DNA of 64,000 bases, taken from the NCBI GenBank assembly GCA_009746045.1, contig RPFO01000310.1:690234-754233 (forward strand), written 5' to 3'. The position numbers and the translations under genes are program-made. Under the pieces are notes generated by a model. It had not been told where the DNA came from. It made no database searches and worked only from the letters and a program-made list of their open reading frames with translations. The DNA is from Mesostigma viride (taxonomy: Eukaryota; Streptophyta; Mesostigmatophyceae; Mesostigmatales; Mesostigmataceae). How positions within the stretch are numbered: position 1 is the stretch's first letter; each line of letters begins with the position of its first letter. Below, in pieces: positions 1-64,000 of the stretch.

Positions 1-402
<402 letters not shown>

Positions 403-526
403 TATTTTTACGCCCCTCATCCTACTCCACTGCCATAACATACATTGTCTATGGGCCCATTAGCCTGATGAGAGGTCTCAACCTGATGTCTTGATATGCC
501 ATCTGCTCACAAATTACCGATTGCAG

Positions 527-700
527 AGGGGGGACATGCCCCTGGATCTTGCCGAGAAATATAAGGAAACGGACGTAGCACAGATCTTGCGTCATGCTGC
601 AGCTAAGCCAACAGTGGCCCAACCGCCGGTGCAACAGCCACCTGCCGCACCAAACAAGCCGCAGGTGCAACACCGGACTGACCCAGCTGAGGGAAAAGCA
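527..700 (+). CDS. Gene A, ankyrin C-cap and Pro-rich linker exon (58 codons)
   Basis: This internal exon is preceded by an AG acceptor (ttgcag) and followed by a GT donor (gtgagt). It is phase 0 at both ends. The first 24 residues resemble the last, capping ankyrin repeat: a PLDLA start helix, then a short helix ending ILRHAA. The rest is a linker rich in Pro, Gln and Ala, containing VQQPP. The frame joins directly to the large exon at 4,849, which is also phase 0. The ankyrin exons that should precede it lie before the window. The copy at 32,362-32,535 has the same length and boundaries. Exon boundaries are inferred from splice motifs and conservation, without transcript data. Confidence 0.75.
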
Positions 701-3700
701 GTGAGTGCGGACAATCATTGTAATATTGCCCTCTGTATAGCCACTTAGTAGATGCCCAAGAACTCTTGGAGCTAAGCACGCCCTTCGTGACCAAGTGCTT
801 GCAGTCTGGCACGTGCAGGCATTGTGACATTTCGTATCACTGCAGAGCACAGTTTCTTGTACATTTAGTAGGGTGACACCCACAAACTGAAAAACTGCAG
901 ACTGGCGATAGCCCTGGTGGAACGTCATGCGTTGCGATGATACTTAAAGCCCTAGTTGGCATGTTGGTCCATAATGGCGATGGCTTTCTTCTTTGTTTGC
1001 GTGCTCAAAATGTGACATATCTGCATGTTTAGCTTTGCTCAATATGCCAGTGTGGGCGGTACCTAGTGGTCGCAAGGACTCACCGGGGACATACTAGGGA
1101 TGTAGTTCGAGCTCGTTTGGCATGCTCTTATGAGTGGACTAGTACTACTAGAACTGCTGCCCATGCCTGGCTAGGTGCTTTCTACGCTGCCTGCAGCAGC
1201 TGCATGTTTCGCTTCTGCATGTCACAATCACAGATAGTCATGTGTGGCAGCTCTGTTGCCTGCGTGAAAGCGTTTTGTAGCCCCAGCTGCTAAGAAAAAG
1301 AGAAGGCGGTAAAGATGGAGAGAGTGCACGTTATGCCACTATATCCGCATCAGCAGCGTCGTTTCGAGTAGAGTAAGTGGTGCCATTTCTAAACGAAACT
1401 CTGCTTTGTTTTCAAACGGAGCTTAGGCTGTTAAATAAGGTATGTATGTGCTGATCGACTGTCGCTCATACCCTAGCTAGGCAGCACTCAATGTCTTTCC
1501 AATAAATGATGGAAGCATGATAGGCTGAGGATGGTATCGGTTTTCTCTGAATATAGTTTAATTAACGCATGCGGGAAAGATAAGGCCGCCATGCCTTGGC
1601 CTGGATGTGGAAGGCTGTCTGCGACATGGGCTGACTAATTCGATCTGTACAAAGGGTTTCCTGCTCGCCCGAATTTTCCTTGGATGACCCGGTTGTATAT
1701 AAGGGTCGGTGGCTATTAATTAGCGGTCCGAGAAAATTAATTGTAGGTTTTATACAACTTGCTTGCAAAGATTCGTGTTTGGTTGCACCAGCTGAGGTTA
1801 GGTGGGGACCTGTAGGGTCGGCTGGTTGCTTAACGAATCTTTGGCTGATTTGGGTTCTTTAGTGAGTCGTGATAAATTATTGTATAGTGGATTTGGACCG
1901 GCCCAAGGGGTCGATGGGCGAGTTTTATGTTTGTCAGTCTTGGGAACCTTGTACAACTACCTGTACGGTTAACGCACTAGCCTGGGGGTGCGTGGCCATG
2001 TTGTTTGCAGTGGCGTTTTCAGCACTGTTCAGGCCGGCGTGTGACGCATGCCGGTGTTAATTAATTTAGGATGATGTCAGCTTGTGTGTCGGCGGGCCAT
2101 GCCTTAAGCAAGCTAGGCAGGCAATGATCCGCAATTGTTTCTTTCCCAATGGCGGCAATGGCCGCCTGTGCAAAATTGCTCATTCTAGCGCGGGTTGCAT
2201 CTGTCTTGTAGCCGAGGCAGATGGTGGCACAACCGCTAAGTTGTTCGACCAAGCATAGTATAGTTGGTCGTGCAACGGAAAGAAAATTTAAATTTACCCC
2301 CATGTCGTTTTCCCCGGCTGCGGGTCTTATTGACATGGGCGAAGGATGGGGCGCTACTCCAGCGGTTTGGCCAGCTTCGGCGGAGCTGTTTATAAGTTTC
2401 TAAAACAGCTCTAGTGTCACATCGCAGGCTTGCCACCTTGCGATGGTGCGTGGGACGCGACCTGGACTCAAAAGGTCCTGAACCAGGTTCCTGTCAGCAA
2501 CGGCCTGTTTTATTCATAAATTATTTTTTGTGGCGGCAGGTCAGTTGTCCAACTGCCCCTGCCGAGGAGGGGTAGTTGGGGACAATAGGAGCCGCGCGAG
2601 AGTTGCGCTCCGAAGCTAGAAATTTTCCTATTGCGAGACTCGAGTTGGGGAGGGCGTCTTAGGGAGGCGAGGCTACGCCAGACCTTTGTCGTTCCTTTTC
2701 GTCTCAGCACCTGCTGCGCGGCTCAGTCTATTATGGTGTCGTAAAACCTCTTTCCTTTTTGGACGGTTCCGGAATTGCGAAATGCTGGCTCTTTTTGAGG
2801 GCTTGCTTTTGGGGTGGTCACCGGCTTGTGTCGCATTGAACCAGCGGGCCCCTGCGGGGGTTAATATAGCCTAGCGCGGGCTGAGTCGCCATTTAAGATG
2901 TTGCGACACGCTCTTTCGCGCACGGTGGTCATGAGTTTAATCGGCGCAATGGGGTTGGCGCCAGGGGGGGGTAATTGGGTGGAGGCTTCTTGCTTCCGCG
3001 TGCGGATTGAGAAACCTTAAGGCCACTGTTAACTGCTGCATTTGTGGCAGGGCTCCACTTATTGTATTCAATCAAATGCTGGTCTTCTTGGGAGCTGAGT
3101 GATCTTAATCGGTTTTCTCTGAATATAGTTTAATTAACACATGCGGGAAAGATAAGGCCGCCATGCCTTGGCCTGGATGTGGAAGGCTGTCTGCGACATG
3201 GGCTGACTAATTCGATCTGTACAAAGGGTTTCCTGCTCGCCCGAATTTTCCTTGGATGACCCGGTTGTATATAAGGGTCGGTGGCTATTAATTAGCGGTC
3301 CGAGAAAATTAATTGTAGGTTTTATACAACTTGCTTGCAAAGATTCGTGTTTGGTTGCACCAGCTGAGGTTAGGTGGGGACCTGTAGGGTCGGCTGGTTG
3401 CTTAACGAATCTTTGGCTGATTTGGGTTCTTTAGTGAGTCGTGATTAATTATTGTATAGTGGATTCGGACCGGCCCAAGGGGTCGATGGGCGAGTTTTAT
3501 GTTTGTCAGTCTTGGGAACCTTGTACAACTACCTGTACGGTTAACGCACTAGCCTGAGGATGCGTGGCCACGTTGTTTGTAGTGGCGTTTTCAGCACTGT
3601 TCAGGCCGGCGTGTGACGCATGCCGGTGTTAATTAATTTAGGATGATGTCAGCTTGTGTGTCGGCGGGCCATGCCTTAAGCAAGCTAGGCAGGCAATGAT

Positions 3701-4848
3701 CCGCAAATGTTTCTTTCCCCTCCCTCCCACCCTGGAGGCTTCTTGCTTCCGCGTGCGGATTGAGAAACCTTAAGGCCACTGCTAACTGCTGCATTTGTGG
3801 CAGGGCTCCACTTATTGTATTCAATCAAATGCTGGTCTTCTTGGGAGCTGAGTGATCTTAATATTACAACCGTGAAGTGAGGGGATTGTCAAGTTGAGTG
3901 GCATTGAAAAATCATTTGTAGAATTCCAAGGCTGCTGGGATAGAGAGAAGTGTCTTAGTTCAAATGAGAAAAACAAACCTGTGAGTTTGAGGGTTATGAG
4001 TGAAAAATTCGATTATATACTATGACCACCATCAAGCGTGGCTGTCATGAAGGTCACTGTAAAGTTAAACCAAATGGGTGGAGTCAGATGGCCAGGGCTG
4101 GAGCTTTTTAGAATCAATTTTCCATCAAGCTGCCGGGCCAGCTGGTGACTTGCCATGCTGTATTTATTCAGCAGTACATTCTGCAGAGAGGCTGCTGCAT
4201 AAATTCAGCTTGGGAGCCTACACCACTAACATAATCACACGAAGGCCGTTAGCGGGCTTTGTCCTTGTGAAATGCGGTTTAGCGGTGGTCGCCGACTAGT
4301 TTATGCAGTGGTTGGTAATTGACTAGGCGTCTCACCATACTCCGGCAATGCATGTCACTGATTGCTTAACCGTCCATTTTTAACATATACAACCCCTTTT
4401 GCGGAGTGCCTGATCAGAATATACAACCCCTTCATTGTTGTTTTTTGGTCCACGTATGTGCTAGTGCTTTGGTTCAGGGCAGGACTGCCTGACAGCCTGC
4501 TAAGGCCTTCAGCCCTGACACAAGCATAGTCATCCTCACCCCATTTCCTATCGCTTCCTTACCCTAAATCGGCCAACTCCCATCCCCGGCTGATTGCATG
4601 GATGTGCGAACCTAGGGTGCGTGTCAACATGTTACCGAGTTAGAACCCAAAACTACTTACTAGGAGCCCAGCTGGAACATATGTGACGTAGGGTGCCCGA
4701 ATCTCCTTGACTTGCTGCCCCAGGCACTTCTTTTGCCATTACATCGAATTCTTAAAAACATCCACTTCCTTTTCTCCCTCCTACCCCCTGTCGGTAGCCA
4801 TTTTCTGATCGACCTTGTCATTTGCTTGCGCTGGATTGGACCATGCAG
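701..4848 (+). other. Intron of gene A (about 4.1 kb), non-coding
   Basis: No supportable gene lies here. The intron starts gtgagt and ends with the ccatgcag acceptor before 4,849. The same intron in gene B is only 1.65 kb. The difference is the repeated element at 1,537-3,865. The flanks (701-1,533 and 3,866-4,848) match 32,536-33,366 and 33,372-34,190 closely, so the intron sequence itself is old and shared. Confidence 0.7.
1537..3865. mobile_element. Tandem LTR-like element, present only in copy 1
   Basis: A block of about 608 bp (1,537-2,144) is repeated at 3,109-3,716 with few differences. A separate 130-bp block at about 2,976-3,108 is repeated at 3,727-3,865. The layout is therefore A-X-B-A-B, with an internal X of about 830 bp missing from the second unit. 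Each A block carries a TATA-like gtatataag (near 1,697 and 3,268). No open frame suggests a protein. Copy 2 lacks the whole insert: its sequence runs straight from the left flank (gataggctgaggat) to acaaccgtgaag. A solo or tandem LTR of a non-autonomous retroelement is the likeliest reading, but no clean target duplication is visible. Confidence 0.6.
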
Positions 4849-7800
4849 GCTATGAAGGATGCTTTTGCAGAGATAGACTGGCCTGCCTGCCAGTTGAATC
4901 CTCAACCTGGCCTGCTCTCAAGCCTGGAGGGTAAAGTAACCATCATGCAAGGAACCTGGACAGTTGCGCAGCTGGCCCACCGCATGGGGGTGGTGGTGAG
5001 GGGCAGCGCCTTGAATGCGGCGAGATTGGGCACAGAGCTTAGGCAAGAGGATCAGCGCAACAGGGAGCAGCTGGCCCAGGCGCAGGCACAAGAGGACGTC
5101 ATGCACCGCAAGCTGGCCCACCTTCGCCAGAACAGCACGGACGTGGCTGCGGCAAGGGAGCGGGATGAGGCGGTGCAGGCATATGCGAGCAGCCTTCAGG
5201 CTCTGCGTGAGACTTTGGAGAAGAAGGCAGGCCTGTCGGAGCAGCAACTTAAGCAGCAGCTGACGCTGAAGGAAACCATGGGTTTGTTTGACAACAGCCA
5301 AGAGACACTGCCTGCTAGCGATGCGGGGAAAGGCCCTGAGCTAGACATGAAGGCAACCGGCCAGCTGGCGCTTGAGCAGCTGAGGGAGGTGATGAAGGAC
5401 TGCAATGATGAGCTGATGCCTGCAGCGGTGGCTACACAGAAAGCAATGGAGCATTTGCAGGCGTGCTTGGAGAAACAGGAAAGCATCGCAGCGAAATTGC
5501 GGGGTCGGCTGGATGCTGCCGTCCAATCAGGGCAGCGGTTTGCAGCCTCGGTGCTTTCCCAGCTGAAGGGTGAGACTCCCGAGGAGGATGGCAGACATGC
5601 ACGCAAGATGTCAGAGATAACGTCCTTGCGTGAGAAGGAAGTGCGCAAGATGATGGCCCTGCGAGAGAGCATCCCAGGGACCCTGTCTCGCCTGGCCGCT
5701 GGTCAGCATGAGAGTAAGCTGATCCAGCGACAGCTCAGAAACACGCGCCTGGACATCTTGGACGCGGTGGATGATGGGCGCACGGGGCAGCTGCAGCAAC
5801 TCAAGGAGAAGGAGAGGGTGCTCCTGGAGCAAGCCTCCAAGTTGGCTGCGGAACAAGCCACACTGTCCGAGTCGTTGGCGGATGCCAAGCCGCAGCAGTG
5901 GTACCCGGACTTGCTGGCGCAAGAGGAGCGCATCAAGGAGCTGCACAAATTCTTACCTGCAGGCGCCAGCAGGGACCTGATTGACAACGAGTGGAACCTG
6001 TCCAAGTTCCGCGATAGCCCTGGGACCCCCTTGGTGTCGGCAAGGGGGGCGTGGCGGGTGAGGTTGGTGGAGGACTGGAACGGGAAGAAGTGGGTGGTCA
6101 AGGAGATGGGGCCAGGGCCGGAGTTGCGGCGGGAGGTCCACCGGCTGAAGGCGTTGCAGCACCCGCTGGTGATCCCCCTGGAGCGGGTGTTCATCGATAA
6201 CAACGTGGCCTACCTGCAGATGCCTTACTACAAGAACGGGAACCTGCGTGGCTGGGTTGACAGCATCGTGGGCGGCCAGAAGGGGGCAGCGTGCCTGACC
6301 ATCCAGCAGGGTGCGCAGGTCTGGAGCACGATGAAGCAGGTCTTCCAGGCGGTGGCCTTCCTCCACCGCAAGGGCATCGTGCACCGCGACCTCAAGCCGG
6401 AGAATGTGCTGCTGCAGGATGACGGCCAGATCGCGCTGTGTGACTTTGGGGTCAGCCACGATGTGCTGGCACACCTGCAGACGACCAAGGCAACGCTGGC
6501 CATGGGGGGACATACCGCGTGCTATGCCGCCCCGGAGGTGCTTGCAGGGAAGGGCGTGTCCGCAAGCAACCCGTACACGGAGGACCTGTGGTCCCTGGGG
6601 GTGATGCTGCTGGAGCTGGCAGGGACCCGGCTGTCTTGGAACCCGACGACTTCCCGCATGGAGGATGAGCTGGGTCGCCCCATCAACACGGCCGACCTGC
6701 TGGTGGGCAAGTCCAAGTGGCACCGTGATCTGATCACCCTGGCTGACTCCCTGCTTCAGAAGGACCCTGACGCCCGGCCCAGCGCTGACGCGGTCCTTGC
6801 AAGCGAGTTCTTCCAGCAAGACCCGTCTGCCAGCCAGGTGCAGCAGAATCGCCACCTGCTGCTGCTGACTAGCCACCTGGCGAAGCTGCGGCAGAGCCCT
6901 CAGGGTGGCGGGCGGCCCAAGACCCACGTGATGAGGTTGGACGTGCGCGAGGGGCCCGGCATGGTTGCCCCGGTGCTGGCGCTGTTTGCTCGGGAGGACG
7001 TCAAGCCCGAGGAGACCGTGGTGGGCGAACATGCGGGCGTGCGCATCCCTCTCTCCGAGGTGCTCCACAACTTCTTTGAGGCGGTGGTGCTGCCCGCTGC
7101 AGGCCTGTTTGAGCAGGGCAAGGGGGATGGCGAGGATGCCAGTGGGTCTGGAGCGGCCTCCCAGGTGCGCGAGGGGGTGGCCTTGCTTCCAAGGGCTTAC
7201 CAGGCGAGGGGTACCAAGGCCACGAAGAGCCACCGGCAGCGGCTGCGCACGGTGGGCAAGATCTTGGCCAAGGCGGTGCTGCAGTGCATCCACGTGCCGG
7301 TGCAGTTTTGCAGCGCGCTCTTCTGTGCGCTGGTGGCCAAGGATGACCTCACGCAGTACAGCACGGCCGACTGCCTAGAGATGCTGGCGGAGTTTGACCC
7401 CACCGATGCGCGCCGCATGCGTGTCACGCTGGCCATGAAGCACGGGGACGGCGAATCGGGGATCACCCTGGGGGCCCTCATGGGCGATGCCGGCGCGGAC
7501 GAGACCCTCATGACGGATGCCAACAAAGACCTGCTCGTGCGCAAGGCGATCCACCACCGCCTGGTCTTGACGCGGGCGGCCGAGCTCGCAGAGGTGCGCG
7601 CCGGCTTCCTGTACCTCGACTGGGAGCCCCTGCTGGGTGTGCTGTCGCCGTTTGACCTGATGACCCTCTTCTTTGGGACGGACTACTTGGACGTTAGCCA
7701 CATAAGCCAGGCATTCCAGCTGGACACGTCCAGCTGGGAGGGCAGGGAGGTGCAGGGGAAGCAGGCGTGGGAGTGGCTGCAGCGCTTCCTGCATGAGGCC

Positions 7801-8301
7801 TCGGAGACGTCCCTGCGCCTGTTCAGCATCTGCGCGCTGGGCGGCGCCAAGTCCTGGTGGTCGGGCATGTGTGCCGTGAAGAGGCTGACCTCTGCCAGCA
7901 ACGGGGGCCTGCCGGAGTTCTCCCGTGAGTCAGGCTCCCTGTACCTCCCTCTCCCCGGTAACGACGGCTGCCCCTCGTACGAGGCGTTCAGCGCGCGCAT
8001 GTTTGCGGCGCTCAAGGTGCACGGGGAGTACGGCCAGCGCACCGAGGCGCAGCGTGCCCAGAAGATGGGCATGGAGGAGATGCAGGGTGTGGTGCGGGCG
8101 ATGGCGGGGCAGGTGAGGGCGGGGGGCTGGTACCGCTGCCCCAACGGCCACCTGTACTGCATCACCGAGTGTGGCGGTGCCATGCAGGAGAGCACGTGTC
8201 CCACCTGCGGGAAAGGCATTGGTGGGAGCCAGCACCGGTTGAGGGGTGACAATGCGAATGCTCTGGACGTGGATGGGGCGCAGAGACCTGCATGGAACTG
8301 A
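4849..8301 (+). CDS. Gene A large 3' exon: coiled coil, protein kinase, HECT-like domain, RZ zinc finger
   Basis: This 1,150-residue exon follows a ccatgcag acceptor. Residues are counted from 4,849. About 1-395 are Gln/Glu/Leu-rich and predicted coiled coil. About 400-655 form a Ser/Thr kinase: Lys418 in VVKEM, HRDLKPEN at 512-519, DFG at 532-534 and APE at 561-563. A Gly-rich loop is not obvious. About 690-1,065 resemble a HECT domain: an LRTVGKILAKAV helix, the DLTQYSTAD stretch and a C-lobe ending near LPLP. The Cys expected before LxLP is absent. The C-terminus is an RZ finger: C1097-x3-H1101-x15-C1117-x2-C1120, as recalled for RNF213/ZNFX1 ligases. It probably couples phosphorylation to ubiquitin transfer (inference). 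If unspliced, an ATG lies at 4,843. The gene B copy is colinear and equally long. The stop is TGA. Confidence 0.85.
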   Translation, partial: AMKDAFAEIDWPACQLNPQPGLLSSLEGKVTIMQGTWTVAQLAHRMGVVVRGSALNAARLGTELRQEDQRNREQLAQAQAQEDVMHRKLAHLRQNSTDVAAARERDEAVQAYASSLQALRETLEKKAGLSEQQLKQQLTLKETMGLFDNSQETLPASDAGKGPELDMKATGQLALEQLREVMKDCNDELMPAAVATQKAMEHLQACLEKQESIAAKLRGRLDAAVQSGQRFAASVLSQLKGETPEEDGRHARKMSEITSLREKEVRKMMALRESIPGTLSRLAAGQHESKLIQRQLRNTRLDILDAVDDGRTGQLQQLKEKERVLLEQASKLAAEQATLSESLADAKPQQWYPDLLAQEERIKELHKFLPAGASRDLIDNEWNLSKFRDSPGTPLVSARGAWRVRLVEDWNGKKWVVKEMGPGPELRREVHRLKALQHPLVIPLERVFIDNNVAYLQMPYYKNGNLRGWVDSIVGGQKGAACLTIQQGAQVWSTMKQVFQAVAFLHRKGIVHRDLKPENVLLQDDGQIALCDFGVSHDVLAHLQTTKATLAMGGHTACYAAPEVLAGKGVSASNPYTEDLWSLGVMLLELAGTRLSWNPTTSRMEDELGRPINTADLLVGKSKWHRDLITLADSLLQKDPDARPSADAVLASEFFQQDPSASQVQQNRHLLLLTSHLAKLRQSPQGGGRPKTHVMRLDVREGPGMVAPVLALFAREDVKPEETVVGEHAGVRIPLSEVLHNFFEAVVLPAAGLFEQGKGDGEDASGSGAASQVREGVALLPRAYQARGTKATKSHRQRLRTVGKILAKAVLQCIHVPVQFCSALFCALVAKDDLTQYSTADCLEMLAEFDPTDARRMRVTLAMKHGDGESGITLGALMGDAGADETLMTDANKDLLVRKAIHHRLVLTRAAELAEVRAGFLYLDWEPLLGVLSPFDLMTLFFGTDYLDVSHISQAFQLDTSSWEGREVQGKQAWEWLQRFLHEASETSLRLFSICALGGAKSWWSGMCAVKRLTSASNGGLPEFSRESGSLYLPLPGNDGCPSYEAFSARMFAALKVHGEYGQRTEAQRAQKMGMEEMQGVVRAMAGQVRAGGWYRCPNGHLYCITECGGAMQESTCPTCGKGIGGSQHRLRGDNANALDVDGAQRPAWN

Positions 8302-9137
8302 GCGGCCGCTGCCTCTGCACGGCCTTCAGTCATGTGGTCCCTGGAAACTGTGCGTCCGTGACAATGTCATCGCCTCGTTCTACTTGGATATGAATAGGCC
8401 ATGCATGGTTAGCTTGAGATGCAAATAGGAGTGCACATGGGTGGCAACAGATCATGGACCATCCGAAGAGAAGGCCAGCAGTATGGTGCATCCACACAAA
8501 CTTGATGCAGTTCTTGTGCACACGGTTTGGTGTGGGCAGCTGATCTGCGGCAGTGCTGACAATGTTGGGGTGACATTTGCATGGTGCCAAGCTCTCCTCT
8601 TACATGCATGTTTTGGTACAAAGCCAAAGGCTTGATCTGTCACACCTGATTTAGCCCTTCAAGTCTGCCTTGTACACCAGTGAACATAATTCTTTGCCTA
8701 GTGTGTCCTTGTTCGCCTGAACAACCGGCATTTGGCTTTAGGTTTGGGGGGATCTGCTACTCTTGACAGTGATGCATTCAACTCGGTTACGTGCATGGGC
8801 GTTTGGAATGGTATCGGCAACAGCTAGGGTTTTCACGGTTGTAGCTAGCTAGTTGTTATCATACAGGTTGTCTCTTTGATACTGTCGCGTGCTACTGAAT
8901 GGCATGCGTGCCAATCATAAGGGGTGTTTCTTCGATAAGTTGGGGAAAGCATGGCAATGAGAGAAGATTTTCAAGACAAAGTTTTAACGAATGGTCAATG
9001 GCAACGTGGGAGAAAAGTCTGTTGATATAGAATGGAAAATACAAAAACGATGCATGCATGCATAATTTTAGTGACGAAAAGTTATAGGCCATGGCTACAT
9101 GATTCACAAAAACCCAATGCTGCCTGCCTGCTCTATT
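8302..9137. other. 3' flank of gene A, non-coding
   Basis: About 0.8 kb follows the stop codon with no convincing frame. It aligns with 37,644-38,500 downstream of gene B, including the shared runs cctcgttctacttgga and gaatggcatgcgtgcc. The similarity decays faster than in the exon. No clear poly(A) signal could be chosen. Confidence 0.6.
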
Positions 9138-9233
9138 AAAATTAAGTTAAATTAAATTATAACATGCCTCCGTTGGGAGATCATGTAGCACATATTCCAT
9201 GATGGAGGGGGTGGAGGAAGCCGCGTAATCGAA

Positions 9234-9653
9234 CTATCCTAACTCTAAGCTATCTAGTCTAGAAAATCCTAACTCATTAAAACGCCGCCTCCGCTTGGGG
9301 GGAGGGGGCTTGCCCACAGGGTCGGGCGTGTGCGCCTTGACAATCCTCTTCCACCGCGTCTTGTCCTGCATGGCAGTCCAAAGACGGGAGAGAGAGTGGA
9401 TGCGGTGCTCAAACTGGGCTGGGACCACTAGGTCGTCCAGCAACATCTGGATGTAGTTCGTGACAGGTTTCCCTACCCTTTTGGGAATGCCCTCGGGGCC
9501 AGGCCAGGTCAGAATGTGTCGCCCTGGCTGGCCAAGCCGCTGGGGGCCGGCCAGGCCAAGGGCGGTGTCGACCTGGCTGGTGCGAGCAAGGTGTCCTACA
9601 AATGCTATCCTACGCTGCCTAATCTCGTCCGAAATACGAGGCATGCATGCCAT
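9234..9653 (-). pseudogene. LINE ORF2 C-terminal tail
   Basis: A 139-residue open stretch ends at the stop at 9,234. Its start resembles the region after the thumb in LINE polymerases, with RRIAFVGHLAR, a form of the common RRLxWxGHxxR motif. The end is basic (PPPPKRRRRF). It belongs with the fragments at 9,732-10,166 and 12,683-12,849, and is cut from them by frameshifts. There is no independent start codon context. The family assignment rests on the motif and on the neighbouring YADD polymerase box. Confidence 0.65.
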
Positions 9654-9731
9654 GATACAAAGATTCTGATGACGGACGCTCGGAAAAGCCTACGGACCTG
9701 TCGGAGCATCCTGTAAGCCGTGCCGTCTAGC

Positions 9732-10166
9732 CTAGCTGCCAGTTTGGGTGGGATGGTCTACGCCTCGGCGCCATACGTGAGCACCGTGAGGACGAGGACC
9801 TTGAAGAGCATGCGCTTGCGGTGCTCGCCCAGGCCCTTGGAGCGCCAGTAGGGTTTGAGCGAACGGAGCTTGGCCCAGGCAAGGCCGATGCGGGTGTCCA
9901 CATCGTCGGCAGTCGGTGTCAGGAAGCCAACTCCCCAACAGCTTGAAGCGGTCGCGGAACGGGACCTCCGTCCCGTCGAGCAGGCGCGGCAACGGTGGTG
10001 TACTGGAGGCCCCAATCACCATCGCCTCAGTTTTGACACTAATCTCCAACCCCACCGCCCGCGCCTCCAGGCCCAGACAGTCCAGCCAGGTCTGAATGTG
10101 CTCGGGGCTCTCGATGAGGGTGGTGTCATCCGCATAAATCAGGTCGGCAAGGCGGTACAGTAACCA
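9732..10166 (-). pseudogene. LINE reverse transcriptase, YADD palm fragment
   Basis: On the minus strand the frame reads LADLIYADDTTLIES, the catalytic YxDD box of a reverse transcriptase, near 10,110-10,145. About 70 residues later comes FKLLGSWL, a typical post-palm motif. Soon after, the natural continuation jumps to another frame (9,758-10,015: ending LTVLTYGAEA), so there is at least one frameshift. The upstream palm segment lies on the far side of the inserted TIR dimer, at 12,683-12,849. Bringing those two pieces together does not put them in frame, which is further evidence of decay. Confidence 0.75.
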
Positions 10167-11246
10167 TGTCGCGTTTGCGTGCCATATCATCCTGGACTGG
10201 TCATTACCGCTACTTGGAATGCATCCACTATCAGCAGTAATCATGTGTGAGATATGCCACCTAAAATGAGAATGAAAGGTGCGGTCCTTTATGGCACCGC
10301 CACCTTCATGACAGGCAATCCGGCCCAACCAGCCGATTCTTGAGACCATGCTTTATCATCAAAGCAACCAAAAGACCTTTCAATTCCAATGAGATACATG
10401 ACGAATTACAAAGACTGTCGAGTTGTAATGTTGTAGTTATAAGAGCAGCTGTGAGGTCCCTTGGTTGACGCCATTGCAGGCCCCTTGTGGCGGCAGTGCG
10501 CGTGTGTTCCCGACCTAGTTCCTACTGGCATTCTTGCCAACGACGACCAGGGTGCCCGAAGGCCCTGTCCCTTGTCTCGTTCTCAGTCTTACACACATTC
10601 TTAACAAAACCAATACATTGTCATATCCGTCAGTCCATCCTCATGGCAACTGACTGCATGCAACCACTCACGGGGGCTGCTCCGGGCTGCTCGAACTATT
10701 TCACCCCATGAAGACAACAAACCAGTTGTGAGGGAGAGAAACGGACGAACAACGACCACCATGGTTCGTTGCTCATCCTTCTATACTGCTCAAAGCTCAA
10801 GCCTGGCGGCTGGCGCCACTAGCGCCACTTTAGACATCAGCCAATCATAACATTGTCTAATTTCCGACAAGCTAAACTTCAAGCTTTATCTGTCAAGCGA
10901 ACACAAATATACAAGGGCAAATCTATCGGCTATGCCAGGCACCGCCTGGGGCTTCCTTGCATTTGTGTCTGGTGTCCCACGTTGAAATCCTGAAATTGCA
11001 CATCTGCTCAGTGCCTCGCCGGCTTGCTGTGTACCAGCATTCGGCAAACTGCCCTTGTGACGAATGTCAGTGAAATTCAGGTCCGCCCAAAAGTTCCGTC
11101 AGCAAATTCAGCGGACTTGGCGCGTGAGTACAACTGAGATCCGCGGCGTCAGTACCGGGCCGCGGTATAGCAACCCGCACAAGGCTGCGGACGTCAGAAT
11201 TACGCTAGAATCTGAATTGCGGACGTGATAGATCACGGACGCGACA
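10167..11246. mobile_element. TIR element, first unit of a dimer (1,080 bp)
   Basis: The unit begins TGTCGCGT and ends ACGCGACA, an 8-bp terminal inverted repeat. Together with the second unit it is flanked by ACCA on both sides (10,163-10,166 and 12,683-12,686). It contains no transposase-sized frame, so it is non-autonomous. It interrupts the LINE reverse transcriptase. Superfamily is not assigned: a 4-bp duplication and such short ends fit few known families. Confidence 0.6.
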
Positions 11247-11248
11247 GC

Positions 11249-12682
11249 TGTCGCGTTTGCGTGCCATATCATCCTGGACTGGTCATTACCGCTACTTGGA
11301 ATGCATCCACTATCAGCAGTAATCATGTGTGAGATATGCCACCTCCCCCCCCACTATTTAGCTCACAACAACGTGAGAGCAAAAAGTGAAAGAAAGGCAG
11401 CTCACACAAAAGAAGGAAGCCCAAAGAGGGCGTCATTCCAGGCAGCAGCAAAAAAAAAAATAAAATCCAGCTGCTCAAAGATGCTTTTCCAGGATCAGCA
11501 ACAACCTTAACATGCATGCTTTTAAAGGCTTAGCAATAACCCCTTCAATGGCTTTTTACAGGGAAAAGCCTAACCTCTTCAGATGCTTTTGAAGGCCGAA
11601 GCAATAACCTCTTCCTTGTGCTTCCCTGGGTGAAGCAGGAGGAACCCCAGGCTGGCCGGACTGCGGAACCCATCATGGGTTGTTCGTCCGTTTAAAATGA
11701 GAATGAAAGGTGCGGTCCTTTATGGCACCGCCACCTTCATGACAGGCAATCCGGCCCAACCAGCCGATTCTTGAGACCATGCTTTATCATCAAAGCAACC
11801 AAAAGACCTTTCAATTCCAATGAGATACATGACGAATTACAAAGACTGTCGAGTTGTAATGTTGTAGTTATAAGAGCAGCTGTGAGGTCCCTTGGTTGAC
11901 GCCATTGCAGGCCCCTTGTGGCGGCAGTGCCGTGCGCGTGTGTTCCCGACCTAGTTCCTACTGGCATTCTTGCCAACGACGACCAGGGTGCCCGAAGGCC
12001 CTGTCCCTTGTCTCGTTCTCAGTCTTACACACATTCTTAACAAAACCAATACATTGTCATATCCGTCAGTCCATCCTCATGGCAACTGACTGCATGCAAC
12101 CACTCACGGGGGCTGCTCCGGGCTGCTCGAACTATTTCACCCCATGAAGACAACAAACCAGTTGTGAGGGAGAGAAACGGACGAACAACGACCACCATGG
12201 TTCGTTGCTCATCCTTCTATACTGCTCAAAGCTCAAGCCTGGCGGCTGGCGCCACTAGCGCCACTTTAGATATCAGCCAATCATAACATTGTCTAATTTC
12301 CGACAAGCTAAACTTCAAGCTTTATCTGTCAAGCGAACACAAATATACAAGGGCAAATCTATCGGCTATGCCAGGCACCGCCTGGGGCTTCCTTGCATTT
12401 GTGTCTGGTGTCCCACGTTGAAATCCTGAAATTGCACGTCTGCTCAGTGCCTCGCCGGCTTGCTGTGTACCAGCATTCGGCAAACTGCCCTTGTGACGAA
12501 TGTCAGTGAAATTCAGGTCCGCCCAAAAGTTCCGTCAGCAAATTCAGCGGACTTGGCGTGTGAGTACAACTGAGATCCGCGGCGTCAGTACCGGGCCGCG
12601 GTATAGCAACCCGCACAAGGCTGCGGACGTCAGAATTACGCTAGAATCTGAATTGCGGACGTGATAGATCACGGACGCGACA
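11249..12682. mobile_element. TIR element, second unit of the dimer (1,434 bp)
   Basis: This has the same ends and orientation as the unit at 10,167. Two bases (GC) separate them, making the junction acgcgacaGCtgtcgcgt a perfect palindrome. It carries about 350 bp (11,345-11,694) absent from the first unit, beginning with a C run and including an A-rich stretch. The rest (11,695-12,682) matches 10,262-11,246 almost base for base. Confidence 0.6.
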
Positions 12683-12849
12683 ACCAGGTCTAACCCCGCC
12701 GTGCTCTTTCACGTTAAGGATGTCCAAGCCTGGCTCGAACCCCTTAAGAGCAGTAAAGCGCGCACGTGCCCGGCGCATGACGTGATCCACGACAATAATG
12801 AACAGGTATGGGGACAGGACACAACCTTGCCACACCCCGTGGTGAAGCT
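12683..12849 (-). pseudogene. LINE reverse transcriptase, motif upstream of the palm
   Basis: The minus-strand frame contains GVWQGCVLSPYLFII, the conserved G-x-x-QG-x-x-LSP-x-LF box before the catalytic YADD of LINE polymerases. The element is truncated immediately 5' of this box, which abuts the target duplication at 12,850. On the other side it is cut by the TIR dimer at 12,682. Confidence 0.75.
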
Positions 12850-12859
12850 CTGCTCTATT

Positions 12860-15150
12860 GTTTACTATATTTAGTTCCATCGGCCACAAGAATGAACAGG
12901 TTCATGTTGAAAGGACAGGACACAACCTTGCCAACGGCTTGCCTGCCTAGCGGGCGTGGTGGGGTGCTGCCGTGTGGAGTCGTTCAGTTGAGTTGAGTTG
13001 ACTTGAGTTTATTCCCGCGCCGGTGGTCCGACAGGGCTATTAAAAGTGGATCCATAGGCTTGTCCGGCCTTATGGGGGTGGCAAACAAGTGTGGAGTGTG
13101 CATCGACGTGGTCACCCCTCGTACAGCGTGCAGATGACAGCAACTAGGGGGGTGGGCATGCCAGTGCGGGCATTGAAGGACAATCCACAGAGCGTCCCAG
13201 CGGTGGTTTGGAAGCGTTGAGGGCACAGTTGAAGTATTGTTGTTTCAACCCGACATATAGTAGCCTGCAGAATAACGATAGGGATTGATTTGTTCCTCTG
13301 TCTACCTACTCGAGAGATTCCAGGGGACCGGATTTGTTTGCAATGCCATTTAATTTTGGGTTCCCGGCCTCGAGCTTGGCGCTTTGAACCTGGACTGGTC
13401 CGGATCTGACTGGGAAACGCCAGCAAAAGCATGCCAGCAGGTCGACCCCTTGTACTGAGTGCCGATGATAGCCGACTCAGGGAGTGGGTACGCCAGCGCG
13501 AGGTATCGAGTACAGGCCACGGATATCAGGGAGTGTCCCAGCAGTGGTGGGCACAGCCAAGGATAGTTGTTTCAGCCCACATCACCTGCGAACTAAAAAG
13601 AGGGAACTGTACGCATGTTTGCCTCTGGTTACTAACACTACCTCAAGCACAGGCACGCGCAGACGAGGCGGACGCGTCAGATCGGTGAGCTGGCACCAAG
13701 CCCACCCAGCCCGGGCGCGTTATCCCTCCATTGTCTCCCCCTGTCGCTTCCCGCGCCAGGTCGTCGATCACCATTGGACCTTCCAGGACAGGCTCCGTCG
13801 GGGCATGTGCTATCCCTGAGAAGACAGGCGCGTGCCCGGGGGCATGGATTCATCACGCATCTGGGGGCAGATGATCGATCCGCAAAGAGAGCTGGCAGAA
13901 GGTTGTGTTAGCCAAAGTCCCCAAGTCCGTGGGGGAGCTGCGTGTGACGCGGATCAGCAAACAATGTGGGCCGCGGCACCTGCCCTTGTACCACTACATA
14001 GACCGTTTGACGCATGCGCTTTACCATCGATCCCACCCCACTCATTAATTGAGGATTTATGCCCACGTGACGCAGTCATGTGTCTTAATTAATCATTATA
14101 TCATCAGCCAACATGTTCCAGAAAAGGTCTAAACCGGCCCAGCTGGGCCCAGCGCACCCCAGCATGTAGAATATCCTATTATCAGAAAGCGAAATAGAGG
14201 CATGCTCACTTCTAGTATCATGGCACCACCAACATAAAAAATGCACTAGAAGCCAGCTAGTTTGGGCGGTGCATTGATGGAGACAAGAAAAGGTCACCTG
14301 CGACTGTCAGGCTTTCAACGCCGCAGTATCTGCTGAAGGCTTTCCCATGCATGCACTCATGCATTATGACGCATTATGACCACACCATCGATGCTCTCAT
14401 ACCTGGCAGCCGCCCCAGACACCGCATGCCCAAAGGGACATGGGCTGGACACTCCCCACCCCCATGTCACGTGGCCACCCCACCCACCCAGGCAGCGTGG
14501 TCGAAGCTGCAGGCCACACTGGTTAAAGAACTGGGCACTGGGGAAGGCCATGCATGCACTTGCCCATGCAAATACGATCTTGTATGCTTGCACATAGGAC
14601 TGGGACGTACTGGAAAGGGAAGGCAGCGGACCAATCAATTGCATTGCCGGCCATCACCATTACTCTTGAGCTTGCTCGTGCTTCCCTGGTTGTGCAATGC
14701 CCACCTCGGGCCGGACCAGCTCCGCTTTCATAAATGGCTTGGCCACTTTGGTAGAGGCACAGCAGCGGCTTGTGTTAAACCCACTAACCGGTATTCCGTA
14801 TCTACCAGTCAGGTGAGCCCTGACACTAACCTGTACGGCTCCGGGGGGCCAAGCCTTTCTCAGTTACCGGCAGGCGCTTACTTGGCTGGTCAGACGTCTT
14901 CCGTTTGAATGTTTTAATGAAAACCACAACAACCCCAGTCCCCCCTCCTTTCCATGAGGGTCATCAGTGCTGAATCATCCCACTCCTTGTAGTGCAACCC
15001 AGGCCAGGATGAAGACCAAAAGTCTCCCTCTTCCCACCGTATGACCTAGGGTCCCATGATGCGCAGCTGAGGCTGATGTCATAGCTCCCAAACTGCTGGC
15101 CTCTTTTCTGCGCATGCAGCCCTGCTGAAGCCAGTGCATGGAATATGTGG
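12860..15150. other. Intergenic sequence, no supported gene
   Basis: The sequence matches 38,500-39,020 and 39,374-41,700 of copy 2. It starts with one unit of the 82-bp family seen expanded at 38,490-38,990, then four or five GAGTT units where copy 2 has a long array. Open frames such as 14,351-14,908 (185 codons) are not conserved in frame in copy 2. I see no protein motif or RNA gene here. Confidence 0.6.
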
Positions 15151-15154
15151 GGTC

Positions 15155-15835
15155 CCGTGTGACCAGTCAGGATGTTGGGTGGAGCTGTAGTTGCATGATG
15201 AACAGGCGGAGAGTGCTCTATCATGCGCCAATGTGAGGTCGGGTGTTATACAAGTTGCGATGTTGGGTGGAGCTGTGGTTGCGTGACGAACAGGCGGAGA
15301 ATGCTCTATCATACGCCAATGTGAGGTCGTGTGTTATACCAGTCAGCATGTTGGGTGGAGCTGTAGTTGCGTGACGAACAGGTGGAGAATGCTCTATCAT
15401 ACGCCAATGTGAGGTCGGGTGTTATACCAGTCAGGATGTTGGGTGGAGCTGTGGTTGCGTGACAAACAGGTGGAGAATGCTCTATCATACGCCAATGTGA
15501 GGTCGGGTGTTATACCAGTCAGCATGTTGGGTGGAGCTGTAGTTGCGTGACCAACAGGTGGAGAATGCTCTATCATACGCCAATGTGAGGTCAGGTGTTA
15601 TACCAGTCAGCATGTTGGGTGGAGCTGTGGTTGCGTGACAAACAGGCGGAGAATGCTCTATCATACGCCAATGTGAGGTCGGGTGTTATACCAGTCAGCA
15701 TGTTGGGTGGAGCTGTAGTTGCGTGACAAACAGGCGGATGAATGCTCTATCATACGCCAATGTGAGGTCGGGTGTTATACCAGTCAGCATGTTGGGTGGA
15801 GCTGTATAGTTGCGTGACACGCGGGTGGAGAATGC
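15155..15835. repeat. 88-bp minisatellite, about 7.5 units
   Basis: The unit contains atgctctatcatacgcc and ttgggtggagctgt. Starts of the first motif at 15,213, 15,301, 15,389 and 15,477 give a constant 88-bp period. Small differences (acgaacagg, acaaacagg) distinguish units. Copy 2 carries the same array at 41,705-42,640 with more units. It is not coding, since 88 is not a multiple of three. Confidence 0.95.
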
Positions 15836-16129
15836 AACTATCTGTGGCTCTTGCTTGAGGAGTGCCAGAAGAGCAGGTGAGGACATGGGGACGAAGCGAT
15901 AGTGTCGAGGGGGGCGGCATGGGGGTGACAAGCATGTCCTGCTCAGGTGCAGAGGAAACAATCGCAAGGAAGAAGCATTCAAACGACAAAACAAAGACCT
16001 TTCCCCGGAAATATTTGGAGACTTTTGCTGTGTCAGCACAATGTGCCAAGGAATCATGCAAGGAAGGTTTAACCAGGTCTACTTCATCAACATTCCTGCC
16101 TTTGTACCCTTGCTAAGGGAAAAGGGGAA

Positions 16130-17320
16130 AACTCCAGGTTCAGGCCATAAGAAATTAAGGGGGTGCTGGCAAGCAGATGAATGCCACCGCAAGGGGACCA
16201 AACAAACTACCCGATGAAGCACACAGGTTCAGGCCATAAGAAAGGGGGTGCTGGCAAGCAGATGAATGCCACCGCAAGGGGACCAAACAAACTACCCGAT
16301 GAAGCACACAGGTTCAGGCCATAAGAAAGGGGATGCTGGCAAGCAGATGATCCCCACCGCAAGGGGACCAAACAAACTACCCGATGAAGCACACAGGTTC
16401 AGGCCATAAGAAAGGGGATGCTGGCAAGCAGATGAATGCCACCGCAAGGGGACCAAACAAACTACCCGATGAAGCACACAGGTTCAGGCCATAAGAAAGG
16501 GGGTGCTGGCAAGCAGATGAACGCCACCGCAAGGGGACCAAACAAACTACCCAATGAAGCACACAGGTTCAGGCCATAAGAAAGGGGGTGCTGGCAAGCA
16601 GATGCATGCCACCGCAAGGGGACCAAACAAACTACCCGATGAAGCACACAGGTTCAGGCCATAAGAAAGGGGATGCTGGCAAGCAGATGCATGCCACCGC
16701 AAGGGGACCAAACAAACTACCCGATGAAGCACAGAGGTTCAGGCCATAAGAAAGGGGATGCTGGCAAGCAGATGCATGCCACCGCAAGGGGACCAAACAA
16801 ACTACCCGATGAAGCACAGAGGTTCAGGCCATAAGAAAGGGGATGCTGGCAAGCAGATGAATGCCACCGCAAGGGGACCAAACAAACTACCCGATGAAGC
16901 ACACAGGTTCAGGCCATAAGAAAGGGGGTGCTGGCAAGCAGATGAACGCCACCGCAAGGGGACCAAACAAACTACCCGATGAAGCACACAGGTTCAGGCC
17001 ATAAGAAAGGGGATGCTGGCAAGCAGATGAATGCCACCGCAAGGGGACCAAACATACTACCCGATGAAGCACACAGGTTCAGGCCATAAGGAAGGGGACG
17101 CTGGCAAGCAGATGAATGCCACCGCAACGGGACCAAACAAACTACCCGATGAAGCACACAGGTTCAGGCCATAAGAAAGGGGGTGCTGGCAAGCAGATGA
17201 ATGCCACCGCAAGGGGACCAAACAAACTACCCGATGAAGCACACAGGTTCAGGCCATAAGGAAGGGGACGCTGGCAAGCAGATGAATGCCACCGCAAGGG
17301 GACCAAGCTACCCAATGAAG
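16130..17320. repeat. 85-bp minisatellite, about 14 units, expanded only in copy 1
   Basis: The unit runs from aggttcaggccataag through ccaccgcaaggggacc to ctacccgatgaagcac. The period is exactly 85 bp over about 1.2 kb. Copy 2 has a single unit (about 42,935-43,020). The serial 61-codon minus-strand frames are spaced every 85 bp, a consequence of the repeat and not genes. Confidence 0.95.
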
Positions 17321-17337
17321 GAAACAGGCAGGGTCGC

Positions 17338-18735
17338 TCATCTAAGCAGCCTAGCCCTCAGCAGTACCTGATCCTGTCGCTGGCTAACCAAGGCATGCTG
17401 CAATACGTTTGGAACCCATCGAAGCAGCCTAGCCCTCAGCGGTACCTGATCCCGTCGCTGGCTCACCAAGGCATGCTGCAATACGTTTGGAACCCATCGA
17501 AGCAGCCTAGCCCTCAGCGGTACCTGATCCCGTCGCTGGCTAACCAAGGCATGCTGCAATACGTTTGGAACCCATCGAAGCAGCCTAGCCCTCAGCGGTA
17601 CCTGATCCCGTCGCTGGCTGACCAAGGCATGCTGCAATACGTTTGGAACCCATCGAAGCAGCCTGGCCCTCAGCGGTACCTGATCCCGTCGCTGGCTTAC
17701 CAAGGCATGCTGCAATACGTTTGGAACCCATCGAAGCAGCCTGGCCCTCAGCGGTACCTGATCCCGTCGCTGGCTAACCAACGCATGCTGCAATACGTCT
17801 GGAACCCATCGAAGCAGCCTAGCCCTCAGCGGTACCTGATCCCGTCGCTGGCTAACCAACGCATGCTGCAATACGTTTGGAACCCATCGAAGCAGCCTGG
17901 CCCTCAGCGGTACCTGATCCCGTCGCTGGCTCACCAAGGCATGCTGCAATACGTTTGGAACCCATCCAAGCAGCCTAGCCCTCAGCGGTACCTGATCCCG
18001 TCGCTGGCTCACCAAGGCATGCTGCAATACGTTTGGAACCCATCGAAGCAGGCTAGCCCTCAGCGGTACCTGATCCCGTTGCTGGCTCACCGAGGCATGC
18101 TTCAATACGTTTGGAACCCATCGAAGCAGCCTGGCCCTCAGCGGTACCTGATCCCGTCGCTGGCTGACCAAGGCATGCTGCAATACGTTTGGAACCCATC
18201 TAAGCAGCCTGGCCCTCAGCGGTACCTGATCCCGTCGCTGGCTAACCAAGGCATGCTGCAATACGTTTGGAACCCATCGAAGCAGCCTGGCCCTCAGCCG
18301 TACCTGATCCCGTCGCTGGCTAACCAAGGCATGCTGCAATACGTTTGGAACCCATCGAAGCAGCCTGGCCCTCAGCGGTACCTGATCCCGTCGCTGGCTC
18401 ACCAAGGCATGCAGCAATACGTTTGGAACCCATCGAAGCAGCCTGGCCCTCAGTGGTACCTGATCCCGTCGCTGGCTCACCGAGGCATGCCGCAATACGT
18501 TTGGAACCCATCGAAGCAGCCTGGCCCTCAGCGGTACCTGATCCCGTCGCTGGCTCACCAAGGCATGCTGCAATACGTTTGGAACCCATCGAAGCAGCCT
18601 AGCCCTCAGCGGTACCTGATCCCGTCGCTGGCTCACCAAGGCATGCTGCAATACGTTTGGAACCCATCGAAGCAGCCTGGCCCTCAGCGGTACCTGATCC
18701 CGTCGCTGGCTTACCGAGGCATGCTGCATGGTTTT
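17338..18735. repeat. 78-bp minisatellite, about 18 units, expanded only in copy 1
   Basis: The unit includes atgctgcaatacgtttgg and ccctcagcggtacctga. Because 78 is a multiple of three and the unit has no stop in several frames, long frames open on both strands (465 codons plus, 488 codons minus). Copy 2 has about one unit at 43,025-43,105, where no frame survives. I read this as a recent non-coding expansion. A translated 26-residue repeat protein cannot be fully excluded. Confidence 0.9.
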
Positions 18736-20950
18736 GGAAGCCGGGCCCTGCCTGGAATGGGGAGGTGTCAAGGAGGAAGGGAGGGGGGATGAAAGAGAGC
18801 GCAATGCGAGGCTGGTTAATCAACGTGTCATAATGCCGGTGTAACGCCCAGCATCACAATATCATCTCTCCTGCATGGCGAGGCAGAGTTCTTTCACAAC
18901 TGTCCTCAGACTAACACGACGGGAGAACAGGATACTAAGATTGCTCGGATCAGCATAGCCAAAAACGAAATAAGCGCACTTTTTCGGAATGGACTATCAG
19001 TCTACCGCACCTTGAAAGATCGGCGCCCCATGTCAGTATACCAACCTGCAATGGCGTCATCCGAAGCGTTGCCTTAACTTTTCCGTGCAAAGCTGCGGAC
19101 AGGACAGCATTCATGCAGGTGCCATCCGGATAGCAAGCAACCTTGCCGGGATGATAAACCTCCAATAACGACGAGACCGTGTCCTGCCATGACAGCAGTG
19201 CCTCTCAGAATTCCACAGAGAAACAAACATATTGCCAACAGCAACGTGCAGCACAGAATTTGAAATGGGCTTTCTGTGACGCACAACGATTGTAATGCCG
19301 CGGCAAACTGGGCAGACCGCAAAACCCAGGTTGTGCTCTGGCGGCGATCTCGAGGACATGACCCGTGATGACTGGAAATACGTAGCTCATAAGGCGAGCA
19401 GGGAACAGCGAAGAGCAACGTACGTTTTTACTTGCAAGAGTAGCGCACCCATTCCCGTCCTCAAAGCATATGGATTGATTCATGGATTGATTAATGGATT
19501 ATTGCTTTTCGTCGGCTGGCTTCAAGCATACACTGCAGTACCAAACTATTTCACTGCAATATGGGACTTGCGGGACCATCAGGCCGGCCGGTACGGTGGG
19601 GCGGATCCTCTACGCTTCCATAGCAACCTCTTTTGCATTGAGAGGCTTTTTACAACCGCCAGTGTACATAGTGATATCGATACCGGCAAGGCGGCAACCT
19701 TAGCCTGCCATTTCTTCCCTGTCGGGTTGTGTATCTGTGGTGCACGGATGCATCGAGTGCTTAGTCGACGTGCATGCCCGATGGCATCGGGAGCAAAAAC
19801 TTCTGATCTTGCGCATGTCACGTGCCTCGGTGCCACGCGCCACACGGTCCAGGCGCTGCCAGCGCATCGCCACCGAGGTACGTGCAACTTTATCCAAAGA
19901 CAGGCAGAATAATTCGCGCGCTAAGCTTACGGTCAGTAGTCAGGGGCTGCCGACCGTAATCTAAAGCAAATTCGATGGCGCTGGGGACGCCAAGGAAACG
20001 GAAAGACTAATGTTCTTTGCGAGTGAAATATACATCGCTTCCCCCGTCCCTTTCTCGGACTTCAATTTGTCTACAAATTAGTAGGACTTTCAATTCGCAC
20101 GAAGCACGGGGACCAGCCTGAAAGTCACAGTGAAATACGCCGACCCAAATTAAATTCGGCTGGAAGCCGACAGGTGATTTGGCTCGCCGTACCGTGTCGA
20201 GCCAGTAGATTATTCACATTCTGGTGACCTTCCATTTATGGTCTATATCCGTCGTCAACTCACACGCAGGGCTCCGACAAGGGCCGGGGGACAACGCACG
20301 ATAGTGGTCAAGAGGTGGCGTGGAACTGTGGATGCTGAGTGCTAGCCAGACCGTTCCCTGCCCTCTAAACATAAGATAAAACAGCTGTGAATAGGTAAAG
20401 GGGCTGCAAAGTTTTGCAATGCCATGCCTCGCATCGGCGAATAGCGGGGCGCGAGTAAGGCGGAACGATAAGGCTACCAAGCCTAGAACTCCTGGACTGC
20501 CGTCGGCTTGCTACCGCGTTCTCGTCTCTGAATAATGGTAAGAGACGGAGATATTGGCTGGTGCGTGCGTAACGTCCCGCACCCCCCCTGCACCTTGCAA
20601 GTCTGGCCTGCTGTACTGGAACATGCTTACCCCTGTCGGTAGCGCATGCAAGCAAGCTGCATGGGGTGCCTTGAGTTACTACTTGTTTTCTTAACTGCCT
20701 CAAACTCCCATTCCGGTCATTCCTCCCTGACTGTCTTTTCTTCTTGGTTGTATTTACTATCACATGTACGAAATCACTGTTTTAATCTTTCCCTTGGGAC
20801 ATTGAGAGGCACACCTCGGTTGTTGTGAGGTGGTATTCCTAAATTTGTCATATGTCAGGGATTGCTTTGGGCCAATGCTGGGAGCTAGACCTCTCAGAGG
20901 TGCAAGCTAAGGGCAAGCATGCATCAGTGAATGTGGTGCACGTGTGTCTC
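18735..20950. other. Intergenic sequence; a weak 205-codon frame at 19,295-19,912
   Basis: The block is well conserved with 43,110-45,170. A plus-strand frame (19,295-19,912) shares a core with a 242-codon frame in copy 2 (43,773-44,501). The shared core begins GLLLFVGWLQAYTAVPNYF. Several 1-2 base differences shift the frame between copies, and I recognise no family. I do not call a gene. It could hold 5' regulatory sequence or a first exon for gene B, whose start codon I could not find. Confidence 0.45.
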
Positions 20951-20959
20951 ATCGCTCGC

Positions 20960-21815
20960 TTGGCCAGCATGCCTGGTTCCTGTGGATGCTGAGGGCAAGC
21001 ATGGACCAGCGCATGTGCTGCACGTGTCTCATCGCTTGCTTGGCCAGCATGCCTGGTTCCTGCGGATGCTGAGGGCAAGCATGGACCAGCGCATGGGGTG
21101 AATGTGTGTCTCATCGCTTGCTTGGCCCGCATGCCTGGTTCCTGTGGATGCTGAGGGCAAGCATGGACCAGCGCATGGGGTGCACGTGTGTCTCATCGCT
21201 TGCTTGGCCAGCATGCCTGGTTCCTGTGGATGCTGAGGGCAAGCATGGACCAGCGCATGGGGTGCGCGTGTGTCTCATCGCTTGCTTGGCCAGCATGACT
21301 GGTTCCTGTGGATGCTGAGGGCAAGCATGGACCAGCGCATGCATGGGGTGCACGTGTGTCTCATCGCTTGCTTGGCCAGCTTGCCTGGTTCCTGTGGATG
21401 CTGAGGGCAAGCATGGACCAGCGAATTGGGTGCACGTGTGTCTCATCGCTTGCTTGGCCAGCATGCCTGGTTCCTGTGGATGCTGAGGGCAAGCATGGAC
21501 CAGCGCATGGGGTGCACGTGTGTCTCATCGCTTGCTTGGCCAGCATGCCTGGTTCCTGTGGATGCTGAGGGCAAGCATGGACCAACGAATGCATGGGGTG
21601 CACGTGTGTCTCATCGCTTGCTTGGCCAGCTTGCCTGGTTCCTGTGGATGCTGAGGGCAAGCATGGACCAGCGAATTGGGTGCACGTGTGTCTCATCGCT
21701 TGCTTGGCCAGCATGACTGGTTCCTGTGGATGCTGAGGGCAAGCATGGACCAGCGCATGGGGTGCACGTGTGTCTCATCGCTTGCTTGGCCAGCATGCCT
21801 GGTTCCTGTGGATGC
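20960..21815. repeat. 82-bp minisatellite, about 10 units
   Basis: The unit contains cttgcttggccagcatgcc and tcctgtggatgctgagg. Spacing is 80 to 86 bp, mostly 82. Copy 2 has about two units (45,195-45,350). The part tcctgtggatgctgac is also found about 100 bp upstream of nearly every ankyrin exon, so the array seems to have grown out of the intron part of the ankyrin module. Frames on both strands are by-products. Confidence 0.93.
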
Positions 21816-21887
21816 TGACATACGTGCACGCATGCTGTGGGCTGTGTGATTGGAACATGTTGGGATTCCTGTCGCTGCTGCATTCAG

Positions 21888-21983
21888 GCCGACAACCCGC
21901 TGCACAAGGCATCCGTGGAAGGCAGTTTGGATGTCGTCCGGCAACTCCTCGCGAGTGGTGCAGACATAGAGGCCAAGGATAAG
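21888..21983 (+). CDS. Gene B ankyrin-repeat exon 1 (32 codons)
   Basis: The acceptor is cattcag, the donor gtcagtg, and the exon is phase 0 at both ends. It encodes one ankyrin repeat with NPLHKAS, LDVVRQLL and SGADIEAK. At 32 codons it is one residue short of the usual 33, because the first loop is deleted by a codon relative to its partner at 45,434. This is the first ankyrin exon I can find in gene B. The upstream start exon is not identified. Confidence 0.75.
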
Positions 21984-23099
21984 GTCAGTGCAGTTTTTAG
22001 TGGTCTACTGGCTGTGGTTTTCCCCAATCGTTACGCAAATTTGAAGGATTGCAATGCGCATAATCATTGAGCAGAAACTAGAGAGCAGGCCTGCCCACGC
22101 TTTCCCCCCACTTGCATGCCCCTGTAATCGAGGTTTGCTTGCAAAGAATATTGAAGGCTGCTGGCCAGATGAATGCTACGGACCCAGACGCTAAACATGG
22201 TTTTTCAACGAATGACCATTGCAAGAGTTTATGTAGCTGCTTGTCTGTGTCGTCTGACAGCGCCCAATCATCCACAGATGGCTCCACACCCTTGAATTGT
22301 CCTCTTTCCAATTACAGATACCTGGGAAGGATGAGCAGCTCATTGTGAGCAGCTCAGATATCGGCTCATTTTCTAAAGCTTGCGATCTATGTCACCTGCC
22401 CAGTGGGCTCTTGCTTGTTAGGTGCATTGTCGCATCACCAAGGCTTGACCTTGGCTGTCATTGAGCCATGCTGTTGAGGTCATGCCATGCAGGACAGCAC
22501 CACGCACCGTGTCTGCCAGTATAAACTGAGTTTCTGCCATCCTTGTACTCCTGTTTGCATTACATCCCACTAATCCCAGAAACGCTTCGATTTGACTTCT
22601 GCCCAGGACAGCCGCTTGCTTGAGCTCATGTGCAGGGCAGACACCTGTCGGTATCCTGGTGCAAACATAAACAGGTCTTTCCCAATCCTTTTTGTTGGCG
22701 GCACTCCGATCACGCATTCCAAGCGCATCCCATCCCCTTCCACTGCGCACAATTTTACCTGCCCTTTGCTCGTCTGCTCTGTTATCTGAGTCAAGTTTTG
22801 CTGCATTCATGTGCTGTGCGTTCCAGCATCGACGTGGGTGGTAATCCTGAGTACGAGGGGAAGCTAGGCAGTTATCATTAAGCTAGTAGTATGCTACAAC
22901 TACTTAGGTTAAGGAGGTCATTATCTCAAGAGTGTATTGATTAGTCCCGGTAGCTACCATGTATCATGCGGTCCGCGTGGGTAAGGGCTCATCCATCCCT
23001 GAGCAAGGATGCTTGGTTACTGTGAATGCTGACATGCAAGTGTGTTGGGTTGTGCACGGTTGCCGTGTCACGACCGCTATCTATGGGCGCTGCCCTCAG
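21984..23099 (+). other. Intron of gene B after ankyrin exon 1
   Basis: Non-coding. It matches 45,533-46,534 plus 47,420-47,546 in copy 2, where the 885-bp palindromic element is inserted at the point corresponding to about 22,982 (gggtaagggctc here). This uninterrupted allele defines the insertion site and its 5-bp duplication GTAAG. Confidence 0.65.
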
Positions 23100-23195
23100 G
23101 ATGGGTGCACCCCGCTGCATTGTGCATCAACGAAAGGCCATCTGGAGGTTGTCCGGCATCTCATCGCAAGCGGCGCGAATGTGGACGCTAAGAGC
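23100..23195 (+). pseudogene. Gene B ankyrin-repeat exon 2, splice donor lost
   Basis: After a ccctcag acceptor the frame encodes a good ankyrin repeat (TPLHCAS, LEVVRHLI, SGANVDAK). The position that is gtcagt in sister exons reads gttcatag here. From that point the sequence stops matching copy 2 until about 23,495. The exon has thus lost its normal donor in a rearrangement that also removed a unit kept in copy 2 (48,574). It may be skipped; being phase 0, skipping would not break the frame. Confidence 0.6.
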
Positions 23196-24144
23196 GTTCA
23201 TAGCTCACGGATATTTTTTGCCTTCTCAAGTGTGAGCAAAGTTTCTCAACTGCTGTGTAGCAACCAAGCCACATGATGCCGATAATGTATGTGGGGAAGG
23301 AAGATGGGGTGATGGACTTTACCACGCTGTCTAATTCATCCCCAGCGTTGAACTTAGCCGGCGTTGAGATAGCTGCCCTCATGAGCCAACGCTTGTGGCC
23401 AACGCTTGTAGCCAGAGGAACACGATGGGGCCAATAAGATGACAGGATCAGGAAATTGCGCGGTGATGATCGCGGCAATGGCGAGAAAAGTTTCTTAGCT
23501 TGAGAGTGGTGCAAGGAGAAGAACCTGTATCACGCTTGTGCATATCCTTTGGCCTCCTTTCTCTGACATCCCCGACTCCTTACCTCCCTTTAACCGTGAG
23601 GAAAAACATTATGTTTCTGTGTATTTGGGCACAGGTTTGTATCCCTCTTCTTGTCATGCCGTGGGATGTCTCCTCCCAGCCATGTGCATGCGCAGTTCCC
23701 GAACGTCTGCGAAGCTTTTGTCCCCGAGTGCGAAAGACATGTGCTCAGTGGGCTATTGTCCCGTGGTCCATCTCTGCATTTTGGACCTTCCCTATGGCTT
23801 GGCACGGCAGGTAGTGATAGTTGGGAGAGATCCATCCACGTCTTCACTGTCCCGGGGCCCGCTGTCACAGCCAGATCTCAGCAGGCTGTGGGTGGTAGCC
23901 GTGGACACGATATGGCATGGAATGGCAGGCGTGGCTTGGGTTGGCTTCATGCACCAACTCGGAGGTCGGCTTGTCAAGACAGTGGCAGTGACAGTGATCA
24001 GGTGCAGTGGCGGTGTCGATTGGTGCGGGATCCTTTTTGCTGCAGAACATGACGGGTTCCTGTGAATGCTGACATGTCCATGTGTTGCGTGGCTGTTGTC
24101 ATGCGCCTGGGTTGTCACGGGACTTGTGCGGCTGCTACCTTCAG

Positions 24145-24243
24145 GATGGGACTACCCCGCTACATGAGGCGTCAAGTGGTGGCCATCTGGATGTCGTCCA
24201 GCATCTCATCATAAGCGGTGCAGATGCGAACGCCAAGGACAAT
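24145..24243 (+). CDS. Gene B ankyrin-repeat exon 3 (33 codons)
   Basis: The acceptor is ccttcag, the donor gtccgt, phase 0 at both ends. It encodes a canonical 33-residue repeat: DGTTPLHEAS, then HLDVVQHLI, then SGADANAKDN. The residues before the first helix and the GAD-N turn fit the ankyrin consensus. It shares the gtccgt donor and upstream intron block with exon 49,517 of gene C. Confidence 0.8.
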
Positions 24244-24759
24244 GTCCGTTTCTGGGTTCATGCCAGTGAGCAAGGGGGATGCGCTGTTTCATAATGGTCG
24301 CATAGCCCTTGAGCAACGGAATGACCGTGTGTGGTGAACAAGATAATTGCGCATTCAGGATGTCTGGTTTGTTTCCAGCACGTATGCCCTCGTAATTGGA
24401 GTTTTGAATTATCTTGTTGAGGTTAATACGTGTCTTGCTTTCATCATACCTCCATCCATGTCTGCACTGTCCCAGATCAGGGTATCTCAGTCAGATCTTG
24501 GCAGGCTGTTGGTAGTAGTTGCGGGCACGGCATCGCCTGGGATGGCAGGCATGTCTTGGCTTCTTGCACCGACCAAGAGGTCAGCTTGTCAAGAATGTGG
24601 CAGTGGCAGTGATCAGGTACAATGGCGGTGTTGATTGCCGTGGGATCCCTTTGGTTGCAGAACATGACGGGTTCCTGTCGATGCTGACGTGTCCATGTGT
24701 TGCGTGGCTGTTGTCATGCGCCTGGGTTGTCACGGGACTTGTGTGGCTGCTGGATCCAG

Positions 24760-24858
24760 TCTGGGAATACCCCGCTGCATCACGCATCAAAGGGTGGCCA
24801 TCTGGATGTCGTCCAGCATCTCATCGCCAGCGGCGCAGACGTGAACGCCAAGAGCAAT
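24760..24858 (+). CDS. Gene B ankyrin-repeat exon 4 (33 codons)
   Basis: The acceptor is gatccag, the donor gtcagt, phase 0 at both ends. It encodes SGNTPLHHAS, HLDVVQHLIAS and GADVNAKSN. The intron just before it repeats the block that precedes exon 3 (cacgggacttgtg and the motif tgctgacgtgtccatg), showing a module of about 0.6 kb. Gene C seems to have fused the equivalents of exons 3 and 4 into one at 49,517. Confidence 0.8.
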
Positions 24859-25369
24859 GTCAGTTTCTCGCTGCATATAGGCCAGTGGACAAAGCACATG
24901 TGCTGTTACTTGATAGTCTCATAGCCCTGGAGCAACGCAATGACCGCGTGTGCATGGTGAAGAATATTGGGACGTGACCAGAATGTCTGGTTTGTTTCCA
25001 GTATGTATGGTTTCGTAATCGGGAGTTGTAAACAATTTGTCGAGGTTAACCTGTGTCATGCCTCCACTCATGTGTCCACTGTCCCTGGGCAGGATATCTC
25101 GTCCAGATCTCAGGCTGTGGTTAGTAGTTGCGGGCATGACATGGCATGGATTGGCAGGCGTGGCTTAGCTTCTTGCACTGGCCAGAATGTCAGCTTGTCG
25201 TGATGGTGGCAGTGGCAGTGTTCAGGTACAATGGTTGGGTTGATTGGTGCGGGATCCTTTTAGCTGTGCAACACGGCGGGCTCCTGTGGATGCTGACATG
25301 TCCATGTGTTGTGTGGCTGTTGTCATGCGACCTGGTTGTCACGGGACTTGTGTGGCTGCTGCCTCTCAG

Positions 25370-25468
25370 GGTGGGGATACCCCGCTGCATGGGGCGTCAT
25401 ACTATGGCAATCTGCATGTCGTCCAGCATCTCATCGCCAGCGGCGCTGATGTGAACGTCAAGAACAAG
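25370..25468 (+). CDS. Gene B ankyrin-repeat exon 5 (33 codons)
   Basis: The acceptor is cctctcag, the donor gtcagtg, phase 0. It encodes GGDTPLHGAS, NLHVVQHLIAS and GADVNVKNK. Its partner in gene C is 61,168-61,266. The intron before it, at about 25,101, is the intact version of the site where the Copia element sits in copy 2 (ggcaggatatctc). Confidence 0.8.
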
Positions 25469-26230
25469 GTCAGTGATAACTCCATGCAGTGGGCAACGGC
25501 CGTGTGCGGTTCCATGATGGTCACGTAGCCCTTGAGCAACGCGATGAACGTGATTGGTAAGGATGACTGGGATGTAAACAAGGTGTCTGGTTTGTTTCCA
25601 GCATGTATTCTGATTTGGCACGCCGCAAAGGTGAAAACCATTTGCGTTCAGTGCCGGTCCGCGGAAAACGCCCTCGTAATCGGAGCTTCAGCTATATTTG
25701 TTGTCAAGACTAGCGCAAGTTGTGTGCAAACAAGCTGTACGTTTGCGTCAACGCTTTTGGATTTGGCCAGGCTGTCTAGTGCATCCCCAACTTGCGTGCC
25801 CCTGTAGTCCAAGTGTTGAGAACTTTTCTTGTCAAGGTTCCCGTGATGAGCATGTGCCCGCATGTGCCCGCGCTGAGAACGCTGAGAGCTGGCCAGAGAA
25901 AAAACTATGGGACCCGATAAGAAGAAGGGATCAAGAAGGTGGTGGCGATGGTGGCAACGGAGGTGGCATTCTTTTCTAGCAGTACTCATTATTCTTATCT
26001 GCATTACCTGGCCCCATAAGAACCTCGACGATATTACGAAATACGCCGGCAAAGTTACAAGATTTCATGCCATTTTGCTGTGGCGAAAGATGTCTTATGG
26101 GGAAAGGCCGTGTGCCTTGAAAAGCAAATACAATGAGCCAAGGTCGGCCTCTTTTCTTTTAGAGGGGGGGCTGACAGCAAGCCAGGGGGTACATACCTCT
26201 GGTTTGATGAACCTTCATCAATAGGGGCAC
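25469..26230 (+). other. Intron sequence after ankyrin exon 5
   Basis: Non-coding. It matches 61,267-61,960 well. A frame at 25,532-25,807 has no family resemblance and is broken in copy 2. It leads into the decayed coding region that follows. Confidence 0.5.
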
Positions 26231-26232
26231 CT

Positions 26233-28700
26233 ATGAACCTTCATATGAGGATGACATACCCAGCGGCGATTGCAAGGAAGGAGCACGGCAGCAAAAAAGC
26301 CCAAAGCAAAAAAGCCCAAAGCAAAAAAGACCAGCGCGCGAGAAGGGAGCACCTGCACCGCTGTCGCTCATTCTACGCCTGTGACCTGGCTTGCGAAAGA
26401 AAAGCAGCTTGCCAGCTTGCTCTCCAAAAGAACAAATCCCACCAGTTACAGGGCAGTCGAGCAGGTCTTTGGGACCGATGACTGGGTGACAGATGCCAGT
26501 TTCTGGAGCTCGGCCCAGCTGAAGTCTGCAATACAGTTGCTTCTATGCCAATCTCGTCTAGGTTGGAGATGTGCTTGAGGCGCGTGACACAAACAAAGCG
26601 TCAGTGGCAAAACTTCAAGCCATATTAGAGGTTGCAGCGGTTGACGAGGAGTCGCAAATCGTATCTGCGCAGCGGAATACGGCTGAGACAAAGGAGAAGG
26701 TCAAAGTCTCAGCAGACCGAGGGGCTGTCTGACAGGAACCAAGGGAGAGGTTGGCCAGGTTTGTTGGAGTACCTCTGGAAGTGGGGAATATAAGGGCGAG
26801 GAGTGCGAGGAGGAGGTGCTCATGCCCGACAGATTCTTGCAAGGTTTGAAGGAAGCATTTGGGGGGAGGGAGGAAGCCATAATCCAGCCAAAAGATTTGA
26901 AAGGTTTGGCGCTGCCAAGCCAAGCCGAGAGCGCGGATTGGAGACAAGAGAAGGTGTTGCCAGAAGTACTGGAGTGTGCCAATGACAACGGAATGGGTAT
27001 CCAGACGTGGGTCACGACAAGCCAGCCAGAAAACAGGCAGAACCTGGAGAGCAGGAAAACTGTCATGAACGTTGGACTTGCCAAGGATAGCCTTCTCAGA
27101 AAGCTGGGCCCTGCAGGCTGAAGCTGGGGACCTTCTGGGCTTGGAATACTTAGTGAGGGTGGTGGCGGCCTTGCTGCAGGTGGAGAGTCAGGGTGTGGGG
27201 GGGTGGAGGGTGGCAAGCCACCCAATCCTGCCCCTCAAGGAGGAGGCTGCACCCTCCGCCTATCCGGCTGTCGAGGCAGCCATGCAGGCTGCGATCACTC
27301 TTGGACAAATCTCAGCGACGACCAGCAAAAAGGAAACATAGAATACCAGCATGGGGCCGCTCGCTTTTCCTGCTGCCGTAGTTAATTTAGCCTAAGTGCA
27401 CCACTTGCGGCAGGGTGAGATTGGCACGCTGGCGACAGCATGCTACGCGCCACCACCGCGAGTATGCACTGAATGCAAGGTAAAATGGCTTGACTGGCTG
27501 GGGTGTTTTGGGGCTGGCCCTCTTCTAGAGGAGTGTGCTTTAGGTGGAGGGAGGAGGCCCGTGCCAGGGTAAAAAAGCACTGCACATGGCTCAGTTCTTG
27601 CCACAAGCCAGGTGCAAACAGGTGCTGATGCAATACATGGGAAGCAGAATGAATACGTACGGCAGACTCCGCGAGTGTGCCAAAGGCAGAGGTGGCAGGG
27701 AAGATGCGGCCACTCGACCTGCTGGCAAGCAGGCGGGTCATGTGCGCCAGCGAGGAAAACTGCATCAAGCCAGCAGTCGCGGCGAGCGCAAGGTACTGGG
27801 ACGTGCCTAAGCTCTGCCGGGGATCAATGCCCCACGATGGAATGGGCAAGCTCATGGGCAGGGCGGTGGGCGTGGGCGTGGTCACGTTCGGGGAGGAGCA
27901 GCCCAAGTGGGTGGATGGCTCATTTGGGTAGCCAAGGGGCTGGGCGAGCAACAGTGCACTGTCAACAAGGAGCTGAGCAACCAGCTGTGGGTGGACCCTC
28001 CCAAGACCGTGCAAATTTCACCACCTGGGCATACTCACGGTTGTCTACATCAAGGGCCGGTGCTACAGCGCAGACAGTAAACCCGCGTCGTACCATTACT
28101 CCGTCGAGGTGCCTGAGTGATGGTGGGACTACCAAGGGCTACCTAGTGTGTGGTCTGCTAGTGTGGGCCTGTCGCGGCCAAGGCGAGGGTTTGGCCTGTG
28201 CTAGAAGTGCTGGCTATGGCGCATTCCCATGCGGCGGTGCTGGGAGGGTCATACATGAGATGGTGCTCTACGTGAGCAGTGCATTGGATCCGTGGGGCCA
28301 GGTAAGCTTCAGATTTAAGTGCAGGTAAGCTCAGTGTGGTGCGTGACGAATGGGGCCAGCCAACACGCCTGGATGTTGAGTACAAGGAGGAGCCACGAGG
28401 GAGCTGCAGATTGACCTGGAAAATCCCCTAGCCCCCGTGTAGTCTCTTACCATCGATGATTTGGTGGCCAGCAACGGGCATACCTGTGAGGTGGTGAGCC
28501 AGCTCATCACGCGCACTATCGAGGGAGGCTACCTTTCTTACAACCTTGTGCCCACCAATGAGAAGAAAAAGATGTCCAGCTTGGGTGGGAACGAGCTGGA
28601 GACCCTGGGGGTGGTGCACTGGCGGGCTGGCATGCTGGAACCAACGGTGAAGCAGCTAATCGTGGAGGTTGCCCATACCCAAGCTACCCTCACTTGAGGA
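26233..28700 (+). pseudogene. Decayed multi-frame coding region of unknown origin
   Basis: Fragments of sensible protein change frame every 100-300 bp. They include a Lys-rich start, AVEQVFGTDDWVTDASFW near 26,450, LLGLEYLVRVVAALLQVE near 27,150, DVPKLCRGSMPHDGMGK near 27,820, VYIKGRCYSADS near 28,040, and an 78-residue piece at 28,461-28,697. Copy 2 keeps the same pieces (61,963-64,000) with its own indels, such as one missing A near 63,003, so decay began before the duplication and continued. I recognise no family. A mobile element is plausible because a tyrosine-recombinase remnant follows at 29,848. It lies in an intron of gene B on the same strand. Confidence 0.5.
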
Positions 28701-29800
28701 TGGGCGATGGCTGCAGGGCTCGCTGCTAACTCGGGGTGGTTATTTGGGCTGCACATGCTAAGCCACTGCTGCTTGTCAAGGGGCAGCGATGCTTCAAGTT
28801 TACCAGCCTGAAAGGGTGGGGCCAGCGGTCATGATCGCTATGGGCCGGGGTGAGGGAGGAGCTAGAGTGTGCCCTGGCATTGGCTCGTACGCTCAGAGGT
28901 GACAGGGGAGCACCTTTGGCAAAGGAGGCCGTAGCTTCTGGTGCGTCCACCTATGGACAGGGTGTCATCTGCGGTGCGATGGAGCCAGGTGGTGTGATGG
29001 AGCTGGCACACGCACATGAGGCGCGGGGGACTCAATCTTGCTCATACCAACCAAGCCCTTCACTGGCCCTAGATTATCGATTACGTGGGCCCAACGCGCT
29101 ATTGCCAGCCAGATTATCGATGACGTGGGCACAACACGCTATTGCCAGCCACACATGGCGGGTTGGGGCCCTTCAAAGTTGCTGGCAGGATCCATGCATC
29201 AATGAGAAATGGACGTGGAGAAGAGTGCGTGCAGCCTGAAAAATAGAGACAATCGATAGTTAGATTCAGTTGGATTTTTACGTTGGCAATGGGGTGTTTG
29301 GCTAAGGGGTGGTTATCATCCTTAAGCTATACGAGCAGAGCTACAGATTGTGCGCGCTTACCATGGCTATCAGAAGCCGGTCCCAGTGGGTGTGAACGCA
29401 GAGCGCTCTTCAGCCTGCCGATGGCATTTTCCTCAGATAGTCCATGGATGCCTTCCTGGCAGGCTGGTTTTGTGACCTGACTGCTGGACTTCTATTTTTT
29501 GTGAGTGGATTTGTGCTGCCTACCATCCCCGAGGCGGTCGCGGTGGCACCGTATGCCAGCATGCCAAGGTCTGGCTTCACCTGAACTACCCCGACGTTGT
29601 TTTACAACTGGGTACTGGCGGGCTGTATGCATGCGGGGTGGCAGCGTTTAACTCCGGCTATCAGCCCTCCGCCTATACCCTGGCACCTTTGCTATTCCAC
29701 TGCCCTGTTGCTAATTCCGCGTCGACATGTACATGTGAGTGCGTTGATTATTGTTGCTTTCCAGTAGTATGTACGCGTTAGCAAGGCGCTCGAGCTGCAG
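28701..29800. other. No supported gene
   Basis: The sequence has short frames only. A 35-bp near-repeat occurs at about 29,074 and 29,110 (agattatcgattacgtggg against agattatcgatgacgtggg). It probably belongs to the same decayed element as the neighbouring blocks, but nothing here proves it. Confidence 0.4.
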
Positions 29801-29847
29801 ATTCGGGATGTGGCTCATCCTGGCCACCCCTTACCTGAGCCAGGACA

Positions 29848-30150
29848 TTGTCGGAGCAATTGTGCTCCGCAACCCCAAAATCTGTGCAGCGAGCAACCCA
29901 TCACGTCCTCGGCTGGGACGCCATTTCTGTGTGGCTCCTGCGACGTCTGGCGGCCGGCCAGCCCCCTGATGCACTTCTTTTTCAGGGCTTGACGTATAGC
30001 CAGGCTAGGCAGCAGTGGGAGGCATGGCAGACCCGGTTAGGCATTCAGGGCATGTTTTGTTTTCACGGCCCCCGGCGTGGGGGGGCCACGCACGACGCCA
30101 TCATAGGGCACTCGCCGGAGGCCGTGCAGCTGCACTGCCGGTTGGCTTAA
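29848..30150 (+). pseudogene. Tyrosine recombinase C-terminal remnant
   Basis: A frame of about 100 residues contains FCFHGPRRGGATHDAI. This matches the H-x-x-R box of tyrosine recombinases, usually seen as HSLRRGGAT in DIRS, Crypton and phage-type enzymes. It is preceded by a helix-rich stretch (LLRRLAAGQ, QARQQWEAWQ) as expected. The frame stops shortly after LHCRLA, where the W-rich segment and catalytic Tyr should come, so it is truncated. The region upstream to 29,300 has the right amino-acid flavour but many stops. It lies in an intron of gene B. A DIRS-like or Crypton-like source is an inference. Confidence 0.6.
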
Positions 30151-31221
30151 TCGGCCCTTTTGGTCAGGTGCTACATTGGCTTCCATGGTGGCCTGCTGGC
30201 CCGTGACATCGCCCTGGCCCTCTGGGCGCAGGCCCGGGATTTTCACCTTTTGTACTTCCGGCATCACGTCGGTGGCATTGTGTTTTGACGCATCAGTTTA
30301 GTCAGTTTTGACGCATTCAGTTTTCGTCACTCGTTTCTCGGACATCGACCGACCTCGCCCATGTGTTGTGGCTCCGGGTGAAAAGGGCTCAACTAACCCG
30401 AGGGTGTCCTTGGTTGGGACAAAGTTCCCCCCTAGCTAGTGTGGTAGTGTTTCTTATTTTCATGTCGTACATTATTTCAGCTATAAGCCATGTAAGGAGA
30501 TGTTGGTGATGCAGGGGCACAGCTGCTGTGGGCTGGTCCTGCAAATTCACATAGTGCGCTCAGCCCAGCACAGAGATGGGCGTGTGGTCATCTGGTAGAC
30601 AAGTCTGTGGTATTCCACAGTACAGAGCTATCACACACATTGTAATTCACTTGACCTTTTGTGGTGATCCGTGCAACGCAAAGCAAGTCCAGAAATGGAT
30701 TGGGCGATGCTGTGTATTTGGCCTGTTTTTTTTATCATGCTTGGAGGTGCTAGTGATGCGGTGGAAATGATGTTCTCGACCAGACATGCAGATGCATCAT
30801 CTTTATTTTTTTGATGTGGACAACCTGCTGCTTGCTTGGGCCACACTCTTGTGGTATATCTGTGCATTACAAACTTTCCCTATGGTTTGGCACAGCAAGT
30901 AGCAGTGGTTGGGATAACTTCATGCGTGTCTCCACTTTTCCTGGGGCCCAGGTGTTGCAGCCAGGTCTCAGCAGGTTTTGGGTGGTCATTCTCAACAAGA
31001 GCGGGGGCAGGCTGGCATGACGCCTGCAGCCGTTAGTGAAGGGGGTCTGTTTGACCAAACTGTGGCAGTGGCAGTCATCATGGACCGTGGTGGTGCTGAT
31101 GGGCGCAGGATAATTACTGCTGCAATAGCATAACTGGTTTTCTTGATGCTGACGTATCTGAGCGCTAATTGGCTGCTGTACACTGGGTTGTCATGGGACT
31201 TTTTATGGCTGGCGGATCCAG
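30151..31221 (+). other. Intron of gene B before ankyrin exon 6
   Basis: No gene seen to about 30,860. From there to 31,221 it is a diverged ankyrin-module intron: cctatggtttggcacag, tctcagcaggttttgggtgg and cttgatgctgacgtat match the blocks upstream of the other ankyrin exons. Confidence 0.55.
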
Positions 31222-31320
31222 ACAGAGGATACTCCACTGCACTATGCATCAATTTGTGGGCATCTGGATGTCGTCCAGCATCTTATCGCAATCGGCGTGG
31301 ATTTGAACGCCAAGAACGAG
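31222..31320 (+). CDS. Gene B ankyrin-repeat exon 6 (33 codons)
   Basis: The acceptor is ggatccag, the donor gtaagt (the best consensus donor of the set), phase 0. It encodes TEDTPLHYAS, HLDVVQHLIA and GVDLNAKNE. It is the most diverged ankyrin unit and the last one before the cap exon at 32,362, as expected for an older end repeat outside the homogenised block. Confidence 0.78.
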
Positions 31321-32040
31321 GTAAGTTTATGTTGTCATGCCAGTGGCAAGTAGGTCATGTGTTGTTTCTAAAGGTCGCGTAGCTTTTGAGCAAGCCAGAG
31401 CATACGCACATGTGTGATGCTCAAAGGATATCTAGACAGCACACTTGCCAGGCATTCTCCGCATTTGCATGCTCTTAAATGGTACCGATCTGCCTATCGT
31501 TGCATAAATTATAGTCCCCAGTATAGCTTCAAATATCTAGGCCGACAAGTTATGGGAGAGTTGCCAGCTCCGGCTGTATATTCTAGGTTTGCTGACAGCT
31601 GGTACTCAAGATATGCTCTACCCCAAAATGCTTCATCACTCGTGGCGTACATTTCTTAAGGTATATATACTTTTTCATGACCCACAAGCCCTTTTAAGAT
31701 TCCTTTGTAGCAAGTGTGATGCAAGTGCCTGGGCATCATGGCTGGGTTCTGGTTCCAATTTATTCTGAGAGAATGCCATCAGCTTGATTGCTCATAAAAG
31801 TCGCAAGGCTTCTTTTATCTAAAAACATGCCAATCACTCCCTTGACTTGCCCCCGTCCCTCCCCCTCCCCCCCCCTTCCCATGTATGAAATGCTTTCTTT
31901 TGTGTACTGAAGCGTAGGTGGCCCAAGGCCTTGGCATACTGTAGTGGGCACTTCAGTGCTTATGAAGAATTCAATCAAGATTGCAGGTTGTGAAGCAACA
32001 ATTTGAAACCCGCCCTTAGTTAAGCCTCTGGGTCGCTTTG
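31321..32040 (+). other. Intron of gene B between exon 6 and the cap exon
   Basis: Non-coding, AT-richer than its surroundings, with a polypyrimidine/C-rich stretch at about 31,850-31,880. A frame at 31,414-31,659 has no recognisable motif. Confidence 0.5.
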
Positions 32041-32237
<197 letters not shown>

Positions 32238-32361
32238 TATTTTTACGCCCCTCATCCTACTCCACTGCCGTGGCATACGTTGTCTATGGGCCCATCAGCC
32301 TGATGAGAGGTCTCAACCTGATGTCCTGATATGCCATCTGCTCACAAATTACCGATTGCAG

Positions 32362-32535
32362 AGGGGGAAAACGCCACTGAATCTGGCCGAGCAATGGAGG
32401 AAACCGGACGTAGCACAGATGTTGCGTCATGCTGCGGCCAAGCCAACAGTGGCCCAGCCACGGGTGCAACAGCCACCTGCCGCACCAACCAAGCCACAGG
32501 GGCAACACCTGACCGACCCAGCTGAGGGAAAAGCA
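32362..32535 (+). CDS. Gene B, ankyrin C-cap and Pro-rich linker exon (58 codons)
   Basis: The acceptor is gattgcag, the donor gtgagt, phase 0 at both ends, with exactly the length of the exon at 527-700. The start TPLNLAEQW and DVAQMLRHAA fit a final ankyrin repeat with its capping helix. A linker with VQQPPAAP follows. It joins ankyrin exon 6 (31,222) to the kinase exon (34,191) without a frame change. Differences from gene A are mainly substitutions in the first helix (EQWRKPD for EKYKETD). Confidence 0.77.
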
Positions 32536-34190
32536 GTGAGTGCGGAAAATCATTGTAATATTGCCCTCTGCAAAGCCACTTAGTAGCTTTCCAAGTACAC
32601 TTGGAGCTAAGCACGCCCTTTGTGACGAAGTGCTTGCATCTGGCACGTTCAGGGATTGTGACTTCTTGTATCTCTGCAGAGCACAACTACTTGTACATTA
32701 AGTAGGGTGGCACCCCGAAACTGAAAAACTGAAGACTGGCGATAGCCCTGGTGGAACGTCATGCGTTGCGATGACACTTAGAGCCCTTGTTGGCATGTTT
32801 GTCCATGATGGCGATGGCTTTCTTCTTTGAATGCGTGCTCAGAGTGTGACATATCCTCATTTTAGCTTTGCTCAATATGCCAGTGTGGGCGGTACCTAGT
32901 GGTCGCGATGGCTCACCAGGGACATACTAGCGATGTCGTTTGGGCTCGTTTGTCATGCTCTTATTAGTGGACTAGTACTACTAGAACTGCTGCCCATGCC
33001 TGGCTAGGTACTTTCTACGCTGCCTGCAGCAGCTGCATGTTTTGCTTCTGCATGTCACAATTACAAATAGCCATGTGTTGCAGCTCTGTTGCCTGCGTGA
33101 AAGCGTTGGTGCTTTTTGTAGCACCAGCTGCTACGAAAAAGAAAAGGCGGTAAAGATGGAGAGAGTGCATGTTATGCCACTATATCCGCATCAGCAGTGT
33201 CGTTTCGAGTAGAGTAAGTGGTGCCGTTTCTTCAGGAAATCGCTGCTTTGTTTTCAAACGGAGCTTAGGCTGTAAAATAAGGTATGTATGCGCTGATCGA
33301 CTGTCTCTAGCTAGGCAGCACTCATTGTCTCGGCAATAAATGATGGAAGCATGATAGGCTGAGGATAACTTACTACAACCGTGAAGTGAGGGCAATGTCA
33401 AGTTGAGTGGCATCGAAAAATCATATTTATAATTTCAAGGCTGCTGGGATAATAGATAGTAGTGTCATAGGGAGTCAGATGGCCAGGGCTGGAGCTTTTT
33501 TAAATCAATTTTCCGTCGAGCTGCCGGGCCAGCTGGTGACTTGCCATGCTGTATTTATTCAGCACAAAGTTCTGCAGAGAGGCTGCTGCATAAATTCAGC
33601 TTGGGAGCCTGCACCACTTACATAATCACACGATGGCCGTTAACGGGCTTGGTCCTTGTGAAATGCGGTTTGGGGGGGGTTGTCAAGTTAGTTATGAAGT
33701 GGTTGGTAATTGACTAGGCGTCTCACCATATTCCGGCAATGCATGTCACCGATTGCTTAACCGTCCATTTTTTCATACACAACCCCTTCATTTTTTTTCC
33801 ACGTCTGTGCGAGTGCTTTGGTTCAGGGCAGGAATGCCTGACAGCCTTCTGAGGCCCTCAGCCCTGACACAAGCATAGTCATCCTCACCCCATTTCCTAT
33901 CGCTTCCTTACCCCAAATCGGCCAACTCCCATCCCCGGCTGCTATCCATGGACGTGCGAACCTAGGGTGGGTGTCAACATGTTACTGAGTTAGAACCCAA
34001 AACACTTACTAGGAGCCCAGCTGGAACATATGTGACGTAGGGTGCCCGAATCTCAATGACATGCTGCCCCAGGCACTTCCTTTGCCATTATTGAACCTTG
34101 GAAACATTAATTTCCTGTTCTCCATCCTACATCCTGACGGTAGGAATTTCCTGACCTTATTATTTGCTTGTGCTGGATTGGACCATGCAG
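32536..34190 (+). other. Intron of gene B (1.65 kb), non-coding
   Basis: No gene. It matches the flanks of the gene A intron and shows the empty site for the LTR-like insert at about 33,367. It ends with the acceptor gaccatgcag. Confidence 0.65.
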
Positions 34191-37100
34191 GAGATGAAGG
34201 ATGCTTTTGCAGAGATCGACTGGCCTGCATGCCAATTGAATCCCCAACCTGGCCTGCTCTCCAGCCTGGAGGGTAAAGTAGCCATCATGCAAGGAACCTG
34301 GACAGTTGCGCAGCTGGCCCATCGTATGGGGGTGGTGGTGGAGGGCAGCGCCTTGAATGCGGCGAGATTGGCCACAGAGCTTAGGCAAGAGGATCAGCGC
34401 AGCAGGGAGCAGCTGGCCCAGGCGCAGGCACAAGAGGACGTCATGCACCGCAAGCTGGCCCACCTTCGCCGGAACAGCACGGACGTGGCTGCGGCAAGGG
34501 ACCGGGATGACGCGGTGCAGGCATATGCGAGCAGCCTTCAGGCTTTGCATGAGACTTTGGAGAAGAAGGCAGGCCTGTCAGAGCAGCGACATAGGCAGCA
34601 GCTGACGCTTAAAGAAACTATGGGTTTGTTTGACAGCAGCCAAGAGACATTGCCTGCTAGCGATGCGGGGAAAGGGCCTGAGCCAGACATGGAGGCAACC
34701 GGCCAGCTGGCGCTGGAGCAGCTGAGGCAGGTGGTGAAGGACTGCAATGATGAGCTGATGCCTGTAGCGGTAGCTACACAGAAAGCAATGGAGCATTTGC
34801 AGGCCTGCTTGGAGAAACAGCAAAGCATCGCAACCAAATTGCGGGGTCGGCTGGATGCTGCTATCCAATCAGGGCAGCGGTTCGCAGCCTCAGTGCTTTC
34901 CCAGCTGAAGGGTGAGACTCCCGAGGAGGATGGCAGACATGCAAGCAAGATGTCAGAGATAACGCGGTTGCAAGCAAAGGAAGTGCGCAGGATGATGGCC
35001 CTGCGAGAGAGCATCCCAGGGACCCTGTCTCGCCTGGCGGCTGCCCAGCAGGAGGGTAAGCTGATCCAGCGACAGCTGAGGGATACTCGCAACCAAATAA
35101 AAGACGCGGAGGATGATGGGCGCACAGGGCAGCTGCAGCAGCTCAAGGAGAAGGAGAGGACGCTGCTGGAGCAAGCCTCCAAGTTGGCTGCGGAACAAGC
35201 CACGCTGTCTGAGTCGTTGGCAGATGCCAAGCTGCAGCAGTGGTACCCCGACTTGCTGGCGCAGGAGGAACGCATCAAGGAGCTGCACAAGTTCTTGCCT
35301 GCAGGGACCAGCAGGGACCTCATGGACAATGAGTGGAACCTCTCCAAGTTCCGCGATAGCCCTGGGACCCCCTTGGTGTCGGCAAGAGGGGCGTGGCGGG
35401 TGAGGTTGGTGGAGGACTGGAACGGGAAGAAGTGGGTGGTGAAGGAGATGGGGCCGGGTCCGGAGTTGCGTCGGGAGGTCAACCGGCTGAAGGCATTGCA
35501 GCACCCGCTGGTGATCCCCCTGGAGCGGGTGTTCATCGATAACAACGTGGCCTACCTGCAGATGCCCTACTACAAGAACGGGAACTTGCGCGGCTGGGTT
35601 GACAGCATCGTGGGCTCCCAAAAGGGGGCAGCGAGTCTGACCACCCAGCAGGGTGCGCAGATCTGGGCCACGATGAAGCAGGTCTTCCAGGCGGTGGCCT
35701 TCCTCCACCGCAAGGGCATCGTGCACCGCGACCTCAAGCCGGAGAATGTGCTGCTGCAGGACGACGGCCAGATCGCGCTGTGTGACTTCGGGGTCAGCCA
35801 CGATGTGCTGGCACACCTGCAGACGACCAAGGCAACGCTGGCCGTGGGGGGATACACCGCGTGCTATGCCGCCCCGGAGGTGCTTGCGGGGAAGGGCGTG
35901 TCCGCAAGCAACCCGTACGCCGAGGACCTGTGGTCCCTGGGGATGATGCTGCTGGAGCTGGCAGGGACTCGACTGTCTTGGAACCTGACGACCTCTCGCC
36001 TGGAGAATGAGCAGGGTCACCCCATCAACACGGCCGACTTGCTGGTGGGCAAGTCCAGGTGGCACCGCGATCTGATCACCCTGGCTGACTCCCTGCTTCA
36101 GGTGGATCCTGATGCCCGGCCCAGTGCTGACGCAATCCTTGCCAGCGAGCTCTTCCAGCAAGACCCGTCCGCCAGCCAGGTGCAGCAGAACCGCCATCTG
36201 CTGCTGCTGACCAGCCACCTGGCGAAGCTGCGGCAATGCCGTCAGGTTGGCGGGCGGCCGAAGACCCACGTGATGAGGTTGGACGTGCGCGAGGGGCCAG
36301 GCATGGTTGCCCCGGTGCTGGCGTTGTTTGCTCGGGAGGACGTCAAGCCCGAGGAGACCGTGGTGGGCGAACATGCAGGCGTGCGCATCCCTCTCTCCGA
36401 GGTGCTGCACAACTTCTTTGAGGCGGTGGTGCTGCCCGCTGCTGGCCTGTTTGAGCAGGGCAAGGGGGATGGTGAGGATGCCAGTGGGTCTGGAGCGGCC
36501 TCCCAGGTGCGTGAGGGGGTGGCCTTCCTTCCCAGGGTTTGCCAGGCGAGGGGCGCCAAGGCCGTGGAGACCCACCGGCAGCGGCTGCGCACGGTGGGCA
36601 AGATCTTGGCCAAGGCGGTGCTGCAGTGCATCCATGTGCCGGTGCAGTTTTGCAGCGCGCTCTTCTGTGCGCTGGTAGCCAAGGATGACCTCACGCAGTA
36701 CAGCACGGCCGACTGCCTGGAGATGCTGGCGGAGTTTGACCCCACCGATGCGCGCCGCATGCGCGTCACGCTGGCCATGAAGCACGGGGATGGCGAATCG
36801 GGGATCACCCTGGGGGCCCTCATGGGCGATGCCGGCGCGGACGAGACCCTCATGACGGATGCCAACAAAGACCTGCTCGTGCGCAAGGCGATCCACCACC
36901 GCCTGGTCTTGACGCGGGCGGCCGAGCTCGCAGAGGTGCGCGCCGGCTTCCTGTGCCTCGACTGGGAGCCCCTGCTGGGTGTGCTCTCGCCGTTTGACCT
37001 GATGACCCTCTTCTTTGGTACGGACTACCTGGACGTCAGCCGCGTCAGCCAGGCGTTCCAGCTGGACACGGCCAGCTGGGAGGGCAGGGAGGTGCAGGGG

Positions 37101-37643
37101 CAGCAGGCGTGGGAGTGGCTGCAACGCTTCCTGCACGAAGCCTCGGAGACGTCCCTGCGCCTGTTCAGCATCTGCGCCCTGGGCGGCGCCAAGTCCTGGT
37201 GGTCGGGCATGTGTGCCGTGAAGAGGCTGACCTCTGCCAGCAACGGGGGCCTGCCGGAGTTCTCCCGGGAGTCGGGCTCCCTGTACCTCCCTCTCCCCGG
37301 TAACGACGGCTGCCCCTCGTACGAGGCGTTCTGCGCGCGCATGTTTGCGGCGCTCAAGGTGCACGGGGAGTACGGCCAGCGCACCGAGGCGCAGCGCGCC
37401 CAGAAGATGGGCATGGAGGAGATGCAGGGTGTGGTGCGGGCGATGGCGGGGCAGGTGAGGGCGGGTGGCTGGTACCGCTGCCCCAACGGCCACCTGTACT
37501 GCATCACCGAGTGTGGCGGTGCCATGCAGGAGAGCACGTGCCCCACCTGCGGGAAAGGCATTGGCGGGAGCCAGCACCGGTTGAGGGGTGACAATGCGAA
37601 TGCTCTGGACGTGGATGGGGCGCAGAGACCTGCATGGAACTGA
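34191..37643 (+). CDS. Gene B large 3' exon: coiled coil, protein kinase, HECT-like domain, RZ zinc finger
   Basis: Same length (1,150 residues), same acceptor and same domain order as 4,849-8,301. The coiled coil is about 1-395, the kinase about 400-655 (VVKEM, HRDLKPEN, CDFGVSHD, AAPEVL all kept), the HECT-like domain about 690-1,065, and the RZ finger at the end (C-x3-H-x15-C-x2-C). Compared by eye with gene A, replacements cluster in the coiled coil (about 40 in 400 residues). The kinase has about 19 in 260, and the HECT-RZ part about 15 in 460. No indel or stop has arisen in either copy, which suggests both are constrained. Here the full gene, with ankyrin exons from 21,888, lies in the window, so this is the best model of the protein. 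Its 5' exon remains unknown. Confidence 0.87.
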   Translation, partial: EMKDAFAEIDWPACQLNPQPGLLSSLEGKVAIMQGTWTVAQLAHRMGVVVEGSALNAARLATELRQEDQRSREQLAQAQAQEDVMHRKLAHLRRNSTDVAAARDRDDAVQAYASSLQALHETLEKKAGLSEQRHRQQLTLKETMGLFDSSQETLPASDAGKGPEPDMEATGQLALEQLRQVVKDCNDELMPVAVATQKAMEHLQACLEKQQSIATKLRGRLDAAIQSGQRFAASVLSQLKGETPEEDGRHASKMSEITRLQAKEVRRMMALRESIPGTLSRLAAAQQEGKLIQRQLRDTRNQIKDAEDDGRTGQLQQLKEKERTLLEQASKLAAEQATLSESLADAKLQQWYPDLLAQEERIKELHKFLPAGTSRDLMDNEWNLSKFRDSPGTPLVSARGAWRVRLVEDWNGKKWVVKEMGPGPELRREVNRLKALQHPLVIPLERVFIDNNVAYLQMPYYKNGNLRGWVDSIVGSQKGAASLTTQQGAQIWATMKQVFQAVAFLHRKGIVHRDLKPENVLLQDDGQIALCDFGVSHDVLAHLQTTKATLAVGGYTACYAAPEVLAGKGVSASNPYAEDLWSLGMMLLELAGTRLSWNLTTSRLENEQGHPINTADLLVGKSRWHRDLITLADSLLQVDPDARPSADAILASELFQQDPSASQVQQNRHLLLLTSHLAKLRQCRQVGGRPKTHVMRLDVREGPGMVAPVLALFAREDVKPEETVVGEHAGVRIPLSEVLHNFFEAVVLPAAGLFEQGKGDGEDASGSGAASQVREGVAFLPRVCQARGAKAVETHRQRLRTVGKILAKAVLQCIHVPVQFCSALFCALVAKDDLTQYSTADCLEMLAEFDPTDARRMRVTLAMKHGDGESGITLGALMGDAGADETLMTDANKDLLVRKAIHHRLVLTRAAELAEVRAGFLCLDWEPLLGVLSPFDLMTLFFGTDYLDVSRVSQAFQLDTASWEGREVQGQQAWEWLQRFLHEASETSLRLFSICALGGAKSWWSGMCAVKRLTSASNGGLPEFSRESGSLYLPLPGNDGCPSYEAFCARMFAALKVHGEYGQRTEAQRAQKMGMEEMQGVVRAMAGQVRAGGWYRCPNGHLYCITECGGAMQESTCPTCGKGIGGSQHRLRGDNANALDVDGAQRPAWN

Positions 37644-38489
37644 GTGGGCGCTGCTAGTTCACGGCCTGCAGCCATTCCACTACTTGGGCTTTTGTGATAA
37701 TGTCATCGCCTCGTTCTACTTGGATTCGAATGGGCCTGGCATGCTTAGCTTGAGCTGCAAACAGCAGTGCCCATGGGTTACAATGCAACGCGGACCATCC
37801 GCAGAGAAGGCCAGGTGCATCCTGCGCAAATTCAATGCGATGCTAAGCACACTGTTTGGTGTTGGCAGCTGATATGCGGCAGTGCTGACAGTGTTGGGGT
37901 GAAATTTTCATGGTGACACACTCTCCTCTTCCACGCATTCTTTGGTACAAAGCCAAGGGCTTGATCTGTCACACCTTATTTAGCCCTTCAAGTCTGCCTT
38001 GTACAGCAGTGAACATTATTTGCCTAGTTTGTCCTACTTCACCTGCACAACCGGGATGTGGGTTAAGGTTTGGGGAGATCTGCTACTCTTGACTGTGATG
38101 CATTCAACTCGGTTACGTGCATGGGCGTTTGGAATGATGTCGGCAACAGCTAGGTGCACGCTAGCCACTTGCAGACAGGCATGTAAAGGTTTTGACGTTT
38201 GTAGCTAGCTAGTTATTGTCATAAGTACTGGTTGTCTCTTTGATACTGGTGCTTGCTACTGAATGGCATGCGTGCCAATCCTGAGGGGTGTTTCATCGAT
38301 AAGTTGGGGAAAGGATGGCAATGAGAGAAGATTTGACAAAGTTTTAACAAATTTATCAATGGCAACATGGGAGAAAAATCTTTTGATATAAAATGGATAA
38401 TACAAAAACAATCCATGCATGCGTAATTGTAGTGACGAAAAGTGTGCAAACAGGCCATGGCTACACGATTCACAAAAAACCAATGCTGC
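37644..38489. other. 3' flank of gene B, non-coding
   Basis: The counterpart of 8,302-9,137. It keeps a segment near 38,150-38,185 containing catgtaaagg that is deleted in copy 1. TGTAA is the usual green-algal poly(A) signal, so this could be the gene's 3' end signal, but it lies about 540 bp after the stop and I am not sure. Confidence 0.45.
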
Positions 38490-38995
38490 CTGCCTGCTCT
38501 ATTGCTTACTATGTAGTTCAACCACAAGAATGAACAGGTTCATGGTGACAGGACGCAACCTTGCCAACGGCCTGCCTGCTCTATTGTTTACTATGTAGTT
38601 CCACCACAAGAATGAACAGGTTGATGGTGACTGGACACAACCTTGCCAACGGCCTGCCTGCTCTATTGTTTACTAAATAGTTCCACCACAAGAATGAACG
38701 GGTTCATGGTGACAGGACACAACAGGTTGGCAACGGCAGTGCCTGCTCTATTGTTTACTATGTAGTTCCACCACAAGAATGAACAGGTTCATGGTGACAG
38801 GACACAACCTTGCCAACGGCCTGCCTGCTCTATTGTTTACTAAATAGTTCCACCACAAGAATGAACGGGTTCATGGTGACAGGACACAACAGGTTGGCAA
38901 CGGCAGTGCCTGCTCTATTGTTTACTATGTAGTTCCACCACAAGAATGAACAGGTTCATGGTGACAGGACATAAACTTGCCGATGGCCTGCCTGC
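38490..38995. repeat. 82- to 91-bp minisatellite, about 6 units, expanded only in copy 2
   Basis: The unit contains ctgctctattgtttact, ccaccacaagaatgaac and ggttcatggtgacagg. Some units carry an extra aacaggttggcaacggca and alternate with the shorter form, which suggests a higher-order pair. Copy 1 has about one unit, split by the LINE at 9,128-12,859. Confidence 0.9.
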
Positions 38996-39029
38996 AGTAG
39001 GCGTGGTAAGGTGCTGCCGTGTCGAGTTG

Positions 39030-39373
39030 TTGAGTTGAGTTGAGTTGAGTTGAGTTGAGTTGAGTTGAGTTGAGTTGAGTTGAGTTGAGTTGAGTTGAGT
39101 TGAGTTGAGTTGAGTTGAGTTGAGTTGAGTTGAGTTGAGTTGAGTTGAGTTGAGTTGAGTTGAGTTGAGTTGAGTTGAGTTGAGTTGAGTTGAGTTGAGT
39201 TGAGTTGAGTTGAGTTGAGTTGAGTTGAGTTGAGTTGAGTTGAGTTGAGTTGAGTTGAGTTGAGTTGAGTTGAGTTGAGTTGAGTTGAGTTGAGTTGAGT
39301 TGAGTTGAGTTGAGTTGAGTTGAGTTGAGTTGAGTTGAGTTGAGTTGAGTTGAGTTGAGTTGAGTTGAGTTGA
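39030..39373. repeat. (TTGAG)n microsatellite, about 69 units
   Basis: A near-perfect 5-bp array of about 344 bp. Copy 1 has only a few degenerate units at the same place (about 12,986-13,010). Confidence 0.97.
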
Positions 39374-41700
39374 TCGAGTTTATTCCCGCGCCGGTGGTCC
39401 AACAGGGTTATTATAGCAGTGGGTCCAAAATCTGGTCAGACCTTATATGGGGTGGCAAACAAGTGCGAAGTGTGCACCGACGTGGTCGACCCCTCGTACA
39501 GCGTGCAGATGACAGCAACTAGGGGGGTGGGCATGCCAGCGCGGGCATTGAATTAATGACAATCCACAGAGTGTCCCAGCGGTGGTTTGGCAGCGTTGAG
39601 GACACAGCCAGGTATTAATTAGTTTTTCAGCCCGACATATAGCCCGCAGAATAACGATAGGGATTTGTGCGCGGACTTGCCTCTGTTTAATACCTACTCG
39701 AGAGATTCCCGGGAACCAGATTTGTTTGCATTGAATGCCATTTCATTTTGGGTTCCCGGCCTCAAGCTTGGCGCTCGGAACTTGGACTGGTCCGGATCTG
39801 ACTGAGAAACGCCAACAGAAGCACGCCTGCAGGTCGACCCCTTGTACTGTGTGCCGACCATAGCACTAAGGGAGTGGGTACGCCAGCATGCACGAGGGAG
39901 TACAGGCCACGGATATCAGGGAGTGTCCCAGCAGTGGTGGGCACAGCCAAGGATAATTGTTTCAGCCCACATATCCTGCGATGTTTGTGATATGTTCATG
40001 GGGCATGATGTCGAGACGATATTTGTAACTTTCGTGTAATTGTTTTTCTAATTAATGAGGCTTGCACAGTACTCCGTGGCATGCCCATGCGCATGACACG
40101 CAAGTCCTTTCTTACTTATAACCTGCGAATTAAATATTAAAGAGGGAACTGTACGCACGTTTGCCTCTGGTTACTAACACTACCTCAAGCACAGGCCCGC
40201 ACAGACAAGGCGGACGCGTCAGATCGGTGAGCTGGCACCAAGCCCACCCAGCCCAGGCGCGTTATCCCTGCATGGTCTCCCCCTGGCTTCCCGCGCCCGC
40301 CCAGGCCGTCACCATTGGACCTTCCAGGACAGGCTCTGTCGGGGCATGTGCTATCCCTGAGACGACAGGCGCGTGCCCGGGGGCATGGATTCATCACGCA
40401 TCTGGGGGCAGATGATCTGCGAAGAGAGCTGGCAGAAGGTTGTGTTAGCCACAGTCCCCGAGTCCGTGGGGGAGCTGCGTGTGACGCGAATTGGCAATCA
40501 ATGTGGGCCATGGCGCCTGCCCTCGTACCACTAGATCGACTGCTTGAAACTCCACCATCCATCCCACCCCACTCACCAAGGATTTATGCCCCCGTGACGC
40601 AGTCCATGTATGTGTGTTTTGATTAGTTATTATATGATCAGCCAACATGTTCTACAAAGGTCTAACACCCAGCTGGGCCCAGCACCCCAGCATGTAGGAT
40701 AACTTCTGATTAGAAAGCGAAATAGAGGCATGCACACTTCCGTATCATGGCACCACCAACGTCAACCATGCACTAGCTAGAAGCCAGCTAGTTTGGGCGG
40801 TGCATGTAATGGAGACAAGAAATCGTTATACCTGCGACTGTCAGGCTTTCAACGCCGCAGTATCTGCTGAAGGCTTTTCCATGCACTCATGCATTATGAC
40901 GCAGTATGACCACACCATCGACGCTCTCATACCTGGCAGCCGCCCCAGACACCGCATCAGACCAAAGGGACATGGGCTGGACACTCCCAACCCCCATGCC
41001 ACCTGGCCACCCCACCCACCCAGGCAGCGTGGCAGAAGCTGCATGTCGGCCACGTGTACTGGTCAAAGAACTGGGCACTGGGGAAGGCCATGCACACAAA
41101 TGCCCACGCGAATACGATCTTGTATGCTTGCACATAGGACTGCCCGACGTACCGGGAAGGGCAGGCAGCAGACCAATCACACGCCGGGTCGCCGGCCATG
41201 ACTTCACCATCACTTCCTCGAGCTTGCTCGTGCTTCCCTGGTACGTGGTGCACCGCCCACCTCGTGCCGGACCAGCACCGCCTTCATCCACAGTTCGGCC
41301 ACTTTGATAGAGGCACAGAAGCGGCTTGTGTTCAACCCACTGGCCGGTATTCCGTATCTACCAGTCAAGTGAGCCCTGACACCATCCTGTGTGGCGCTGG
41401 GGGGCCAAGCCTTTCTCCTTAACCGGCAGGCAGGCTTGGCTGGTCAGACGTCTTCCGTTTGGTTCAAGACCGCAACACCCCCAGTCCTCCCTCCTTTCTC
41501 TGAGGGTCATCCGTGCTGAGTCATCCCAGTCCATGTAGCGCAACCCAGGCCAGTACGACGATCAAAAGTCTCCCTCTTCCCACCGTATGACCTAGGGTCC
41601 CATTATGCGCAGCTGAGGCTGATGTCACAGCTCCCAAATAGCTGACCTCCTCTTTTCTGCGCAGCCCTGCTGAAGCAAGTGCATGGAATATGTGGGGTAC
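39374..41700. other. Intergenic sequence, no supported gene
   Basis: Matches 13,010-15,150. An extra segment near 39,985-40,130 (catggggcatgatgtcgag onward) is absent from copy 1 and may be a small insertion. No conserved frame or RNA gene was found. Confidence 0.55.
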
Positions 41701-41704
41701 CGTG

Positions 41705-42640
41705 TGACCAGTCAGCATGTTGGGTGGAGCTGTGGTTGCGTGACGAACAGGTGGAGAATGCTCTATCATACGCCAATGTGAGGTCGGGTGTTATACCAGT
41801 CAGCATGTTGGGTGGAGCTGTAGTTGCGTGACAAACAGGCGGAGAATGCTCTATCATGCGCCAATGTGAGGTCGGGTGTTATACCAGTCAGCATGTTGGG
41901 TGGAGCTGTGGTTGCGTGACAAACAGGCGGAGAATGCTCTATCATACGCCAATGTGAGGTCGGGTGTTATACCAGTCAGCATGTTGGGTGGAGCTGTGGT
42001 TGCGTGACGAACAGGTGGAGAATGCTCTATCATACGCCAATGTGAGGTCGGGTGTTATACCAGTTGTGATGTTGGGTGGAGCTGTAGTTGCGTGACAAAC
42101 AGGCGGAGAATGCTCTATCATACGCCAATGTGAGGTCGGGTGTTATACCAGTCAGCATGTTGGGTGGAGCTGTGGTTGCGTGATAAACAGGCGGAGAATG
42201 CTCTATCATACGCCAATGTGAGGTCGGGTGTTATACCAGTCAGCATGTTGGGTGGAGCTGTAGTTGCGTGACGAACAGGCGGAGAATGCTCTATCATACG
42301 CCGATGTGAGGTCGGGTGTTATAACAGTCAGTAGGTTGGGTGGAGCTGTAGTTGCGTGACGAACAGGTGGAGAATGCTCTATCATACGCCAATGTGAGGT
42401 CGGGTGTTATACCAGTCAGCATGTTGGGTGGAGCTGTAGTTGCGTGACGAACAGGTGGAGAATGCTCTATCATACGGCAATGGGAGGTCGGGCGTTATAC
42501 CAGTCAGCATGATGGGTGGAGCTGTAGTTGCGTGACGAACAGGTGGAGAATGCTCTATCATACGCCAATGTGAGGTCGGGTGTTATACCAGTTGCGATGT
42601 TGGGTGGAGCTGTAGTTGCGTGATGAGCAGGTGGAGAATG
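41705..42640. repeat. 88-bp minisatellite, about 10-11 units
   Basis: Same family as 15,155-15,835 with about three more units. Unit variants (gcgtgacgaacagg, gcgtgacaaacagg, ccagttgtgatg) are shuffled relative to copy 1, as expected from unequal exchange. Confidence 0.93.
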
Positions 42641-42934
42641 CAACTATCTGTGGCTCTTGCTTGGGGAGTGCCAGAAGAGCATGTGAGGAAATGGGGACGA
42701 AGCAGTAGTGTTGGGGGGGGCGGCATGGGGGTGACATGCATGTCCTGCTCAGGTGCAGAGGAAACAATCGCAAGGAACTGGCAGTCAAACGACAAAGCAA
42801 AGACATTTCCCCGGAAATGGACGAGTCCTTTGTCTCAGCACCACAAAGGGATCATGCAGGGAAGGTTTAACCAGGTTAATTACTTCATCAGCATTCCTGC
42901 CTCTGTACCCTTGCTAGGGGAAAAGGGGAAACGC

Positions 42935-43105
42935 CAGGTTCAGGCCATAGGGAGGGGGATGCTGGCAAGGAGACGAATGCCACCGCAAGGGGACCAAACT
43001 ACCCAACGCAGGAAACAGGCAGGGTCGCTCATCTAAGCAGCCTAATGTAGCCCTCAGACGTACCTGATCCTGTCCCTGGCTAACGAAGGCATGCTGCAAT
43101 AGTTT
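42935..43105. repeat. Single ancestral units of the 85-bp and 78-bp minisatellites
   Basis: One unit of each family lies side by side in the order seen in copy 1. This shows the unexpanded state and fixes the arrays at 16,130 and 17,338 as later expansions of adjacent unique sequence. Confidence 0.75.
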
Positions 43106-43109
43106 TGGA

Positions 43110-45185
43110 ATCCGGGCCCTGCCTGGAATGGGGAGGTGTCAAGGAGGAAGGGAGAGGGATAGAAAGAGAGGCTGGTTAATCAACGTGTCATAATGTCGGT
43201 GTAATACCGAGCATCGCAATATCATCTCTCCTGCCTGTCGAGGCAGAGTTCTTTCACGCCTGTCCTCAGACTAACACGACGGGAGAACAGGATATTGAGA
43301 TTGCTCGGATCAGCATAGAAGAAACTGAAATAAGCGCACTTTTTCGGAATGGCCTACCAGTCTACCGCACCTTGAAAGATCGGCGCCCCATGTCAGAATA
43401 CCAACCTGCTATGGGGTCCTCCGGAGCGTTATCTTTAGTTTTCCGGGTATTGCCTCACAGAATTACATACCTTTTTGGGTATTGCCTTACAGGTATCGCG
43501 AAGCCTAGTTCTAAAGAGAAACAAACATGTTGCCAACACCAACGCGCAGCTCAGAAGTTGAAATGGGCTTTCTGTGACGCACAACGATTGTAATGCCGCG
43601 GCAAACTGGGCTAACCGCAAAACCCAGGTTGTGCTCTGGCGGCGATCTCGAGGACAGGACCCGTGATGACTAGGATTACGTAGCTCATGCGGCGAGCAGC
43701 GAACAGCGAAGAGCAACGTACGTTTTTACTGGCTAGAGTAGCCCACCCATTCCCGTCCGCAAAGCATATGGATTGATTAATGGATTATTGCTTTTCGTCG
43801 GCTGGCTTCAAGCATACACTGCAGTACCAAACTATTTCACTGCAATATGGGACTTGCGGGACCATCACGCTGGCCGGTACGGTGGGGCGGATCCTATACG
43901 CTTCCATAGCAACCTCTTTTGGATTGAGAGGCTTTCTATGACCGCCAGTGTGCATAATGTTACCGGCAAGGCGGCAACCTTAGCCTGCCATTTCTTCCCT
44001 GTCGGGTTGTGTAGAGTATCTGTGGTGCACGAATGCATCGAGTGCACCTTCGACGTGCATGCATGGCATCAGGAGCAAAACTCAGATATTGCGCAAGTCA
44101 CGTGCCTCGGTGCCTCGCGCCACACGGTCCAGGCGCTGCCAGCGCATCGCCACCGAGGTACGTGCAACTTTATCCGAAGACAGGCAGAATTATTCGCGCG
44201 CTACGCTTACGGTCAGCACGCCACAGACGGGGCTGCGGACCGTAATCTAAAGCAAATTCGATGGCGTTGGGGACGCCAAGGAAACGGAAAGACTGTTGTT
44301 CTTTGCAAGTGTAATATACATCGCTTCCCCTTTCCTTTTCTCGGACTTCTTTTTGTCTACAAGTTAGTAGGACTTTCAATTCGCACGAAGCACGGGGACC
44401 AGCCTAAAACTCGCAGTGGAATACGCCGACCCAAATTAACTGAATTCGGCTGGAAGCCGACAGGTGATTTGGCTCGCCGTATCGTGTCGACCCGTAGATA
44501 ATTTACATTCTGGCGACCTCCCATTTATGGTCTATATCCGTCGTCAACTCACACGCAGGGCTCCGACAAGGGCCGGGGGACAACGCACGATAATGGTCAA
44601 GAGGGTGTGTGCGGGATGCTTAGTGCTAGCCAGACCGTTCCCTACCCTCTGAACACAAGATGAAGCAGCTGCGAATAGGTGAAGGGGCCGCAAAGTTTTG
44701 CAATGCCATGCCTCGCATCGGCGACTAGCGGGGCGAGAGTAAGGCGAAACGTTAAGGCTACCAAGCCTAGAATTCCTGGACTGCCGTCGTCGGCTAGCCA
44801 CCGCGTTCTCGTCTCTGAATAATGGTAAGAGACGGAGATATTGGCTGGTGCGTGCGCACTCCCCCCCCCCCCCCCCCCTGCACCTTGCAAGTCTGGCTTG
44901 CTGTACTGGAACACGCTTACCCCTGTCGGTAGCGCACATTGCAAGCAAGCTGCATGAGGTGCCTTGAGTTACTACTTGTTTTCTTAACTGCCTCAAACTC
45001 CAATCCCAGTCATTCCTCCCTGACTATCTTTTCTTGGTTGTATTTACTATCAAATATACTAAATCACTATTTTAATCTTTCTGGACATTGAGAGGCACAC
45101 CTCGGTTGTTGTGAGGTGGTATTCCTGAATTTGGCATATGTCAGGGATGGCTTTGGGCTAACGCAGGGAGCTAAACGTCTCCGGG
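43110..45185. other. Intergenic sequence; a weak 242-codon frame at 43,773-44,501
   Basis: Matches 18,735-20,950. The frame at 43,773-44,501 overlaps the copy 1 frame at 19,295-19,912 but diverges through indels. No known domain is seen. An 18-base C run lies at 44,861-44,878 where copy 1 has seven C. Confidence 0.45.
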
Positions 45186-45194
45186 GTGCAAGCT

Positions 45195-45350
45195 GAGGGC
45201 AAGCATGGACCAGCGCATGGGGTGCACGTGTGTCTCATCGCTTGCTTGGCCAGCATGCCTGGTTCCTGTGGATACTGAGGGCAAGCATGGATCAGCTCAT
45301 GGGGTCCACGTGTGTCTCATCGCTTGCTTGGCCAGCATGCCTGGTTCCTG
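45195..45350. repeat. 82-bp minisatellite, about 2 units
   Basis: The short counterpart of the array at 20,960-21,815, immediately before ankyrin exon 1 of gene C. Confidence 0.85.
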
Positions 45351-45433
45351 TACGTGGATGCTGACATACGTGCACGCATGCTTTGGGCTGTGTGATTGGA
45401 ACATGTTGGGATTCCTGTCGCTGCTGCGTTCAG

Positions 45434-45532
45434 GCCGTCTTCACCCCACTGCACAAGGCATCAGAGGAAGGCCGGTTGGATGTCGTCCGGCAACTCCTCG
45501 CGAGTGGTGCAGACATAGAGGCCAAGGATAAG
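45434..45532 (+). CDS. Gene C ankyrin-repeat exon 1 (33 codons)
   Basis: The acceptor is gcgttcag, the donor gtcagttc, phase 0. It encodes FTPLHKAS, LDVVRQLLAS and GADIEAKDK. It keeps the codon missing from exon 21,888 in gene B. It is the first recognisable exon of gene C, which continues beyond 64,000. Confidence 0.77.
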
Positions 45533-46534
45533 GTCAGTTCAGGTTTTAGTGGTCTACTGGCTGTGGTTTTCCCCAACTGTTATGCAAATTTGAAGGATTG
45601 CAATGCGCACAATCGTTGAGCAGAAACTAGAGAGCAGGCCTGCCCACGCTTCCCCCCCACTTGCATGCCCCTGTAATTGAGGTTTTCTTGCAAACAATAT
45701 TGAAGGCTGCTTGCCAGATGAATGCAACGGACCCAGACGCTAAATAGGGTTTTTTGACAAATGTCTATTGCAAGAGTTTATGTAGCTGTTTGTCTGTGTC
45801 GTCTGACATCGCCCAATCATCCACCGATAGCTGCCCACCCTTGAATTGTCCTCATTCCAATTACAGATACCTGGGAAGGATGAGCAGCTCATTGTAAGCA
45901 GCTCAGATATCTGCTCATTTTTCAAAGCTTGCGATCTATGTCACCTGCCCAGTGGGCTCTTGTTTGTTTGGCGCATCGTCCCATTACCAAGGTTTAACCT
46001 TGGCTGTCATTGAGCCATGCTATTGAGGTCATGCCATGCAGGACAGCACCACGCACCGTGTCATCCAGTACAAACTGATTTTTTGCCGGCCTTGTATGCC
46101 TGTTTGCATTATATCCTACTAATCCCAGTAACGCTTCGATTAGACTTTTGCCCAGAACAGCCGCTTGCTTGAGCCCATGTGCAGGCAAGACACCTGTCGG
46201 TATTCTGGTGCAAACATCAGCGGGTCTTTCCCAATCCTTTTTGTTGGCGGCACTCCGATCACGTATTCCAAGCGCATCCCATCCCCTTCCACTGCGCACA
46301 ATTTTACCTGCCCTTTGCTCGTCTGCTCTGTTATCTGAGTCAAGTTTTGCTGCATTCATGTGCTGTGCGTTCCAGCATCAACGTCGGTGGTAATCCTGAG
46401 TGCGAGGGGAAGCTAGGCAGTCATCATTAAGCTAGTAGTGTGCTACAGCTAGTTAGGTTAAGGAGGTCATGATCTCAAGATTGTATTGATTAGTCCCGGT
46501 AGCTACCATGTATCATGCGGTCCACCTGGGTAAG
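45533..46534 (+). other. Intron of gene C, non-coding
   Basis: Matches 21,984-22,985. It ends at the GTAAG (46,530-46,534) that is duplicated on the far side of the palindromic element. Confidence 0.6.
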
Positions 46535-46826
46535 AGTTACGTTAAATAGTGCCGGAACCTTTTGCCCACTGAGGCAAATCGGTCCGTAACACTATTTTTG
46601 CCCGGAATAACCACTTCCGAGCACCCAAGTTAATTCGGCCGAATTAACTTGGGTGCTCGGAAGTGGTTATTCCGGGCAAAATAGTGTTACGGACCGATTT
46701 GCCTCAGTGGGCAAAAGGTTCCGGCACTATTTAACGTAACTAAAACCTGGCCTCGTGGAGGGGGGACGAAGAGCCCGAGACATCCGCCTAGGCCGCTAGG
46801 CACGCACCACTAAATGCGCCGGAGCT

Positions 46827-46914
46827 GCCTCAGTGAGGATTCGAACCCCTGACCTCCAAGGTGCACGGGTTTTAGTTACGTTAAATAGTGCCGGAACCTT
46901 TTGCCCACTGAGGC
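46827..46914 (-). ncRNA. tRNA-like sequence, minus-strand arm of the palindromic element
   Basis: Mirror image of 47,040-47,127. The plus strand shows GGATTCGAACC (46,837-46,847), the complement of a B box. The acceptor halves are at 46,827-46,833 and 46,908-46,914. See the plus-strand entry for the fold. Confidence 0.4.
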
Positions 46915-47039
46915 AAATCGGTCCGTAACACTATTTTTGCCCGGAATAACCACTTCCGAGCACCCAAGTTAATTCGGCCGAATTAACTTGGGTGCTCGGA
47001 AGTGGTTATTCCGGGCAAAATAGTGTTACGGACCGATTT

Positions 47040-47127
47040 GCCTCAGTGGGCAAAAGGTTCCGGCACTATTTAACGTAACTAAAACCCGTGCACCTTGGAG
47101 GTCAGGGGTTCGAATCCTCACTGAGGC
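47040..47127 (+). ncRNA. tRNA-like sequence with Pol III A and B boxes, spanning the P-S2 junction
   Basis: An 88-nt tRNA-shaped unit. The acceptor halves GCCTCAG (47,040-47,046) and CTGAGGC (47,121-47,127) pair over 7 bp. TGGGCAAAAGG (47,047-47,057) is close to an A box. GGTTCGAATCC (47,107-47,117) is an exact B box, with the T loop TTCGAAT. GCAC and GTGC can form an anticodon stem with a 21-nt loop. ACCT-TGG-AGGT forms a long variable arm as in Leu or Ser tRNAs. The D arm is weak, and U33 is not in place, so a working tRNA is doubtful. The P-S2 boundary falls inside the anticodon loop. Confidence 0.4.
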
Positions 47128-47546
47128 AGCTCCGGCGCATTTAGTGGTGCGTGCCTAGCGGCCTAGGCGGATGTCTCGGGCTCTTCGTCCCCCCTCCACG
47201 AGGCCAGGTTTTAGTTACGTTAAATAGTGCCGGAACCTTTTGCCCACTGAGGCAAATCGGTCCGTAACACTATTTTTGCCCGGAATAACCACTTCCGAGC
47301 ACCCAAGTTAATTCGGCCGAATTAACTTGGGTGCTCGGAAGTGGTTATTCCGGGCAAAATAGTGTTACGGACCGATTTGCCTCAGTGGGCAAAAGGTTCC
47401 GGCACTATTTAACGTAACTGTAAGGGCTCATCCATGGTTAAGCAAGTATGCTTGGTGATTGCGGATGGCGACATCACAGTGTGTTCTGTCTGGGTTGTGT
47501 GCACGGTTGCGATGTCACGACCGCTATCTATGGCTGCTGCTCTCAG

Positions 47547-47649
47547 GTTGGGTACACCCCGCTGCATCGCGCATCAACGAAAGGCCATCAGACTGGAGGT
47601 TGTCCGGCATCTCATCGCAAGCGGCGCAGATGTGGAGGCCAAGGATAGG
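47547..47649 (+). pseudogene. Gene C ankyrin-repeat exon 2, 4-bp insertion
   Basis: Between the acceptor gctctcag and donor gtcagtg the exon is 103 bp instead of 99. Four bases (agac) are inserted in the middle of the repeat (ggccatcAGACtggagg against ggccatctggagg), so the second half is out of frame: TPLHRAS is readable, but the LEVVRHLI helix is shifted. If included it would break the reading frame of gene C. Confidence 0.65.
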
Positions 47650-48573
47650 GTCAGTGATGACTGCATGCAGTGGGCAAGGGGGATGCGCTGTTTCATAATG
47701 GCCGTGTAGCCTTTGAGCAACGCAAGGACCGCGAGTCGTGAAGAAGATTGGGATGTGGCCAGGATGTCTGGTTTGTTTCCAGCATGTATGCTTTCGTAAT
47801 CGGAGTTTTGCATTATTTTGTCGAGGTTATTAGGGGGTGTGCCTCCATGCATGTCTCCACTGTCCCAGGGCAGGGTATCACGGCCAGATCTTGGAGGGTT
47901 TCAGGTGATGGTTGTGAGCATGCGGTGATCAGCAGGCATGGCTTTACCACCAGCTTGGAGGCAAGACAGTGGCAGTGGCAGTGATCAGGTACAATGGCGG
48001 TGTCGATTGGTGCGGGATCCTTTTAGCTGCGCAACACGGCGGGGTCCTGTGGATGCTGAACCGAGTGTGTCGTTAATCTGTCATCTATGTCTGCATTGCT
48101 GACCTTGCGGATCTTGAATCGCATGGGATGGCTCCATCGGTGTCTTCACTGCCTGTGAGCAATGCGATGGCCGCATGGGGCGAAGAAGATCTGGATGTGG
48201 CCAGGATGTCTGTTTTTTCCCAGCAGGTATCCCCTCGTAACCAGAGTTTTGAATAATCTTGCCAAGGTTCATATATGTCATGCGTCCATCCATGTCTTCC
48301 ATGTCCCAGGGCAGGGTATTCCATCACGGAAGGTTTTGGCTCGTGGTTGTGAACGTGCCGTGATCGGCAGGCATGGCTGTTTGCACCAGCCATATGGCTC
48401 TGTGGCAAGAATGTGGCGGTGGCAGTGATAAGGTACAATGGCTGTGTGAATGGCGCAGGAGCCCTTAGCTGACATACACGGCGGGTTCCTGTGGATGCTG
48501 ACATGTTTGTGTGTTTTGTGGCTGTTATCATACGAGTGGGTTGTCATGGGACTTTTATGGCTGCTGCCTCCAG
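47650..48573 (+). other. Intron of gene C, with a partial ankyrin module
   Basis: Non-coding. At 47,980-48,060 the intron half of an ankyrin module appears (ttttagctgcgcaacac, tcctgtggatgctga) and stops before any exon, so it is an exon-less remnant. This stretch is absent from copy 1. Confidence 0.55.
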
Positions 48574-48672
48574 GTTGGGAGTACTCCATTGCATTATGCA
48601 TCAAGGAACGGCCACCTCGATGTCGTCCATCATCTCGTCGCAAGCGGCGCAGACGTGAACGTCAAGGACGAT
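48574..48672 (+). CDS. Gene C ankyrin-repeat exon 3 (33 codons)
   Basis: The acceptor is gcctccag, the donor gtcagtg, phase 0. It encodes VGSTPLHYAS, HLDVVHHLVAS and GADVNVKDD. It has no counterpart in gene B, where the block between 23,195 and 23,495 is rearranged. It shows that exon number differs between the duplicates. Confidence 0.78.
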
Positions 48673-49516
48673 GTCAGTGATGACTCCATGCAGTGCGCAA
48701 GGTGGATGTGTTTTTTCTTAAAGGTCGCATAGCCCTTGAGCAACGCAATGACCCCGTGTGGTGAAGATGTTTGGAATGTGGCCAGGGTTTGTGATTTGTT
48801 TCAAGCATGTATCATGTATGTACTCGTCATCGGAGTTTTCAATGATTATGCGGAGGTTAATAAACGTGCTTAGCTTGAGAGTGGTGCAAGGAGAAGAACC
48901 TGTATCGCGCTTGTGCATATCCTTTGGCCTCCTATCTCTGACATCCCCGACTCCTTACTTCCCTGGAGTGAGGAAAAACATGATGTTTCTGTGTATTTGG
49001 GCACAGGTTTGTATCCCTCTTCTTGTCATGCCATGGGATGTCTCCTCCCAGCCATGTGCATGCGCAGTTCCCGAACATCTGCGAAGCTTTTGTCCCCGAT
49101 TGCGAAAGACCTGCGCTCAGTGGGCTATTGTCCTGGGGTCCATCTCTGCATTTTGGACCTTCCCTATGGCTTGGCACTGCAGGTAGTGATAGTTGTGAGA
49201 GCTCCATCCACGTCTCCACTGTCCCGGGTCCCGCTGTAACAGCCAGATCCCAGCAGGCTGTGGGTGGTAGCCGTGAACACGATATGGCATGGAATGGCAG
49301 GCGTGGCTTGGGTTGGCTTCTTGCACCAACTCGGAGGTCCGCTTGTCAAGACAGTGGCAGTGACAGTGATCAGGTGCAATGGCGGTGTTGATTGGTGCGG
49401 GATTCTTTTTGCTGCAGGACACGGCGGGGTCCTGTGGATGCTGACGTGTCCATGTGTTGCGTGGCTGTTGTCATGCGACTGGGTTGTCACGGGACTTGTG
49501 TGGCTGCTGGTTCCAG
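48673..49516 (+). other. Intron of gene C, non-coding
   Basis: From 48,870 it matches 23,495 onward of copy 1, including long frames (such as 48,913-49,239) that also occur there. These carry no known motif and overlap the conserved ankyrin-module intron, so I do not call them. Confidence 0.55.
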
Positions 49517-49615
49517 GATGGTTGGACCCCACTGCATTTTGCATCATCCAACGGCCATCTGGATGTCGCCCAGCATCTCATCGCCAGCGGCGCAGACGTG
49601 AACGCCAAGAATAAT
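49517..49615 (+). CDS. Gene C ankyrin-repeat exon 4 (33 codons)
   Basis: The acceptor is gttccag, the donor gtccgt, phase 0. It encodes DGWTPLHFAS, HLDVAQHLIAS and GADVNAKNN. Its upstream intron matches the one before exon 3 of gene B, while its downstream intron matches the one after exon 4 of gene B, so it looks like a product of unequal exchange between two modules. Confidence 0.8.
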
Positions 49616-49837
49616 GTCCGTTTCTGGGTTAATGCCAGTGAGCAAGGGGGATGTGCTGTTACTTAAAAGTCTCATAGCCCTGTAGCAACGCAATGACCGC
49701 GTGTGCATGGTGAAGAATATTTGGACGTGGCCAGGATGTCTGGTTTGTTTCCAGTATGTATGGTTTCGTAAACAATTTGTCGAGGTTAACCTGTGTCATG
49801 CCTCCATTCAAGTGTCCACTGCCCCTGGGCAGGATAT

Positions 49838-50454
49838 AGTTAACGTAAAGGATTTACGTTAGATGGATAGAGATTGTTACGCTCTTTCCAACGGCACCTT
49901 GAACGCCTCATTTGGTTAAGGAACGTAAAAGTTATGACGTTTCCTAGGCTGTGCCGACAGTACCCGGCGCGCCACTGTGGGCGCGTACGGACACAGGATG
50001 TACAAGTGTCACTTTGATAGTCCGCAGGACGTTGACAGGACTTGTACAGGACTTGATGGTCAATTGATAGGTAGGCGTGCTGTAGCGCGCCAGGACCTAT
50101 GGGACAATTGATGCTGAGTAGTGTACGGATAGGTCCACAGGACTAGCCGTATGGACAATTGATAGATCTGCGCGCCAAAGGCGCGCCAGAGTCTGTGTAA
50201 TCAATTGATTGACAGTTCAGCTGTGACAGTGCAGCTGAATACTTGGACGCGTCCCTAGCAAGCTATATGAGTGACTTGGTCACACCGGGACGCTAGTTCT
50301 TGCGTGCACGTTCTCTTGGCACTGCGACCCTGTCGTCTGTGCTGCGTGCAGTCTTGGAAGTGACGTGACTTACGTCTGTGTTTCCTTGTTATTAATAAAG
50401 GCAACTTCCTGCAAGAACCATGGCGGAATTCGTGGCATTCTTACCCTCACAACT
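49838..50454 (+). repeat. Copia 5' LTR
   Basis: 617 bp, AGTTAACG...TCACAACT, with a 4-bp terminal inverted repeat. A TATA-like ctatatga lies at 50,263-50,270 and AATAAA at 50,394-50,399, consistent with promoter and poly(A) functions. It differs from the 3' LTR at 50,087 (G; T at 60,525). An ATG in good context (accatgg, 50,420) starts a short frame that runs out of the LTR. Immediately after the LTR there is no TGG start of a usual primer-binding site. Confidence 0.93.
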
Positions 50455-50478
50455 CGTATTACACGCTCTGTTAAAAAG

Positions 50479-51188
50479 ATGCCAAATTCTGAAGAATTCC
50501 GGATTCCCGATGACGAGGAAATAGCCGCTCCGCCGGCTGGTCCTTCGTCAAGACCGACTGCGCCGTCGTGGCAGCAATTGCTCGACGAAGTTACGATCTC
50601 GCTCGACGAGCTTCATCGTCAACAGCGCGCAGCTCACCATTGCTCGGGGATAACCCCGAGGACCCCGATTTGCCAGCACTGGTGCCGGCAATCCGCAACC
50701 TGTTGGACCAGATTCGAAACATTTTATCGACATTTACGGTCCAGGTGCGGGGAGGTTTGCGGTCGGTGACCGAAGTCACGACTGCCATTGAGGAGTTGGA
50801 CAACGTCCTCTCTTCACTCACCGGTTACCAGAGAAACCTGCAAAACTGGGCATCGCTACGCACGGGGGGCGCGCCGGCGGTGTCAACAAATTTGTTTCAA
50901 GATCTTGCGCTGCTATCGCTGCTCACTCGCGGCGTACGCAGTCGCGAGCGCCAGGTTTTAATTAACCTGGTGGCATTTCTCGCCTCTGTGCGAGAGTGGA
51001 TTCCCGCGGGGTGGGAATTATTGACGATCTTTACACATCCTCTGCGCCTCGTCGCGCGTCGGCGCGTCGCAACTTACGCGGCGGGGAGCACACCGGTTTT
51101 AATACATACCGGTGCAGGTCCGGAGCTGGATATGGAGGATCGTGAGTTCGTATACACGTACTGCGACTTCAGGGGCCTTGACTACTAG
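50479..51188 (+). pseudogene. Copia extra ORF upstream of gag, one frameshift
   Basis: An acidic, Pro-rich start (MPNSEEFRIPDDEE) at 50,479 is followed by SWQQLLDEVTISLDELHR. Near 50,635 the sensible frame shifts, and continues as PEDPDLPALVPAIRNLLDQ to the stop TAG at 51,186-51,188. The joined product would be about 235 residues, helical, with no domain I recognise. Two further in-frame stops and 166 bp separate it from gag. Standard Copia elements have no such ORF, so it may be a lineage-specific accessory protein or an extended gag N-terminus. Confidence in coding is moderate, and low in function. Confidence 0.5.
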
Positions 51189-51354
51189 TCGGCCTAATTT
51201 TCTTTTGCAGTACTCGTCGACATTTTTTTTGTCGAATTTTCAGCGGCAATTCGGGGGCGGCAGCGACACCGGCGCAGGCGGCAGTGCGACACAAATTTTG
51301 TACATATTTTCTGCTGCTTTGCTAAGGTGTTCTTTGAATAGCTTGTAGTGCAGG

Positions 51355-52454
51355 ATGGCTGAGGGACGCCGTAGCAAGGGTCCAGCCAGTGGGAATAATA
51401 ATGGGGGTGCTGGTAGTGGAACCGCTCACGTAGATGACGTGGGGTTACCGGAGAGATTACCAACCTTCCTCACAATAATAATAATGCACAAGCTGTTCAT
51501 GGCTTTGATCTTACCACACAGGGTCTTTTAATTGTCAATCAGCTGCAGCCTGTAACCTCAGACTCCAAGCCTAAGCAGGCTGAAGAGTTTGTGGAAGGAT
51601 TGGAAGGGTTCCCTAGCTTGTACGGTGGTACAAATTACTATCAAATCTGGATAGGAAGTAGCACTTTTGGCAAGTGTACTGACCAGATTAAGGACCTAAC
51701 CAGGGAGTGCAAGAAGGCCAATAAGGCCTGGGCACTGTACGTAGCTGAGCTGAAGGAGCTGCTGGAAGACCAACGCAAGAAGGTCGGCATCCATTGGCAG
51801 GACAAATACCAAGGGTGGGAGGTCAAGGGGGACCTGATCCAGAACTTTCTCAACTATTGTAAGATGGTTGAGGAGGGCAGGGCTCACGGCTTTAATGTCG
51901 CTGATAACATAGCCCTAACCAACTGGCTCAAGGTTTCTGGGCTGGATAAGGCGACACGTGGCTCCTTAAAAGTCATGTGTGCCCCACACTCTACCCTGAA
52001 GGCCTACAAGGTCATCATTAAACAAGCACTCGAGGCAGAGGAGCTGTTTGAGGGTGGAGTGCCAGCAGTGAAGGCTACCCAGGCAGGCGGGCGTACCCAG
52101 GGTGGCTCCAAGACGTCTGAGGCTGACCGAAGCCAAGGAGGGCGTAGGGGCAACCATAACAAGCGCAAGGGAGATCATTCACCTGATTCTGACAGGAGGT
52201 CACACTCCAAGTCGGTGTTCAGGCGGGTGGGTGGTCAGCCCAAGCAGGGCAACGCGTCTGACAATGGGGGCAGTGGCCAGGGCAAGTCCAAGATACAATG
52301 CTACCTGTGCAAGGGGTGGGGGCACATCAAGAAGGAGTGTCCCAGCTTCAAGAAGTCCCAGGGCCAGGGCAGCAACAAGAAGAAGAACAACAACAAGTCC
52401 CAGGCAGGCCAGCCTTCAAAGGGCAGTCAGCAAGAAGACAACAAGGAGCAGTGA
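51355..52454 (+). CDS. gag: Copia gag with CCHC zinc knuckle, frameshift near its start
   Basis: An ATG at 51,355 opens a frame (MAEGRRSKGPASGNNNGG) that must shift near 51,445 to enter the long frame ending in TGA at 52,452-52,454. The main body has a capsid-like helical region (about 51,600-52,050), then a basic, Gly/Ser-rich segment. The zinc knuckle CYLCKGWGHIKKEC (C-x2-C-x4-H-x4-C, near 52,300) follows, and a Lys/Asn-rich tail. It packages element RNA. The frameshift could be mutation, sequencing error or programmed; I see no obvious slippery heptamer. After the TGA the same frame stays open into pol. Confidence 0.8.
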
Positions 52455-55400
52455 CTGTCTGAGGCAACCCCTACACACCTTAATTCACCCAAGGGGGAGG
52501 CCAGGTGCTCCAATGCAGATTTTATATCTGGGCAACAAGAGGGTGATCTCCAGGTTCAGTGTGGCCCCAGGTCACCTGGAGAGGTACAGGTTCCTATGAA
52601 GACGTCCTTGACAGCTGGTGCAGCTGTAAGAATGTCTGACCCCATGCATCCTCGTGCTGGGCACGAGGGTGGACCTCTCATTTTGAGAGAAACCAATGTA
52701 CAACCACAGAGGGGTGTGAAGGCCTCTGGTGGTATGCATGTGGTCCCTGCTGGCGGTCCAGGTGTTGGGCATGAGCAGGGTGACTCAGGCTCTGAGTCAG
52801 AACAGGATGGAAGTCAGCATGGTGATGCTGGACAACCTGACAGCACAGTCCTGACTGTGCCAGGGACTGCTTCCTCTGTGTACCAGGAGTTGGGTGCCCG
52901 AATCCACAACATGTTTGGGCATGCCACTTCTCTGTCAAACAACTTTGCCTTCCGTATGGGCAGGGCACCCCTTCTTAAGGCGTGTCAGCAAGCTGCCTCA
53001 CGGTGTAAGTGCCAGTTGTCCTCCAACAAGCCCAGGAAATCACATGCCAAAGCTCTACCTCAGAGCATTGGTGATCTGCAGTGTGATATCCAACACATCA
53101 GGGGCATGCAACTGTTGGTGTGCGTGGACAGGTACACGAAATACAAGGTGCTGGAGCATTTACCTTCTATGAAGAACAGGTACTTGCTGGCTGCCCTGCA
53201 GAATGTAAGAGCCAAGTTTCCTACCACAAGGATCCAGGTGGACATGCAGTTTCAGCATCTCAAGGGTGATCCTACCCTTCCTGAGTTGCTGGTTACACCT
53301 AGGGAGGCTCATGGGCAGCAGGGTGCTATCGAGAGGGCAATCCAGGAGGTCAAGAAATTGATCATCTCTGAAGACTGGGTACCCTTGTCTGCACCTGCAC
53401 TTGTCAGGAGTGCATGGCTGAGGAACGTGGAGCAGCAGCTGAACAGCAGGGTTAACTTCTACTATGATGGAGTTGCTGTCAGCCCAATGGGTCTATATCA
53501 TGGCCTGTGCCCACCACATGTGCTGGAGGGCTGGAAACATGCTGCACATGTCACCTTTGCCAAGCTGAGGGAGAAGGACCGGGGTTGGAAGATGCTGGAG
53601 CCACAAGTGGGTCAGAAGGTCCTAGCTTGGAAGGAACCTAGCCTTTATGGCAAACGTGGTAGCTGGAGTCCTGGGGTGGTTACCCAGGTTGATGAAGCTA
53701 GCCACGCATGCTTGGTCAGCATGGAGGACGAACCAAAGCATGTGCACCGGCTGAGTTGGTCATATGTCAAGCCTAACCTGATGAATGAGGGCAGTCAGGC
53801 ACAAGGCTCACAGGATCTGCAGGATTTTCAGGTCCCAGGTGACATCACTGACGCAACGACCACATCTGTTGCAGGGGAATCTGTCAGCCCTGGCCAGGTT
53901 GCAGAGGTACTTGTTGAACAGGCTGCAAGGTCAACAGCTGGGGAGTCAACTGTCAAGCCCAAGGCACTAACCAAGCCCAGGGGGACAAGTTTGGCTGGAT
54001 TGATTGGGGCTCTACAAAGGGCCAAGAAGCAGCCCAAGGTAGCCAAGCTCAGGTGGCATGGCAATCTGGGGCTGGACACTGCCTTAGAGGTAGACACTAA
54101 TTCTCAGGTTTCCATCATTGGGACCAGGGCTGCAGCAGGGTACAGCATGTCTGAACCCAGCTATCAGTTTGTGTCTGACTTCAGTGGCGGGGTACACGTG
54201 AAGGTACTGGGTGAGGTATTCATTCCTATCCTTGGACAGGACACTGCTTTTTGTGTCTTGGAGGGCTATCAAGGACCTGCTCTTCTGGGGCAGAATTTCC
54301 TATGCCAGGATGGAGTAGTGATCACGTCCTCTCTCCTGACTAAGGAAGGGGCTGGTCAGGTCCCACTGATTAATTTCAGGACCACTCACCTATCACGTGC
54401 AGTAACCAGGTCGGTTAACCCATAGTCCGGGAATGGGTTTTTGGCATTTTTAGACCCCTGAAAATGGAAAAAATCATAACTCATAGGCCACAACTCCAAA
54501 TACCCCCAACCAAGGTGCTAGGAGTATCTACACTTCAAGGGCTTTCAGAAAATGCAATAATATCCCGAGTCCATTCAGTGCTTTGCAAGATATTTACTGC
54601 CAAAGTTGGACAAAAGACGATCATTTTCAGGCAAGGGAAATCCCCTTAGTAGTTTACCCCTGCAGGGAGGGTTCTAAAAAATTATTCTGGGGTTGGACAA
54701 TGTCAGTAGATAGTGCCACCATGCTTTCCTTGGGTCAGACCGCACGGATAGCCCATCTGACCTATATAATGCGCTCACTTACGTGTGTGGGTTACGCGCG
54801 CGTAAGCAGCCATCCATGAAATGCCACACACTTATGCATTGTATACAGCCACATAGGACTGTAAAAAGTGCTGGGAAACAAAGAAGTGCTAAACCAGCAC
54901 TAACGGAATGGCATCCTCCAAAGAAACACCACAAACTGAGCAGATTTGGGGCTAATAGCACTCATACAGCAGGCATGGAAACCTGCTGCAAGAGGCACTG
55001 ATACACTCGTGTAAAATGGATGTATAAACGACAGATTCCCGTGCAAACGACATGCAAACACGTTGCCGTACCTGGCTTGATCACGACCTTTCCGGGTTCT
55101 GCTGGCCGGGACCCTCATATCTCACACTGGCTAATGCTTTCCAGGCATAGGCCGCCATAGCCGCATAATGCATGCATCCGACATGATTACCAGGTTGATG
55201 TTCTGTGCAAAGATGACCTATAAACGCATCCGAATTCACAGGGACGCTGCTGCGGATGTCCCGTACCAAACCTGGGTGCTCGGGCTGGCGCAGACTGCCG
55301 GGCCATAAGAAGAAAATCGAAATATGGCATGCCATTACTCATCTGGTACTGACGACCAAGAAAGCAGTAATGTCCTACCTGTATTTTACCAATGCTATAC

Positions 55401-57429
55401 ATCTGGCCACCCCTGACCTACGAAAATCACGCATCATCATTCTGAGCAACATTCTGAACCATTACAAGCCGCGAGACGCAAAATTTCCTTGATAACGGCA
55501 CGCTAGCAGCCATATCTCGTTACGCGCGCGCGCGAGTGAAAATTTCCCGCCAAAGTCACGTGATACTGTCTCAATACACGTTGTATTTACCAGGCTATGG
55601 CGAATATTACCCCCAAACCTATGCATCACCTTCGTCCTTAAGTGTTCCCAGACCCACCGGACCACTGACATCCGTCACAGGTGGCGCGGCGCTCCCGGAA
55701 TTGAGCGCCGCGCCACCGGGGGTCAAACAGGGCGATATATCGCCCTGTTTCCGGACTATGGGTTAAGCGTGTGCAAGTGTGCCAGGGGCAGGAGCCCTTG
55801 GTTGATGACCTCATATTGCCAGCTGCTAGTCATCCAAGCAGTTTGGGCATTGGTCCTCACTCACTTGCTGGACACAGCCCTATCAACTACCAAGGCCTGG
55901 TGAAGCTCATGTCCTCTCCCATTATGTGTCCCCAGGTCACACTGGGTTTGATTAAATCTGGGGAGGACTGGATCTCCAAGAAATGCGTGGAACCTGTCAA
56001 TGACCTGCCTCCTGCACGACGTCTACTCAAGCTCAAGTTTGTCATCAAGATGAAGGAGGTGGACGGGGTCAAGGTACCACATGTCAGGCCAGTGCTGAAT
56101 GAGTTCAAGGGTACTGGTGAGTGCACTGCTGAGGAGTTGTATACCCCTGGCATGTTGCATGATACTTGGAGGCTGCTGCTGTGTGTATTTCTAGGCCTTC
56201 TCAACAAGGGCTTGGACTATGGCTCAGTGGTGGTAGACTTCAAGAGGGCATTTCTAGAGGGGGATGCAGATGTGGCACAGGAAAAGTGGGAGGGCAAGAC
56301 GCCTTTCTATGTTAGGGTGCCTGCTGTATGGAAAAGGGACATCCACACGGAGTTCCTTAAAATCCTCAAGGGCCTGGAGGGCCTGAGGTCAAGTCCAATA
56401 ATCTGGAGGGAGACTCTCAACCGTTTCCTGAAGGAACATTGCAACTTGAAGGTCTCTCCTGTAGACCCCTGTCTGTTTCTGGGGCAATGGGAAGGCCTAC
56501 CAGTGTATGCTTCGCTGCACGGGGATGACCTACATCTGATAGCTCCCACGTCGTGGCTTAAGGAGCTGATCTCCATCATTAAGTCCAAGTTTCCTCTGGG
56601 TAGGGAGCAATGGCAGGTGGAGAATGAGCCTCTGCTGTTTGTGGGCATGGAGGCCACACTGGTGAAGAAGAGGGGGGAGTGGTGTATGCTGCTGGTGGGG
56701 GGCAATGATTATCAAGAGACCCTCATTAGCAACCTTCCTCCAACCATCACACAGGCACTGTGTCCCATGGTGAGAGGCATGGTTGCTTGGGTGGCAGGCA
56801 TTTCCAGGCCAGACCTTATGGTCATAGCCAGGTTGCCTGATGACATGCTGGTGGAGCTAGGGTCTGCCAAGGTGGCTGATCAGGTCAGGGCTTCATCTGG
56901 CATTCTGTTGTCTGCAGTGGATTTATCACAACCCATTTGCATGGAGCTGTATGTGGATAGCTCAATGGACAGCAGGCAGGTCTCCAAGGTCAGGGGCAGG
57001 GCTGCAGGGCTCTTTGTGCTCAGACAGGAAGGCCTGGGGAGTTTGGTGAGCTGGTTTAGTCGCCTGCACAAACGGGTGGCTGTCAGCAGTGATGTGGCAG
57101 AATGCAGGGCTATTTGTGAAGGCATTCACACAAGCCTTTATCTGAAGGAGTTGCTTCATCAGATGACTTCTAACACTCCTTGGCCACTTCAGGTTACCAC
57201 TCTTCTAAAAACAGACTCCATGGGGATGGTGCAGTTTGTGCACAGGCAGATGGCCAGAAGTAGGGACTTGGATTATCTCCTTCTTAAGGAATTGTCCTCC
57301 TTGGCCAATATTGAGCATATCCCTGGGGTTGACAATCCTGCTGATGCTTTGACCAAGCTAGTGCAGAAGGCAGCAGTGCAATACAAGGTTCTTCAGTCTC
57401 TGATGGACCCATCTCAGCAAGCTGTCTAA
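52455..57429 (+). CDS. pol: Copia pol: integrase, protease-like, RT and RNase H, split by a TTAA element
   Basis: The frame is continuous with gag after its UGA; the first ATG is at 52,596. Integrase: His/Cys region (HNMFGH...CKC), then Asp in GDLQCDIQHI, Asp in VDMQF and Glu in GAIERAIQEVKK, about 30 residues after the second Asp. A retropepsin-like segment follows at about 54,070-54,310 (LEVDTNSQVSIIG, PALLGQNFL), with DTN where DTG/DSG is usual. Then the element at 54,419-55,762. RT from 55,767: VVVDFKRAFLEGD, RSSPIIWRETLNRF and HGDDLHLIA (instead of YVDD). RNase H: ELYVDSSMDS, DVAECRAICE, LKTDSMGMV, NPADALTK. Dropping the insert and one TTAA leaves 1,161 codons from 52,596 without a stop. 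As it stands, this copy cannot make full pol. Confidence 0.88.
54419..55762. mobile_element. TTAA-flanked non-autonomous element 1 (1,344 bp) inside pol
   Basis: TTAA occurs at 54,415-54,418 and 55,763-55,766. The ends are inverted repeats: CCCATAGTCCGG at the left and CCGGACTATGGG at the right (12 bp perfect). TTAA duplication with CCC...GGG ends is typical of piggyBac-type transposition. No transposase frame is present. Near the right end are a 15-bp stem (55,680-55,694 with 55,703-55,717) and a perfect 26-bp palindrome (55,725-55,750). Excision at one TTAA restores pol exactly. Confidence 0.88.
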
Positions 57430-58246
57430 GCTGGTGCCTGGTTATAGGGCGTTGGAGAGCAGATTGTGTGGTAGTGTCAGCATTGTGACTGGCATAATAC
57501 CTGTATTTTAGTCTGTACTAAGGCTCATGGACCATGGTACACTCACTCTGATTTTAATCAGGATACAGCCAGGTTTTGGCTGGGGTTCATGCTGTTGACT
57601 ACACAAGGTTGACAGGTCCATTACAGACCATGTATTCTATTTTAAAAGAAATGTATATTTGTACATACTTCTCACAATGGTCTGGGAACCTTTATTCTGG
57701 GGTTTATAGGGCGGGGTTCGATTCCCTGGTATTATGTTTCTACAAGCTGGCCTGTTCAGGTGTTTGCCTGTTCAGACTTCCCTAGTTCCCCAGGGCAGGA
57801 TTTAATTGTTGCCTATGTGTTTCATTTTGTCATTTGTTTGCTGTGGCAGTTTACCATCTGGCAAGTAGACGGGCGCCGTAAGACGGGCGCCAATAGACCC
57901 CTGTTGAGAGAATGACAGGCAAACTATTGTAATACGCCTTACTTTGTCAAGTGGTATTTTAATTGTCATGGATTTATTGTACTTATATTGAATATGTACT
58001 GGGTTTTATGGGATTAGTATCTGGGATTAATGTAACTCACCGCCAGAAGGTCATTGTACTGGAGGCTCTACCGAGGTGATGGGATTAATTCCTGGAGAAG
58101 ACCTCATAGAATTAACCTGTATGTATTTAATTTTGTGTGCTTCTAATATCTGGTGGTACTCTGTAATGCCACTTCCATAGGTTTTTATCCATTTCTCATG
58201 GAATGGTTTTCCCTGTGGCAGATCTGTTTCTTTTCCAGTTCCTTAA
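57430..58246 (+). other. Copia 3' untranslated region
   Basis: Non-coding after the pol stop (TAA at 57,427-57,429). It contains a short direct repeat gacgggcgcc at about 57,870 and 57,883. It is interrupted at 58,243-58,246 (TTAA) by element 2 and resumes at 60,143. Confidence 0.65.
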
Positions 58247-60138
58247 GGGGAGGGTCCCATAGAAATAAATCAAAACTTACCCCCCCTAATAACTACAGAA
58301 ATGCAACTGACAACCACTGAATGATGTTTGGGGACCATAAACATGATGTTTGGGCATGCATACCACCACTAGTTGGGGGTACTACCCCCAGCCATACACC
58401 GGCTATGAGCTAAAAATAGAAAAAAACGCTGTCCGGGGCACATCTTGCCCAGAACAATGGGAGAACCAGTTGCATGAAAAAAGCACACCCCATATAAAAA
58501 TGTCATGGGACATTGTTTCTACCTAATTGGATCAACAAAATCAGCACATCCCTTTGAGTTATTAATTTTTGGGCCAAAAATACGCTTTTTTAGGCGGGGC
58601 GTCCCCATACACACTCATAACACATCAATTAGGCCTGAAAAGCACAAGTCAAATTCTGTCATGACCATAGAAGGCACTGTCAAAGTTTGGTGGCATTCTG
58701 AGCTCAGCTGTAGCAGTTATTAATTTTGGCAGTTGGCCACCTGTGCAGACGCTAAGGAAGGCATTAGTGAGTATTAAGGCACACTAACACTTCCTATGCC
58801 ATCCAAAAGGCTCCTGACCATGCCCAATTCGACCACAATGTACAAGGAGGTGGCTGGGCACGTCATTTGCCCTTGCCTTACCTCGACACGGGTAACCTGT
58901 TGCGTGTGTGCACAACAATGAGGCAGGTAGCTCTACATGCCTAGCCAACACTCTAAAGCATATTCCAGGTTTATGGTGTGGGCATCATCCCAAAACCAAG
59001 CTCAAACACACCCTAGAAAGCCATATCCACTAATTGCCCAACAAGGGTAACAACAGACAGTCCACAGAGAAAGCAGAATTATCATACATGCTGCTTGCCA
59101 AGGCTTCTTACCATGGTTACCTTGCCTTGCTAGCATATGAATTAGGGCTCTCCCATTTTAGTGGGAGAAAGGCCAACAAGACAACGATAACCCCTACCTA
59201 CGTGCAGTTCCACCCATGCAGTATGCCCCTCAGAAAAACCACTGCCACCTTTCTTTCCAGCGCAATTGTTTGCCAAGAAACAAACTCAAGCTTGTGAGCC
59301 TCTAACCACAATGAAGCCTCTGCTAAGAAAGGCCGCGTCAATATTCACACAAAACTGAGTGCTGTTAGCAATCTCCTTCCAAGAAACCACTCAGCAAATC
59401 CCTGACAACTTGACGATATGCCACGGTCACGCTTTGACACATCCCAGCCATGCAACGTACATAAAAACCACTGAAAGGTGCCAGGAATCTGGCGATGCGC
59501 AGCACGGAATGGCATTATACCTGGCGCTAACTGCACGGAAAGAAGCCGAAAACTTGCGTTGATAACCCAGAAAGGAAGCGAAACATTCATAGGGTCACGT
59601 TGATCACACGATCGTACCATTACCGGAATTGTCCTTCGCCCAGCGGCGCAAGAAAGAACAACCTTCCACGGAATAATAAGACGCGCATCCCGCGAGCCTG
59701 GAGAGTGTCTTACCGATCATGACGGAAATCTTGCCGAAACCCAGCAAATTTTTTAAAGCTTTACCAATAACGATTTAAACGCATCCTTGACGCTAGGTAA
59801 AGCCCATAAAACCTGACAATCACCGCCGCCAGCGTGCATTCTAATTTATTCCTCTCGACGAAAACATCAGATTGGACCCCCGTGGCGATGGTCATCAATA
59901 AAATCATCGACACTGCAAAAAACGCGAACTCCGCTACGAAGTAGTATCATTTACTCATCGTCTTTAAGATTCGCTCAGTTTCTCTGCATTCCGCGAGCCA
60001 TCTTTTTCTACTCTGCCTGAAAGCACGTCGCCATGGCCAGCTCCGGTAGGGGTGCGCGCCCCGTGCACCACTTTTTCACGGTACGGACGGGTACCGCGAA
60101 TTTTTCGGCGCCAAAATATTCGCGCCGGGACCGTCCCC
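58247..60138. mobile_element. TTAA-flanked non-autonomous element 2 (1,892 bp)
   Basis: TTAA occurs at 58,243-58,246 and 60,139-60,142. The ends are GGGGAGGGTCCC and GGGACCGTCCCC, a 12-bp inverted repeat with one mismatch. A subterminal inverted pair, cgcgaat and attcgcg, lies at about 60,087-60,122. No transposase-sized frame was found; 59,034-59,297 (87 codons) has no recognisable motif. The ends differ from element 1, so it is a different family with the same target choice. Confidence 0.75.
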
Positions 60139-60256
60139 TTAAAAGAAAGGGCTGGGGGAATGGCATTGGCCATTAAAGACATCTGTTCAAGCTTCAAGCT
60201 GGAGTGAAGGACATGTCAAGCTACTTCAAGGGTCCCTGGCAGGGGATGTGATCCCT

Positions 60257-60271
60257 AAAGAAAAGAAGGGA
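60257..60271 (+). promoter_or_regulatory. Copia polypurine tract
   Basis: A 15-base all-purine run (aaagaaaagaaggga) ends four bases before the 3' LTR. It is the expected plus-strand primer site. Confidence 0.7.
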
Positions 60272-60275
60272 TTGG

Positions 60276-60892
60276 AGTTAACGTAAAGGATTTACGTTAG
60301 ATGGATAGAGATTGTTACGCTCTTTCCAACGGCACCTTGAACGCCTCATTTGGTTAAGGAACGTAAAAGTTATGACGTTTCCTAGGCTGTGCCGACAGTA
60401 CCCGGCGCGCCACTGTGGGCGCGTACGGACACAGGATGTACAAGTGTCACTTTGATAGTCCGCAGGACGTTGACAGGACTTGTACAGGACTTGATGGTCA
60501 ATTGATAGGTAGGCGTGCTGTAGCTCGCCAGGACCTATGGGACAATTGATGCTGAGTAGTGTACGGATAGGTCCACAGGACTAGCCGTATGGACAATTGA
60601 TAGATCTGCGCGCCAAAGGCGCGCCAGAGTCTGTGTAATCAATTGATTGACAGTTCAGCTGTGACAGTGCAGCTGAATACTTGGACGCGTCCCTAGCAAG
60701 CTATATGAGTGACTTGGTCACACCGGGACGCTAGTTCTTGCGTGCACGTTCTCTTGGCACTGCGACCCTGTCGTCTGTGCTGCGTGCAGTCTTGGAAGTG
60801 ACGTGACTTACGTCTGTGTTTCCTTGTTATTAATAAAGGCAACTTCCTGCAAGAACCATGGCGGAATTCGTGGCATTCTTACCCTCACAACT
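60276..60892 (+). repeat. Copia 3' LTR
   Basis: 617 bp, one visible difference from the 5' LTR (T at 60,525). It ends AACT, followed by the target duplication GATAT (60,893-60,897). Confidence 0.93.
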
Positions 60893-61167
60893 GATATCTC
60901 ATCCAGATCTCAGGTTGTGGGTGGTAGTTGCGGGCATGAGATGGCATGGAATGGCAGGCATGTCTCGGCTTCTTGCACTTGCCAGGAGGCCAGCTTGTCA
61001 AGAATGTGGCAGTGGCAGGGTTCAGGTACAATGGTTGTGTTGATTGGTGCGGGATCCTTTTTGCTGCGCAACACGACGGGGTCCTGTGAATGCTGACATG
61101 TCCATGTGTTGTGTGGCTGTTGTCATGCGACTGGGTTGTCACGGGACTTGTGCGGCTGCTGCCTCAG

Positions 61168-61266
61168 TGTTGGTGGACCCCGCTGCATTGTGCGTCCAGC
61201 AACGGCAAGCTGGATGTCGTCCAGCATCTCATCGCCAGCGGCGCAGACGTGGAGGCCAAGGGCAAT
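61168..61266 (+). CDS. Gene C ankyrin-repeat exon 5 (33 codons)
   Basis: The acceptor is tgcctcag, the donor gtcagtg, phase 0. It encodes CWWTPLHCAS, KLDVVQHLIAS and GADVEAKGN. It pairs with 25,370-25,468 of gene B. The Copia element lies between this exon and 49,517, lengthening the intron to 11.6 kb, which may impair splicing or transcription of gene C. Confidence 0.8.
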
Positions 61267-61960
61267 GTCAGTGATGACTCCATGCAGTGGGCAATGGCCG
61301 TGTGCGGTTCCATGATGGTCACGTAGCCCTTGAGCAACGCAATGACCATGATTGGTGAGGATGATTGGGATGTGAACAAGGTGTCTGGTTTGTATCCAGC
61401 ATGTATGCCCTCGTAATCGGAGCTTCAGCTATATTTGACGTCAAGACTAGCGCAAGTTGTGTGTAAACAAGCTGTACGTTTGCGTCAACGCTGTTGGATT
61501 TGGCCAGGCTGTCTAGTGCATCCCCAACTTGCGTGCCCCTGTAATCCAAGTGTTGAGAACCTTTCTTGTCAAGGTTCCCGTGATGAGCATGTGCCCGCAT
61601 GCGCCAACGCCTGTGGCCAGAGAAAAAGCTATGGGACCCGATAAGAAGACGGGATCAAGAATGTGGTGGCGATCATGGCAACAAAGGCGGCATTCTTTTC
61701 TAGCAGGACTCATTCTTCTTATCTGCATTGCCTGGCCTTATAAGAACCTCGACGATATTACGTAATACGCCGGCAAAGTTACAAGATTTTTTGCCATTTT
61801 GCTGTGGCGAAAGATGTCTTATGGGGAAAGGCCGTGTGCCTTGAAATGTGACAAAAGCAAATACACCTAGCTAAGGTCGGCCTCTTTTTTTAGAGGGGGG
61901 CTGACAGCAAGCCAGGGGGTAATTACATCTGGTTTGATGAACCTTCATCAATAGGGGCAC
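61267..61960 (+). other. Intron of gene C, non-coding
   Basis: Matches 25,469-26,230 of copy 1. No gene seen. Confidence 0.5.
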
Positions 61961-61962
61961 CT

Positions 61963-64000
61963 TTGAACCTTCATATGAGGATGACATACCGAGCGGCGAT
62001 TGCACAAGGAAGGAGCAAGGCAGCAAAAAGACCAGCGCGCAAGAAGGGAGCACCTGCACCGCTGTCGCTCATTCTACGCCTGGGACCTGGCTTGCGAAAG
62101 AAAAGCAGCTCGCCAACTTGCTCTCCAAACGCACAAATCCCACCAGTTAGTGGGTGCAGTCGAGCAGGTCTTTGGGACCGATGACTGGGTGACAGATGCC
62201 AGTTTCTGGAGCTCGGCCCAGCTGAAGTCTGTAATACAGTTGCTTGCCAATCTCGTCTAGGTTGGCGATGTGCTTGAGGCGCATGACACAAACAAAGCGT
62301 CAGTGGCAAAACTTCAAGCCATATTGGAGCTTGCAGCGGTCGACGAGTAGCCAATCGTGTTTGCGCAGCGGAATACGGCTGAGACAAAGGAGAAGGTCAA
62401 AGTCTCAGCAGGCCGAGGGGCTGTCTGACAGGAAACAAGGGAGAGGTTGACGGCGTTCGTTGGGGTACCTCTGGAAGTGGGGAATAAGGGCGAGGAGAGC
62501 GAGGAGGTGATCATGCCTGACTGATTCTTGCAAGGTTTGAAGGAAGCATTTGGGGGGAGGGAGGAAGCCATAATCCAGCCAAAAGATTTGAAAGATTTGG
62601 CGCTGCCAAGCCAAGCCAACAGCGCGGATTGGAGACAAGAGCAGGTGTTGCCAGAAGTACTGGAGAGTGCCAGGGACAACGGAATGGGTATCCAGACGCC
62701 GGTGGGTCATGACAAGCAAGCCAGAAAACAGGCGGAACCTGGATAGCAGGAAAACTGTCATGAACGTTGGACTTGCCAAGGATAGCCTTCTCAGAAAGCT
62801 GGGCCCTGCAGGCTGAAGCTGGGGACCTTCTGGGCTTGGAATACTTAGTGAGGGTGGTGGCGGCCTTGTTGCAGGTGGAGAGTCAGGGTGAGGGGGGGTG
62901 GAGGGTGGCAAGCCACCCAATCCTGCCAATCAAGGAGGAGGCTGCACCCTCCGCCTATCCGGCTATCGAGGCAGCCATGCAGGCTGCGATCACTCTTGGA
63001 CAATCTCAGCGACGACCAGCAAAAAGGAAACATAGAATACCAGCATGGGGCCGCTCGCTTTTCCTGCTGCCGTAGTTAATTTAGCCTATGAGCACCACGT
63101 GCGGCAGGGTGAGATTGACACGCTGGCGACAGCATGGTACGCGCCACCACCGCGAGTATGCACTGAATGCAAGGTAAAATGGCTTGATTGGCTGGGGTGG
63201 GTGGGGGCTGGCCCATTTCTAAAGGAGTGTGCTTTAGGTGGAGGGAGGAGGCCCGTGCGAGGGTCAAAAAGCACTGCACCTGGCTCAGTTCTTGCCACAA
63301 GCCAGGTGCAAAAGATGCTGATGCAATACATGGGAAGCAGAATGAATACGTACAGCAGACTCCGCGAGTGTGCCAAAGGCGGAGGTGGCAGGGAAGATGC
63401 GGCCACTCCACCTGCTGGCGAGCAGGGGGTCATTTGCGCCAACGAGGAAAACTGCATCGAGCCAGCAGTCGCGGCGAGCGCAAGGTACTGGGACGTGCCT
63501 AAGCTCTGCCGGGGATCAATGCCCCACGATGGAATGGGCAAGCTCATGGGCAGGGCGGTGGGCGTGGGCATGGTCACATTCCGGGAGGAGCAGCCCAAGT
63601 GGTTGGTTGGCTGCTTTGGGTGGCCAAGGGGGTGGGCGAGCAACAGTTCACGGTCAACAAGGAGCTGAGCAACCAGCTGTGGGTGGAACCTCGCAAGACC
63701 ATGCAATCACCACCTGCATGGGCATACTCGCGGTTGTCTACATCAAGGGCCGGTGCTACAGCGCAGAAAGCGACCCCGCGTCGTACCATTACTCCGTGGA
63801 GGTGCCTGAGTGATGGTGGGACTACCAAGGGCTACCTAGTGTGTGGTCTGCTAGTGTGGGCCTGTCGGGGCCAAGGCGAGGGTTTGGCGTGTGCTAGAAG
63901 TGCTGGCTATCGCGCATTCCCATGCGGCGGTGCTGGGATGGTCATACACGAGACGGTGCTCTACGTGAGCAGTGCCTTGGATCCGTGGGGCCAGGTAAGC
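61963..64000 (+). pseudogene. Decayed multi-frame coding region, copy 2 (cut by the window end)
   Basis: The counterpart of 26,233-28,306. It keeps QVFGTDDWVTDASFW, LLGLEYLVRVVAALLQVE, DVPKLCRGSMPHDGMGK and VYIKGRCYSAES, in different frames. Private indels include a shorter Lys-rich start, a stop TGA at about 62,521 and one base lost near 63,003. The shared skeleton shows it was already broken before the duplication. Confidence 0.5.

Follow-up and report, generated by a model that had tools for sequence, protein, structure and literature searches.

The 64,000-nucleotide stretch of DNA analyzed here (hereafter the window; C1107:690,234-754,233, genome size 440 Mb) carries copies of a tandemly expanded gene family whose products may act as intracellular sensor-enzymes, in which an ankyrin sensor would be followed by a kinase and by a composite HECT-RZ ubiquitin ligase lacking the canonical HECT cysteine. 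We consider this reading quite possible, though short of probable. The family counts about 40 copies, about half of which lie in one tandem array.

Anatomy of gene B

The last exon of gene B belongs to one uninterrupted open frame (34,155-37,643, + strand), whose product, P0001, comprises 1,152 codons counted from Met34,185. Its features, in window coordinates, are as follows.

34191..37643 (+): last exon of gene B, with coiled coil, kinase, HECT, RZ finger and stop; acceptor CAG in 16/17 array copies
34191..35369 (+): coiled-coil-like linker, P0001 residues 3-395; array dN/dS 0.34
35370..36155 (+): protein kinase, residues 396-657 (Pfam 427-657)
36282..37382 (+): HECT fold, residues 700-1066 (Pfam 789-994)
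37269..37271 (+): Glu1029, which HMMER/hhalign alignments set opposite the catalytic Cys of HECT; E 28, G 3, N 2, R 1, Cys 0 (n=34)
37311..37313 (+): Cys1043, invariant C-lobe cysteine (34/34), under the HECT Cys in 3/5 global alignments
37440..37598 (+): RZ finger, residues 1086-1138; zinc ligands C1099, H1103, C1119 and C1122 in 34/34
37512..37514 (+): Cys1110, counterpart of RNF213 nucleophile Cys4462, at +11 from the first ligand as in the excerpted text of PMC12075652; 34/34
37575..37577 (+): His1131, counterpart of RNF213 base His4483 (same excerpts), at +32 from the first ligand; 34/34

The kinase and RZ motifs are as a sequence-only reading of this DNA had described them: Pfam matches the kinase over residues 427-657 (E 4.2e-38) and the RZ finger over residues 1086-1138 (73.4 bits against a cut-off of 27). 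Among the 34 aligned copies described below, the catalytic Lys, aC Glu, HRD, DFG and APE residues of the kinase (K420, E431, H514, D516, K518, N521, D534, G536 and E565) are invariant in 34/34, while the glycine-rich loop GxGxxG was found in 0/34. No Pfam family exceeded its cut-off in linker residues 3-395.

Repeats of 33 residues, recognizable as ankyrin repeats, are present upstream of the kinase exon in the window.

21888..21983 (+): ankyrin exon 1 of gene B, 32 aa, 96 bp
23100..23198 (+): ankyrin exon 2 of gene B, without a clear donor
24145..24243 (+): ankyrin exon 3 of gene B, 33 aa, 99 bp, phase 0, AG before and GT after
24760..24858 (+): ankyrin exon 4 of gene B, 33 aa, 99 bp, phase 0, AG before and GT after
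25370..25468 (+): ankyrin exon 5 of gene B, 33 aa, 99 bp, phase 0, AG before and GT after
31222..31320 (+): ankyrin exon 6 of gene B, 33 aa, 99 bp, phase 0, AG/GT; Pfam Ank 6.4e-10
32362..32535 (+): degenerate last ankyrin repeat with a proline-rich tail, 174 bp, phase 0, AG and GT; 13.9 bits on Pfam Ank against a cut-off of 21.1

Pure GGCT and TTGAG arrays occupy 32060-32236, just 5′ of the degenerate exon, and 39028-39370, 3′ of gene B.

The acceptor of the last exon (AG/GAG at 34,190/34,191, phase 0) matches the GT donor that follows 32,535, so that the upstream phase-0 ankyrin exons and the join from 32,535 to 34,191 proposed earlier are right in coordinates and phase. Since an in-frame ATG lies at 34,185, the last exon could instead be a separate gene starting near this methionine, with the ankyrin exons belonging to another transcript; indeed, the thirteen dispersed copies cannot be aligned where the exon begins and have no acceptor at that column. 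Of the 17 aligned non-array copies, two (L051 and L052) have CAG at the acceptor. We nevertheless regard a separate gene as very unlikely, because CAG is found exactly at the acceptor in 16 of the 17 array copies (L074 has GAG), including six (L062, L066, L067, L068, L070 and L073) that have other sequence upstream and no equivalent of Met34,185, and because the ankyrin exons are encoded on the same strand and run in phase 0 into the last exon, save for the unclear donor of exon 2. The exon boundary at 32,535/34,191 is thus well supported as a predicted join, and both the ankyrin-kinase-HECT-RZ order and the idea of a sensor are borne out as anatomy.

A tandem family with variable ankyrin exons

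RZ finger matches number 52 genome-wide, on 23 contigs, and 37 of them fall within open frames of at least 1,100 aa. The tandem array accounts for 22 RZ matches on C1107 (653,891-1,311,697, 658 kb), all on the + strand and head to tail, 18 of which lie in such frames. One of the 66 HECT matches in the genome is found at most 2 kb from 41 of the 52 RZ matches, including all 22 in the array. Searches for RZ and HECT in 14 control genomes returned no genome with a match for either family. Viral contigs yielded no relative by protein scan and no match to a strict RZ pattern; a looser pattern gave five matches there that, by eye, are not RZ proteins. No relative was found in prokaryote genome contigs.

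In two long frames on other contigs (L055:413-4585 and L056:441-4505), Pfam recognizes the RZ finger alone, with no kinase or HECT. Their RZ spelling, which we take to resemble that of RNF213, would place RNF213-type genes in the same genome. These two frames aside, 34 of the other 35 long frames were aligned, one array copy being left out as partial sequence. Identity to P0001 is 90-95% for array copies, 72-83% for four copies and 36-44% for thirteen. Because these 34 long copies can be aligned over their full length and share their catalytic residues, the architecture is not a product of chance.

Among 17 array copies (136 pairs, Nei-Gojobori, ratio of means), dN/dS is 0.251 overall, falling from 0.337 in the coil to 0.202 in the kinase, 0.180 in HECT and 0.031 in the RZ finger, and selection has preserved the integrity of this large family. 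The window itself contains a second intact copy, gene A, whose last exon differs from that of gene B with a dN/dS of 0.226, the duplicated unit measuring ~30 kb, as well as ankyrin exons of the next gene downstream.

527..700 (+): copy A counterpart of the exon at 32,362-32,535, its frame kept via two compensating 1-nt indels
4849..8301 (+): last exon of gene A, the second copy that is intact; its product P0002 is 94% identical to P0001
45434..45532 (+): ankyrin exon of the next gene
47547..47646 (+): ankyrin exon of the next gene, frame broken; neighboring exons intact
48574..48672 (+): ankyrin exon of the next gene
49517..49615 (+): ankyrin exon of the next gene
61168..61266 (+): ankyrin exon of the next gene, whose next RZ match lies beyond the window at C1107:779,260

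Other elements are interspersed with these genes. A young LTR retrotransposon (49838-60892; 617-bp LTRs 99.84% identical; 5-bp target-site duplication GATAT), with zinc-knuckle and RVT_2 matches both under their cut-offs, separates two of the next gene's ankyrin exons. A direct repeat at 10262-12682 consists of copies of 985/990 bp that are 99.2% identical and ~0.45 kb apart, and large minisatellites with units of ~78-88 bp (15145-18728 and 41707-42648) occur partly at matching places of both duplicated units.

Variation among ankyrin repeats was analyzed on the nine complete 99-bp exons of the window, leaving out the 96-bp, frame-broken and degenerate exons. Entropy reaches 2.4-2.7 bits at positions 1, 3, 8, 11 and 12, while T4, P5, L6, H7, A9, S10, G13, L15, V17 and others are invariant. 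At positions 3, 8, 11 and 12, which were picked after seeing the variation, pN/pS is 0.93, a value not above 1 and obtained with a pS of 0.72 that is near saturation. Such a ratio is compatible with relaxed constraint, and array and dispersed copies coexist, as might be expected if the array were a lineage-specific amplification serving housekeeping, mating or self-recognition rather than an antimicrobial role, its ankyrin variation arising by drift and gene conversion. This explanation is unlikely in our view, given that the variation is focused, as indicated by a pN/pS of 0.44 in the rest of the ankyrin exon, and that positions 3, 11 and 12 coincide with the randomized, binding positions of designed ankyrin binders. 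The pattern supports, rather than shows, a diversified ankyrin recognition repertoire.

The RZ finger, the HECT fold and their catalytic positions

The RZ part matches RNF213 among solved structures (E 5.3e-6). Its six zinc-binding and catalytic residues (C1099, H1103, C1110, C1119, C1122 and H1131) are invariant in 34/34 copies and have the same spacing as the mouse RNF213 set, namely Cys4451, His4455, Cys4462, Cys4471, Cys4474 and His4483, of which Cys4462 acts as nucleophile and His4483 has been proposed as the base (excerpts of PMC12075652). The likeness thus extends to the four zinc ligands, the nucleophile and the base.

Identification of the HECT fold proceeds from its N-lobe. Pfam matches HECT at residues 789-994 (score 32.2 bits, cut-off 23.9; covering 35-234 of the 306 profile positions), and HECT ligases account for 41 of the 42 matches in a PDB profile search. 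The stretch read earlier as 'HECT-like' therefore has an N-lobe supported by sequence through both profiles, and a C-lobe that is clear only by predicted fold; the structural comparison that had been proposed for HECT and RZ gave, beside the RNF213 match above, a Foldseek match of the predicted fold to HECT at 4e-12. A two-sequence structure prediction (pLDDT 37) was set aside. Among ten other copies scanned, one has a Pfam match that reaches the C-lobe (L050, profile 35-298). The HECT fold is not at the C terminus here, as the RZ finger follows it.

At the level of sequence, searches restricted to the C-lobe were negative: hmmscan of three C-lobe pieces found nothing, the C-lobe profile A6 alone had no match in the PDB at E up to 10, and the window's stretch obtained -1.0 bits with a profile built from five solved C-lobes, a value that 1,071 of 3,309 scored shuffles (5,000 made) also reached. 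Global alignments to five C-lobes do not beat shuffles either, their scores being reached by 543, 193, 205, 268 and 65 of 1,000 shuffles. In these alignments, NEDD4L, NEDD4 and E6AP put Cys1043 under the HECT cysteine, TRIP12 puts Gly1031 there and UFD4 is misplaced. HMMER (two family profiles against UBR5) and hhalign (six C-lobes) agree with each other in setting LP-x4-C-x3-L-x-x-P against LPEFSRE-SGS-LYLP, which places Glu1029 under the catalytic cysteine, although these alignments are weak (single-target E of 0.004 and 0.007; hhalign probability 1%).

The conservation of nearby cysteines bears on whether both ligase modules could be active, with Cys1043, or Cys 1031/1032 in dispersed copies, as the HECT nucleophile and the RZ finger providing a second activity. 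Cys1010 and Cys1043 are invariant in 34/34 copies, and of the thirteen dispersed copies ten have Cys at 1032 and two at 1031, which, with the placement of Cys1043 by the NEDD4L, NEDD4 and E6AP alignments, would suit such an arrangement. However, those are alignments that shuffled sequences equal, Cys1043 falls beyond the strand after the HECT cysteine in the alignments that agree on Glu1029, and position 1032 is Ser in the other 21 of the 34 copies, the window's included, and Tyr in the remaining dispersed copy. Activity of both modules consequently seems rather unlikely to us. The best-agreeing alignments give Glu in 28 of the 34 copies, and Cys in none, at the HECT catalytic position, and this makes doubtful the earlier claim of two ubiquitin-ligase modules, which stands for the RZ finger, with its full catalytic set in 34/34 copies, and is in question for HECT, where other alignments favor Cys1043. 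Because the Glu1029 alignment is weak and three of the five global alignments favor Cys1043, loss of the canonical site is preferred rather than proven: the HECT fold may have lost its canonical active cysteine, and the invariant Cys1043 could be a moved nucleophile.

Comparison with known systems and a proposed mechanism

RNF213 and ZNFX1 are RZ-finger E3 ligases of animal innate immunity. The family described here differs from them in having ankyrin repeats, a kinase and a HECT fold, and within the last exon of gene B Pfam detected none of the AAA core, helicase and RING domains. HACE1, which is not known to contain a kinase or an RZ finger, resembles the family in combining ankyrin repeats with a HECT domain, and differs in that another domain follows HECT in the window's family. 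According to excerpts of PMC13196369, the ankyrin scaffold of HACE1 binds substrate and its catalytic cysteine is present. The ROCO candidate immune receptors of brown algae, as described in excerpts of PMC11378527, likewise form an expanded family with variable repeats, one per in-phase exon, but they combine LRRs with a GTPase and use 72-bp phase-2 exons, whereas in the present family the ankyrin exons are of 99 bp and phase 0 and the output is made up of kinase, HECT and RZ finger. Ankyrin and kinase families are also expanded in a lichen alga, and the report on it (PMC6652019) makes no mention of HECT. Within the open-licence PMC literature, no paper joins rz-type, HECT, ankyrin and protein kinase, and no description of such a protein was found. 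Each domain is known, yet a single chain that carries ankyrin repeats and a kinase followed by HECT and RZ has, to our knowledge, no precedent. Judged from the open-licence literature, the kinase-HECT-RZ order seems new; the same order possibly occurs in other eukaryotes.

We propose that the ankyrin repeats, encoded one per phase-0 exon and variable at exposed positions, would bind a target, and that the kinase, placed with its catalytic residues behind a coiled coil, may act as a switch for the ligase or put a mark on the target, the relative timing of the two enzymatic steps being conjectural. The C-terminal half would form one composite ubiquitin ligase downstream of this diversified sensor, in which the HECT fold, devoid of its canonical cysteine, serves as the docking platform for E2-ubiquitin, and the Cys1110/His1131 pair of the RZ finger accepts the ubiquitin and transfers it either to the target held by the ankyrin repeats or to its own protein. 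In excerpts of PMC12075652, E2 docks on the CTD of RNF213 while the RZ finger supplies the cysteine, so that docking and catalysis reside in separate parts, much as in the HECT/RZ split proposed here; the N-lobe is also the E2-binding part in HECT ligases (excerpts of PMC13196369). By analogy with these two observations, we infer that the HECT N-lobe docks E2-ubiquitin for Cys1110. An immune-like or non-self-recognition role would suit the family.

Taken further, the family might represent a new kind of ligase, in which a cysteine-less HECT relays ubiquitin from E2 to the RZ finger fused to it, and which, coupled to a kinase and to an ankyrin sensor diversified exon by exon, would constitute an intracellular immune repertoire outside the animal and plant systems, a prospect that we regard as possible but on the doubtful side. 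Two cysteine-based E3 types are found in one chain, the RZ site being kept and the HECT site possibly lost, and the family thereby lends itself to testing directly how ubiquitin reaches RZ fingers and how E3 mechanisms evolve. The known reach of RZ-type ligases would also widen, from animal immunity to a sensor family of another eukaryote that is both large and diversified.
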